Positions 1 to 64,000 of a stretch of DNA of 64,000 nt are shown here, in pieces. This DNA comes from Isoetes taiwanensis. Taxonomy: Eukaryota > Streptophyta > Lycopodiopsida > Isoetales > Isoetaceae. A program made the translations under genes and the position numbers. The DNA is taken from contig JAJEKV010000027.1 in NCBI GenBank assembly GCA_021234155.1, positions 10,676,716 to 10,740,715 of the forward strand, read 5' to 3'. Within the stretch, counting starts at the first letter, position 1, and each line of letters opens with the position of its first letter. The notes below the pieces were generated by a model. That model made no database searches. It saw only the letters and a program-made list of their open reading frames with translations, and was not told the DNA's origin.

Positions 1-514
1 TGCATTTGTCTGAACGAATTGTAAACTTTGAATTGTCATGTCGTCAAGAGTTAGGCATTTGAATTGGGGTAGACTCGAATCAAGGAAGAAATTATAATTG
101 CAAAAAATGCTAAATCAAGCAAAAAAATTCTTTCAACAAATTCCTTGCAACTTTTATCTCTAACAAAAATCTGTGCAACTCTCTTCCTACTCTAATGTCA
201 TTCACTCTGAATCCCAACAGCATTGTGCCCATAAGGAAAGTCAAGTGATCTCCTCCATAGTAGTTCCTAAAGAAAATCAGGGCTCCAAGGAGCAGAGAAT
301 ATAATCCTTAATATCTTAGATGTTCCTAATAATGATCCGATCAAAGCTTTAAATGATCCTGCTACAAGATTGTTTGGCAGGTTCTGGAAAGATGAAGATG
401 AGAGAGACTGAACCTAAAGATGATATTGAAGCTGAAATATTTTTTCATTTCAAAAGAAGGCAGAGAAAGGCCTATACTCCCAATCCGTAGGCGTCTGCCA
501 CTAAATCCAGAGAA

Positions 515-1090
515 ATATGAACATATCTGGAATGTTAGGAATTAAAGGCCCTCTCAAGAGGAAATAAGCAATTATATCTCTGAAGGAGATGAAAGCTGAT
601 AACATCCTCATCTAGGAGCATATACTCCTGAGTTTTGAGGCCTCAAATTTGGGAGGCTGGGTCATGCCAAATGGGGGATCTATCTAATCCATTGCCGCAG
701 GCACAAAGAGGGGTATATGTACAATATGTGGAACAATCCTCTTCCCCCCCCAAGAATCCTACAATTAAGCCACTCTAGGAGGTGCCATGTTGCCTTCCAA
801 AACATAAATGGGAAAGAAATTAAGATCATTAATGTGCATTTGCATCCGCAGACCCTGAGGAGAAAGAAACTAGGAAAATGATGACTGGACACCTCTACAA
901 GGCAAGGTTAGCCGGTTGCTATGTGGAGAGTTTAATAATACTCCACAACGGGGCTAAAAAGCAGGGGAAAAAAATCAACGTGATAAGGAAACGAGATATT
1001 GCAATGGGATAGGTTGATGGCTCGCCTTGTGTACCAAGCCCCATCCTCCTTAAAAACTTATTCCTGGAGCAATAATATGTAGCATAATAA
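515..1090 (+). mobile_element. LINE endonuclease remnant (L1-type)
   Basis: Broken reading frames match the apurinic-endonuclease part of plant L1-type LINEs. Near 520 the frames read WNVR then GIKGPLKRK, with a stop where the family usually has the Gln of its QE motif (ADNILI*EH). Near 780-850 comes HVAFQNINGKEIKIINVHLH, like the strand ending in VHL. Near 1,050-1,075 comes YSWSNN, like the TWSNN motif. Stops and frameshifts separate the pieces, so it is dead. The matching reverse transcriptase lies at 2.5-3.9 kb on the same strand, probably the same insertion opened up by later DNA. Matches are from memory of family motifs, not from a search. Confidence 0.55.
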
Positions 1091-1202
1091 CAGGGGGTTT
1101 TCTTTGTGTTTTTGTACGCTTTTCACTAAGGTTTTCCTATGATTTCGTGATGTATTCAAATGGATGTACTAATGCGTACATCTAGAGTGCACCATTTCTG
1201 AG

Positions 1203-1400
1203 CCATTGATTTTAGCCTTTTTTTTTTCAATGGTCAACAACCAATGGCTCACAACAAAAGCCCTTTTTTTGTGCGTGTGATGCACAATGGGCACATGAAG
1301 GGCCATCGATTTTAGCCTTTTTTTCCAATGGTCAACAGCCAATGGCTCACAACAAAAGCCCTCTTTTTGTGTGTGTGGTGCATAATGGGCACATGAAGGG
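1203..1400. repeat. Tandem duplication, two units of about 98-100 bp
   Basis: Unit 1 (1203-1302) and unit 2 (1303-1400) both start CCAT(T/C)GATTTTAGCC and end GGGCACATGAAGGG, with few substitutions and differences in T-run length. Each unit also holds an inverted pair near its start (GAGCCATTG and CAATGGCTC). There is no coding potential. The surrounding DNA from 1,090 to 2,238 has no other gene; it holds a G-run near 2,025 and short AACAACCATTGACATTA repeats near 2,130-2,200. Confidence 0.8.
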
Positions 1401-2238
1401 CTTGAAGGGTGCATGTAGTGCAGTTTCCCCGCCGGCAACACATTTCTTATCATAACTTTTGATCCAGAGCTCTATTTGAGATGATTTTTATTGCATTGGA
1501 AAGCTCTCTCCGAGATCTTTGTGATAGTGTATGATATGGATATGTTTGGTTAAGTTATCTATGCTAAAACAGCAATTTTTCGGCCGGATTTGGTAGGCTT
1601 TCACATCCTACCACCTGATTAATACAGGATTGCGCTATTGGATATTGTTTTATGGCTCATTCCGAATGAAGCTTGCAAAATATTACCATGCATTTTTAGA
1701 TTTTGAGGCAGTTATTAAGTAAATTCCAAGGCTTCTAGATCCTTGTGTTAACAAGCAGAAAAGTTTTCCACTTTGGTTTCTCACCACAAGAATCCATGAA
1801 GGCCAAAGGCTGCTGTTAAATTCCAGTTGAAAAATGTTTGTGTATGGGTGTTGCAAACTTTATGACTTTCAGAATAATGGGATCAATCTGCTCTATTTTT
1901 ATGGTAACTTTTACTTATGTTCTATTTGTTTTATTGTGATCAAATTCAAAAGCTACAGGTGATGAAAGCCTCAAATGAATTCTAGTTTTTTTCTGGTTTG
2001 AATTTTAAAATTTTTGTCACACCGTGGGGGGGGGGGGTGTCCCTAAGGCCCCGAAGGAGCCAAAAATTTTTTTTGCAATACAAACCATTAACATCCAACA
2101 TATAAAAATTAAATCCCCCAACATATAACAACCAACACATAACAACCATTGACATTAACAACTAACACATAACTACCATTGACATTAATTGACACAACCA
2201 TTGGGTCCAACACATTTAAATTAAAATTCCCCTTATAC

Positions 2239-2525
2239 CCCCTTTGGTTTGGGTGCATATTCACACGGGGGTGATGTAGGGCAGCGAGAGCCCTCATAAT
2301 TGTATTTTGCACGTACGAAATCAACGCCATATAGTATTTCGCTTGAAATCTTATAGTATTTTGCGAATCTTGTTATATAGTATAGCAAATTTTGTACTTG
2401 CATACCCCACAAATGAGGAACTTTACGTACGGTGTAGATTAAGGAATAAGGGGTGAATATGCCTATCCAACAGCTCTCGTTGCCCGGAGTCACCCCCCGT
2501 GTGAATATGCACCCAAACCAAAGGG
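2239..2525. mobile_element. MITE with about 52-bp terminal inverted repeats
   Basis: The left end (from 2239: CCCTTTGGTTTGGGTGCATA) is the reverse complement of the right end (to 2525), and the match continues inward for about 52 bp with a few mismatches. The element is about 287 bp, AT-rich inside and codes for nothing. TA occurs just outside each end (2236-2237 and 2528-2529), which would fit a Tc1/mariner (Stowaway-like) insertion, but the exact boundary is uncertain by 2-3 bases. It sits just before the reverse-transcriptase part of the LINE remnant, so it may have inserted into it. Confidence 0.8.
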
Positions 2526-2530
2526 TCTAC

Positions 2531-3875
2531 TTCTGATAGAGTTTTCTGTCTCCTCGATAGATTCTATGCCATGAGTGTTTTGGCCAATGGATGGAGTCAA
2601 TTGATTGCCAACATTGATAACAGTAACTCCATCTCTGATCATTTTTCCCAGGTTCTGGAACTTGGCAGGTCTTTTAAAGGAGGGGCTAATACTCCCTTCA
2701 AATTCAACACTAGCTTCCTCAACAATGGAAAATTATGTGAGGAATTTGGTGCTTTTTATCAGTCTCTCCTCCCTATACCAAATAGTAGTTCCATAAAGAA
2801 TTTTGTTAGTAGGATGAAATAGGTCAAGGGCTTGCTGAAATGTTGGGGCAGTAACAAATTGAGGATGAAAAAAGGGATGCCTACCTATTGATAAAGGAGG
2901 TGAGACAGAAACTATTCCTGGATCCACACAATCTTATGCTTCAGAAGAAGGAAGAAATATTAGAAAGGAAACGAAGCACATAAAAGAAACAAAGGCAAAA
3001 AGCTTTATGATCAGAAGTAAATGTCTGCACATTAATAAAATAGATAAGTGCAGCTCTAAATTCTTTTTCAAAACTGCTAAAAGTAGACTTATGAATAATG
3101 GGATCATTTTGATTCTCTGATTTGCCTATAGAGGATTCCATACTGCTGGCCTCTCCAACAAAGACTGAGATAGAGGCAGTAATAAAGCGAATGGTTCATG
3201 GGAGAAGTCCTAGCCCAGATGGTATCCTTTTCGAGTCTTTTGTAACCTTTTGGGATATTATGAAGAGGGGTTTGACTACTTCCATACATGGAGCATGGGA
3301 AGCATGAGTCAATCTATTTAACAAACTCCTCATACAAAATTCTAGCAAAGGTTCAATCTAAATCCTTGCCGGCTAGAAGTATCCTTGATGACTTCATAGG
3401 TGCTCATGAAGAGCTATACTAGAATTCTATCTCCAAACAAAATTGCATGCTTCTTAAACTTGACTCAGATGAGCTAGGACTGCCAACAAATTGCTTGAAC
3501 TTTCTCTGGCAATCAATATGAATCTAGTTGGCCTCTAAGAACCAATCATAAATAGAATGAGAAAGATTCAAATGTATCCAAAGTCACTCTCTCTAGCTGA
3601 TAGGATGGAGATTGCCAACAGTGTTATATCCAGTACACATTTTTTCTCCCTCGGCCATCTTGTTGATAAAGAAGTCATACAGGAATATAGAAGCTGCCAT
3701 GAGAGACTTCATTTGGGCAAGGAGCCAAAATCTGACACTTCTCATAAGGATGGGGGTTTGGGATGCAAAAATCTCTTTGTTCAGACTGGCTCATCTGGCT
3801 TCAACTGCAACCAACTATGACCACCAACGGAACATCTTGAGGACCTTTAATGGTTTTTTCTAGTTTTTCTCTTTA
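2531..3875 (+). mobile_element. LINE reverse transcriptase remnant (L1-type)
   Basis: Several short frames in order match an L1-type plant LINE RT. At 3,122-3,307 there is PTKTEIEAVIKRM followed by RSPSPDG, corresponding to the SPGPDG motif. At about 3,345-3,420 comes QSKSLPARSILDDFIGAHEE, the usual fingers region before the catalytic palm. At 3,557-3,820 comes the thumb region with SLSLADRMEIANSVISS and then DGGLGCK. The YADD box is not recognisable and frames change several times, so the element is inactive. It is collinear with the endonuclease remnant upstream. Confidence 0.7.
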
Positions 3876-4917
3876 TTTTTCTAATGATCTGAATTCTTTT
3901 GTTGACTGACTTCGTCCTCAAGAGACTTTTTTTTTTTTTTTTTTAGGACATGTACAAGAGATCGACCCGTCCACAATGCAACTTTATGATTAGAAGGCTA
4001 TATAGGCCCTTTTTTGGGTCAAAATTGAGGTTATTAGCGACATCACTCTTTCACGACTTTTGGCAGATGATGATATATGGAAGTTACATCAAGAGCTTAA
4101 GCTGTACTTTGAGTCCAAGTTGAAGATTCACGAAGATGCTCGGGACTCTTGAATCCTCCATCTACTGGATTCCACTGGTTATGGCCCGAAGGCTTGATGC
4201 TATGATGCATGAGCACATTGATGCTGCCTATGCTACTTTCATTCTGGATGGTATGCCTGATTTGCTGAGATTCTACTTTGCTCTAAATTCTAGCTCTAAT
4301 TAAAACTTGAAACTTTTTAAACCTTTTTACATTTTAAACTGGTTTCTTAAAAAGTTTTGTTCCCTCTTATGGAGGCAGTTAGATAGTTGATCTTGTCACT
4401 GTCTAAACTAATTCCAAACAATTTGGTTTAGGTTTTTTGTGAATTTTCTACAAAGTAATGTAATCTTTGATGTTTTCCAAAAAAAGGGGAAAAAAAAGAA
4501 GAAGAGACATTCTATTCATTACAAACATTTTAAATAATTACAGTGTGATTATTGCAAAATCAAGCAAATGAAAAAAGAGATGGATTAAGATGACGTTTAA
4601 GGCAGTGGAGGATTGAGAGGCATAGAAGAGAAAGAAGAAAGAGATGGAGGCAAGGGAGCCAATGGAGTAATAGGAAGCAAGGGGTTAAGATACAAACTCT
4701 TGCACCAACAGCGATCAGCAATGCGGTTAGGTAAAGCGCAAGTAGATAGGTAGATATAATTTTTAATGTCCATGAGAAGCCAAGATGGGATGCACACTCA
4801 GATGGGACCTGCCCCCACCACTGTACATAGTTGAAGTAGGTCCTTTTCCCACTAACTTTTAATGATCATAGCCACCTTCATAATGAGACGTTAACACATG
4901 ACGTTGGGCATGTCAAT
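3876..4917. other. No gene recognised
   Basis: AT-rich sequence with poly(T) and poly(A) runs (about 3,925 and 4,480). Short frames around 4,010-4,300 do not match a family I know. It may include the 3' tail of the LINE remnant. Confidence 0.5.
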
Positions 4918-5333
4918 TTAGAGCATCGTACAGAAGAAGCATTCCCTAGAGAAAGGGATAAGGGTCGTAGTGGACAACAAATAGAACTGGCGAAGTAAAC
5001 ACTTGTCATGGACAAACCTTTTGGCTTGATGGAGTTTCATGAACTCCTCGGGAGAAAAAACCAACCTGCGAAAATCTCCAAATTGTAATTCAACATCATT
5101 GCCATATTGGTTGGCTTTCATAACGAATTTCATTTGTTGATCGACAGAATAAATACCTTCCTCCACCATCCCCGTAACGTCATCAGGCATGGTAACTCCC
5201 ATTGTGGACAATCGTGCTTTGATCCATCGAAAAACTGATCCTCCATGGCAGCTGCAAACTCATAATAACTGCAGTGGGTCATCCTGCCTGAAGATTCTGA
5301 ACTGTTTACCTTTATTTTTGTAGTTCCTGACAA
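4918..5333 (-). pseudogene. Unrecognised broken coding fragment
   Basis: Two overlapping minus-strand frames (5130-5333, then 4918-5211) read as one protein-like stretch if one frameshift near 5,200 is allowed. They contain MTHCSYYEFAAAMEDQF and then YSVDQQMKFVMKANQYGNDV. The composition looks like real protein (acidic, few repeats), unlike most shadow frames nearby, but I do not recognise a family. There is no start-site context, splice pattern or neighbour that suggests a role. It may be a captured or decayed gene piece. Confidence 0.3.
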
Positions 5334-7093
5334 AGTTGAGAAATTCCAAAATAGATCATTAGATGGCCAGCTGGGGACGGAGAAATTGAGGGTGAGAGTG
5401 ATACAGAAGGAAAAAAAAAAAGGTTGGGGGGGGGGTAAAGAGGCAAAGAGATCGATGGCAAGGCTGGAGTTATCACAACAGGACCAGAATCAGAAGGGGA
5501 GGAAGAGGCCCATGGTCACAAAAGAGAAAGCAGAAGGAGGAAAAGTTGCAAGAGTTAATAATCCAACATTTGGAGTCTCAATATTAAGAAACAAAGATGC
5601 CTCGCGTGCGCGAGGTCGAGGTGCCCTTTGTGGGGATGAAGACTAGCTGGAAAATTCTGTCTCTGAAAATTCCTGTGTAGGCAGATATAATAACTCAACG
5701 TCTAAAATATATCAAAAGTCAGAAACTGGTCAACATCATGGAATAAATTACTAGTCATATATTTCTTATTAGCCGTAATGGATTTAGCTAAACTTGCCCG
5801 AAACTAAATTCAAACATTCTATGATTTAGATAAACTCTATACATTTCCCTCTCATACTTTCTAGCATTTAGCTAAACTAACCCAAAAATCATCCCAAAAA
5901 TTTCCATGGTGTGGGCCTTAAGCTAAAATTATTATACCATTTTCCAATTGTTTCTATTTACTTTAATCATTTTCTTTGTGTAAACATGTTAAAAAATTGT
6001 CGCTGGTAAGTGTAGGCCTCAAATTATACCTTGGATGCACTACCCAAAACTCATCCAAAAATAGCTAAATGTTCCAAATTTTCACTCTTTTTTTTTTTTT
6101 TTTTTTTTGTCTGGGGAAAGAGCTTGAAGGTTGGTGCAGGCGCAAAAAAAGTTAAGCTAAAATTATTGACTTTTTTTCCTATTTTTTCCATTTACTTTAG
6201 CCAACATTTGTTAAAACAGTGCTAAAAATCACCAGATACCTAAGTTTTGCCCTTATATTATTCCATGTTCAATGTTATACTCTAGAAAACCTTTAAATAT
6301 GTTGTATATCCCAAAAACAACATGATTAAAGTATGCATTTTTCATAACAAGAAAATCCTAAAAAAGCCCTTAAACGCATAATAAGGAAATCCTAAAACCC
6401 CTTAAAAGATCCACTGGTACTGATCTCTAAATCAAATTTGGAGAAGCCACTGTCACCAAAATTTTGTAAAGAACATTTGCAAACCTTATTAATGGCACTT
6501 CGCATTCTATGCCCTACTCGGATCCCTTGGTGTTTGGTTGTTGGAATGTGTCAAGTCTATACATAATTGTATGTCTAGGTGATACTTTTTGAATTTCTTG
6601 AAGTTTAACCTTTGGAGTATAAACCATTGAATTGACAAATATAAACAATAAATACATGAAAATTCACTGGTTCGACAAAACCATGGCTTAAAGCTGCTGA
6701 TCTCTGGTGAAACCAATGAATAGAAAGCCTCTATAGACCACTTGTATAGAAATCCATAACTGTTAGTTCAAAAAATGAAGAATCGTTTCAGAATGACCAT
6801 GCCAAATCACAAAGCACGGCTATGGCCCTGTAGCAGGTCTACTGGCCAGGGAGTTGAACCCTCGCGAAACCAAACAATATCAACAAACGCAAAGCATTGA
6901 AGCATCCAATTTTTCCAATACTAAAACTGCCAAAACTTGCAGAGCACAAATTCATTGCTTCTCTTCTATAATTTCGCTGCTATTGCTCCTCTTCAACAAA
7001 CCCCTCTCTGACCATGAAATCCATGTTGCCACCATTGCTATGCAAGAAAATTAGGTTTGGCCAAAAAAGGAAACCCATGTGACACGCATGGAC
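5334..7093. other. Intergenic, no gene recognised
   Basis: AT-rich DNA with homopolymer runs (A-run near 5,410 followed by a G-run; T-run near 6,087-6,110). Short frames lack family signatures. The phrase about AGCTAAA...CCAAAAATC recurs loosely at 5,780-6,200, suggesting decayed repeats. Confidence 0.5.
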
Positions 7094-8010
7094 CATAGCT
7101 ACCGGGAACTAAGTTCCGAACTTGGTTCCCGTTCCCAACTCTGTTCCCGAGGGTCCAGAGTTTCGGGAACTCCTAGCCAAGTTCCCACTACATGTGCTAC
7201 CGGGAACTAAGTTCCGGACGAAGTTCCCATAAATGGGAACTTGAGTTCCCGGTAGCAAATTTTTTTAAGCATTAAATTTACAAACAAACAACAAAAAAAG
7301 TGTCGAAATACTAAAAAAAAGGCTATTTTTTCCCTTGTTCGTGGCTTTTGGCGGCTTGATGTCGGATATGTGGCCTGATGTCGGATCAAATCCATGATAA
7401 CCAAATTAAGGGAACAATACAAGGCAATCATGTCTTTTTCTGTCCCTTTTATCTGAATATTTGGATGCTCACAAGATCAAGAATTCTAAATGATGCCAAA
7501 GTATAGCATGAAAGAATCAGCAGAATGATCTTACAATAAAGGGAAATTTTTTTTAAGGACGATTGATGCTTAGAGATATATGTTAAATATTGCGGAAAGC
7601 TTCTGAATGCCCTTTGAAAGCTCATAATAAAACTATATGCTCTTTTGCAATAACAAGTATTTATAGTGACTGTCTAGCAGGTTCTCATTTTAGTCACAAA
7701 TCTCACAGCATCAATACACACAAGTTAGCCATTATGATGTGCAAACATATTTGAGATTCATAAGCAAAGAGAAAGAGAACCAAACTCTTGATGAACGTTA
7801 AAGAATGATTTTATCTATTACTTTCACCCATCACTATATATTTCACATTTTTCTATTCTAAGTGTTCTATAATAATCTATATGCAAAGGGAACTCCAAAA
7901 CCATTTTCACTTTTAAAAAATTCGAAAGTTGGACGTTCTTGTTCCCATCCGTTCCCGTTCCCGTTCCCGTTCCCAAATTTGGGTCCAAGTTTCCGTTCCG
8001 GGTAGCTATG
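7094..8010. mobile_element. Non-autonomous hAT-like element, 917 bp, 8-bp TSD
   Basis: The left end reads CATAGCTACCGGGAAC and the right end is the reverse complement of CATAGCTACCCGGAAC, a 16-bp terminal inverted repeat with one mismatch. The element is flanked by a perfect 8-bp direct repeat GCATGGAC (7086-7093 and 8011-8018), the target-duplication length of hAT transposons. Subterminal regions are full of GTTCCC/GGGAAC motifs, including four TTCCCG repeats near 7,940-7,975, a usual style of hAT transposase binding sites. No transposase frame is present, so it depends on a helper elsewhere. The intact TSD suggests a fairly recent insertion. Confidence 0.9.
7197..7256. repeat. Internal hairpin of the hAT-like element
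   Basis: GCTACCGGGAACTAAGTTCC at 7197 pairs with GGGAACTTGAGTTCCCGGTAGC's complement ending at 7256, giving arms of about 22 bp with one mismatch around a loop of about 16 bases. It repeats the element's own terminal sequence (compare 7098-7120), so the left end carries the terminal motif twice. Confidence 0.8.
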
Positions 8011-8662
8011 GCATGGACACTCTAAATATAAACCTTTGAAACTACACCAAATAAAGCCCATAATGTTAAAAAACATCCCCAACCTAAAACCTCTGGTGCA
8101 AAACCTTATGGAGATATTCTTGCTTGCTTTTTCTTGTCCTAGGTTTAAAGAAACCAATGGCTCAATGGTATTATGTAGGTCCGATCCCCACATTCCGGTT
8201 AAAGTTGTGCACTTGCTTTGAGATTTTAGTTTTTTTGCGCTCTTGTTTTGGTCTGTGAACTATGCCATGATTTAGAGGTTGATTTTATATTGGCACAATC
8301 TACGTTATGAAAGCATACTTTTATTGCTGATTGTTTTTTGATAAATTTTGATGCTTTTCTGAGAATTAGTTAGATTTCAAGATGAAAGTGTTCATACACT
8401 GTTGTTTTCCTCATGGCTATTTTCGCATATAACATTGAACAAGCCGGATACTTTCTGCAATTGGCTTGAAAAGTGCCATAATCGACCAGAAAAAATTCTA
8501 TACTGCAAGATGTGGCCAGTGCTGCTTTCATGTCCATTTATCTAATCATGGTGCAACTCATGCATCTTCCAATGCGAAAAGCATATGGCTTCACATATCA
8601 TGCATTGCTAGCAAATTTTATGGCCATCTCTATCATAGGAGTTGCATTGTTCAAAGCAACCC

Positions 8663-8987
8663 CTTCCACTGCGAGTGCAATTTCTGAAACTTGTTTCTTA
8701 TGCACACGAAGTGTGCTGTATCAGCAATTGCTACTCACAACACTGCATTTACTGTAGCTGATAAATGGTACTATGGGACTCAAAAAGTTAGGCTTTGTAT
8801 GCAAATGCTTTCCAAAATACAACTTCCACTGCGAGTGCAATTTCTGAAACTTGTTTTATGTGCGCACGAGGTGTGCTATATTAGCAGTTGCCACTCACAA
8901 GACTTCATTTACTGTAGCTGATGAAACGGTATTATGGGACTCAAAAAGTTATTGGCTTGATAGGCAAATGCTATCCGAAGTACAGCT
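8663..8987. repeat. Tandem repeat of about 160 bp
   Basis: Unit 1 (8663-8822) and unit 2 (8823-8983) both begin CTTCCACTGCGAGTGCAATT and share ACTGTAGCTGAT and GGGACTCAAAAAGTTA further in. A third copy seems to start at 8984 (CTTCC) and then diverge. The units lie directly downstream of the 3' end of the GLUTAMINE DUMPER-like gene. The 8,019-8,662 stretch before it has only weak frames that I could not assign. Confidence 0.8.
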
Positions 8988-8990
8988 TCC

Positions 8991-9416
8991 TTACTTGTTG
9001 TTAAGTTCCAGGTCTTCTACTCCTTTTCCCTTTCCTGCTTGCAGTAGAAACCCCTGATGATGGCCATCAGGAAGAGCCAATGGGGAAGGTTGTGCAATAA
9101 AAGTTGGTCTTTCTTCCCCTGCCATTATCACGCAAAATTCTCCTGTGCCAGATTGTGGTGTTACTGCATTCATAGCCATCTGATTTGGAACTGTCAATGG
9201 CTCATCCCTATGGATACCATTCATGGATATGTGCTGCCCTATCCTTAGTAACTGTCGCCTCCTGTGGTATAGACAGCAGCATCTCATAATCATGTACCCA
9301 ATTACAACAAATAGAAGTGTTGCAATACTAGTCACTAGATATGAAACCAATGGTCTATCAGAGACTCCACAACGATGACTAGTCGATAGCCACCACGAAG
9401 AAGCACAAGGAGACAT
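8991..9416 (-). CDS. GLUTAMINE DUMPER-like membrane protein, 141 aa
   Basis: GLUTAMINE DUMPER (GDU) proteins are small plant-specific membrane proteins that change amino-acid export at the plasma membrane; Arabidopsis GDU1 interacts with the ubiquitin ligase LOG2. This frame has the family layout: a short N-terminus, one membrane span at about residues 23-45 (LVSYLVTSIATLLFVVIGYM), a basic/Cys stretch (RCCCLYHRRR), and the diagnostic VIMAG motif at residues 96-100 in EFCVIMAGEERPTFIAQP. The length (141 aa) and lack of introns fit the family. The ATG at 9416 is the first in frame. The C-terminal tail ends in LELNNK and runs into the tandem-repeat boundary at 8,987. The call rests on the motif plus topology; similarity outside these parts is low, so the exact subfamily is open. 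Confidence 0.8.
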   Translation of the reverse strand: MSPCASSWWLSTSHRCGVSDRPLVSYLVTSIATLLFVVIGYMIMRCCCLYHRRRQLLRIGQHISMNGIHRDEPLTVPNQMAMNAVTPQSGTGEFCVIMAGEERPTFIAQPSPLALPDGHHQGFLLQAGKGKGVEDLELNNK

Positions 9417-12312
9417 TTTAGGTTCAACACAAACTTCAAGCGTGTGTCTCTTTTAAGCCGCCTTTTGAAAGAGCTGTGACCTTGGTGGAAATACAGAACA
9501 TATTTTAGTTGCTTGGACTAGGAACATACATGGCAGAATTACGTAGATGACTTGAGGACAGTGTAACAAAAGAAGAATAACAACTATAATGTTAAACCTA
9601 AGCATGCCATAATTACTTTTAAAGATAGGGGGCATGCAGTAAAATTCCCTCAGTTGTCTAACCAACATACAAATGCATGGACAGGATTATATTGAAATAA
9701 GATAAGCATAGCTTCTACGAAAGCCAAGTCATCCTAGACCGCAGGGTCTTTTGGAGATAGTGAATAGATCTTATCTCATCTTACCTTACCATACCTTATC
9801 TTATCTAATGTCAAGACTGGTTTTCCAGCATTCTAAATCCTTCTCAGTTTAGGAGAACTTAGAAAAATAAACATGCTGTCATTCTATGGGAAAAAACTTA
9901 AACTTACTATCTAAACTCCTCCTTGAGTTCACTTGCTTTAGAGAATCAGGTCTGAAGTAACAATTGGGCTTAATACTAGAAACATGTTATAGGTCCCTTT
10001 AGTTTCCGGCGCTGCACTACAAAGTGGTGATGCTAATGGTTTGCAGTGTTCTGTAAGTGAGAGCAATTTAACCTTGCGGACCACATGGATTGGAAAAATG
10101 AACTGAGGTAGCAGGGATACCGTCATTCCCTTACTTGTTGTTCAGACCAACCCAAAGTATAAGAACAAACCACTATCTAAATACCAGAAAATTTTAGAGA
10201 ATGCTTCTATCTCGAAGTCAGTATTAAGTGCCATCCTAGAAAGGGTTCAATGAGGCACAGCCGCACAGTTTTATCTCAATGAATCTCAAATTCTATTACT
10301 GGGGCAGATTATTCGTACCTATAAAGGGCACCATTCCATATGGTTGAACAGCTTTCCCATAATCTTTTCATGCCAGACGTACACCTTTCAGAATACTAGG
10401 CACCTGCAAAAGCTAACGGCCAACATAAGAACAGGAAAAAAGTAAAATTTCTTACACCAATAATGCTATATATGCCCATTTTCATCAACAACTTCCAAAT
10501 GTATGACTAGAAGATCCAATTGATAAGCTCCTGTGGCGTAAGCTCCCATGAAATGAAAGGATTAAAGGCCAAACAGGGAACCAATTAATCTTATTAAGGC
10601 ACAGGCAATACGAGACCTTAAAATCTAACCTCATAATGAAAATGCGTGCAGCCCAAGCAAACCAAACACGGTAAAAGAAAACTTAAGCACCTAGATATCC
10701 AAAGCCCGGTTGGAAACATATGCAAAAGCTGCTCTGCTGCCGCTGTGAGACCAAATCTGGAGCTAGAGCTCCCATGAGAATGAGAAAAAAGGAAGTGGGT
10801 TACAGAGATATCATCCTATTGTCGCCATCTGACACCTAACCATAGATTATTTGCCAACAAAAAGCTCGGCTGTGTTGAAAATGCCAAGCTCGGATCCTTC
10901 AATGGTTAGATTTTCTCCTTCACTGCTTTTGCTTTTCTGTCAAGTTCAATCTAGGCTAAGTATCAAAACAAAATCAAAGTGCCCCACGAATATTCTGCTG
11001 CATCTCACTTGCCATGTGTTGTACAACAATCCCAAATAAAATAATTCTTTTGCAATTCATATGGTGGCCTAACCACAGCTCAATCAAAGCTATTTTCTCT
11101 CGGGAACAAAGAAAGTAACGTACTGATGTTTGACTCAAAGATCACAAACAACTAGTTTCACATGCCTCCAAGTTTGTGGCTTTTATATCAAATACAAATA
11201 CAAGATGCTATGCTTTGTGGTGAAAACTAGGGTTTGATGTACGTAAATGTAAGCCTATCGTGTGTTACCATATGGCACACATTCTTTTAGGGAATGTTAG
11301 TCTTGACGATGTTCTTTATTTTTACCTTACATTCTTACATTTTTACCCTACATTCTAAAAATTTTACGCCACATTGTAAAAATTTTACCCTACATTCTAA
11401 GTTTTCTACCCTATATTCACATATTTCAACTTACATTCTTACTCAAATCAATGCAAACAAGTACAAAACACTGAAATTTACAGAGTAAAAAAGTTTCATT
11501 TCATGTCAAAAATTACAAGAGTGCAGATCATTAGGTCACACTAGATCAGAAGTTTATCAGAAAACATGAAAAAACAAAACAAATCAGTAAAATGATCACT
11601 GAGATCAGTTCCAACTCCAAACCTAACTCTTCTTTATCACATTCGATATGAACTCACTCAAATTTTTCCCTGTTATATGAGGCATACAATGCTGCAATTC
11701 TGAAATGTTCCACTAGAAATATTTGGAATCTGCATCTGCAAGCCTAATGCATGTCTCACGACAGAAAAGATGAAATGCAGAAGGAAATAAACGAGTCGTT
11801 AGCATAAAAAATAAAGACAAACATGAATCTACTTACAAGTATTATAAGGAATCACTTCAAAGTTTGCAAAAACCTCGAAAGCTTGCAAAGAAACTCAAAA
11901 AATTGGAAAAGAAGGCCGAAAAGTCGACAAAAATCCACTAAAAGTTCGCAAAAGCTGTCAGAACTCGACAAAAAACTCAGAAACTCGACAAAATTACTCA
12001 ACCAACCATGCAAGCAAGATTTATCAGAATATAAAAAAAATATAACTAAAAACACAAGAAAAAAGTCGATAAACAACTGCAAAATACTCTAACGCCTTTA
12101 TAGATCATGCAATGCCATCAAAAAACTCAAAAAAAATGCCCCAGCGCCTTCGAAAATGGCATGACGTCGTTCAAAACGCCATAGCCAATTCATGAAGGAG
12201 GAAGAGAGAGAAAATGTTCGTCGAACATTGGTCTAAACTTTTTTCCACGTCAGGGCCAACTAGATGCCACATCAAAAAAAATGCTAGCTGTACATTCACA
12301 TTATAAGAACGA
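9417..12312. other. Upstream intergenic DNA, no gene recognised
   Basis: Contains the presumed GLUTAMINE DUMPER-like promoter (first few hundred bases). At 11,320-11,440 there are short repeats of TTTTACCCTACATTC type, and at 11,850-12,090 low-complexity AAACTC/TCGACAAA repeats that open a long but low-complexity plus-strand frame. I see no gene. Confidence 0.5.
9768..9807 (-). promoter_or_regulatory. Cluster of GATAAG (I-box-like) motifs
   Basis: On the minus strand this stretch has repeated GATAAG/GATAAGG motifs within 40 bp, about 350-390 bp upstream of the GLUTAMINE DUMPER-like start codon. GATA motifs are common in light- and nitrogen-responsive plant promoters. The role here is an inference from position and could equally be simple-sequence DNA. 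Confidence 0.3.
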
Positions 12313-12342
12313 CTAGAAAAGTGTGCCCGGCGATGCCGGGCA
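12313..12342 (-). mobile_element. Helitron 3' terminus (hairpin + CTAG)
   Basis: Read on the minus strand: TGCCCGGC, loop ATC, GCCGGGCA, then CACTTTTCTAG and a flanking T. The 8-bp GC stem lies 11 bases from the CTAG end, the spacing expected of Helitron terminators. The same design recurs at 53,651-53,682. Confidence 0.9.
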
Positions 12343-12583
12343 TTAGTCGTGGACGTATGAGGGCATTTATGTGCGTTAGTTGTGGTTGTGTCGTGAATGT
12401 GCACAATGCATCGAAGGCAATGTATGTGTAGGTGGAAATAGACACATATAGATACTGAACAAACTTTACCTTTTTAAAGTGTACACATAATATGAAGTTC
12501 AAACAAAATGTTAAACAAATGTACTGGTTCTATACGCAAATACAAAATATTTTTAGTGCAAAATGAGGTTATGTCCGTCAATG

Positions 12584-13207
12584 TCAATGGATCCACATCA
12601 TGAAGAACCTGTCCCAAAGAACTCTAGGAACGTCCGTCGGCTCGATGTGAAGCTCAGTTGCAAAGCTGATAGGTATAGAAGCTCCTCCCGTCGTGCCTAT
12701 GGTGGCGAACATGAATGTGTAAACATGCTCTGATACCATGTCCCACACGCGCGACTCAGGTGTACCAACAACAATGTTATGCTTTGTTAGGAACTCAGGA
12801 AGCTCGTAATCGCCAACTGCGTCGTGTGGAATCGATGCCCAAGCCTTGAACCGTCTCCCATCACAAACACCAATGTGTGTGATGCCTCCTGGCGTGAAGC
12901 AAGTTCCCCTGCATGTATACTTGGAGGGGAACTTTTTTGACTCCAACACAGCAACACGCCAGCGTGTGTTATCAACTATCGTATAACTCCATACAATAAT
13001 AAGTTATCATTTCAGAAAAAGATAGGAAACATGCATTAATGAACTTCTTAATAAATGATAGAATATCCTATTAAGAAGCATATAAGCAATTTGTTATTGT
13101 TGGAACTAACAAATCTTACACTCACCATCCCTTTGATGTACATGAACTATCGCCCTTGGCTTAGGATTTTCAAGTTCCCGAGGTACAAAGGGTGTGTAGG
13201 GCGTCAT
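12584..13207 (-). CDS. Spliced Helitron accessory ORF, 157 aa, unknown
   Basis: Exon 1 is 13207-13126, starting at an ATG (MTPYTPFVPRELENP...). The donor is GTGAGTG at 13125, the acceptor ends ACGATAG at 12,976, and exon 2 is 12975-12584, giving an uninterrupted 157-residue frame that joins as HQRD|VDNTRWRVAVLES. An acceptor-like GTGTGCAG also precedes exon 1 (13,211-13,218), so it could instead be spliced to an upstream exon. Exon 2 holds GITHIGVCDGRRFKAWASIP and HVYTFMFATIGTTGGA. It lies between the helicase and the terminal hairpin. I do not recognise the family. A diverged relative sits in the same place in the second Helitron (54,013-54,366), which argues that it belongs to this Helitron lineage and is under some constraint. 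Confidence 0.6.
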
Positions 13208-13301
13208 GATCTGCACACATTTAGAAGATCAATAAACATCCAAGAATGAAAACCTTTGAAAAAAAACACAACGTTAGTCGAGGACATGACACTTACCTCC
13301 A

Positions 13302-15335
13302 TCACAAAGCATCCGTGTAAACCACGTTCCTTGTGAACCTTGAAACTGTATTGGCGTCTTCTTGAGGCATGGATAGTGGGTCTTTGATAGCAACCCGAAT
13401 TCCTTGTCGATTTTGTACCCTTGAGAATGCCACATATAATTGTCCATGCGTAAAGACAGGCTTTGGAGATATATCCCCACCTTATGCATTGTCTGGCCCT
13501 GGGACTTGTTTATGGTCATGGCAAAGACCGGCCGCAAAGGGAATTGCACCCTTTCAAACTGAAATGGCAAACCTGAATCGGTAGGCACAATTGGAATGCG
13601 TGATAGGAGCACAGTATCACCAACGTGTGTCCCAGTTACTATCTCTGCCTCAATGACACGTCTTCCCAGCTTTCGTATAATCAATCGTGTTCCATTGTAA
13701 AGGCCCTTCTTGAATGATGTAGACCTCAACAACATTACAATCATTCCCACCTTCAGGTTTAGCTCGTGGGGCGGTACACCACTTGGAGTTTGTGCATTAA
13801 GAAACTCAATGGGATATAGACCTGCTTGCTGGCCAACTGTGTCTATGATTCGATCAGCACTAAAGTAATCTGTCGTCTCTCCAGGGATAAGAGACGCCAC
13901 CTTCTTATTGATCTCATCAACAAAATAGTTCAAAGGCGATAGTATAGCACAACGTGTCCAGAAAATCACTTCTTTCCAATTCTGTTGGATATCAGAAAAT
14001 ATGTCCTGAATTAAATCATCCACATCATCTGAGCCAAGACATATATCCTGCGGGAGATGCACCATATCAACACCCTTCTCCGGAAAGGTTGGTTCTCGGC
14101 CATCTCCTATACTTAGTAAGTAGTCAGCAAATGCTTGTTGTTCAAGCGCATCTAACACCAATGCATTCATGACGCGCATGTTGATTGTCAGTTTATATTC
14201 TCTCACACTATCCCAGATATACGAACTCTTTAGATAAGCTTCTACAATTTGTGTGCGCGAACCTTTAGGAACCACGGGTAGTATTTGTCGGAAATCCCCT
14301 CCCAATAGCATTGGAATCCCACCAAACGGGGTCTGCTCATTGCCCATCACATCTCTCAATGTTCTATCCACTGCCTCAAATATCCATTTGTGCATCATTG
14401 GTGCCTCATCCCATACAATCAACCGACATGCTCGAATGAGTCTTGCCAATTCTGACTGCCTTGGAATGTTGCAGGTAGACGCTTCGTGTGCTCCTATGGG
14501 TATTTTGAAACGCGAATGAGTTGTTCGACCACCTTGCAGTAACACCGACGCAATATCAGAAGATGCAAGCGCCAGAGCAATCCAACCCCTTGCACGTACA
14601 TACCCTAGGAGAGTGTTATATAGATATGTTTTCCCGGTTCCACCAGGGCCATTCACGAAGAAGACCCCACCACTAGTCTTATCGATAACATGGTCGAGAA
14701 CAACATCATAAACTGACCGTTGATCAATGTTCAACTTCTCAGAATCAGATAGGACTTTATCCATACTCACATACATCATTTCCTCCTGGAATAGTGTGGT
14801 TGTGTCTAGCACAGTTTCTGGTAAGTTGAAGTCCATTTCTGCTAGGCTCCTTCCAACCGATTGCATATGATCCTCCACATCCATTAGTGCCATGTCAATA
14901 GCATACTGACTCAGCTGACCTGTCTTGGAATAAGCATCATAAGCAACCTGGTCTAGGAAATCTTCAACCATCCTATATTCCAACTCCTTCCAAATATCAA
15001 GTGGATACAATGGGTTACATTCCAACAGAATTGAAGCAAATAAATGTCGCAATTGACGTGGCATACCCCATGATGATGCTTCTCGTAGGCATTCTAGCCA
15101 CTCTGAATTATCATTCACAATCATTCGCTTGATGCATGCATTCTTGAATGTCTCACACAAATGACCGTCAACATTTTCAAATCTTCAAAAGACGTAGCTC
15201 CGGGTACATTGCTTAGCAACATCCGCAAATAGAATCGTTCACCCTGTGAGGGAGTCACAAAGTACATTCTACCCACAGATGGCATAACCTGAATACGCTG
15301 ACGAATTGTCCATTTGTATGTCGCCTTGTGGACCT
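13302..15335 (-). pseudogene. Helitron Pif1-like helicase (frameshifted)
   Basis: The C-terminal half of a RepHel protein; the helicase is thought to unwind DNA during rolling-circle transposition. The main frame (15160-13274) has Walker A GPGGTGKT (residues 171-178), Walker B IVWDEAPM (about 248-255), GGDFRQILPVVP, and QTMHKVG near the end. Two single-base breaks are visible. Near 15,176 the upstream frame (GERFYLRMLLSNVPGATSFEDL) shifts into the main one. Near 13,465 a lost C (CTCCAAAG for CTCCCAAAG) removes the final motif, which is still readable in the next frame as PVFTHGQLYVAFSRVQNRQG and ends NVVYTDAL at 13,302. The upstream end is broken by the retro-insertion. Confidence 0.9.
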
Positions 15336-16085
15336 GAGCTTGCCATGATGTTTCCCAATGTTGAGGCTTTCGCTACCTACAGGTCTAGGCATACTTTTGT
15401 CTCTACCTCCCCAATTGCTCCTATCCCCTGTCACATAGCAGCCACTTCACTCAAGTGTCGTATTGTATCATCTTCTTCCCATCTGCCTCTGCACTAGTTA
15501 ATCCGCCAGTATTACCAGCTCGTGTGCCTTCTTCTCTAGCTATTTCTGCACTATCGCCTTCTTTGAGTGCATCTCCGTCTCAGTCTATATCAGTAGACCC
15601 TCTTAATGAGGATCAACACTCTCGTCTTCTGGACATTGCTCACAAGCAAGAATTATTGGAAGAAGGATGGTCTACTCCATGCTTGAAGAAGCTTGCATGT
15701 CGCAAAAATAGCTCGGCTCCTCAATCTGCATTAGTTCACTCTGTAGCGCCAGTATCTGCTACGATTGTTACAGTGGATGTCCCTGATTCAGTGGCATTGA
15801 GACACCAGGGAGCAGATCAAGTTGTTGTTAATGATTCTATGGATGTGGAAGTTCGACCTGGTTAAAGTAACTTTTCTATAAATATAATGATATATTATTC
15901 TTCTCTTTGTAGGAGAGGAAAATAGTGTGAACTGCATTATACTGTCATGCTTAGATGGGTGGCCCTGCTCAGTTGGATCTGATTGTCCACTGGGTTTTTT
16001 ATTCATGTCTCTGCATTGTATTATGTATTATGATGGAGTGTTATTAATAAAGTTTGACGTCCTAAAAAAAAAAAAAAAAAAAAAG
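15336..16085 (+). mobile_element. Poly(A)-tailed retro-insertion inside the Helitron
   Basis: The Helitron frame breaks after FPKSF (16,090) and resumes near 15,335 (HKATYKWTIRQR). The DNA between, read on the plus strand, ends in AATAAA (about 16,047) followed 12 bases later by about 22 A residues (16,064-16,085), as expected of a reverse-transcribed insert. It contains a 136-aa frame at 15455-15865 rich in Ser/Ala/Pro with HSRLLDIAHKQELLEEGWS. I cannot tell whether the source is a LINE 3' end or a host mRNA. No clear target duplication is visible. The 5' boundary is uncertain by tens of bases. Confidence 0.65.
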
Positions 16086-18141
16086 TAAAGCTCTTGGGAA
16101 AGTCATGGTACAACAGAGTTCGAGACACTGGGTATTCATTTGCAGCATTCACCCTAAACCAACCCATGAGAGTGGTGCCATGTGCATTGTTAATCACTTC
16201 ATATAAGTCTGCATTCTCATCAAAAAGTATTGGTTGCTCATTCGGAAGGCGAACTCCTAAGCGCACGACATGAGGATTCTGTTCTTGCAACCCAAACTTG
16301 AACAACCGCCATGCGCCCTCAGAGGCAGCGTAGTATTTGGCATTGACATACTGCTGAACTTCGTCATGCTCATCTGTTATAGCGCTCGTCGTGGCGACAC
16401 TCTCTCTAGAACCTTCACTGATATCATGTCTAGACCCTTATAGATATACTTGTATAAGTATTTAACTCCTTTAATATGAGCACATATCTCGACATTGATG
16501 GGCATCTAAAATAGCATGATAACCACGGATTATAGGGTACAACCCATCTATTGTCCATGTTCATGCCATCTCGATAGACAGTTCTCCCATCATTTCTACG
16601 TCTATAGAGTGGGTACCCGTTGCTAATCATGGTCTGCTCTAGAAATTGCTTTGGATACCATTTACTACACACCCCATCTACCATACAGGGAGCATTGGGA
16701 TACGTAAGGCCGCAGGGGCCATGCATCATCTAATGTGTCACCACCTCATACAACTCAGGGTTAGATTCTTTGTCTGGAATCTCCGCACAAATCACTTTAC
16801 CTATATCCTCGACTGTCAGTGGCTTGTCCTCCTGGTACAATATGTTAAGGAGATGCACATGAGGAAGGCCCCTCTTCTGGAACTCAATGACATGAATCCT
16901 GGCAGAAATGCGGCCAAATATGCCATGGTGCGACACAATCTCTAATAGCCCCTTCAACTTTAAATAGAAGACATGGGCTACTAAATCAGGCCTGTCAGAT
17001 GGGTCCTGGCCATTTATGAGTTCCCTTTGTATTTCTGGCCACTTTGGGTTGGCAGTCATAGTGATGAATAAATCTGGTCGGCCAAGCTCTCGAACAATTG
17101 CCATCGCATCTTGGTAGAGCTGAGTCATGTAACGTGTGCTTCCAATAAATGTTTCTGGTAGAATGACACGATGTCCAATGGAGGTCCCATCGTGCCCAGT
17201 GGAATCCACACCATTATACAACTCACTACGTAGTTGAGCCTAATTTAGTTGTACCCAACCCAATCTTGACTGCCACATCTTAGCAAACATGTCACAGATG
17301 TACCATGGAACAACCTCCCTGCGTTATGAAGTGGTGATAATGTGCCACTGCGTACCTGTAGGTGATACTTATAGAATTGCAAGATGGTTACGCCCTTTGA
17401 TATGTTCACTTGTTGGATCCCTGTATGCCAGCCATCAGTTCCATAGGGGAACATGAGTGCAAAGTGTAGAGCATCATATGATGAATGATGTGCGTCAATA
17501 TGCCTTATTCCTCCTTCCTTTGAATGTACGACAATGTCTCTGAGATTGTCTTCTGGGCCACAGTCAAGTGGCATTAATATTGCTATCTCATTTGTAGATG
17601 GAGCACTATATTATCGTCTACGCGAATCCTGCAGGTTTGCACTTGGTATTCGAAGACGCATATCAACAGTTGGATTTGCTCGCATCACCTTAGCCGCTGA
17701 GAGAAATATATGAACAAAAGGATTTACATCTGCCATCATGTGTTGAAGGCACGCCATTGTATCACGTCGCGTACCACCACTGAACGATGTACGACGATCT
17801 AGCTGCAACTCATCACCGTCCATGATGTAAATTTGTGCAAAGCACGGATGTTCATCCTGGCTATCATGTAACAACATGGGACACATGCGGCCGTTGACTC
17901 TGAAAGTGTACGCACCTCCAATGGAGTTTGCCAAAGAGGCATCAAGTTTGACAGCCAATGAGGCAAATGCAAGAGCATTGTTATACTTTCTAATACCAGA
18001 GCGAAAGTCCCTTCCAATGTCATCCCTTCGTGTGTATAGATCCATGAGAGCAGGAGGGGGAGTCGGGAAAAGTGGCAATGAAACCTTCCCATTTGAACAA
18101 CAAAATGTACCAAGTTCATCCCTTCCACAGCAAGGCCCCAC
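16086..18141 (-). pseudogene. Helitron Rep (HUH-Y2 nuclease), broken
   Basis: Consecutive minus-strand frames cover a Helitron_like_N/Rep protein. In order they are: DELGTFCCSNGKVSLPLFP and the IRKYNNALAFASL block (17611-18141); SYDALHFALMFPYGTDGWH (17245-17574); LGRPDLFITMTANPKWPEIQ with the HUH-type HVH in KRGLPHVHLL (HVH at 16,853-16,861); MMHGPCG...DNRWVVPYNPWLS; then VKYLYKYIYKG (about 16,433-16,462), carrying the paired catalytic tyrosines. After that comes WRLFKFGLQEQNPHVVRLGV (to 16,090). Breaks include stops at about 17,608 and 17,240 and frameshifts near 17,310 and 16,470. The key catalytic residues survive, the frame does not. Confidence 0.9.
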
Positions 18142-19067
18142 AATGCTTGCATTTTTTGCTCATCCTTCCTGCATCGCAATATTGCGGAGCTGTAGCACTC
18201 CAAGCTATTTTCCAAAATCCGACCCTTCTCCTTATTAATGCCTCAGCTTGTGGTGCATCACCATCATCATCCTGGAATGCCTCTGCATGCCTTAGATTCA
18301 TCCTTCTCATGCTAGCACGTGCACCAATGCTACTTGGTTCTTCACCTGGCACACTTGCAATAGGATTTAAATGCGATACCACTCCCATTGCATCACCCTC
18401 TGCAACAATATTCTCACTTTGCATGGGAATGGTGTTCTGCACTACGTCGCCAAGTCAAGAACATCCACCCAGCGTTGTTGCACTGTTACCTCCATCAAAT
18501 ACATTCCCACCCTGGTCTGTCAAACATGATGCCACTGTTGTGCTAGCAGGCGTTAAGCTAACATTCTCAAATTCTCTTGCCAATGCTCTAGCGTTGGCCA
18601 TGCGTCTTCTTGCTCGACGATTGCTTTTCTCCAACTTAGACTCCATTTCCTTAGGTGTTTCATAAGATGGATTTTGCCGTACAGCATCTGGGGTTTGAGT
18701 TAAGGTTCAAAGGAATTCCATGCATAGTGGATCGTGCTGGTAGAGCCTCAGTACATTCATCATCAACAACCCCACTTGGCAACGAACTCACAACATCCAT
18801 GCTTGTTGATGCATGGATTAATATGCACTCATTCAGCTCGTGCTGCAAGTTTCTAACAATACTTCCATAGGTAGTTCCATCTCTCTCGCATGTGTCATCA
18901 TGCACAACCATGTCTCCCCCTATTGCACGTGCTCGTGCTCTCCATGTTAATTTACACTTACGGGCCAGACGCCTCTTCCTAGCTGACTTTGACTCTTGTT
19001 CGGGTGTAACTGAAGATGCCTTGCCATCTTTATAAGTTCTAGAACTCATGGTTTTTGATGTCACCAT
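18116..19067 (-). pseudogene. N-terminal region of Helitron Rep
   Basis: Three minus-strand frames (19067-18660, 18646-18455, 18442-18116) run towards Rep. The first two are Arg/Lys/Ala-rich (ARKRRLARKCKLTWRARARA; NRRARRRMANARALAREF), typical of the variable N-terminus of plant Helitron proteins. The last ends in KKCKHCGALLW, the Cys motif that normally precedes the FCCSNGKV block. The two basic segments look like diverged copies of one another. Frameshifts separate the pieces. Confidence 0.7.
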
Positions 19068-19230
19068 ATCCTGAAGATGAAGATGAGGTCATGGATCCGA
19101 ACGGGGCATATAGGAAAGGAAGCTACGGGTCAATTAAGCGTGCAAATTTACATCCATATAACTTTGTATCTAGAGCAACATAATTTAGGCCAGACAAAAG
19201 TAATCCTAATCCCTAAAATAATTAGAGGCT

Positions 19231-19475
19231 AGTGAACATAAATCCTACTGGTAAAGAAAGACCTCGAACACACTGTGTGCCCATGCCAGCACGAAACTAA
19301 ATTGAAACTTAGGAGAGTCATAAACGTTCTATCAAAAGTAATGTAAAACCCTAAAAGAATCTTACAGATTGATGAACATAAATTCTACTCGTAGGGAAAG
19401 ACCTCAAATATACTACGTGCCCATGCCACCATGAAACTAAACATTCTCCTAGAGTGTCATAAACATCCTAACAAA
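19231..19475. repeat. Diverged direct repeat, about 105 bp, two copies
   Basis: GTGAACATAAATCCTACT at about 19,231 and ATGAACATAAATTCTACT at about 19,372 begin related stretches that share GTGCCCATGCCA and GAAACTAAA and end in GTCATAAAC(G/A)T. Copy spacing is about 141 bp. It lies just upstream of the Helitron genes and may be part of the element's 5' region. Confidence 0.65.
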
Positions 19476-20615
19476 TGACCTATCGAACAGGTGGAATCCA
19501 AAACGGTCTTCCTCTAGTACATGGAATGTCACTCACCCTAAAGAAAAAGTGGATGTAATAGCAAAGCAAACAAACAAGACACACAAAAAAAGTTTATAAA
19601 GTTTGGTTACCATTGTGGTCCATACCAAACAATAGTTTGACACAAAAGAAGGGAAAATATTTGTTTTTACCTTCTCGAATACAATGGTATGTACTTTGAG
19701 AATCATGTTCTAGCAACGTACCAAAAGGAGAAAATCTTGAAGTTCAAGTAAAGAAAAAAAAATAAAAATGAAGAGACTATAATAAATAGATAAACTTTTT
19801 TATCCATTGACCATGTCGTAGGATTACATCAAAAGGGTACATAAGGCATGTACCTTATAATTTTGATGAAGTACAAAAAAGAGTATTCTAAGGCGATGCT
19901 CTTTTATCATCAAGGAAGTGCTACAACACCATTAAAGGTCTATCTACAAAAACAAAAACCTGCACTGCACTATGCTCTCAACCCATGTTATTCTCTCAAC
20001 CATCTTCCCCATTCTTCAGTACAAATAACATCTCATTAATGACTTCTTTGACCTCCCTCACTTCCACGAAAGTGCTTTGGCTATAGAATTTCTCAAGCTT
20101 GACAATAAGATTCACGATGTCAACACTTATCAACTCATGTACACACTTTGGACATGGCCTCCAAGGTTGCCACTCATACCACGACACTTTTTCAAATCCC
20201 AATTGCTCGAAAATGCTTCTACGGCGATTGCTATTCTTTTTTACCTGCATCCTTCTTCTCTGGACCAATCTTTAATTGATTCTTGGTTCATACCTATTCA
20301 AAGGGCTTCTCTAGAACATCACATAATATAATGCCAGAAGGTAGAAAATATAAAAGATACTCACCTTCCAAACCTCACCTACACAATGGCCATGGGTCCA
20401 CAAGTCTTAAAGCTTGCTGGAAGGAGAAACAAGCCATTTGGTTCTTCAGATGGAAGTGTGCAGGAATAAAGGTGTATACAAGTACAAAATAATGCAAATC
20501 ACAATCGCCTGAAAGCATTATTTAGGCATGTGCTTCCTAAGTAAGCTTTGGGATGCTAGGGCTTTAGGGCTAGTAAAGACAACACACTATAGAAATTAGA
20601 TTAATCCCATGCTTG
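19476..20615. other. No gene recognised
   Basis: AT-rich DNA. A 90-aa minus frame at 19996-20268 (with YEWQPWRPCPKCVHELISVD) is the only protein-like piece; it has no family match known to me and no supporting context. Confidence 0.4.
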
Positions 20616-20965
20616 CCAGGGATCCACATCGGTACCTGTTAGCGCATTTGCCCATGAAGAAGCATAGAATGATCGCATCCCTTCATGCAGATGCAAAAAT
20701 GCCTCAGAATTGAGACAAGCAGATTGACCTGAGAAGAGCTAGAAAACAAGGTCTGCCAATGTTGAGAATTGGAAGTTATTGAAGATGAGTGCCACACTCT
20801 ATAGAACTGCCCATCATTTGAGCCTATTAGAGCACAATATGCCAGGTTGGTTACACCTAACAGACCACTACATATGTTGTTGTAGATGGCTGCAGTAGGG
20901 ATATTAGCATCATACCTTCAGGAGATATTGGACATGCGAGATCAGTTGTGTCTTTTATCAATATA
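20616..20965 (+). mobile_element. LINE 3' fragment (non-L1 family)
   Basis: Plus-strand frames match the C-terminus of the LINE at 29.2-31.6 kb. MKKHRMIASLHADAKMPQN corresponds to the QKRHAICRIRL region. VIEDECHTL*NCPSFEPIRA corresponds to QVEDEEHALLRCKAYETLRD (zinc-binding-like tail). VGILASYLQEILDMRDQLC corresponds to LGKYLLELLRFRDTCL. Stops and frameshifts show it is dead. The sequence after 20,965 to about 21,465 has no recognisable gene apart from a palindrome CCCCCTCGAGAGGGGG near 21,015. Confidence 0.65.
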
Positions 20966-21465
20966 TTAACATGTACAAATGTACAGTTTATCATTAAGCT
21001 TATTAATATGGTTTCCCCCTCGAGAGGGGGGGTCTTTAAATCCTGGACAGTAATAGATTTACTGTGTTCTTTTTGGGTCTCATAGGCTTTTTGGTCTCCA
21101 CGGAGATAAAATTCATATCAATTCAATTCTTTGTTCAAAAGAATGATTGTAAAGACAACGGACTTGCGAAGAGTTTGAAGAATCTTGGCAAACGAGTGGA
21201 ATCCTTCCCCTGGGGCTATCTATATACCCAAAATCGCCACCTTCGTATAAGCAAGCAACCTCGTCTTGTAATTTTGGAGGGAATTCTAACTTTTCAGATA
21301 AATCAAATTTAAAAAATGTGAAAAAGTAATATGTATAATTTTTGCATCCAAATATGCATTTGCGGTGTTGCACATCATTTAAACAAAGAATATTGTTAAT
21401 GTCATCATCACTTTCATTTACTAAGTGCTCTTGATAGTTTCATCTATTATTGGAGCATTGCTAGC

Positions 21466-22320
21466 AGAATGGATGATGCCCAGAAGCTCCTAGAGCAAAT
21501 GGTGATCTCAGGCTTAGTTCCTACGATAATCACATACACCACCATGATGTCAGGGCTTTGCAAGGAAGGCAGAGTCGACGAAGCTCTAGAACTTCTTCAG
21601 AAGATGATAAACAGGGGTTGCACTCCAACGGTGATCACATATAACAGCCTCATCAATGGCCTCTGCAGGGCAAACAAAATGGAGAAGGCGCATGAGCTTT
21701 TGGCAGAGATGTGCAAAAGGGGTACAAGCCTGATATTTTCACCTTCACCACTTTGATTGGAGGGCTCTGCAATGCTGGCAAGTCAGATGAGGCCATGCAT
21801 CTTCTTGAATGTCGTCTCAAGAGGAGAGGTATTTCCTGATGTTGTCACCTATTCTGTGCTTATGGGTGGTTTTTGCAAAGAAGAAAGGTTGGATGAAGCA
21901 CTGCCACTATTTAAATAAATGGTGCAAAGTGGCTGCAAGCCCAATGTCATTACCTACAACACACTGATTACCGGGTTTCGCAAGGCTGAAAAACCGGATG
22001 GGCCTTGGATCTTCTGACAGAGATGGTAGAAAGCGGCTTTCATCCAGATTTGTACACTTACACAACACTTATTTCTGGATTTTGCAAGGAGAGCAGATTA
22101 GATGAGGCTTATCATCTCCTAGGTGAAGCAATAGCCAGAGGAATGGTTCCAGATGTTGTGACATACACAACCCTTATGGATGGCCTTTGCAAAGATGGCA
22201 GAATAGAGGATGCCTTTCAGCTCCTGAGAACCATGAGTGAGAATGGCTGCAAACCAGGTATTTTCACATATAATACTTTGTTAGATGGATTTTTTAAGGC
22301 TGGTAGAAAGGCTTTGACGA
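21466..22320 (+). pseudogene. P-class pentatricopeptide repeat pseudogene
   Basis: About eight 35-residue PPR motifs follow one another, such as VPTIITYTTMMSGLCKEGRV, TPTVITYNSLINGLCRANKM and VPDVVTYTTLMDGLCKDGRI. PPR proteins bind organellar RNA, each repeat contacting one base. The reading frame shifts near 21,725 and again near 21,825 and 21,985, and has a stop at about 21,915 (LFK*MVQSG where the family has Glu). There is no organelle-targeting N-terminus, and homology ends sharply at about 22,315 in the middle of a repeat (FFKAGRK). So this is a truncated fragment, not a gene. Confidence 0.85.
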
Positions 22321-22761
22321 CGAAGGAGATGCGACTAACATGCACCTCCTTCCGAATCAAACATTCGGCAACATGGTTGCCAAAAGCATACTATGGCACC
22401 AAAATTTGCACCATCTACATGACAAAAGAAAAATAAATTAGAGCAAGTTTAGGCAAGGACTGGCATGGGCACGTGTATAGTAGAGGACAACTTGAAGGCA
22501 AGTTTATTGGATTCTTTAACTGGGACAAGACACAAAAACCTCTTCGACTCAATATAGAAAGCACAACATGAGATTCTACTCTAAACCCTTAGACATCTAC
22601 CCTTTCCAAACATGAAATAATAAATAAAAGAAGCATGTCAACTAACCTTGCAGAAGCAGCCGAATCACCAGCTCACTATGCCTTGGACACAACGAACACA
22701 ACTTGATTATCTGTTCACAATAAATCTCATGTAAATCAATAGATTTTCTATTTCTGAAATT

Positions 22762-23769
22762 TCAGATATTATGTGCTGCGCTATCTTCGCGCTCCCAAAC
22801 AATAATGCTGCAGTCAGTAGAAGCAGAATACAGAATTTGACCACTAGGGCTGATGCCAAGGGCATTAACAAAAGATTTATACCCTTCAAGACATGAAACG
22901 AAGTTATGCCATCTCTTGCTCTCTCTTTTCTTAAGACTGGCACCCCTTTTCCAAACCTTAATCTTAGAATCTGATGAACCCGTGTATACATATTTTGAAA
23001 AGATAACCACGGCATTGATGGCATCGTCATGCGCCCGAATTGATTCTAGGCACTCAAAATCCTTCATTCTCCATACTTTGAGGGTCCTATCCCATGAGCC
23101 AGAGTATAAGAGGTCAGGATTATGAGACTTGGCAAGGCTAGAGATTGAATCTGCATGTTGAAGCCACATGCATTTTTTATTTCTTCTAACTGCAACATAA
23201 TTTGAAGGAGGAAACAGATTTGTGAAGATGTTCTTCATGGTGGGAAGGCTAGCAACCAGATCATGTTTGAGAGTCTTGGAAGAACATTTTCATACTCTGA
23301 CTTTTTTTGTCTTGATGACCACTGATGATCATTCCTTCATCCATGGGAAGAAGATTTAACTGCGTCGCCATCTGCGGTGATGTCCAGCTTTTGAAGAGGA
23401 AGCATTTCTGGCATTTTCCACACAACTATTTCATTTGAGGCTGAGGCAGTGTACAACAAGCTGCCCCACAATGCTATGGATGATACATGATCATTGTGGG
23501 CTTGCTGGAGGGTCCAAGCACAGTCATGGGCCTTGCAGCAGTCACCAAATATTGAATGGTATAAGACTGAGATGGGACCGAAAGCTGGAAATGGAGAGAT
23601 CAGAGGTGTCAAGCATACTTCGCTGGCTCGAAAACCTGCTACTGCTACTGGCAGCCACACTTGCCATGTTGATGCTGCTGTTGTTGTTGTTGATAGTATT
23701 GTTGTAGTTGTTGTTGCTGCAATGTAAACCTGCCACCTTGTCATCAGAACTCTTCCAAAGCAGCTCCAT
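22762..23769 (-). pseudogene. JINGUBANG-type WD40 repeat pseudogene
   Basis: The 3' frame (23238-22762) carries WD40 repeats (LLYSGSWDRTLKVWRMKDFE; SKYVYTGSSDSKIKVWKRG) and the end block VNALGISPSGQILYSASTD then IIVWERED, characteristic of the plant JINGUBANG family of cytosolic seven-blade propellers (the Arabidopsis member restrains pollen germination). The upstream frame holds NDHVSSIALWGSLLYTASAS then EIVVWKMPEM. A plausible start is MELLWKSSDDKV at 23,769 with an Asn-rich and Ser-rich N-terminus. Frameshifts are needed near 23,556, 23,335 and 23,307, and a TGA replaces a Trp (KVRV*KC). No introns, as usual in the family. Clearly broken unless the frameshifts are sequencing errors. Confidence 0.8.
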
Positions 23770-24339
23770 GCTAATTGCCTGATGCTCCCACAGAAAGAGT
23801 ACCGCTGCCAGAATTCAAGGGATTGCAGCTTCTGTTTTGGCATATAATGGTTCTACACTAATGTATGTCATATATATTTATAATATACCACAATATGATA
23901 CCCAGTTTGCAAACAAACTCTGTCAATGCCAAATTTTACGGGAGGATTCCATAATGTTATGGAGGATTTGTTAACGTAAGCAGAGCAATGGACATCTAAA
24001 AAGTAAAACTGTACCACCCCTTCACATAGAGACTATTTTTTGACCGGGACATCAAGTACCTCCAACTTTGGTCTTAATAACGTTCAATTGCATGCATTAG
24101 CATAAATAAGATTGTTTTCTCTCTCCTTTAAGGACTTTTCTTCTTGCAAGTTTACTTGCACCATCTCAAGTGCCTCTAATTCACAGTTCTGAATTGCCTT
24201 ACCTAACGAAATGCTACTTGGAAAGAATCGCGGGTACACATCCTTCTTTTCTTGAAGGTAGATTTAGATTTCTTAAACTGAAAAACGTATGTCATTATAG
24301 CGGAACAACAATGGTCACATACAAAAATGCATTTTCATG

Positions 24340-25189
24340 CATATGTCAGTGCCTTTGAAGTTCCTTCTAGATGTGTAACAGGTGCAATCCCTTCCTCTGT
24401 AAGGTTTCTTAAGAATTTAAAAAGCTTTAAGATAACGGATGCCAGGCTTTCTGGGAAAATACCCTCTGCATTTGCCAGTTTGGAACATCTTGAAGTGTTA
24501 GATCTTAGTTATAATAACCTGAGTGGCCAAATTTTTGCAGTTCTTGGGAAACTAAAGCAGCTTAAAGTCCTTGGACTTGCAGGGAATTCCTTGACTGGAT
24601 CTATTCCATCATCACTTAGCAGGCTCAAAAGCTTAAAAGAGCGGTATCTTAATGACAATGAACTGAGTGGAACAATACCTGTAAGCATTGGGCTGTTATC
24701 AAATTTACAGAAACTAAATTTGCACAGAAATTCAGGCCAAAATGGCAGGATACCAGATACTTTTGGTGGATTAATAGCCCTGGTTAAGAGCTATACATAT
24801 CAGAAACAAACATCATAGGACGTTTGCCAGATGTATTCCAAGGTTTGGACAAACTGTCTACATTATATTTGGCATTCAACTACATAAATGGCACACTTCC
24901 TGAAAGCATAGGGCTGCTAAATAACTTGGAATATTTAAATCTTGAGAGCAATTTTATAACAGGCTCACTCTCTGATAGTTTTGCAAGGAATCTATCATCT
25001 TTGGGAAGTCTGGTACTCAGGAACAATGCAATTCCAGGACTTCCTGCAGGTTTAAGCAATTTGAAGCAGCTAACCCTCCCATGGATGGACATAAATAATC
25101 TCAGCTTTGAAAGTATAAGAGGGCTTGCAACTCTGCCTGCTCTTGCATTTCTAAAACTGAGCAACTATAACCTTCAAGGAATGCGATAA
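24340..25189 (+). pseudogene. Leucine-rich repeat protein fragment
   Basis: About ten plant-type extracellular LRRs (LxxLxxLxLSxNxLSGxIP) run through two frames: LEVLDLSYNNLSGQIFAVLG, LKVLGLAGNSLTGSIPSSLS, then LSTLYLAFNYINGTLPESIG and LEYLNLESNFITGSLSDSF. One frameshift near 24,790 separates them (the overlapping frame reads ISETNIIGRLPDVFQ). No signal peptide, cysteine caps, membrane span or kinase domain is visible. It could come from a receptor-like protein or a PGIP/FLOR1-type protein. It follows the PPR and WD40 pseudogenes, so three unrelated host fragments sit side by side. Confidence 0.8.
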
Positions 25190-25462
25190 AGCTGTCTCAA
25201 AATGATTGCTGACCATGAATTTCAAGTTAGCTTTATTTCTTAAAGCTAAAGATTAGAATTTCTGTATTCTTTAAACCATGCAACCATGCATTGTTTAAGC
25301 GAAAACCTCTACCATCTTACACATCCACATCGCAGGCAAAGCCAACACCAAACTGGTAATAATCAGTTAGCTAGCTGCTGGATTTGACTAAGGATTTGTA
25401 TAGAAAACATACCTCTATGTAAACCAGAGCATGTCGATTATTCCAGAAATAATGTGAAGCTA

Positions 25463-25800
25463 TGGCGGCACTTGTAAGGATAACCGTAAGCATGGAATTA
25501 ATGAAAGAAATGGAAACAGAAAGGAAGAATGAATGAAAGAAATGGAAACCGAAAGGAAGAATGGCTCACCTTTGCAAGCTATAGACCCGAATGAGGATTG
25601 AAACAGGAGCTGTGGTGGAGCTGTAAGGGCAACCATAAGCATGGAAAGAATAGAAGAAAACGAAACCAAAAGGAAGAATGGCATAATCATATGATTTGGT
25701 TACCGAACTCAGCTCACCTTTGCAGAAACTAATAAGAGCTCTCACTCCACTCGCTGTGCAAGATTCCACCTTTGCAGAAACTAATAAGAGCTCTCTTGAA
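25463..25800. repeat. Local tandem duplications (GAAAGGAAGAATG and ACCTTTGCAG units)
   Basis: GTAAG(G)...AACC(G/A)TAAGCATGG followed by AAAGGAAGAATGGC occurs at about 25,475 and 25,625, and CACCTTTGCAGAAACTAATA occurs at about 25,716 and 25,769. These are overlapping direct duplications of roughly 150 and 53 bp. The 25,190-25,462 stretch before it has no feature. Confidence 0.7.
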
Positions 25801-26110
25801 CAGGCGCCAGAAATCAGAGCTAAGGCGTAAAGGACGAAACGGAGGAGGAGTGAAACAGGAGGAGGAGAATGAGACGGCTTGGCAATTTCGTATAGATTCA
25901 GACAATTCAAATTTGCCGTTCGATTTCTCAAGCATTCAATTCTGGCACCCTTCTTCGAGATCTGTGACGGGAATGTTTGCATTCAATTCGACAAGCCTGC
26001 ATCCCACAAGGGGGGACGTAAATCGGAAGCGAACGCCGCATCCGGCGTAACATGCGGCTTTCCCTGGCATAGGACCCAACAACCTCACAAAATAAAAAAG
26101 AAGATACGGC

Positions 26111-26188
26111 GTCGACAATTCTGCGGGATCAAGTGTTGCCTCCGCACTGATGCGTATTGGCAACACTTGACCTCGCGAAATTGTCGAC
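26111..26188. repeat. Inverted repeat, 30-bp arms
   Basis: GTCGACAATTCTGCGGGATC... (26111-26140) pairs with the reverse complement of 26159-26188 with about four mismatches around a loop of about 18 bases. Both arm tips are the SalI-type palindrome GTCGAC. The core of this hairpin reappears, changed only by transitions, at 47,248-47,270. Confidence 0.8.
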
Positions 26189-26224
26189 ACTGCATCGTTA
26201 CTGTAATTGCAATTTTTGTTACAT

Positions 26225-26575
26225 GGTGTTAACCAACAACCCAACATAAATTCTTATCCAATGGGCCCTCGATAAATAAAACACTAGGGTTGTTGTACCT
26301 AATTTTTGTTATTCATGTTCTACACTAATCCATAGTCCTAAAAAGGGAAGGAAGGAAGGAAAGAAGGTATTTTTATCGTCCACGGAGACCAATCGGTCTA
26401 TGGGACCCAATACAAAAGCGTAGCAAGCGGATTACTACCCGGATTAAAAAACCCCCGCCCCGAAGGGTTTTCGAGGGAAAAACCGTGGCAGCAATCAGCC
26501 TGCTGACAAACTGTTCTAATATACAAAATGCAAAAGCACACAAATATATACACTCATGCACCGCACCCATAGTGC
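26225..26575 (-). mobile_element. Degenerate copia-LTR-like sequence
   Basis: On the minus strand it reads GGTTTTTCCCTCGAAAACCC then GGGTTTTTTAATCCGGG, a signature often seen in plant copia LTRs. The same pieces (AAGGGAAAAACC(G/T)TGGCA, CCCATAGTGC, CCAATGGGCCC) recur at 28,085-28,305 and in part at 27,834-27,890, on either side of the LINE at 26.6-27.8 kb. It is too degraded to define ends. Confidence 0.4.
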
Positions 26576-27840
26576 CTGATCAGCGGGCAGCCAGGCGGGG
26601 GCAAAGGTGAGCTCGCAGATCTAGTACCTCCTGAATGTACGACCCCGTGAAGCGCATCTTGGACGGTGTGTTCATCGGCAAATGTAGGGGCAAGTCCGGC
26701 CGCACTAAGGGGAGCGTGGTCCGGTCCGGATCGACCGAATCTTTGGGGCAACTCACGGAAAGTGTGAGACTCATCCTCAATGGCACCCGCTTGACAAAGA
26801 CCGACAGAGCAGCTGGCCCGGGCTCCCCAATCCACTTGCCCGCCTCGATCACGAAGATGGTGGACACTGCGGCGAATGGAGGCAATGAGTCTCGCTTTTT
26901 GGGCAAAATGGGGCGCAAGTAGAGCTGCGGGCCCCGGGCTAACACGGGGTTGATGTGCTCCTTGTAATGGGCCGTTTTGACCTGCTCTAGAGCGGCCGGG
27001 TCCCAGAGCTTGCCAAGGGCCTTAAACGCCCGTGTACTCCCCGCAGTGTCATGATCGGCCTCGTGTGCACCTCCTTTTTTGTGCTCCCTACACGTTCTAT
27101 CTGGCGAACCACTGATCTCTCTTACCCCTCCAACAGGCCCTGAGCCGCTGCGGGCCCATTGCCACAGCGTAAGCCAGGTGCGGGAGCCGAGCATCACCCA
27201 TATTAACCACTTTACAAAAATAGACGATGTGTCTATCAAGGGCTGCCACCCATTTGGCGGCAAGAATCCAGCTTTCTGCGGCCCGAATCCGATAGGGGAC
27301 CAAGGTTTCACCCCAAGTGCCCGCGTGCCAAAAATGTCTTCGCACTGCTCCAAGTCATTCCAGTCGCCAAAGAGACGACCGGGCCCCAAACCTCGACCCG
27401 TCGCAAAGGGCCGAATTTCGACCAGTGCAAACAGAGATATGACCGATGGCCCCAATCATAGAGCTCTGCCGCGGTGACATTTGTTCGCATGGTATAAAGC
27501 GCTTTCAGCCTTCTTTGTCACCCATAGCGGATGGACGCCTCCCAACAGAGCGAGGAGGGGAACTCCACCCCTAGGTACTTGTAGGTGGGCGTGACCTCTA
27601 CAGGTTGTCCCCGATATGTGAGTGCAGGAGGCGTGGGGTGCCGTGAAGAGGATATGAGAACCACCCTGGTCTTGGCCAGATTCACGCGCATGTCTGTAGC
27701 CTGACAGAATGTGTCCAGAGCATCCAGATGAGACTGCATAGCTTCTGGGGTGTGGGCCAGAAGGTCAACATCGTCCGCATAGATGAGCTGGCGGATGACC
27801 TGGTGCAAAAGCTGTATGCCATCCCCCCATGCTCAGTAAG
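26576..27840 (-). mobile_element. LINE reverse transcriptase 3' half, GC-rich (non-L1 family)
   Basis: The frame 27808-27518 carries the RT catalytic box in IRQLIYADDVDLLAHTPEAM and then YKYLGVEF, the palm and thumb of a LINE RT. Frameshifted continuations include SWILAAKWVAALDRHIVYFC then DARLPHLAYAVAM, and QVKTAHYKEHINPVLARGP, which match LPHVALM and KTKMLLYKQNINPNLEQARH of the LINE at 29.2-31.6 kb. It is 5'-truncated, with many frame changes. It is noticeably richer in G+C and CpG than its surroundings. Confidence 0.75.
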
Positions 27841-28084
27841 CAACAACCCAAAAGGAGTCTTTAGTGGAAATGGTTATCCAATGGGCCCAAACCTTTATTT
27901 ATTCCATCCACACGCATCCCTCAATTTTTATCTTTCGTCCATAATGGGCCTTAACCTCGCCAAGGTTTTATATATCATTCCTCTGCAATGGGCCCAAATG
28001 TAAGATTCATATCATTTCTTTCCAAACATATGAATGGAATAGTATAGATAACATAAAGACCAATAAGCCACGAGATTCATATAA

Positions 28085-28305
28085 TGGGCTAGTATATCCA
28101 TTATTACTAGAATTAAAGAACCTTGCCCAAAAAGATTTTCAAGGGAAAAACCTTGGCAAGAATGATGATGGAACACCTCCATAGGGAAATAAACCTTGGA
28201 CTCTAATACTAAATGCTATGCACTAATCCCATAGTGCTAACCAACAACCTAAAAAGGCTGATCCTTATAGTGAAGAATCATTATCTAATGGGCCCTAAAC
28301 TCTTC
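28085..28305 (-). mobile_element. Second copy of the copia-LTR-like sequence
   Basis: Shares TTCAAGGGAAAAACCTTGGC, CCCATAGTGCTAACCAACAA and the AATGGGCCC motif with 26,225-26,575. Orientation is the same. The following stretch to about 28,825 has no gene that I can see. Confidence 0.4.
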
Positions 28306-28829
28306 AAAGTTATCACATTGCATACCCCACAAGCCTCCTTCAATTCATATCATTCCAACTACTAAGAGATGGCTGAGAGGTGGAATTATCACAAGTAGAT
28401 GCCATGTCATTTTGGACATGTGATTTTATGGCGCTAGATCTAACACTCCATCTTGACCTTGTTGCTCGAATTTGGACAGTTTTCTTTTCTCATCCTTCAT
28501 GTGATCTCGTCTTTATGAATTCAAGTCCTCTTCCTTATTGGGAGCTATGATGCATCTTGTGTATCCATCATAAGGAGGACATTGATCAGGATCACTAGAA
28601 TGATATTCTCAAGAGAATAAACATGCATATATCATATGCACGGATTGCACTCATTTTTTGGCATTGGGTTCGCTTTTTATTGCAGGAGTCTTCATCAACT
28701 TCTCATATCGATATTTTTTCTTTGTCTCAACAGTTTCATAAATAATCACTACATGTGAGTATGAGTGCAAAGTGTAGTGGGGACCCTCTTTTGTGACAGC
28801 TTATTAATTCTCGCATGCAGATTCAAACT

Positions 28830-28990
28830 TCTATAACTACCATTTGGACATGGATAGACACAACGACACAAGCAGCGCCACAAATAGCTGGGGCATATGG
28901 TGCTAGTTGGAAACTTCAATGCACACATTGGAATAGAAAGTTAACGAAGTTTGACCCCCTGGCTAAGGACATATTACAACTTTGTCCAGC
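28830..28990 (+). mobile_element. LINE endonuclease fragment
   Basis: One plus-strand frame reads GHMVLVGNFNAHIGIES, the conserved GDFNAHIG catalytic motif of LINE apurinic-type endonucleases (Asp changed to Asn). It is a short orphan piece ending at the microsatellite at 29,038. Its strand is opposite to that of the LINE just downstream, so it is a separate fragment. Confidence 0.55.
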
Positions 28991-29037
28991 AAAGGTGTGA
29001 TGTGATCAGATTTGTGCAATGTTAATAATGAAATATG

Positions 29038-29185
<148 letters not shown>

Positions 29186-29230
29186 TATTATGTCTATGGG
29201 AGGCCTCATGGGCCTATTAGACAAACATCA

Positions 29231-31640
29231 TCAAATATCATCATAAAACAATAGATGAGTTTCCGAATCCTCATCTAGCTCATCACTCTCACTCATTTCA
29301 TATACATCACCCATATCAATGGTCTTAAGAGTATTCAAACAAGTGTCTCTGAACCTTAATAGTTCTAACAGATATTTTCCTAAAGTGTCCCCTTCCATGT
29401 TAAAGAAAGCTTGGAGGTCTTCATAAAGGATCCCATACTCATCACGTAACGTCTCATATGCCTTACATCTAAGTAAAGCATGCTCTTCATCCTCAACCTG
29501 ATCTGTACCACATACCTTACAATATCTCTGATCTCTTGGTATTATATGCCCCCATCTCCCTACTTCAATCCCTAGATGATGCGAGCTCAAGCGAATTCTA
29601 CAAATAGCATGACGCTTCTGAATAGATAAATTCTCATTTAAATGTCTTGCTTGCTCTAGATTGGGATTGATATTTTGCTTGTATAAGAGCATCTTTGTCT
29701 TTGGTTGCATCCACATCTTTCTATGAATCCTTGATGTTAACCAGGATCTTAAATCCTTGTCTATGGAAGATACCTCTTCCCAAGAGATACCCCATTTACC
29801 AAGCCATTTTATCACATCATGAAATATACCCTTCTCTTTGCTAGACATCAAAGCTACATGTGGCAACCTTGTCTCGTCTAGTCCATGTACTTTCTTAAGA
29901 TAGAGAATGCATCGAATGAGGGCTTCCCCTTCAAGAGGGATAAGACCACTCTCAACCAACATCATAGGATACGGAGTTTGGGATTTAACGCCCAACTCCA
30001 ATCTTAGAAACTTCTTCAAAACCTGCTCAATGTCTTCCCACAAGCATTGTGGGAGACTTGGCCCCCCAAATCTCACATCCATAAAGAATCACACTTTGTA
30101 CCAGAGTTTGAAAGAGTTTTAACTTCAAATGCCATGACCATACATGTGCTCTTCTACTCATACTTTGGAGCGCATATAATGCTTTGTGACCACCTTCAAC
30201 GCGTTGGTTTATGCAAGCATTCCATCTATGATTCTTGCAGAAAACAAGTCCCAAGTATTTGTATGAGTCACACATGTTCACCAAGTTCCCCTTATACCGA
30301 AAAATGGGATCCTGTTTCAAGCTGCCAACTGCCATAATACTTGTCTTATCCAAATTCACCTCCATTCCTATCCGCTCACAAAAAGATTCCAACCCATTTA
30401 AGTGACTCTGCATATGCTCCCGAGATCGTGCAAAAATAACTACATCATCAGCATATAATAGTAATTGCATCAAGTATCCATGTACCTCCATCCCACCAGG
30501 GCAATTACTATGTAGCCATTCGTCCAAACTATCAATAAATAAACCAAATAGTGTGGGAGACAATGGGCACCCCTGCTTCACTCCAATATTACTTTCTACA
30601 CAGTCTGAGACATCCAAAGAGAAAGGGTAAGATAATTGTACCAGTACTTTATCATAGAGCACCTGAACTGCTTCTCGGAGATCTTGGGGGACTTGAAGTT
30701 TCTCCATCCGCTCCCAAAGTTGGCTGCGTGGTACCTTATCAAATGCTTTTTTAAAGTCCACGAAAGCCATGTACACTGGTTTCCTCGTGCCTTTAACAGT
30801 ATCAAAGACCGTTTTCAGTGTCAGTAGATGATCTAAAGTAGATCTACCTGATCTAAAGCCCGCCTGTGCCTCTGATCTCTTCTGATTACATTCTGCCCAC
30901 TGGTTCAGTTTCTTTTCCAAAATTGTAGAGAAAAGCTTTGAAAATAGGCTACTTACCAGAATGGTGCGGTAATTATTTACCTCTGTTCGCAGGCCACCTT
31001 TATGTATTGGAACTACTCGATTCTTACACCAGTCATTGGGAAACCCCTGCGATAGAGCCATATTGAGCATATTTACTAGAACAGGATGTATTGCAGGACC
31101 AGCCCATTTCAAATGCTCCGCACATAATCCCGTGTGATCCTTTGCTTTGCCATTTGCTAGCAACTTCACCCCATCTGCTACCTCTTCATTGGTAATGACT
31201 AATTCTGAACTTTTTGTATTAGCCCCTTCATGGGATTCCTCGTCATGATATAGTTTGCGCACATGCTGCCAGAGTGCTTGTGAGGCAATCGGGATATCCA
31301 TCTGCTTATGCTTCCTTAGCATGTTCCAGAACAGCTTTGGCTCATTCAGGTATCTTGTACAGAGAAGATGCTGTCTATTCCTCATAAACAAGCATTTTTT
31401 GTTGCGAACCACTCTTCTATAGTGTTGCTTGCAGGACTCCTTCTGATCTGCCTTACTTCTTTTCCAATTATCTTTAGCATTCCGGCAGTCTTGATCAAAC
31501 CATGCCTTGCATGATTGACCTTTCCTGGCTCTGTGCGGAATGAAAATTTCGCTGGCCGATGTATCCAGGACCTCATGTAATTGGTGTGTCATCTTGTCTA
31601 AATCAAGATTATCCCATGACAGATCTGACATCTTGCCCTC
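29231..31640 (-). mobile_element. LINE reverse transcriptase, long, one frameshift (non-L1 family)
   Basis: The best-preserved LINE of the window. The N-terminal frame (31661-30027, 544 aa) has AQAGFRSGRSTLDHL, motif A AFVDFKKAFD (residues 299-308), QGCPLSP (363-369), YADD (403-406) and YKYLGLVF. A single frameshift near 30,065, beside a C6 run, leads into the second frame (30082-29231, 283 aa) with LRLELGVKSQTPYPMMLVES and a tail with CKVCG then EDEEHALLRC, a zinc-binding-like motif. The endonuclease is missing, so it is 5'-truncated. Motif wording and tail differ from usual plant L1 elements; the clade is undecided. Its 3' end abuts the compound microsatellite. Confidence 0.9.
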
Positions 31641-31783
31641 TACCCGGCATCTGTACGGCACTTGAGAGAGAGAGATGCGTTGGCCACATGGGGGTTGAGA
31701 GATGATTTGAGAGATGGGGAGAGATGGGAGATGGCGAGAGATGAAGGGAGAGTAAAAAATTTGGCTCTCCCTTTGAGAGACAA

Positions 31784-31811
31784 AACGCCCCTAACTATTG
31801 TTAGGGGCGTT
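31784..31811. repeat. Perfect 12-bp hairpin near the Harbinger left side
   Basis: AACGCCCCTAAC, a 4-base loop, GTTAGGGGCGTT. GTTAGGGGC(A) recurs about 40 bp further in (31,838-31,848). A looser version, CCTCCTAACGGGCCAGTTAGAGG's type, lies at 36,774-36,796 on the far side of the element. Confidence 0.75.
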
Positions 31812-32130
31812 CCCATTAACCCTCTCGCCTGTTTTATGGTTAGGGGCATAACGGCCGGTTTTTGAGTTTTGGCGCCCGAAAACTCTCCCGGAAATCGAGC
31901 CACCAATCCCGACCCCTTCAAGAAATGATCTCCTGTTCTTTGATCTGCCCGCGCACCTCCTGCTCCAATTCCGCATTAGGGTGTCGAGATTGGCCTTGCA
32001 ATCCAAATTCCTCAAGCATTTACATTAAGATTTCGGGTCTCAGGTTTGGAATCCTTCTTGTGAATTTCTGATTTAAATTGTGTTCAAGAAGTAATTTACT
32101 GTCAAATTCTATTACAGCAGACTCTGAATC

Positions 32131-33216
32131 ATGACTAGAGCTTCTAGATCTGCTCTTCCAGCAACCGCGAAACCCTTTGTGCCACCTAGAACCGAGAAAT
32201 TGCCTTCTAAGAGGCCGAAGAAGATGACTGGTCAAATTCCTGAATCTGATGCATTGCAGATCAGCTCTCAGCCTGAAGGTGCAAAGGATTGCAATCCGAG
32301 GAAGCAGAAAAAGGCAGTGGTTCCAAATCCTGGTGAGTCGATGCCCCCTGATAATTCTTTGGCCTTGATTGTTCATGGAAGTGATGCTGATGCCATTCAA
32401 AGCAAGAAAAGAAAGCGTCCTGTTGATTGGTCTGATAATGCAATTGGCACAATGCTTTCCTTGATGAAAGAATATAAAGTGCATAATAATGGAAACATTA
32501 ATCTGTCCGCCAGTCAGTGGAGAGAGATCATGATAAAACTTCGACATTCAGTAGAGGGCTTAGAAGATTTAAGGCAGTTGAGAAACAAATGGGATAAATT
32601 GCAGATTAAATTTAGGGATGAAAAAGAAGCTTCAGAAAGGACTGGAGCAGAACCTTCGAGCTGGCCATGGTTTGAAGTCATGGAAGATTTAAAGCATGGA
32701 CAGACTAATGAGAGAGACATACCTGGTGGTGGAGATGATGGATCTTTTGGTCCCGAGGCATTTCAAGAAGCTGATATGTTCACAAATGAATTTATGTCTC
32801 AAGCATTCTATGAGACAATTGGCACTGAAGCTTCATTTGTTGAAGAGGAATTTGTGAATGTTGAGAATGTGAATGTTGAGAACAATGGAGATGTTCCTGC
32901 CAGTCCATACAGTCCAATTGGCAATGGCAGTAAAGACACTTATAGTGCTCAGAAAGAAAATGGTGGGAAAGAGACTCCAAGTGGCTGCAATATTTCTGAT
33001 ACAAGCCCAAGATCTGCTGCTTGCAATAAACCAGGAGTTTATGGGAAGCCAACAACCAAAAGAAGATCTCGAGTTCATATAGATGAAGATATTGCAGCAG
33101 GCATATCTAAAATGGCAAACAGTTTTGGGGAAAATGAAGCAAGGAAATTGGAGTTCATGAGGGAGGATTCTGTGAAGAAGGCAGAATTGATCAAGGAATT
33201 AGAGACAATGAGATAA
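32131..33216 (+). CDS. Harbinger Myb/trihelix-like DNA-binding protein
   Basis: In PIF/Harbinger elements this partner protein binds DNA and helps recruit the transposase. The frame encodes 361 aa from ATG 32131. A Myb/SANT-like (trihelix-type) domain runs from about residue 95 to 190: DWSDNAIGTMLSLMKEY, NLSASQWREIMIKLR, LRQLRNKWDKLQIKFRDEKE, SSWPWFEVMEDL, with the regular Trp residues of the fold. The N-terminus is basic (KRPKKM, KSKKRKRP). The C-terminus has a coiled-coil-like SFGENEARKLEFMRED. A TAA at 33,214-33,216 ends it, but the same frame stays open for 37 more codons (ANSLKIAESMATMTQSICQM...) to a TAA at 33,333, so a nonsense mutation may have trimmed the normal C-terminus. Confidence 0.85.
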   Translation: MTRASRSALPATAKPFVPPRTEKLPSKRPKKMTGQIPESDALQISSQPEGAKDCNPRKQKKAVVPNPGESMPPDNSLALIVHGSDADAIQSKKRKRPVDWSDNAIGTMLSLMKEYKVHNNGNINLSASQWREIMIKLRHSVEGLEDLRQLRNKWDKLQIKFRDEKEASERTGAEPSSWPWFEVMEDLKHGQTNERDIPGGGDDGSFGPEAFQEADMFTNEFMSQAFYETIGTEASFVEEEFVNVENVNVENNGDVPASPYSPIGNGSKDTYSAQKENGGKETPSGCNISDTSPRSAACNKPGVYGKPTTKRRSRVHIDEDIAAGISKMANSFGENEARKLEFMREDSVKKAELIKELETMR

Positions 33217-33716
33217 GCTAACAGCTTGAAAATTGCTGAATCAATGGCCACCATGACACAAAGCATTTGTCAGATGACAAAAGATACCCTCCTGGAGATT
33301 GCCAAGCTTGCTTCATCGAAATCAAATTCCTAAATTGAGGTATTTCGATGTTTTTCACCTATCAATTGTATACTCTGTTTTTCTGTTATTCTGTAATACT
33401 CTGCTATAGTAATTCTGTTATTTTGAGATTCTGAGTTGCTGTTACAGGTTTGTCTCATATTGTCTCATGTGATGTAATGGGTAGGTCATTTTCAATTCTC
33501 TATGAATTTTTCTATTTGCAAACTGAAGTCGTCTGACATAACAGTCTGCCCCATTAGTTCAAATCCAATAATATGCTTGTTATTGGTCTGGTCGTCATAT
33601 AATTCCAATATTTCGGACCATTATAGATTCTGGACCAATGTACCATCAGCCAGCAGCACATAAATGCTCCCTCGTATATTGTGCCCACATTATTTCTTCC
33701 TTTTTCTATTGAGGAG

Positions 33717-34079
33717 ATGGCGAGGACGAAATTAGTAGTGAGGGAGCGCTTCAGATTCCGCCGTTTGCCATCTCCATCTTCTTCAAGCTCCTCAAGCTCT
33801 GCAGCCATGTCTGTCGGTAGTGCTCACTCTGCATGCACAGTCGAGGAGAATGAGGTTTCCATTCTTCAAACAAGGAAGATCCACAATTCCATTACTGCAC
33901 AAGCTTTTGTGCAGTATCTGGATATGGGGACGGTCAGAATCGAGGAGGAGTTGTTCCACTGGGCTATGCATGCACCTGTGCGACAAAAGGTGCATGTGGA
34001 GTTCACATTTGTCAAGGTTACTGGTCAGTGGGTGCTCATGGAGATCAAAACTCCGACAAACAGTTGTGTAGCTTGTTGA
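33717..34079 (+). CDS. Hypothetical 120-aa ORF inside the Harbinger element
   Basis: Begins at ATG in a good context (GAGATGGCG) and encodes MARTKLVVRERFRFRRLPSP, a Ser run, and then a compositionally normal stretch including HNSITAQAFVQYLDMGTVRI and VHVEFTFVKVTGQWVLMEI. I do not recognise a domain. It lies 380 bp after the Myb-like gene and on the same strand, and ends about 1.1 kb before the 3' end of the convergent transposase gene. It could be a captured host exon, an accessory protein of the element, or a chance frame. Confidence 0.4.
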   Translation: MARTKLVVRERFRFRRLPSPSSSSSSSSAAMSVGSAHSACTVEENEVSILQTRKIHNSITAQAFVQYLDMGTVRIEEELFHWAMHAPVRQKVHVEFTFVKVTGQWVLMEIKTPTNSCVAC

Positions 34080-34459
34080 AGAGGCCCTGCTATGTTTTAT
34101 TTTTGTTGCTGGCGACTGTAAACCCCTGCCGAGGAAGATGATCCTTCTTATTTTGTTCTTTTTTTTGTACGTATGTTGTTTTAAGATGATACAGCTCGAA
34201 TTCTCTCTACTCTCGGCTAAAAATATCCTCTAATATAACCTCCCTCTAATATCTTGGCTTTCTTCACTCTGCTTGTAATCCTGTGCTTTTTTGGTAGCAC
34301 AACTTTTGTATATTAAGGCACTTACATAAATGAAAGCTATTTATGTACAATGTTGTACTGGTTCTTAGTTTTATTTTTCGTACTACTGAGTTGTTTCTGT
34401 TTTTTGTTCACAGATTGTCTTGCAAGTCATTGTCTTGCACTCTTTTAACGGTTTGACAG

Positions 34460-35030
34460 GGATGCTTGAGTTTCAGCAATGTTGCTTTACATTTGTAACA
34501 GAAAAGCAAGTAACAGAAAAGCAAATGTTACTTTAGGTTTGATAATCAAGTTTCTGTAAATGCAAGAAACAGAAACTGTACTTTTGAGTTCATTTAGTAA
34601 AAAGTTCACTATTTGTGAAATTATTTGTGCACAGATTTAAGATTGTAGTAGTGTTATTAACAGGGATCTTTAAGTTTGTAGCAATGTTACTGCAAGGTTT
34701 GTAACAGAAAAGCAAGTTAAAAAAAGAACAATGTTACTTTAGGCTAGTTAATCACGTTTCTGTAATACCAAGTACATTTCAATACACATTTCAATACATA
34801 TTTCAATGCCACAATGCACATTGCAGAATTCACAATTCACAATTCACTAAACACAATTCACAAGACACAATATGTCCAACTCAATGGTATCTGAACATAG
34901 ACATAACTGTTTCACATAACAGTTCACAAACAATCATCACATAACTCAATGGTATCTGAACATAACATGGAAATAGAACTCTACATAGACATAACTGTTT
35001 CACATAACAGTTCACAAACATAACAGTTCA
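34460..35030. repeat. Direct repeats between the convergent Harbinger genes
   Basis: GTAACAGAAAAGCAAG with ATGTTACTTTAGG and GTTTCTGTAA occurs at 34,490-34,560 and again at 34,697-34,765. Further on, CATAACTGTTTCACATAACA and ACTCAATGGTATCTGAACAT each occur twice (34,879-34,931 and 34,943-35,020), with many CACAATTCAC pieces before. The interval 34,080-35,184 has no gene. Confidence 0.75.
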
Positions 35031-35184
35031 CAATCAAAGTAATGTGTGTTTAAGTTTGCATCATTTGCTGAATAGAGCAATTAATGTCCTGCTGTTACAC
35101 AGCAGAAAGTGAGAACCGAAAAAACTTAGAATTATGTACCAAGAATTATGTACCAAAACTTATGTACCAAGAATTTAGCAGCAC

Positions 35185-36378
35185 TCAATCTCCATTTACT
35201 TGTTCCAAATTCTGGAATATGACATGTCGAATTTGATCCCCTTCTTTCTTCATCCTTCTGTTCATTACCTCAGTCTCATAATATTCAACTTCAGGAATAT
35301 CAGGTTGCAATGGCAAGTAATCCAGCTGAAGATCTTGCATGATACAAAAATTCCACAAGACACAAGTAGCATGGATTATTTTGGCTGCTCTACCAACATG
35401 GATAGGCAATGCCTTCAAAATTCTGAACTTTTCCTTAATGATACCAAAACCATTTTCTACATACACTCTACCTCTGCATATCCTTTTATTAAATCTGCCA
35501 TAGGCTCCCTTTCCATCAGGGAAAACTTTAATCAGAAATCTTCGAGAGGGATATGCTGAATCTCCAAGCAGCATTTGTGGAATTGTAACAACCACCTCCT
35601 GATCAGTCCTTTCACCCTGACTAATCCTTTTACCTGTCATCTGAACAGTAGGCTCTTGCATAATCTGTTTGGCTGCCAACCTCTTGTATATCAGACTTTT
35701 CTTGAACTGATTAGCATCATGCACAGAACCAGTCCTATTTACGCAAACATTAATAAAGAGTCTTTGGTGAGTAACCACACTTTGCATAAGGTAGGAATGT
35801 CTTTTGTGCCTGGAATAATAGTCATCCCCCTTGTCTTTGCTCCAAGGTTTTCTGTACAAATATACATGAGATCCATCAACTGCTCCAAATATATTTGGTA
35901 TACTTGTTGCATCTTCAAAATCTTTGTTTATGTCCAACAATCTTTGGCCTGTTGGTAAAGCAATGAACCTCTTATAAAGCATAGTCTTGGATGCCAAAAC
36001 AAGAGTTATTTTTTTCGTGTATTTCTGCACAGTAGCTTTACCTACATAAAATCTTTGACCTACATGCAAGGGTTTCTCACCATGTGCTAAGAAATAAAGC
36101 ACCATGGCCACTGCTTTCCTGGGATCAACAGGCGGTCTGACCTTCATTCCAGGTCTGATTAAGTAAGGCACAATTAGGCCAACTAAATTTTCAAATGCAG
36201 CCCTCTTCATCCGATAGAACTGGTGCCACATATCATCCTCAAAAGAGGGGAGGCAATTCCAAGCGTGATTATCAATGTTGTCCCACTGTGTTGTCTGCCT
36301 TGGACATACCCAGAATCTTCGGGGAGGCCTCCTTAATCTCGAACAAGCTACTAGGAAGAGTGTGGATGCTGCACACAT
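35185..36378 (-). CDS. PIF/Harbinger DDE transposase, 397 aa
   Basis: A DDE-superfamily nuclease that cuts and joins the element's ends. From ATG 36378 the frame is uninterrupted. It has a helix-turn-helix region (about residues 105-125, YVGKATVQKYTKKI), then the catalytic triad: Asp168 in IFGAVDGSHV, Asp273 in LLGDSAYPSRR, and Glu308 in RVYVENGFGIIKEKFRIL. The fixed spacing and the surrounding words (HDANQFKKS, GAYGRFNKRICRGRV) are typical of plant PIF/Harbinger and the related domesticated ALP1/HARBI1 family. An intact frame with the full triad, next to the Myb partner, suggests a young element, possibly still able to act if the partner is functional. Confidence 0.93.
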   Translation of the reverse strand: MCAASTLFLVACSRLRRPPRRFWVCPRQTTQWDNIDNHAWNCLPSFEDDMWHQFYRMKRAAFENLVGLIVPYLIRPGMKVRPPVDPRKAVAMVLYFLAHGEKPLHVGQRFYVGKATVQKYTKKITLVLASKTMLYKRFIALPTGQRLLDINKDFEDATSIPNIFGAVDGSHVYLYRKPWSKDKGDDYYSRHKRHSYLMQSVVTHQRLFINVCVNRTGSVHDANQFKKSLIYKRLAAKQIMQEPTVQMTGKRISQGERTDQEVVVTIPQMLLGDSAYPSRRFLIKVFPDGKGAYGRFNKRICRGRVYVENGFGIIKEKFRILKALPIHVGRAAKIIHATCVLWNFCIMQDLQLDYLPLQPDIPEVEYYETEVMNRRMKKEGDQIRHVIFQNLEQVNGD

Positions 36379-36844
36379 GTAATTAATGTTATCTTCTACA
36401 TCTGCATTCTACTCTGAAATGTCCATTGACCCATCTCGTTCGTTTTCTTGTATCAGATGTAAACAGTAGCTTTGGAAAGCCAAGCCGAGTTGAATAGTCC
36501 TCAAAAGCATGGCAATCATGCCCAAAATGACCGAATCCATCAAATAATGCCAATCCCGGCCTAGAAATCTGATTTTGGAGTTGAGATTGAAGAATAATGG
36601 CTGCTGGACACAAAATATGGGACAACAGAAACTGGAAAACAATGATGTGGGATATTTCGGTACTCACCAGGAGGCGAAATCTTGCCTGTGGGATAATGCG
36701 AGCTTGGAGCTGGTGCCAAGGAAGGGGCGGGAAGAAAAACCCCGGTGGATTCCCTCCCTTTCCGGTAGATCTCCCTCCTAACGGGCCAGTTAGAGGATCT
36801 CTCAAGGCATACGGTATATAAAAAAATTTCGTGCATGTGGCTAA

Positions 36845-36997
<153 letters not shown>

Positions 36998-37785
36998 TAT
37001 AAAATAAAAGTATAATCGAAAGTACAAAAAATACTTTTTACACAGAAGTATAACCCCAAAAAGAAAGGAGAGGATATGTCCAATTGGATGCTATCTAATG
37101 GCGTGACATTAAAACAACTATCTATCCATTTATATCTTTTTTAGAAGGTTCTCTGTCAGTATTTTATCCTGTCAAATCTTTTTAGTTCAGACATAACCTG
37201 CCTATTCAGTAGAGAGAGCGGAGGTTGAGCATTTTATCCTTTCTTCTTTTTCCCTTGATTGAGATGCTGAGGGTGCAGAAAATGCATTTGCAAAGCTTGG
37301 CTTTCTCCATATTATAATGCCCTTGCGCATCCTTGGCTTTACACAAGAGAGCTCTTCAAACATCGACATTCTGGTCATAATAGCAGTTATAAAAACACGG
37401 ATTTCCATGGCCGAAAGCATTTGGAGATCCAAACATCTTGATCTAGTCATTATTTGCTTCTTCCATTTGATTTTACACATTAGCAGAACAACACACTTGA
37501 AATCATAGATTCCATTAGGTACTCGATAAGCTTTAATTTTATCCAATCTATACCATATTTAATCTGCTTAATAACTCCATCAAAACGAATAATTTCACTT
37601 TTGAAGATGAAATCATTCCCCCCTTTCCAAATTCTCGATAGAAGAATATAGATCCTCTAATCTGTAGGGTTAGAAGGCATATCCAGTCAGGTGCTATGGC
37701 AGCATTTGCTTCATATGTGCAATATCTTTGACTTGGTTATCTGCAACAGTCTCACACAGTGGTCATCCTCCCTCAGCTTCACTTG

Positions 37786-38795
37786 TTAACAAGAGAAGCA
37801 CAGGGCGGCTATAGCATAGTCGATTACATGCTGGCGGCTGAGCAGGATTTGTACCTTACCACCCACCAGCAAGTTGCCACAAACAGTAGAAATGAAAAGG
37901 TGGATTCAGACCATTAACCCCCCTTCTTTCAGTTTATATGGCAGCCTATTCAGGCCCCGTGCCCTAATACCCTTCGCTTGCTTCAGCTGCCCTTGGACTG
38001 CAATTAGAGTTCTATGCCGAGATGCTCACGAATGAGCTAGCAGACAGATTGGCCAGTTGATTACTGTACTCCTACTATTGTCAAGAGATGCTTTAGGAGA
38101 TCCCGACTATGGAAACCCTCATGCGCGTCAAGCTTTCCTCAAAACTGGTGGTTGATACTAAATGCAAGGAACTTAAATGTACTAACTTTGTTTTATGAGT
38201 GCAAGTGATCAAACAGTATTGCAAAGAAAGCTTGGTATATTGCAAGGCATCAGCCAAAAATGTTCTACCTAATTGACGATCACCCTAAGATGCTCTAGAG
38301 AAGATTACTACAGAAACCTCTGCATCTTATAGGTAACATCATTTTTTAATAATGGATACAATACTTGATGCAGCTTTACAATCGGTTCGGAGTTTGATCT
38401 GAGATACCCCCTACAGATAGGTCTGCCATTAATAATCACAGAGACAGGGATCGCTTAGGGCCTACAGCATCTTGCCAATGGCAAGGCTGCATATTTACAT
38501 GGAATCAAAAAGAGCTACTCAAGTGGGCAGGACCAAAAATCAACCCCATCCTAACTGGCCTATTCAAAAAGTCACTTCAGGAAGGATTTCCCCCGCAATA
38601 GACCACTAGAAGAGTAGTTCCCATCTATAAGGCAAGAGATCCTCACTGCGCAACCAACAATTGCATGATCATGGTCAGCTTGTTGTTTGAAAAACTTTTT
38701 GCTAGCATTTTAGAGCATCAATTGACAGCATGGCAGAGGAAACGAGGATCCAAGCCCTTATACATGCAGGGTTGACAAAGCTGAAAATTGAACAA
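37786..38795 (+). mobile_element. LINE remnant, endonuclease end plus RT start (non-L1 family)
   Basis: About 37,800-37,920 reads GGYSIVDYMLAAEQDLYL then EKVDSDH, the end of the LINE endonuclease (DY...SDHxP). From about 38,506 it reads KELLKWAGPKINPILTGLFK, SLQEGFPPQ*, RRVVPIYKARDP and LLFEKLFASILEHQLTAWQ, matching EHLKWAGPAIHPVLVNML, NRVVPIHKGG and LFSKLFSTILEKKLNQW of the 29.2-31.6 kb LINE. It stops before the catalytic motifs; stops and frameshifts are present. Confidence 0.7.
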
Positions 38796-38918
38796 TAATC
38801 TTAAAGTCACGATAATATGCCATAGTTTATTATGAGCATCTAGTAGGAACTAGAAATATCATTAAATTAGTGATGATGCTAAAGAGGGCTTTGTGAATCA
38901 TTTTAGAGTGGCACCTCT

Positions 38919-39240
38919 GGGTAAAAGCATGTTAGGGTGTCCCTTAAAAAGTATTATTTAGTGACCAAAAAGGTACCTAAAAAGGTAGCCAGGACTGGGT
39001 ACTGGGTACTTGTATAATATCTCAATATAAGGTATGTTTTAGAACTTTTTATATATATGTTAGTCTCCGATAGCATTATCTTTATCTTAACTTTGAATAT
39101 TACCATGTCCTTGACTTGTATTTTGGATTTTTGTATTAGTTTTAATGAAAAGAAAAATGAGAAAGTACCCAGTTTTGAAGTACCTAGTGTATGTACTTTT
39201 GCAGGTTCCAAAAGTGGTACACCCTAACATGCTTTTACCC
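38919..39240. mobile_element. MITE with perfect 22-bp terminal inverted repeats
   Basis: The left 22 bases (38919-38940, GGGTAAAAGCATGTTAGGGT + GT) equal the reverse complement of the right 22 bases (39219-39240) with no mismatch. CCTCTG(G) flanks both sides (about 38,913-38,920 and 39,240-39,246), overlapping the terminal Gs. It could be a 6-8 bp target duplication, so a hAT-like origin is possible but not proven. The inner part has further inverted pairs (GGGTACT and AGTACCC). It is 322 bp and codes for nothing. It lies just after the LINE remnant. Confidence 0.88.
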
Positions 39241-39947
39241 CTCTGGAAAAATAACCTCTGGCCCTCGAAACTGTGTTTCTCACTCTAAGCTGTGCGTTTT
39301 TTCACTCTGAACTGCCTCTTCTGCTAGAGGCTATTTAGTCGTCGTGTCCTATTACTCTTTTACATCGTTTGGTCTTTTGTGGCGCATTTCATTTATCTGA
39401 CCCAGCTTGCAGTGGCCCTCTTTTTCGTCTTTTCCTTTCTTCCTTCGTCCCCTCTCTTATTACACTGCACGGCAGTGGGGAAGGCATTGCTTGACGCCAA
39501 TCGGCTTAGACCCTTCCCTTTATGGCAGTCATGCAGGTCGTCAGGGTTGCTTCTGCAGTGGCAGCTCGTGGTGTTGACAAGGAGATTGCATGCACTCACG
39601 GACGTTGACGTTCTCCTTTGGCTCATGCTCGTTATGTCACTCCCAACTTGCACCAACAGCTCTCCCTCTCCCACCACCTGGGTCTTTGAGAGGGAAGTTC
39701 TCTTTGGATCGGCCGGTTTTTTCGTCTAGACGAGTCTCTCACCAGAATGCCAACGATTCGACACCGTCGGATTGCCAGTCGGGGGAGAGATGAGACTATT
39801 TATATGCATCTTCCTCCCTTCATCCTTATCGGTGTCTTCTCACAGCAGTGTACGTGCGCCCACTTTTCCCTCCCTGCCCCCCTCCCCCCCTCCTGATCTC
39901 TTGTTCCCATGTATATATTTTCAGTAATGTATCAGCTTTTTGCTATT
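39241..39947. other. No gene recognised; contains a dispersed short repeat
   Basis: Pyrimidine-rich DNA. CGTCTAGACGAGTCTCTCAC at 39,724 recurs at 40,525 in the same orientation. Frames here (39379-39729, 39590-39793) have no family match. After the array at 39,948-40,080, the stretch to about 41,580 also shows no gene. Confidence 0.45.
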
Positions 39948-40080
39948 GCGTGGTGCGCGTGACCAACCCCTCTATATGAGGAGGATTTGTTTTTTCGCAT
40001 GGCATGCGTGAACAACCCCTCCACATTGGGAGGTTTTTTTTCTTGTTTTGCGTGGCGCGCGTGACTAGCCCCCTCCCTGT
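39948..40080. repeat. Three-copy degenerate tandem array, about 50-bp unit
   Basis: Units start at 39,948 (GCGTGGTGCGCGTGAC), 39,997 (GCATGGCATGCGTGAA) and 40,050 (GCGTGGCGCGCGTGAC). Each goes on with (C)AACCCCTC or TAGCCCCCTC, and the first two have a matching GAGGAGG or GGGAGG after a few bases, so each can form a small hairpin. The initial palindromic hexamer varies as TGCGCG, GCATGC and GCGCGC. Confidence 0.75.
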
Positions 40081-41586
40081 TTTTCTTTAGAGAGGCATTT
40101 TATACATGGTATTTGCTTTCTCGTTTATAATTTTCTCATAGACATCTTCCAGGTATCTAGTCATCCTTTTTTTTTCTCTCTCACTTAATGGGTTCTTTTT
40201 TTTGAGCTTTTTTTTGTCACTTAGGGCAGGCTCACTCCATTGCAGCCCCTTCATGCAGCCCCCGGGCGAGGGTTTTGCATTAGGGTTTTCCTCGAAAACC
40301 CGAAAGGGTTGGGTATTTTATCCCGATGATAAGCCCCTGCACGGCGCCTCGCTTTGGCCCTTCCAGATGCAACACCGTCTCCACATGCTACCTGGACTTG
40401 GTTCCTCGTTATTTTTCAAGGGTAGTTCGATAAGGTTCCTATGGTCGGCTACCCCACTTGGATATTCCAAACTTTGTATATACTGCCGTGATGAAAGATA
40501 TGCCTATCTATGGCTGGGTTTCCCGTCTAGACGAGTCTCTCACCAAAATGATATTATTATGAATAAAAATTCATTGAATACTAGCACTTTGTTTGGAGAA
40601 AGTAAAACTACATTATTGGTTTTAGATGTGCTTTTTAGTTTCTCTACTCGTCATTCTAGAAATGGAGGCTATTTTTATTTTTAAGTTTTTTATTCACAAA
40701 AAAAAAACTCTTTTTTTTAGACAATTATGGGGCCTAAAACAATTCGCACGTCTTTTTGGATTGAAATAACAGGGTTTTGAAAAAAAAAAAGGAATCGCAT
40801 GTGACCACTTTAAGTAAATGTGACTTAGGTTTAAGGTTTTTTCCGTCTTCAACATGAAGGGAAATATTTGTCCTTTCGATACAAATTTCTTCCTAACTAT
40901 CTCAAATTGTGCCACCTCTGCAAGTTTTGCCTTGCTTTGACAATTGACCTGGAGGGATTTTTGTACACAAGGCCTAGACAATTTTGTCCAATGCCATCAA
41001 TTTAGATGAAGGAATAAACAAGGTAAAAAATATAGCGATTATTTTTAACTTCATGAGCACGAGTTTAAATTGAAATAATTTATCATTGACGGAGACCAAG
41101 AGCTATGACTATGGTTAGGTTAAATTATAAACAAAAAGTTTAACTAAGTTAGGAGAAGTAAGGGGAGGAGATAATGGTGGTGATTTATTAAAGAATAACA
41201 ATACGCAATTTAATCTTTATTTATGCTTACCAGTGATAGTCACGTACATCACAAGTTTGTGCCACGTCTAAGTTTTAACAAAACTCTCTCAGTGTGTTTT
41301 ATTGGAGAATTACAATGGTATGTTTTATTAGTTACCTTTGTTAATTGTCAAGTACTTTGGTTTCATTTTCGCCTAGATTTATTTTTCCTAGAAAACTTGG
41401 TTTCTGTTCTTCTATCTATCTATCAAATTACTCAACAAATGTCTATGACCTAACTAGTTAATAAATGCTAATAAATGTCTTTCTATGACCTAACTAGTTA
41501 ATAAATGTCTTTCGTGTAAGTGTTAGACTAAAGATTGATTGTTGAGGAAGCGTTCATACTGTTATGACCAATGTTCGATGGGTTTC

Positions 41587-43182
41587 TGTAACGGACCTAG
41601 CAATTTAGCACCAACATTAAGATGTAAGTAATGTTGCCATTATATAAGAGTGCATTTTCAAGGTAAAATAAATGATTATGTGCTAGGAATACATGCATGC
41701 AATGTGTCCATGCATGCAGTGTGTGCATGCATGCATGCAAGGGCATTGCTAGGTTATATAAGCGTAACAATATTATTCTTGATTTCTTGGGGAAGGAGTT
41801 TTCCATGGAAAAGAAGTCTTTTATGTGATAGTGAAGCATTCGGAAGGAGATAGATTGCAGATGGATTGCTGAAGGAGCGAGTTGCGTCTGTGAGATTTGG
41901 GAGCGTTGCTGGGAGTGCAGAAGAAGCAAGCGGGATTTCCAGGTGGGGATCAAGCCTTACACCTGGGGTTTTCTAGTGTTTGTATAGCTGTGTTGATTTA
42001 ATAATGATTGTTTTGAACATAGTATAAACTTGGAGTTAAATCATATGAGCATGGTCATGAATAGGCATGCATGGTTAATGGATAGCGAGCATATTAACCA
42101 ATTTAATAAACTAGTTAGCGTCATTAAGGTTATAAGTAGTAATTTGAAGGAAGTTGATCTAGTTAAAAATAATAAGATATTAGTGAAGGTTGTATTTTGC
42201 TTAAGCGCCGGTCATTGCATGTTGCATGGTAGAGATAGTAATGTTTATACGAGCTTATAACTGGTGTAAATTATGGAATTTCTAAGGTAAATTTGATATG
42301 GAAATGTGCCTAGTTGATATTGGGTGGAATTCATAGTATTGTGATCTATGTGTAGTATAATTCTTTGATATAGACCTCTGGGGCCGGAGTCTAGGTGCGA
42401 TGGTCTAGACTCGCGGTTATTGCACAGTGCTATGTAAATGGTATTATACATCGGGCGTTGGTACCGTATGGTACAACGTCATGCACAGTTAAGTGGTCCT
42501 CCAATGCTGGACGCAGCGTGGATGGGTGTGTACACACGTGGTTACCCCGCCTCTATGTCACCGGGCCCGATCACCGAGGGTTGACCTTGCTCGGACCCCA
42601 GAGGAATATTGGTTGCAATGTTGATGCTATGATTGCTTGGTTATTATATATGTGGTCTTCTTTGTTGGAATTAAGTTACATTGGTCATGCTTGTTGGACT
42701 AGTTACTTGGATTGCAGGGGCGAGGCTACGGTAAGGTTAGGCTGTTGTTCTAGGTTAATGCTTTGTATTGTTGATGCTAGATATCCTAGATCCCCGATCC
42801 CCACTTAGTCCGTGTGACTAACCCCGTGGTTGATGGTGTAAGCAGAGGTGTGAGATGCCCCGGAAAGTAGTCAAGTTTTGGAGGCGAGTAGAAGTGTGTG
42901 GATTGCTATTCAATAAACTTGATTATTATTACTATTATTATTATTATATATGGGCTTGAAGTTACAATTATTAAGCTCATTCATAGTGTGCAGGGATATT
43001 GCTGAGTAATGGGCAAGTACATGTTTGGAACCTTAGAATATGTACAAAGATTAGATTCTTTACCTAAGTGTTATTGTTGTGGATGCATGAGTTTCTTAAG
43101 TTTTTAAGCTTAAGTAGATCCAATGGTCGAGATTGACGGGATCTCCAGTTACCATAAAGGTTAACCGCCGGGCCCGGCCACG
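41587..43182 (+). repeat. 5' LTR, about 1.6 kb
   Basis: Begins TGTAACGGACCTAGC. It matches the 3' LTR closely over long AT-rich stretches (for example 42,000-42,400 against 45,740-46,140). It lacks an 18-bp piece (AGGGTTATGGAAGCCACC) that the 3' LTR has. Its end (CGGCCACG) differs from the 3' LTR end, in a GC-rich cluster of changes. Confidence 0.9.
41691..41761 (+). promoter_or_regulatory. LTR promoter: RY-motif cluster and TATA box
   Basis: CATGCATG/TGCATGCA (RY) motifs are packed at 41,691-41,739 (CATGCATGC, CATGCATGC, GCATGCATGCATGCAA), followed about 15 bases later by TTATATAA at 41,754-41,761. RY motifs are bound by B3 factors such as ABI3/FUS3 in seeds. The same arrangement occurs in the 3' LTR (45,432-45,502). 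Promoter function is an inference from layout. Confidence 0.5.
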
Positions 43183-43184
43183 CT

Positions 43185-43196
43185 TGGTATCAGAGC
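43185..43196 (+). other. Primer-binding site, initiator tRNA-Met
   Basis: TGGTATCAGAGC, complementary to the 3' end of plant initiator tRNA-Met, two bases after the 5' LTR. This priming site is standard for plant LTR retrotransposons. Confidence 0.92.
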
Positions 43197-45327
43197 ATAG
43201 TTGGATCCTTGGATGTATGATGGCAAAGTCTAGATTCAAGTTGAGGTTGTTGGATTATGCTAATAGTATTATGTGGAGATGATGGCCTCAGAGGAGGCGT
43301 GACAAATTGTTTTATGAAGGTATGTGAAATTGGTTACATGATATTTCTATAATCTTGGTTGATTTTCTATCTTGCAAAGCAGATAAGCTAGAAAATGTAC
43401 GTTATCAAGGGGCTAACTTTGATTTAGGGTTTCCAATGTGCGCATAGCATGGAAGTGATGCTTGAGGGAGACTAAGCTACGATATTATGCGTTTCACTTT
43501 GGTAACCACTCCTTATAGTGTAGATGTGATCTCATAGTAGTATACTCTGGTGGCAAGAAAATTTGGAATAAGCAGTGCATGATATATAATGCCTATGATA
43601 TTCAGGGAAGGTTCATCTCACCATATTGGATGAATAAGATTCTTGAAGTGATGTTAGGTGCATCCTTTTGAAGCTAAAAATTGAGAAAACCAGGCAGCAT
43701 CTATATATTGCTATCTAGTGGTAAAATAACAATAAGTTGCTAAGTTGATAGCATTCAGGCTATGGTTGGATAAGGTTACAACACCGGTGGTTGTAAGACA
43801 AGTTTTGAGAAAGCTTAGATATGGTTATAAAATAAGATTGGCATGATAGTCAGATTGAAGCTCATGTGTAAATAGCAGATGTGTGACATAGAAGGAAATG
43901 TCATGATTACATCATGGTCCTACTTGAGATCTATAAAGTTGTTGGCCTTAGGGTTATGGCTAGAATAGTCAGTGATAGCCTTGAAAAAGTTCTTGGCCTT
44001 GCAAAAAAATTCTTGAAGTATAAGAAAGCACTTAATGGAACAAAGTGGTCAGGTTACGCATTTATATTTAGAGAATGATATCCACTTAAATTATGGCAGA
44101 TTGAAGAATTGATTGGCCAAGATTGAACAATGTTATCTATCTTATGGATAAGGAAGAAGAAGACGATGAATAGAGGAATAACATATTTAATCGTGGTAGT
44201 AGGTAAACCATGAAGTTGAACGAAAGAGTTGTCAGATAAAGCCCAGACATGAGATAAAGGCAGAGGGGAATGTATAGATATGGGGAAGTGCCATTTTTTT
44301 GAAAATCTTAGAATGTAATAGAAGAGTTGTAAGCACATCTAGTAATGGTGCTTCCATGTATCGTAATTATTTGGCATGCTAGAAGTGATTGTAGATTAAT
44401 GGAGGGATGGTGATTGGAGTCAAAGGATTGAAGTTGTGAACAAAATACATGAAGTAAGAGCTTCATTGAAATTAACAATTGGTGCCTATAAAATCTTCTT
44501 GAAAGACTAACCAGTGTGATGGGGTAATATGTATGGAAGTAGTCTAAATATAGAGGCCAAGTGTATAGCCTAGGATACTTCAATGTCATTGGATGAACTT
44601 GTAGAGGAATTCTCTGTACCATGGGTATAATTCTTATGGGATCCCTTGTATCAACTTAAGTATGTTACCTAGCTATAAGATACCCAGACTGGGGGACTTG
44701 ATTATGTATTTTGCTTGTTACTTTTTGGATTTGGCCACCCAAGAAGTCTCGAGAGATTACATATCTAGTTCGACCTGAGTATCTCTTTGGAATGGTGGGT
44801 TTTTTTTTTTCTATGGCACGTACCTTCTTTATGAAAAGTTGCATTAACTGCATTACGTTTATTATATTGAATTGGATATGTAGTATACTCAATATTTTGA
44901 GTTAGTTCTAGACTCGGCGGTATGTTAAATTGAATCTTAGAAGGGTCCTGCATTGGAGCTATCTAATATATATCTTTCCTTTAGCTTAAATTACTTGTAT
45001 ATGAAGCTAGCTTTGAACTTTCAAGTTTGGAGAGGCATCATCTTGGATTGGAAGGCTAAGCAATTGTGTTTGACAAGGATGGGTCAGTTCTAAGAAACAA
45101 AATTGTATTCATTTGGGAGTATGTTGAATTGAGGATTAAGATGTGGAGGCATAAAGGGAAGAGACCCGAGGAATTAAGGAGGCAGACTATAAAAAGAAAA
45201 AAAAAATTAGATCAATGGTTGGGTTTGTTCCAAGGAAGATGTCACAAAGGGAGATACAAACTAGATTTTTCATGAGTACTCTAAGATGCACCCATGAGGA
45301 CATGGGTTGAATTTTTGGAGGAGAGAC
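43197..45327 (+). other. Interior of the LTR element, no intact ORF
   Basis: No gag, protease, RT, RNase H or integrase motif could be read. A 69-aa frame at 45066-45275 with LRNKIVFIWEYVELRIKMWR recalls the chromodomain-like end of gypsy polyproteins, too weakly to call. The T-run at 44,802-44,812 and G/A-rich end (45,313-45,327) complete the stretch. Confidence 0.6.
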
Positions 45328-46945
45328 TGTAACGGACCTAGCAATTTAGCACCAACATTAAGATGTAAGTAATGTTGCCATTATATAAGAGTGCATTTTC
45401 AAGGTAAAATAAATGATTATGTGCTAGGAATACATGCATGCAATGTGTCCATGCATGCAGTGTGTGCATGCATGCATGCAAGGGCATTGCTAGGTTATAT
45501 AAGCGTAACAATATTATTCTTGATTTCTTGGGGAAGGAGTTTTCCATGGAAAAGAAGTCTTTTATGTGATAGTGAAGCATTCGGAAGGAGATAGATTGCA
45601 GATGGATTCTTTGAAGGAGCGAGTTAAGTCGCGAGATTTGGGAGCCGTTCTTTGGGAGTGTGTAAGAAGCAAAGCGGGATTTCCGTGTGGGGATCAAGCC
45701 TTACACACGGGTTTTCTAGTGTTTGTATAGTCATGTTGATTTAATAATGATTGTTTTGAACATAGTATAAACTTGGAGTTAAATCATATGAGCATGGTCA
45801 TGAATAGGCATGCATGGTTAATGGATAGCGAGCATATTAACCAATTTAATAAACTAGTTAGCAGGGTTATGGAAGCCACCGTCATTAAGGTTATAAGTAG
45901 TAATTTGAAGGAAGTTGATCTAGTTAAAAATAATAAGATATTAGTGAAGGTTGTATTTTGCTTAAGCGCCGGTCATTGCATGTTGCATGGTAGAGATAGT
46001 AATGTTTATAATGAGCTTATAACTGGTGTAAATTATGGAATTTCTAAGGTAAATTTGATATGGAAATGTGCCTAGTTGATATTGGGTGGAATTCATAGTA
46101 TTGTGATCTATGTGTAGTATAATTCTTTGATATAGACCTCTGGGGCCGGAGTCTAGGTGCGATGGTCTAGACTCGCGGTTATTGCACAGTGCTATGTAAA
46201 TGGTATTATACATCGGGCGTTGGTACCGTATGGTACAACGTCATGCACAGTTAAGTGGTCCTCCAATGCTGGACGCAGCGTGGATGGGTGTGTACACACG
46301 TGGTTACCCCGCCTCTATGTCACTGGCCTGATCAGCCGAGTTGACCTTGCTCAGACCCAGAGGAATATTGGTTGCAATGTTGATGCTATGATTGCTTGGT
46401 TATTATATATGTGGTCTTCTTTGTTGGAATTAAGTTACATTGGTCATGCTTGTTGGACTAGTTACTTGGATTGCAGGGGCGAGGCTACGGTAAGGTTAGG
46501 TTGTTGTTCTAGGTTAATGCTTTGTATTGTTGATGCTAGATATCCTAGATCCCCGATCCCCACTTAGTCCGTGTGACTAACCCCGTGGTTGATGGTGTAA
46601 GCAGAGGTGTGAGATGCCCCGGAAAGTAGCCAAGTTTCGGAGAGGCGAGAGTAGAAGTGTGTGGATTGCTATTCAATAAACTTGATTATTATTACTATTA
46701 TTATTATTATATATGGGCTTGAAGTTACAATTATTAAGCTCATTCATAGTGTGCAGGGATATTGCTGAGTAATGGGCAAGTACATGTTTGGAACCTTAGA
46801 ATATGTACAAAGATTAGATTCTTTACCTAAGTGTTATTGTTGTGGATGCATGAGTTTCTTAAGTTTTTAAGCTTAAGTAGATCCAATGGTCGAGATTGAC
46901 GGGATCTCCAGTTACCATAAAGGTTAACTGGCCAGGCCCGTCATA
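45328..46945 (+). repeat. 3' LTR, about 1.6 kb
   Basis: Begins TGTAACGGACCTAGC as the 5' LTR does and ends CGTCATA, where TA probably replaces the usual CA. Includes the TATA-like TTATATAA near 45,495. A 136-137 aa open frame is found in both LTRs (42,395 and 46,157) but looks fortuitous. Confidence 0.9.
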
Positions 46946-46950
46946 GTTTC

Positions 46951-47944
46951 ACTCATAGTGTTGATATATTGATTATGATGGAGCTTATTTGGTGCATTCC
47001 GTCATTGTTAACATGATGTCATGCCTTAGATCAGCAATCTCGCCATCATAAAGTTGAGTGAGAACACAAAATGCTTTTAAATAAATCATGCGTGAACAAA
47101 ATAAGTGAAAATGACAAGGTGTGTAAGTGAACAAGAAATAACAAGTTTGACACACTTCAAAGTCTCTCTTTGTCTTGGAAGATCAAAATGTACATGTATT
47201 ATATAGACATTGCTACATGTGAAATTGTGGAAGCGGTGTCAACCACGCCTCCGCATTGACACGCGTTGGCATGGTTTCCATGTCGAATGCAACATAAGTT
47301 GTTCTTCTTATATAGGTAACACTTGGTTAGAGCATGTTTCTAACTAGAACTGTGACAACAACCTTAATTAAGCCTTCTTTTCTTTACTGCATATTCATCA
47401 ATAATTATGTCATTTGTCTCATGCTCTATTGTTCAAAAGAGTGTAAAGTGCCAATTAATATTACTATCAATTTACAACACTACATAGCCAAATGGCATGC
47501 TCTTCGTCGTTTCACCTACAAGAGTTACCAAAATGCAACTGACACTAGACATTTGAAACAAATAAGACTAGAATTTAATTTAAGGTGCAGTGGTAGGCGA
47601 GCCACTGAGGCAACAAGTTCAATGTCGAGCCTTGCACCTTGCCCCTCACATGGTGTAAAAGCCCATACAAGCATTGGAGAACTTTAAATGGACTTTAGCT
47701 AAAATTATTTGTATGCAGTAAAAGTATCAATTTTAGATGATTTAAAGAAAATGGAATCTAGTAATTTAAACCCAAAAAAAATACCGTTTCATGTACTCAC
47801 CGTACCTAGGAATAGTTCGTATTTCACATTAATGAGATATGAATTATTATTTCTTGTGCTAGGCCTGGTTGAAACTTTACGTCCACACTTATCCATCCAC
47901 GTTTCTAAGAAACTTGTCTATAATAATCTGCATGTTGTGATGGC
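46951..47944. other. Region upstream of the polygalacturonase gene
   Basis: AT-rich. Contains a small hairpin-like piece at 47,240-47,275 related to the inverted repeat at 26.1 kb. A 117-aa plus frame at 47334-47687 has no recognised family. No convincing TATA box at the expected distance. Confidence 0.4.
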
Positions 47945-49576
47945 ATGGGCATGGCGCTTCCGATTGTGGTATTGTTTCTTCTAAAGTTTTGCTCGGCCAT
48001 TAGACCTCCTTATTTTCGTTCTCTAGATAATTCAAGGTCTCATTTCGCATCTATTCCAGATTTTGGAGGTGTTGGCGATGGGAAAACTCTAAACACAAAG
48101 GCCTTTCAAGACGCCATAACTTATCTTAGCTTGTTTTCTCAACAAGGTGGTGCTACTCTTTATGTCCCAAATGGAACATGGCTTACTGGATGCTTTAACC
48201 TGACCAGCAACTTTACTCTGTATCTGGAAAATGGAGCTGTTATTCTTGGATCTCAGGTATATTTCATATAAACCCTAATATAATTCCCCCTTTTTTTTTA
48301 ACATTTTGAAATTGAAGACAATTCATTTTATTCTAGAGAGTCCATTCATTTTGTAGGATCCAGAAGATTGGCCTGTGATTCAAGGACTCCCTTCATATGG
48401 CAATGGAGATTTGAGGTATTCAAGCTTAATTTATGGAGAAGATTTATATGATGTTGTCATCACAGGTATGCCTATTTTCTTAAAATTCTTTTTTCTTGAG
48501 ATTGACATGTGGCTTGGCCAGGCGAGAATGGAACGATTGATGGTCAGGGTGCAGTGTGGTGGAACTGGTTCAAAAAAAGGAGTCTGCCTTACGAAAGGGG
48601 CTTTCTTGTGGAGTTTAAAGCATCAAGCTATATTGTTCTGTCTCATACAGTCTTCAAAAATTCTCCAGCTTGGACAATCCGTCCAGTTTATTGCAGGTTT
48701 TATCTTCTTACATAATTAACACTTGTAGTTTCTTGTCTGTTTAAGTGTAATCTCACCTATAACATTTTTCTTGTAGTAATGTGGTGATTGACCATGTCAC
48801 TATCTTGGCACCTCATTCTTCTCCCAATACTGATGGTATTGATCCAGGTAAGGTTCATATTAGTGGCAATTTGCATATAAGAATGATGAAGCAATGGGTA
48901 TAAACAGTTTTTGTTTTGTCTTATAGACTCATGCTCAAATGTGTTCATCTCGAGCTCATATATCGAGACAGGAGATGATTCAATTGCAATCAAGAGTGGC
49001 TTGGATGAATATGGCATTGAATTCGGGCGACCAAGTACGCATATATACATTAAAGATGTTACAACAATCAATCACAATGGTATTGCTCTGGGTAGTGAGA
49101 TGTCTGGAGGTATTTCTAATGTCTTTATTGAAGGTGTTAGCATAACAGATTCAAAGACTGGTATTCATGTGAAGACTGCAGCAGGAAGAGGTGGCTATAT
49201 TGCCAATGTTTCTTTCTCTAACATCTCTATGCAAAATGTGCCCACTGCCTTGGCATTTAATTCCTTCTATGACAAGCACCCTGACAATAACTTTGATCCC
49301 ATTGCATACCCTATTGTGACCAATATTAGCATCTTTGGTTTGCGAGGCAGTAATATTTCAAAACTTGTTGGAAATTTTAGAGGATTGGATAAAGAACCAT
49401 ATACTAATATATGTCTATCAAATATAAATATTTCGGGTCATTGGAAACTTGCTTGGAATTGCACAAATGTTCAAGGTTTCGCTGAGAACGTTATTCCTAA
49501 GGCATGTCCTCAGTTCGAGTATCCTACAGATTTCTCAAAATGTTATTGGGGTGAGATAAGTGAAGTTATATTCTAG
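47945..49576 (+). CDS. Polygalacturonase (GH28), five exons, 438 aa
   Basis: Hydrolyses pectin (homogalacturonan) in the cell wall. Exons 47945-48256, 48357-48465, 48522-48696, 48777-48847 and 48927-49576 are joined by GT-AG introns of 56-100 bp and give exactly 439 codons with no break. A signal peptide is evident (MGMALPIVVLFLLKFCSA). GH28 motifs are NTDGIDP (216-222), GDDSIAIKSG (238-247) and GIALGSEMSGG (274-284). The substrate-binding RIKT block appears as HVKT (303-306) in GIHVKTAAGRGGY, so the usual Arg is His. The third motif reads NHNG rather than GHG, which is common in the plant clade whose sequences contain GSEMSGG and GRGGY. Catalytic aspartates are kept. Activity is therefore likely but may be altered by the Arg-to-His change. 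Confidence 0.93.
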
Positions 49577-51430
49577 TGTTGTGTATTTGAGAAATCCTTC
49601 GATTTCCTTTGTTTATGTACAATAACACGTAAATGGATTAGAACATGTCAAATGTTGCAATGAATGTGAACTCAAAAAGCTTTAGACTCAATATGCAGAG
49701 GTAAATTTTAGATCCCCACAAATTTTCGTAAGGAGATTGAAACCGACAAGAATTCTTTACCAACTTTTTTTCTTTTGTGTGGAATTAATTGCAATCAAAA
49801 TATCCTAGAAGAGCATTTGTTTGTGCATAACATATCTATGTTTGAGGGATGTAATTTGTCCTTAATTTTATTTGAGTCCAAACACCCTATTTTCAAAGGC
49901 ATTTATGATGTAATATTTGCAAGTGTGAGGGGGTACAACTAAAGCTTACAAATATCATAGAAATGCTCTAAAATTGGCCCAATCGATCAAATAAAAAAGT
50001 GGCATTCACAAACTTGTAGATGAGAGAGATCTTTCCAATGAGCAAAGAAAGAAGAAGAAAACGAAAGATTGGTGTAGATGTCTTGGACTATAAGCTCCTG
50101 CATTTTTGGCTTTGTCATAAATCCCTTGTTTCTGAACTGGAGTCACTGGACTTGACGGGACTTCCATGTTAAGTGCTTTATCTTCTGCCTCTGCCATGGA
50201 GCGTGGATTTATTGCTCGCATGAGCTTCTTAATATTTTCATTAAACCAATATTATCCAAAAAAGCCTGAGTATTTGTGGATGTAAGACTATGGAAAAGGG
50301 GGCGTATTTTTATTGAGCTCTGACAACACCAAGTAGTGAAGCCATATATGAGAAGGAATTGAGAGGAAAGATAGATGAATCTACACAAAATATGAAATAG
50401 ATTGGTATGGCGGTTGTGGAGGGATTGCAATTTATAGGTTGAGCATACCTCAGTAAATGTGAACTCATCTGCACACAACGATAGTCTAAACAACAAAGCT
50501 TCTGGAGCTTTCTTATACACTTGCTAATAATTGGACTTTGCATTATTGAAACATCAGCACATCAAATGTAAGGTACAACAAGGGACACATGGATGCAAAC
50601 ATGAAGTTACGGGGGACCATGGTATGTCATGTTCCCTATAGCACACCCTGACCAAGCTTCATAAGCATTATAGATGGAAGAAGATGCAGGGAAAAATTGT
50701 TTGTTATGGAACAAGCTATATGAAATTTACCTTAGAGTGCCGACTTGTGTAAACATGTACACTTTCTATATGACTAAATTTCTTGAATCTATGGTTGTGG
50801 TCTAGATATGTTAATGCATATCTGATTGCCTCCTCTAAGCTTGCACATTTTGCATATATATACAAAGGCAGCCCAATCACAAGTTCCAGTTTATAAACAC
50901 TCTTCATAACCTAGGGATGAGTTAAATAAACAATCATAATGAAAAACTAGAAATGAAAACAATGTGGAAAAAATCTATAGTTACCTCTGGAACCATAGCC
51001 CCTGAATCCAAGTCATTTTTGCAACATCTCGAAGATAGAACCATGTTCTTGTGGAGATTTAATCATATGCCAGAGCTCCAAATCAAGTTGTTTCGCTGAC
51101 ACTCAATCAAGAATGCAACAACATCAAAAGAGTCTGCATCTACATTAAATGTTGTTGCCAATATGAGAAAGAGATTTAGTGATCCTTTTTGTTTCAACAG
51201 CCCAATTCAGATTCGTTGGATTTGATCAGAGTACTGCACAAAAAAGCTCGAGCCATCAACACTTGCTACCTTTACTCCGTAGCTCTTTTTTCTTCATCTC
51301 TCCAGGTATTTCCTTGCCACATATCTACACTTTGCTCTATTTTTCTTATTTCCATTTCCTTCTGATAGTAAGTCTTAGCATTGGAGGTCATATGATGGTC
51401 TGCAAATGGTAAGGGAATAATGTTCATTTC
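49577..51430. other. No gene firmly recognised
   Basis: Short minus frames at 50006-50221 (SMAEAEDKALNMEVPSSPVT), 50209-50520 and 50716-50907 (YAKCASLEEAIRYALTYL) are protein-like in composition but have no family I can name. They may be decayed exons of the candidate locus that continues to 51.9 kb. Confidence 0.35.
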
Positions 51431-51439
51431 TGCATCTTA

Positions 51440-51945
51440 ATGTAGGCGGAGGAAGTGAGGCTTATGAAATTACCTGGCCTGCGATAAGAAAATGCAAGTA
51501 GGTTGGCCAAATAGACAGCTTGTCCATGCGACATTAGGAATGCCTCCAATTGTTTAACTAATGCTTTGTTGAATGTGTAACCTATTTCAAACAAGAAATA
51601 ACATATCTACAATCTGAAAAATGCATGTATTTGCAGCAGGTTGGCATATTGCAAACTCAAGCCCCATTAATAGGTCTTCATCTGTAGCACTAGAATCATC
51701 AACCTTGCTAACAAATTTAGATGCTCAAATTTATAGCAACAAATACAATTTTGCATTTGTTGTATTTATAATGATCAAAGCAGGGAGGTCTGAGGTGTTT
51801 TCCTTTACCATGTAAAGTTTACAATTCGGTTGGAACCTGTGGCCTGTGATTTCAACTCTATATGTAGTGATAGCGGAACTCTGAGCTGTACATACCCTGC
51901 CCCAGAGCCATATGTCATCTCCATTGCTGCGTCAACTGCGAAAAA
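51440..51945 (-). pseudogene. Candidate exon pieces of an unrecognised gene
   Basis: Minus-strand stretches with splice-like edges. The first is VDAAMEMTYGSGAG (about 51,930-51,890), preceded by TTTTTTCGCAG. The second is TDEDLLMGLEFAICQPAANT (about 51,690). The third is YTFNKALVKQLEAFLMSHGQ then AVYLANLLAFSYRRP (about 51,575-51,480), preceded by GAAATAG and followed by G|GTAATT. Phases do not join cleanly, so it is either an incomplete exon model or a decaying gene. The family is unknown to me. Confidence 0.35.
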
Positions 51946-53353
51946 ACTAATATTGATTACTCCATGAAACGTTTCTCTTCTTGCACCAATGCAAAAGACA
52001 AATCCCTACATCTACTATTGAAGATGGCTGCTACTTTACGGTTTTAACATGAAACACACCAAATTCTCAAGGGTTGAAATGAAAAGACCATCATTATGGA
52101 AGATATGGAAGCAAATATAGAATCTACCATAACTAAGAGAAGCAAGGGTTTCGTCTGATACCAGAATCAAGAAGAAGAGAAAACCTTGCCAAAATATTTA
52201 GATTCAGAATTCTGGAGCAATGTTATTGATCATAATTACGTCTTAAATCCAACGAATATAGCTTTATCTAAATCTAAGCTTAATCACAGACATAGTATCT
52301 GGCATAGAAGAGGCATAGAAGAACCATTGCTAAGAAACAAATGACGGTTGCAAAAATACTAGGTCTAAGAACACTGCGAAAATCCCTGGCATGTCAAAGA
52401 CAGGCAGGACAAAGGCACAAGAAATTGCAATGAAACTTAAATTGAATCCTTCTTGTTTATGGAAGTCCTGAGTACTGCAAGTTCGCGAGGAAGGGACTAC
52501 TCTTGTTCATGTGCTATCATATCTCCGTGCCTATTTTAGCTATTTTCTATATTTTCTAGTGATCTATTTAAAAAGATAAAGATCCAAGTGTGTTAACATA
52601 CATATGCCACCTTAGAATTGAATGAGGTGGTGGTGCTACATGGATAGGCTAGAATTTCAAAAAAGGTCGTAGGCCCGGTAGGGCTGGTGTGCTAAAAAAA
52701 AGGGGGGGGAGGGTGGGGATGAGAAAAAAGAAAAAAAAAGAAAAGAAAAGAAGAAAAAGTAGGTAACAAAACTTCATTGTTGCTCTTAGCTCTAGACCAG
52801 GCCTTCAATATCTAAATCTCAATGGATATCCACTGTCCAAACCAAACATTCTGCAACATATGCCAAAACCTCACATCCGACCCTAGAGAGTACCCTCTAG
52901 AAAACCCAAAAAGGGTATGGACGATATTGACAGCAGGCGTAATAGTAACTGATAGAGATAAGGTGGAGGTTATGTTATGTGTAAGTAGAGATAAGAAATC
53001 AGCAATATATGATTAAGTAAACAAATTTGTTTTACTCTCTTCAATAATTATATGAACAATGTGTTTTGATTAGATAATTGAGTCTGTATAGGTTTATCAT
53101 TTAGAGTGTGTGTTTACACAAGGCAGTGTAAACAACATAGCAATGGGACACACTTATGGGTCCACGAAGCTTTTTAAGTGCTTTTTAACATGTTCACAAA
53201 AGATCTATTAATATTCTGAAAAGCAATATGGTGAAACTCTCTTTTGATTGTTTGGTTAAATAGAAAAAAAATTAGCTTGTCTCGTTGTAGAGTTAACTTA
53301 TGTTGGATGAAAGTTGAAATAGCAAAAGATAGGTATGACCCATAAGCAAAAGG
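51946..53353. other. No gene recognised
   Basis: AT-rich DNA with a G-run and A/G-rich low-complexity stretch at 52,697-52,760. Confidence 0.5.
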
Positions 53354-53650
53354 TTGAAGATATGGAATGCTTTGGGTTCTTTCATAGGTTCTAGTGGTCT
53401 CTTTGTCTATAACTTTATGAATCTAACTCTTGATGCTTTTGTTGCATATAGAGCTGCTGAAAGTGGTCACCAACAAGCACAATTGCACGCAACAACTGAT
53501 CTTACCCTTGAAGGTGCTTGGACTTGGTTATTTAGAGATCAGTGGAATATTCCTCACAATCTCTCATATGCTTTGGTCAAAATGTACCTCTTCATGCTCC
53601 ATGATCTGCAGATGATTTCTCTTGATCATTTGTTTTCTAGTTATAATAGA
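53354..53650 (+). pseudogene. Host exon-like fragment truncated by a Helitron end
   Basis: The frame reads MKIWNALGSFIGSSGLFVYN, then LTLDAFVAYRAAESGHQQAQ, GAWTWLFRDQWNIPHNLSYA and LFMLHDLQMISLDHLFSSYN. It has the even, non-repetitive composition of a conserved protein. The last codons run into the A|CTAG junction at 53,650/53,651, where the second Helitron begins. I cannot name the family. It is probably one exon of a larger gene, either disrupted in place or itself a stranded copy. Confidence 0.5.
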
Positions 53651-54012
53651 CTAGTAAACGTGTGCCCGGCGTTGCCTGGGCATGTGTTTTTACTCGGCCT
53701 TTAACGTCCATACACACGTTGATATAGGCAAGATCAGACAATATTCGCTTTTGTAATTTTTTTGTTATTGAAATTTGTCTAATGACAGTGTCATCAATCT
53801 ATTAACTTTGCGTTTATCAATTTCAACAGAGAAAATAATGCTTTGTAACAAATGTGTTAAATCTAACCCTAAAAAAAACAAAATTTTGGAAAGCTGGATC
53901 CAGAACTTATGCTCAAAATGTCACCCTTAGAAGTAGTTAAGTACACGAACAAAAAATAGGTACAAAAATACAAAACACAAAATTTTGTCCTAGCTCATTG
54001 ACGTATTTTAGT

Positions 54013-54366
54013 TCATGATGGAACTCTAAATATACATCTCCACATGGCGCACATCACCAAGGGCCTAATATTGTACTTTGTTGGATACTCCCGTGATATC
54101 TTCACTTCTCCGACAGATAACATCTTAGCTGGGGTAAAAGTGAAATGCACGGGCGAGTCATTGATTCGAACTGCCCACGACGTCTCACGACTATCAAGCA
54201 CGTGAGACAACTCATCCTGAAGGTAGACTCGTATGATGGAATCAGATACCGCCTCAGGAAGGAATGATTTGTAGACCCTAAAACGGGTTCCATTACATAT
54301 TCCAACACATGTGAGTTCCTTTGCTATTAAGACACCAATTCACCAGTGCACGGTATCGTTTCTCAT
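54013..54366 (-). pseudogene. Relative of the Helitron accessory ORF
   Basis: Exon-like stretch after an acceptor (TTTTTCAG, ending at 54,367). It reads DTVHW*IGVLIAKE, then LTCVGICNGTRFRVYKSFLP, and PVHFTFTPAKMLSVGEVKIS. These align with NTRWRVAVLESKK, ITHIGVCDGRRFKAWASIP and HVYTFMFATIGTTGGASIPI of the ORF at 12,584-13,207. A TGA and a frameshift break it. Function unknown. Confidence 0.6.
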
Positions 54367-54438
54367 CTGAAAAAGAAGACAAATAATTGCACGTTTACTC
54401 AAAGCACTACATTTACCCAAAAGATAGATACATGCACT

Positions 54439-55171
54439 TTATCCTCCACCTACCTCTCTCAAAGCACATCCGCGTAAACACCGTTCACTTGGATAGGCTT
54501 GATCAAATAGGAAGTCATCAATTAGTTGGATGAACTGCTCCAACTTGACAACCTCGTCAGTGCAAAATATATCCTTGAGCTTTCCAATAAGCTCCTCAAT
54601 TTCCACGCTTGCTACCCCATGCATATGAGCATGGTATTTTCGTTCCCAATCATACCATGACCCAAGAGCACGTACGACAAAAATAACACTGGTAACGTGA
54701 TAACTCCTGTCACCTTTTAGGCATTTGGCGACGTGGTGACCAAAGACATACCAAGGGACCATTTTCAGAAGAGGGGTATTTAGAAGCATGTATTATCACC
54801 ATAAAGGAAATTTCAGACTTTGGGGGCTGAATTTGTTCACGAAATCTACCCACCCTTCTCAAGTTGGTAACCTGGTCTTTCTTATCCACCAATTGTAGCC
54901 TAATGCCCTTCCATCTCCTATAGCAAATCCTACCTGAGTTAATCCGATATCCTATTATGCTAGAGCCACCAATTCCATTCTGCGCTTCACCCCTCATCTT
55001 CTCCACCTCCACCTTCCCCACTGTCTCCATCTCCACCATCACCTCCACATCCATCTGTAGCAGCTCATTTCCAATTTGGTTCTCAGTCTTCATCCTTGGA
55101 CAAATTTTCATAGATGGCACTAGATTTCTAGATTGTGCTAGTACAAACCTTGACGTGTTTCTCAAGGACAC
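54439..55171 (-). pseudogene. Unrecognised coding stretch inside the second Helitron
   Basis: Two overlapping minus frames (55171-54710 and 54789-54439) join by one frameshift near 54,780. They read ...RRVGRFREQIQPPKSEISFM, then KMVPWYVFGHHVAKCLKGDR, WYDWERKYHAHMHGVASVEI and EELIGKLKDIFCTDEVVKLE. Composition is protein-like; no family recognised. It takes the place of the helicase body, so capture of a host gene by the Helitron is a reasonable guess. Confidence 0.4.
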
Positions 55172-55469
55172 ACAATGTAGCAGTTAAAGACCCAAAGATT
55201 GGTAAACTCTATTTTTGGTACCTCTTGACGCCAATCAAATTTTTCTCTACTCATTCAATTGGGCACAATTTTAAATATCTGCAAAGAATTCTACACGGAT
55301 GTCAAACAACAAATGAAGATGCCTTGGCAGGACAAATCCAATTATATTGCGCTATCTATGGGCATAACAGGTTAAAGAACATATCTTGTGAATGTAAATT
55401 GTTTATGCTATATTAGATATATCATGTCCTTGAGTTTTGCTGAGTCAAAGCTTCAAGTGTTGAAGTTAG

Positions 55470-55801
55470 TGTCAAGGTTGCACCAAGAAAGGGAGAGAAG
55501 GGGATGCACGCCAATATCAGAGAGCGCAAGCTCCCAAAACAAAGGCAAATTGGAATTGTATTCAATGTTGTGTAAGATACATGAAATACAATGATATAAA
55601 CAAAACGGTGATACTAAGAATAGTATTAGCCGTTCAACCGCCGCCCACTAATAACAGTCGTTACTTAGTTAGGTCGGTGCTCAGTGCTGATAAGGTGCTG
55701 ACTTTGTTCAATTCAGCACTTTCTCAGCACCACTGTGCTGAGTGCTGAGTCACTGCTTCTGCACGTCTAGCAAGATGGTGGTCTTGACATATATCTTGAC
55801 A
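55470..55801 (-). repeat. 3' LTR of the small copia-like element
   Basis: Almost identical to the upper LTR over its first 205 bp or so (plus-strand order), then differs strongly in a 90-bp segment (55,676-55,765) built of GTGCTGA/TCAGCAC motifs, then matches again from ACGTCTAGCAAGATGGTGGT. Confidence 0.88.
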
Positions 55802-55885
55802 CTCATCCCTGATGAGAGATCGCCATCTCCATGCTCAGCCTCCTCCTCCTGGAGATAAGATCTGAATCTTGGTCAAGACTGTCAC

Positions 55886-57418
55886 TTAATCAGGGTCATC
55901 TGAAAAGATCAAAAACCAAGTTTGCATGAAGAGATCAGCTCTATTCTCTCTGATAGGTAAATAGACCTGCTGATCAACCACTGTATCAGGAACAATAAGT
56001 CGATAGAGTTTGTCTTTGATATCCATAATTGTTTTGCCAAGAGGAACATGAAAATTATTTCCATGCATAGCCTCGATATAGGCAATAGAAGCATTAGATA
56101 TGATTACTTCGTTAAGACTTATGGATTCAACAACCATAAATGCAGCTACTCCAACAATGCTAGGTCGAAATTCTCCATGAAAATCAAACCTTAGTACCTT
56201 CGCTTGACCTTGATCAAGTGTTGCTAGAAGTAAAGAGTCAACTGCTCCTCCTTGCTTTGGAATCATGATCATATATGATGCATATTCAACTCCTTCACAA
56301 TCAAGTGAATTAAGATCTCCTCCTTGATCTGGAAACAGAAAAAAGTTAAGTGCCATAATAGGTGCTGGAAGTGTCGGAAGTGCTGTAAGTGCTGGAAGTT
56401 TCTGTAATCCGAAGAGAAAAATCAGTTGATCAGGTGTTAGAACCTGAGTGCATCCTTGCATAAATTCCACCAAAGTATCAGAAATGAATGCCACTTCATG
56501 AAGTGTTGCTACATTGCCTGAAAATGGGGAGACAAAGGCCACATCAAGATATCCTAGCTCAATGGCTGAGGTATCTATTAATCCTTGCTTGGAAGGTGTT
56601 GGAATATCAGAAATTGGCATCCATTTATTGGGTGCTACTGCATCGTCTGGTATCCAGAAAGTAGAAGGATCTAAATCCACTACTTCATGCTTAATAGGAA
56701 GAGATAATCTGCTGCCAATGTGCTTCTTCTCCTCATCGTGCTCATCCCCATTTAGGGTAGATTGAGTCTTTGAATGCCCTGCTACAAAGAGAGTGGCATG
56801 ATCATCTTTACCTGCATCTTGCCTCATCATGATCTCCTCCTTAATAAGAGTGATTGCTTGATCGAAGTCCATTTCTTTGTCTTGCATGAAGCTGTTGCAC
56901 AAAGAATCAAATGCATTAGGTAGTGACCTGAGGAAGAAAAATAGTTGCATCGATTGTGAGATCTGATGCTCTTCTCCAAAAGCTTCAATTTGCTGGAAGG
57001 TGTGCTTCATGTGATCCGAGAACTTCGCCAAGACTTTTCGCCAGCCTCGCCCCAAAGACATATCCATCACCTCTGCATACAAGTGCCCAATCTTATGGGT
57101 CTTTTGGTCATACTTCTCAATGAGAGCATGCCACAAATCGTGGCTATTCTCTTGCTGGAATTCATCAAGGATAGAGTCAGCTAAAGAGAGCCCGATATAT
57201 GCCATCGCCTTGTCATCTCGGCCCTGCCAAGCATGCAAATCAGCGATATTCTTGGCATCCGGTGCAGGTTCTTGGCCATTGACAATTCCCCAAACTCCTT
57301 CATGTTTGAGAATGAAGATCATTCCCCTTTTCCATTGCTAGAAACCTGTACCGTCAAAGATTTGAATCGCATGACCACTAGGGAAGGTAATCAGGTTGTA
57401 ACTTGCATCCTTCTCCAT
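55886..57418 (-). CDS. Copia-type Gag fused to unknown C-terminal region
   Basis: The likely start is ATG 57418 (MEKDASYNLITFPSGHAIQI), only 38 bases after the primer-binding site. An in-frame TAG at codon 27 (57,338-57,340) interrupts GTGF*QWKRGMIFIL, leaving an intact 478-aa frame from 57322. The first 200 residues or so match a copia Gag (UBN2-type): DKAMAYIGLSLADSILDEF, HDLWHALIEKYDQK, MQLFFFLRSLPNAFDSLCNS. No CCHC zinc knuckle follows. Instead there are about 270 residues with hydrophobic, Pro- and Asp-rich sequence (HEVVDLDPSTFWIPDDAVAP; VLTPDQLIFLFGLQKLPALT; IVGVAAFMVVESISLNEVII) that I do not recognise. The long open frame suggests constraint or recent origin. Confidence 0.75.
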
Positions 57419-57468
57419 TGCTGTATTGATCTTGAATCAATCTCAGCACACCTAGTGCTCTGATATCA

Positions 57469-57809
57469 TGTCAAGGTTGCACCAAGAAAGGGAGAGAAGG
57501 GGATGCACACCAATATCCGAGAGCGCAAGCTCCCAAAACAAAGGCAAATTGGAATTGTATTCAATGCTGTGTAAGATACATGAAATACAATGATATAAAC
57601 AAAACGGTGATACTAAGAATAGTATTAGCCGTTCAACCGCCGCCCACTAATAACAGTCGTTACTTAGTTAGGTCGGTTGCTTTCGTCTTGATAAGGTGCC
57701 GACTGCTTCGGTTCAAAGACTTTCTCAAAGACCACTTGTCTTTGAAAGTGTGAAAATACCGCTCGCGCACGTCTAGCAAGATGGTGGTCTCGATATCACA
57801 TCCTTGACA
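57469..57809 (-). repeat. 5' LTR of the small copia-like element
   Basis: Pairs with 55470-55801. The divergent segment here (57,676-57,770) has GTCTTTGA/TCAAAGAC where the other LTR has GTGCTGA/TCAGCAC. Confidence 0.88.
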
Positions 57810-58700
57810 GCCAGTCTATCATATAAGGCTGCCCTTGTCTCCTGACTCTTTGGTATGTGATCTTCCTTTATAAGAAATAAGAAATAAAAAATCCTTCCCT
57901 CCTTTAAAATGAAAAAACAGATCTTCAGGGGAGGGGGGGGGGCATAATCTTCCATGGTTTTCTGCCCAACGGCTGACGTGTTATGACACATGGACATGTT
58001 AAAATTCAAGTATAGAGGGGGACTCCATTCTCAGTTTCAAATGGGGTCCTGCGACCAATGCTAGCGTGCAGCAGGTCATGAGAAAACCAGGAGTGGAGGA
58101 TCAATCTCCATTCCCCTATAGTATAGGTTCTTGCAAAGATTACAGAGGCTTTTTTTTTTTTTTTCTTGCAAAGATCAAAGATTCTGAGAAGAGCATTCTT
58201 GCTGCAAATAATATCACAAATGATGCAAAGACCCGACATTCTTTGACTAGCGAAGGGCTTTAGATCTAGTGAAGAGTTGATATATCAAAGAGCTGATCCG
58301 AGATAAACTACAAAAGAGCTAAACACGACAGTGACTATAAAAGGCAACTCGAAATAGACCAAATTCTAACCGGACTTTAACCTTTACTAGTTCATGACCT
58401 GTTGAATGGAATTGGTGTGTCAATTCCATTTTTCAATTTGGGGACAATCCGTGGCTTAACCAACATGCATGCCATAATGAAACACCGAATTAACTTCTAC
58501 ATTGTATCATGGATATGCAAGCGTGTTAAATTAAAGAATATTTTTATAGAAATAAAGAAAGAAAGGGGGTAGAATCCATGTTGTCCATGGCTTATTTATC
58601 ATTCTACTAGAATGGGGACTACAACGTCACTCCATTAAAATAATTTCTTATCTACTACATTTATTTGGAGAACATGTGTCTATTATTTATTTCTTCTTCC
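57810..58700. other. No gene recognised
   Basis: AT-rich DNA with a G-run at about 57,935 and a T-run at about 58,150. No coding signature. Confidence 0.5.
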
Positions 58701-58759
58701 TTTATTTAGTGTTTTGAAGATGATGACGCATTGGAAAACACATGGAAGATAGAGGCATA

Positions 58760-59345
58760 CAATGTATAGGGGAACTGCAGTTGGGATGGCATTCCGGCAC
58801 TTAGGGAGGGGCCCCGCGACCGGGCGCAGTAGCCGGAGCTGGTCTCCCCGTGTGCCTTGCCCGCATAACCGGCAGCTCTCTACAATATAAAAGTTGGGGA
58901 TTGATTTTGCTACAAGAACTCTGCTACAAGAAAAATTGAAGAAGTCGAACTTTGCAAAGATCGCCGGAGTTGCATTTACATTGTACTTTGAAGCACCGCC
59001 CGATTTGCATTTGCCGGGATCTCGCCGGATTTGCCCTGATCTGCGCTTTCCGGATTTGCTCGGATCTGCTTTCGACTTCTTATGCCGCTTCGGATCTCGC
59101 TTTCGGCTTCTATCTTTGAATCGCATGCATTCTCTTTGCTTTCGGATCTTAGGCTTCCTCTTGCGGCAAACAAGCCGTTTCCTCTTGCGGCGGTCGAAAC
59201 CCTAACACAAGCCAGCCGGTCAAAACCCTAAAATAAAACACTGAAGAAAACCGGCAGAGCAGGTAACGCGGAATCAGGGGGCCCGAATGGCATTCCGCGA
59301 TATTGGCGTCGCCACGTGGCGTCGCCAAAATGCACCGTTGAGCAA
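58760..59345. repeat. GC-rich island with degenerate short repeats and a G-box palindrome
   Basis: From about 58,985 to 59,150 imperfect copies of CGGATCTGCTTTCG/CGGATTTGC-like words follow one another every 15-30 bases. GAATGGCATTCCG-type words occur at about 58,785 and 59,285. At 59,303-59,330 there is a quasi-palindrome TTGGCGTCGCCACGTGGCGTCGCCAA's centre, with the G-box core CACGTG. Nothing convincing is coded. The block stands out in G+C from flanking AT-rich DNA. Confidence 0.5.
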
Positions 59346-59984
59346 AATTAAGACCCAACTTCTATATTGTGCGTCATGGATCCTTAATATGCAACTAGAT
59401 ACCACAATCAATGGAAAAATATATCTCTTTGTCACATTTCTTTAAAATATCATAGACCAAGTCGTTGACATCTCATGACACATTTCTTTAGAATATCTAG
59501 TTGAGCGAAGGGCATGTTGCCACAACATTTTGGCCGATCAATTATTTTTTGAAGTGATGAGCTCTAAATTCATTGGAGAATTTTGAATAATGTGAATGAG
59601 TCTTTAGAGTCCTATCTTGTTTATCAGTCATTGAAAATATGCATCTCTTTTGGGTCTCCATATATTAGACCACTTCTCCCTTGAACCCTATTTTACCCAC
59701 TAACAACATTACCCTAAGGCTTCTCCTTTTTTCAGTGGATTTCTTATTGTGCGGGAGACTTTATGATCTCAATTTCGTTTTTCACCATCAGCTTGCACTG
59801 TTGCAAGTTATCGGGTGATTGCATTGGATATTGGTCCTTTAGTATCTTCAATCCATCCATTAACTCAACGGTGATGGAAATCGACAATTGTGCATACGAT
59901 TTTTGATTGGTACAATAATTAGATGTAGTTGGTGTCATGGAAAGAGTTAGAGTTATTCCTTTTCAAGTGGGATAAGGCTATTTA

Positions 59985-60275
59985 ACAGGTGTTTTCATTT
60001 CTTCCTCCAATAGCACATGTGCAAGTTAATATTGTGGTTCACATATTTGGTCTAGACGTGTGTGCAATTTGTCCCTTATGTGCAAAGAGGGATGAGACAA
60101 TCAAATACTACTTTTTTCTATGTCAACATGTCAAGCCTACTTGGTTGTGGCTTCAAGACCTCTTTCTCTACAAATTGAATAGCCAGCAAGTGTTAATAGC
60201 AGTTTATCCAAGTGTCTGGAAAAATTTGGCAAAAAGAGTTGTTTCGACATGGATCATCTGGTCCATTTAGAAAAG
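59985..60275 (+). mobile_element. LINE zinc-binding (zf-RVT) fragment
   Basis: The frame contains CAICPLCAKRDETIKYYFFL then CQHVKPTWLWLQDLF, the pattern CPxC...ETxxHxFFxC...W of the zinc-binding region that follows the reverse transcriptase in plant L1-type LINEs. The His is replaced by Tyr. Short 3' remnant only. Flanks 59,346-59,984 and 60,276-60,618 have no other recognisable feature. Confidence 0.6.
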
Positions 60276-60618
60276 AAGGAGTCTCCTTCCATTATCACGT
60301 TTGTTCTGATGTACATGTTCTTATCCAGACCAACAACAAATTGCCAAAGCCTTCATGAGTTCATCAATTAATGAGGGAGCACTATCTCTAGATTCACACT
60401 TACTCATGAGCTTTTGATTCATCTTCACATTGTTTAGACGTTGCATTTAGGTGGGGTGTTTAGTCCCCATTATACTCTGTTTGTAAATCGTAAAAGATCA
60501 CGCCCTTCAAACAAAAAAGAAAAAGAAAAATATGGGCGAAATGGAAGAGCCGGCTTAAAAGCTATTGAACCTGGGCTGAGGTAAAAACTTTCTACCTTGT
60601 TTTAAAGCATCAGTCCCC

Positions 60619-60965
60619 GCAAGGTCCAATCTGCGCAGCGGATGCAACATTGAATTACTTATCGTGCTAAGCTCCACTAAAACTCAATGCAATGTCTTCC
60701 CTTCTCCATGTGAATCAGTACAAACATTAGTCCCACATTCCTAGTGGCTTCCTTCAGCTAGCAATAAAATTTGGCATAAGATATTTCTACACTGGTTGCG
60801 GGGATTCCAAAGGATTGGGCAAGGTCCAATCTGCGCAGTTGATGCAATGTAGAATTCTCCATGTGAATCAGCCATAATAGTACAAGCATTAGTCCCACAT
60901 TCCTAGTGGTTTACTTCAAGTAGTCTAACAATGGTTGTGGGGATTCCAATGGATTGAGCAAAAAT
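60619..60965. repeat. Tandem direct repeat, about 200-bp spacing
   Basis: CAAGGTCCAATCTGCGCAG occurs at about 60,619 and 60,819; AGTCCCACATTCCTAGTGG occurs at about 60,730 and 60,892; GGTTG(C/T)GGGGATTCCAA occurs at about 60,797 and 60,934. Same order and orientation, so one unit was duplicated with a shortened second copy. Confidence 0.8.
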
Positions 60966-61854
60966 ATTATGGTTACAAGGACCTAGCACATATACTTGCT
61001 TGGTTTGTGTAGTGTGAATTATCATTATTACAAGGAATTCGACCCAACGTCTTTGCCAATTAGCAATCTGCAAGGCCCCCTTAAATCAAGGGCAGAGAAG
61101 ATAATCTCCATTTGTATCAACATTTCAATGGCCAGGATTGAAGTAAAAGATCATCACCGATAATCTTTCGCAATTATCAAGATAATTGTACCAGGAATTA
61201 ACCCACTCAGATCTAAAGGCCAAGTCTTATAATTTTGATTTAAAACTGGTAAATTGAAATGTCTCACTTAAGTAACGCAACCTACAACTTCTTGATTGTC
61301 ACGTAACAATTAATGGTTTAGATACAAGTCCTGCCATGCACATGCTCAACTCAACTCAAAGCTACTATAAAAGGAGACGAGGCATTCAATTAATGGGCTA
61401 CCAAACTCAACCTCTCATAAAGGATCCTGCAGTGCATTATTCTCTTTTTATTCATTGACTTTACATCACCAATCTTGTTTCTTGTAACTCATGCTTCCAG
61501 CCAGACTGACACACTTAAAGAGATCAATGTTCCTCAACAGCTAGGCTTTGAGTGAATGGACAATAAATCTTACATCAAAATCAATGAATCTTCTGCACAC
61601 CGGAAAGCTGCAGTCTTACAATTAAATAATGAAGTAGGACCTGGTGTGTATCCAGTCCGATGTTATTCTGGCACTACAGAGGGTATAATCCCTATCTCTA
61701 CAAGCCAATTACCTGGGGCAGCAGGAAAAAAATAAAATAAATCTCAGTACTTTGTTTACAGGTAATGAATGATATGGGGATGATCACGACCATGATCACA
61801 GGTGATGATGATGGGAGAGAATTGATCAGATAAAAGGTATGATCAAGACACTGA
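60966..61854. other. 3' flank of the BAHD gene
   Basis: Mostly AT-rich. No coding signature. Includes the presumed 3' untranslated region and polyadenylation area of the minus-strand acyltransferase; AATAAA-like words on the minus strand are too frequent to choose one. Confidence 0.4.
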
Positions 61855-63512
61855 TCAAGTCAAATAATCAACATCACCAACAATTTCTTGCAGCAGATCC
61901 TTGAACCTGGCCATGGCAGGTGGAGCAAGGCCCAGGATCATGTTGGTGTCCTTCAGATCCTTGCCACTGAGCAGAAACAGGCAAACCTGAGGTTCTTGAA
62001 ATCCAACAGGGCCAGAATGAACAGGCTCCCCCCATCCAAAATCAGTAGTATGGAACGCAAGCCTAGCCCAAGTGCTAACAATAACAGTGGCAAACAATGT
62101 TGGACAACATCTGTTGATCTCAAAAAAATCTACAGAGGATCTGATGTATTTGTCATCAATCCTGGCTATGGCATCGCGCACTAGCAGCACCGCCTCCGAC
62201 AGCGGTCTGCATGTTAATTCCTCAGCAGTGGCAATTGCATATGTTAGCATTATGCCATTCCCCATGAACCCTTTTGGTAGAGGAGGTTCTACCCTCTTCC
62301 TATAATCAACTGCAAATAACAACTTTGTTTTTTGCTCAGGGTTCATGCACAGTGCCCTGGTTCTACAATGCCATGCCAGAGCTGACAAAGCCTCAAATGT
62401 AGTGCATTTCTCTAGCACCCCTTCAGACATGATCTTGTTCTTCAAGAAATCAACTTTGTCTCTTGCAAGCTTGAAAGATGCATACATTACATCCTCCCCT
62501 GATGCCAGAATTGATGTCTCTGGCGATACGTCCTCGATCTCGGCGTACTCTAGATGGGAGAATTCTACCCTTGGTGGATCCCTTGCTTTCAGAATTGTTC
62601 TGTCTAGATATGGTGGGACAGAGATTGGTTCTCCCCTTGCAGTTTCTGCCCAGGAGTGCACAAATTCCATGGCCCCTATTCCGTCAAACATGCAGTGGTT
62701 GAGACATAGGCCTAAAACGAATCCTCCACATTTGAATCTGGTTACCTGCACAAAGCACAATGTTGCATTCAATGTGGTTGAAGAGAATTTGCTAACAGGT
62801 AGATAATCTATAAGTAAACTAACCAGTTAAACACATGCATTGCTTAAGTACACCAGAAAAAAGTAAAACTAACTTGCTACTGTACTTTTCCTGCAAGCAA
62901 CACCAGTACACACGTTTGCCCCTTCTAGAATTAAAGAACGTTTAAAGACTTGTTACTACAGAGAATTAGCCACTAAAGAAAAGAAACTTGTTCGAGAAAA
63001 CCCATCTTAAGCTATGGTAGTACTAGTAACGGCATGAAGAAAAAAGAAAAGAAGATGGAAAATTTTCATACTTGAACAGTCATGGGTGGAACTTCCAGCA
63101 GATGTTTTGCCTCAAGAAAACTGTACACCAATTGGGACATCTTAGGATCAGGCTTGATCACAGTTCCAAGATCAGAGATGTTTCCATCTGATTCTGCCTC
63201 TACAAAGACCACCCCTTGATTTCTGAACTCCACATGAAGTTTTCCTTGAGGGCTGATGCCAAGCCTTCCAGCAAGTGGAAAATAAGGTACCAGCACCTTC
63301 TTCAGAGACTCCTTTAGCACCTCTGCAGGATTTTCCAACTTGCCCTCCTTCGCATCAAAGAAATAAACTGTCTTCATCACCACTGCAATGTTTTGATCCA
63401 AATTGGACAAGAAATAGTCCTGATCTGGGAGATTTTCTTCAGGGATGATAATTTCAGGATTTCCTAGCAATCTGACGGTAAATTGCTCTGGCGGGGGTGC
63501 TTCAGCTCCCAT
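61855..63512 (-). CDS. BAHD acyltransferase, HHT-like, two exons, 443 aa
   Basis: Transfers acyl groups from CoA thioesters to alcohols or amines. Exon 1 is 63512-63072 and exon 2 is 62745-61855, with donor CAA|GTATGA and acceptor TTTGTGCAG|GTAACC; they join as PPMTVQ|VTRFKCGG with no frame change. The start is ATG 63512 (MGAEAPPPEQF); the frame extends upstream only to a GTG. The catalytic HxxxD is HCMFD (164-168), and DFGWG is at 382-386 in HTTDFGWGEP. QDYFLSNLDQN near the N-terminus, WARLAFHTTDFGWG and the overall spacing resemble omega-hydroxyacid/fatty-alcohol feruloyl transferases (HHT/FACT clade) that make suberin and cutin aromatics in the cytosol. The single intron position is typical. 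Substrate is inferred from resemblance only. A possible TATA (CTTATAATG) lies about 330 bp upstream. Confidence 0.93.
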
Positions 63513-64000
63513 ATCTGAAGGCAAATACCAAGAAAACACTCGCTCACGCCCAATTGGCTACAGAAAACTCTGTTCGAAAGGGGCAGAAAAGAAAAGAAAA
63601 GAAACGACCCTTAATTGGGTGCAAGAATTGACAAGAAAGGAACCCTAGAAAAAGAGGAATTGAGCAAGATTTATTGAAGCAAAGCGTACAGAATGGAACA
63701 GATCAGAAGTGGAAAAATCAGATCAGAGGCTGATTGTGCCAGAGAAATGCTAACTGTAAAGGTGCTGATGCATGATGGCGCTTTGGTCCAGCAACGAATT
63801 AGAGCAGAGCAGACCTAACTTCCGCTTTACAAACTGATGCTCACATTATAAGGCCCTTTTCAAATCATCATCGCCCAACAGCCTCTGCTGGGCGAGGCAC
63901 CCACATGTCGTTTTTTCCATATGACATTCCTGCCATGCCCTATTCAATACGCTCTGCCATCGCCTTAATATTAGCCTACCCACTGCGTTGGCCTCAACAA
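63513..64000. promoter_or_regulatory. BAHD gene 5' flank
   Basis: Upstream of the minus-strand acyltransferase. The only core-promoter-like signal I see is TTATAATG on the minus strand near 63,846-63,853, which would imply a 5' leader of about 300 bases. No other motif stands out. Confidence 0.3.

Follow-up and report, generated by a model that had tools for sequence, protein, structure and literature searches.

A selected accessory gene of no known family in Helitrons of the lycophyte Isoetes taiwanensis

How single strands are managed during the rolling-circle transposition of Helitrons is poorly known, and in plants the usual candidate for the task is an RPA-like gene. The closest described counterpart of the gene reported here is PHRPA of the rice Mothra elements, which likewise is an extra gene beside RepHel inside plant Helitrons; as PMC4683698 presents it, PHRPA is also kept in elements that have lost RepHel, is thought to help handle single-stranded DNA, and is reported from monocots and dicots only, within an account in which Helitrons gained single-strand binders independently at least three times. 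PMC5148889 describes other additional proteins of this kind: FoHeli3 of Fusarium oxysporum carries an additional ORF, upstream and in opposite orientation, which like our gene has no known domain and occurs only in Helitrons, and the endonuclease and OTU domains of Helentrons are again additional protein domains of a Helitron-type element.

Here we describe a gene, ORF2, in Helitrons of the lycophyte Isoetes taiwanensis, starting from a window of 64,000 nucleotides (the whole stretch of DNA that was analysed; C1031:10676716-10740715 in an assembly of 1,658,258,908 bases and 1110 contigs). ORF2 is a true accessory gene of these elements, preserved by selection and to date seen in this one genome: it lies inside the elements, its splice sites are conserved in two Helitron families (A and B), and its protein is under constraint in both. 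According to its published description (PMC8566536), the assembly was built from Nanopore reads and polished with Nanopore and short reads, and because of this origin some frameshifts in repeats may be assembly errors, so that our counts of broken copies would be too high rather than too low. The ORF2 region of several loci (L011, L012, L016, L023, L046, L051 and L055) shows substitutions and indels in short clusters, and in some of these copies a CGGCC-like string recurs at one shared position; either the Nanopore consensus erred in these repeats or the loci have truly been rearranged locally.

The family A element and its predicted two-exon gene

The window carries a family A Helitron on the minus strand from 12313 to 22766, running from a 5' TC to CTAG/T (slashes mark boundaries), with identity to L015 and other copies stopping at both points. 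Its flanks read ...AATA/TCTGAAA at the 5' end, the less certain of the two termini, and CTAG/TCG at the 3' end, and it has suffered insertions at about 22306-20185 and 16083-15328. The open reading frame list places Rep (Helitron_like_N) and upstream RepHel pieces at 16730-18159 (minus strand), and the PIF1-like helicase part of RepHel occupies 13302-15184 (minus strand), with a PF05970 match from the genome search at window 14090-14737. In L015, whose frame is open through to the C-terminus of the family A helicase (...RNVVYTDAL, then stop), the corresponding matches are 1e-52 for PF14214 (two open pieces joined across a stop) and 2.3e-77 for PF05970. Alignment places the 3' terminal hairpin, TGCCCGGCATCGCCGGGCA, and the CTAG end at 12313-12345 (minus strand); hairpin and CTAG/T are followed by unlike flanks in 10 of 13 family A rows (the hairpin is imperfect in L016), while the end is altered in L018 and the rows for L020 and L021 stop short of it. 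Both hallmarks of a Helitron are thus present, namely Rep (Helitron_like_N) joined to a PIF1-type helicase, and a 3' hairpin with a CTRR end followed by T. The ends of the window copy (A/TC...CTAG/T) may reflect insertion between A and T with a 5' TC; no empty site was found.

The 5' end of this Helitron falls inside a reading frame at window 22762-23852 (minus strand, ...STDCSIIVWEREDSAAHN/) that we take to encode a WD40-repeat protein. Joining the flanks of the Helitron at this frame gives a stop a few codons on, and the frame is either cut by the insertion or a natural 3' part. Other long frames in the window, at 27000-37100, 48890-49576 and 61855-63557, may belong to a LINE reverse transcriptase, a Harbinger-type transposase with a Myb/MADF partner, a polygalacturonase and an HXXXD acyltransferase.

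Between helicase and terminal hairpin, the preliminary description had placed a two-exon frame of 157 aa with clean GT-AG borders. The frame and its position are as described: on the minus strand, the helicase stop at 13304-13302 is followed by exon 1 at 13207-13126 (an open frame from ATG to HQRD), by the ORF2 stop at 12586-12584, and by the hairpin with its CTAG/T end at 12316-12313. The account of the borders stands for the donor and the upstream intron, which are conserved, but not for the acceptor before 12975, which differs from the family acceptor, an AG 15 bases further upstream in 10 of the 11 other family A rows of our splice-site table. Intron 1 (13211-13296, minus strand) opens with the donor GAG/GTAAGT 5 nt after the helicase TGA, and GTAAGT is kept there in 12 of 12 family A rows; it closes with GTGCAG/ATC ATG, GTGCAG being found ahead of the ORF2 start in 10 of 12, and across the family the ATG lies 0 or 3 nt past the acceptor. 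Intron 2, within family boundaries ATG/GTGAGT ... TTGTAG/GGA (12991-13125, minus strand), has its GT donor in all 12 rows and an acceptor TTGTAG/GGA or TTGCAG/GGA in 10 of 12, the exceptions being L021, where an insertion alters it, and the window copy, which reads TTGTAT/GGA. The window copy, itself decayed, has lost the family acceptor AG, and the second junction at 12975 serves there as a fall-back. At the family boundary exon 2 runs from 12584 to 12990 (minus strand), an open frame conserved in the family, rather than starting at 12975. Because the family acceptor lies 15 bases upstream, the family A protein is 162 aa long, not 157, and reads ...RRD-GSYAIVDNTRW.... The window helicase has a one-base frameshift near its C-terminus; with this and the lost acceptor AG, the window copy is probably dead, and other copies with an open ORF2 exist.

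To place the frame among related elements, regions of 9,901 bases were fetched around 20 of 150 helicase matches in the genome. A tblastn search with the 157-aa protein (E up to 1e-3) gave a match downstream of the helicase in 11 of these 20 regions (L009-L013, L015-L018, L021, where ORF2 is cut by an insertion, and L023), which are family A loci. A twelfth family A helicase, L020, has its ORF2 match outside the fetched piece, at C197:111074-111436 (genome search), and ORF2 is thus counted after the helicase in 11 of 12 family A loci. The remaining 8 loci have helicases about 45-54% identical to that of the window over the main aligned piece.

Family A elements carry a second module, ORF1, at their 5' end (for example, 1907-2221 of L015 in element orientation). 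Of ten family A loci searched by tblastn, seven contain it (L009-L011, L013, L015-L017) and L012, L018 and L023 gave no match; a profile detects it in L020 and L021. In the window, tblastn with the L015 ORF1 finds it on the minus strand as a first piece at 22307-22414 (MVQILVP, a stop, then YAFG...) and a second piece at 19981-20184 split off by an insertion. The family A ORF1 protein is acidic (pI 5.0). We do not propose that splicing over RepHel yields a fused ORF1-ORF2 protein in family A, as the ORF1 exon ends in a stop and has no well-conserved donor.

Related genes in families B and C

A diverged relative had been noted at the same position in a second Helitron end near 54 kb. The relative is real (54.37-54.01 kb, with a local alignment score of 75, whereas the highest of 2000 shuffles reached 51), and lies in the 3' end of a second Helitron family, B, where it forms exon 2 of a longer gene that includes another module. 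In the window, the family B ORF2 exon occupies 54013-54366 on the minus strand (MRNDTVHW, stop, IGVL...FRVPS, stop), open apart from one in-frame TGA. It is preceded by an ORF1 exon at 54454-54762 (minus strand; MVPWYVFGHHVAKCL...RCLRGCALRE), recognised by tblastn and by comparison within family B, and followed at 53652-53683 (minus strand) by a 3' hairpin, here with an imperfect stem, and a CTAG/T end of the kind also seen in L039, L042 and L049. The 54-kb copy is a truncated family B end, given its in-frame TGA and the loss of similarity to other copies at the start of ORF1. A different origin, in which a deletion joined ORF1 to the last helicase codons, was rejected: family B copies that have the helicase carry the ORF1 exon at the same place, with the helicase's own stop upstream.

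Family B was sampled by fetching 14 further 3' regions from other helicases, of which L039, L040 and L042 belong to the family, and 12 extra candidates picked by the extent of their helicase match, which with those three loci make 15. ORF2 is present in 12 of the 15 (L040, L042, L044, L045, L046, L048 and L050-L055), several times with frameshifts or deletions. Among the others, L039 has a family B end from which ORF2 is deleted, L049 retains the last ORF2 residues before a family B end (these residues lie at the very beginning of its fetched piece), and in L047 the DNA of the 3' region is unrelated, so that this locus may not be family B. Together with the family A counts, these regions show that the ORF is kept by other members, whose lack of it the preliminary description had named as grounds against its reading. 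In family B the ORF1 exon precedes ORF2, with an AG acceptor directly before the ATG and a donor of GAGAG/GTAGG type, and the two exons would join in frame to encode about 224 aa. The family A ORF1 is 42-47% identical to the family B exon, and in both families the start ATG of each module, ORF1 as well as ORF2, sits no more than 3 nt from a splice acceptor. One further family B element, L043, has upstream of RepHel a 153-aa ORF (L043:644-1102) that starts with ATGGTG right after an AG, as ORF1 does; it is a distant ORF1 relative, scoring 22.9 bits with an A+B profile (best shuffle 9.4) and 12.2 bits with a B-only profile (best shuffle 9.8).

A third family, C, is represented by one locus, L027; its helicase shares about 53% identity with that of the window. 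Here an ORF2 homologue lies on the 5' side of RepHel (reverse-complemented 939-1331), and scores 46.8 bits with the A+B profile (E 1.7e-12; best of 1000 shuffles 7.7), 20.2 bits with an A-only profile (best shuffle 10.9) and 25.5 bits with a B-only profile (best shuffle 7.5). A candidate ORF1 homologue in the same locus (377-757) was dismissed at 4.7 bits, below the best shuffle of 9.4. The family A protein is 25-26% identical to those of B and C; all three share a conserved core, D..WR[VIL].V ... IG[VIL]C[DN]G..F[KR] ... S ... L ... W, and all are predicted to be basic (pI 8.8, 9.2 and 10.4 for A, B and C, one protein each). ORF2 was not detected over about 10 kb in seven loci with other helicases (L014, L019, L022, L024, L025, L026 and L028), nor over 3 kb of the 3' side in eleven more (L029-L038 and L041); given the former, ORF2 may not be needed by every Helitron here.

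Selection, copy number and searches for relatives

The preliminary description had proposed a check for purifying selection, and constraint was found in both families in which it was measured. In family A, pooled pN/pS for ORF2 is 0.24 in the coding frame, against 1.25 and 0.99 in the shifted frames (11 copies, leaving out the truncated L021 and the uncovered L020), and for the helicase in these copies the coding-frame value is 0.165. Among the pairs listed, which are led by the window copy, L010 and L015, ORF2 dN/dS between the two main subfamilies is 0.10-0.17 in nine of ten cases and 0.21 in the tenth, three pairs with L018 give 0.22-0.28, and within subfamilies eight of nine pairs give 0.28-0.72 and one 0.14; the higher values within subfamilies are as expected of copies decaying after insertion. 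Between subfamilies of family B the value is 0.21, against 1.51 and 1.37 in shifted frames, for 8 of the 13 ORF2-bearing copies (the 54-kb copy included; five with visible frameshifts or deletions were excluded, and L040, L042 and L051 were retained despite one frameshift or deletion each). ORF1 behaves similarly, with a pooled pN/pS of 0.34 in family A against 0.99 and 1.37 in shifted frames (7 copies), and 0.30 between subfamilies of family B (11 copies) against 1.3-1.5. ORF2 is constrained at the protein level on the lineage that produced the copies, and a chance ORF is ruled out by these tests together with the shuffles.

A genome search with the window exon 2 returned 511 candidates, the best 150 of which were scored, giving 154 reported matches; among those listed, many are full length without a stop, and many other copies are decayed with stops. 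Three ORF2 loci without a listed helicase nearby (L056-L058) proved to have a disrupted helicase, a truncated helicase, and, in L058, just exon 2 and the 3' end, and all three finish in the family A hairpin and CTAG/T. On contig C1048 (10070323-10087779), four co-oriented ORF2 copies follow one another at intervals of 5569, 5951 and 5535 bases, a tandem array that could come from rolling-circle read-through.

By sequence, the impression that the protein does not read like RPA is borne out, with no RPA or OB-fold match in Pfam or PDB. At E up to 10, Pfam has no family for ORF2 of A, B, C or the 54-kb copy; in PDB no RPA chain was found, a family-A-rich profile gave nothing better than E 1, and an A+B+C profile gave nothing; the best PHROGs match had E 0.14. 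No homology to SSB or another family emerged from the Pfam, PDB and PHROGs searches, and a pattern-plus-tblastn search of IMG/VR and GTDB genomes found no relative. ORF1 gave sub-threshold noise in Pfam and a best E of 0.73 in PDB. The domain PF02721 (DUF223), common in the RPA of plant Helitrons, had 0 matches in the Isoetes genome and likewise 0 in the control genomes, which left this search without a positive control. An apparent WD40 similarity of ORF2 in a single-sequence PDB search (E 1.7e-6) was set aside, as it consists of weak repeat-protein matches in which no stretch passes alone and is absent with profiles. AlphaFold2 models of the two window sequences are unusable, at mean pLDDT 35.8 and 43.1: the latter has the order b-b-b-a-b-b-b-a, at this confidence a hint only, whose first six elements might fit an OB barrel, and the former a different one, b-b-b-b-a-b-a-a. 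These searches are consistent with the earlier suggestion of a lineage-specific gene, this genome being the one plant genome covered, and a literature search limited to open-licence papers turned up no account of ORF2, nor of any accessory gene in lycophyte Helitrons.

Possible roles of ORF2 and comparison with known systems

We consider it probable, with a fair margin of doubt, that ORF2 is a true accessory gene, selected together with RepHel and present in three diverged families, expressed from spliced RNA and acting with RepHel in transposition. Since in A and B its start codon is found directly at an acceptor or up to 3 nt away, ORF2 would be expressed from a spliced RNA beginning within the helicase gene or beyond it, either as a second frame further along the RepHel transcript or from a start of its own. 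The protein would then act with RepHel during rolling-circle transposition. It might bind the displaced single strand or the element ends, the job ascribed to the RPA-like protein in Helitrons of flowering plants, a guess prompted by that analogy, by the basic charge, and by a weak strand-strand-strand-helix-strand-strand pattern in a poor model. The lack of any match to SSB, RPA or another family and the acidic ORF1 of family A weigh against it.

A role other than DNA handling, in which ORF2 (with ORF1) would help the element in its expression or in countering host defences such as silencing, strikes us as unlikely, though it is the strongest of the alternatives: the strong divergence between families, the absence of detected homologues and the changing position around RepHel would suit it, and the purifying selection within families counts neither way. 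We give less credence still to the idea that ORF2 is not a separate protein, and instead a C-terminal domain added to RepHel by alternative splicing. The donor just past the helicase stop in every family A row examined (a similar one may exist in B), and the acceptor immediately ahead of the ORF2 ATG, are what such splicing would use, yet in family A the helicase frame, if joined here, meets a stop, and ORF2 has its own ATG; moreover, the letters of the helicase stop are kept in 13 rows even though the upstream frame is shifted in the window copy, L011 and L016, and in family C ORF2 lies upstream of RepHel. Least likely of all, in our judgement very improbable, is that ORF2 stems from a piece of a host gene, taken up a single time and since then a passive passenger whose conservation reflects shared descent only. 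The capture of gene fragments is common among Helitrons, decay is seen in many copies of ORF2, and L058 is reduced to exon 2 and the 3' end; however, codon-level constraint holds in both A and B, and the homologues occupy different places in three families. The single capture of one host gene by one element, named in the preliminary description as an outcome that would refute its reading, is disfavoured because related ORFs sit in three Helitron families. All ORF2 loci read with their flanks, L056-L058 included, lie in Helitrons, and no host copy was met among them, a minority of the 511 candidates.

Returning to ORF2 as an accessory gene acting with RepHel, its placement and that of ORF1 vary between families: the two are split between the 5' and 3' sides in A and joined on the 3' side in B, and ORF2 is on the 5' side in C. 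A bolder version, which we advance tentatively and regard as doubtful, is that lycophyte Helitrons acquired a DNA-handling protein of their own, independently of RPA, with ORF1 and ORF2 travelling around RepHel as units; it would then be a further Helitron replication helper, of convergent origin, with a fold undescribed in any transposon.

A non-RPA gene selected in several Helitron families of an early vascular plant offers an independent test of whether such elements need a helper, and if ORF2 binds single strands or RepHel, that need would be general. The gene is also a sign that the accessory genes of Helitrons have been too little described beyond flowering plants, and ORF2 can be used to probe the genomes of further lycophytes and of ferns and mosses. 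That a lycophyte should have an extra gene of another kind agrees with the several gains counted in PMC4683698. Compared with PHRPA, ORF2 has no RPA sequence match, is short at 117-162 aa, belongs to no known family, and resides in a lycophyte host. In window 54366-54762 the accessory modules stand without a whole RepHel, and in L010 ORF1 runs straight into the first exon of RepHel; both recall the RPA-bearing, RepHel-less mother element of rice Mothra. Unlike the accessory domains of Helentrons, ORF2 has no endonuclease or OTU match in Pfam. Set beside the additional ORF of FoHeli3, a comparison made by description only, ORF2 is co-oriented with RepHel and predicted to be spliced, and is present in three Helitron families, in two of which its constraint has been measured.
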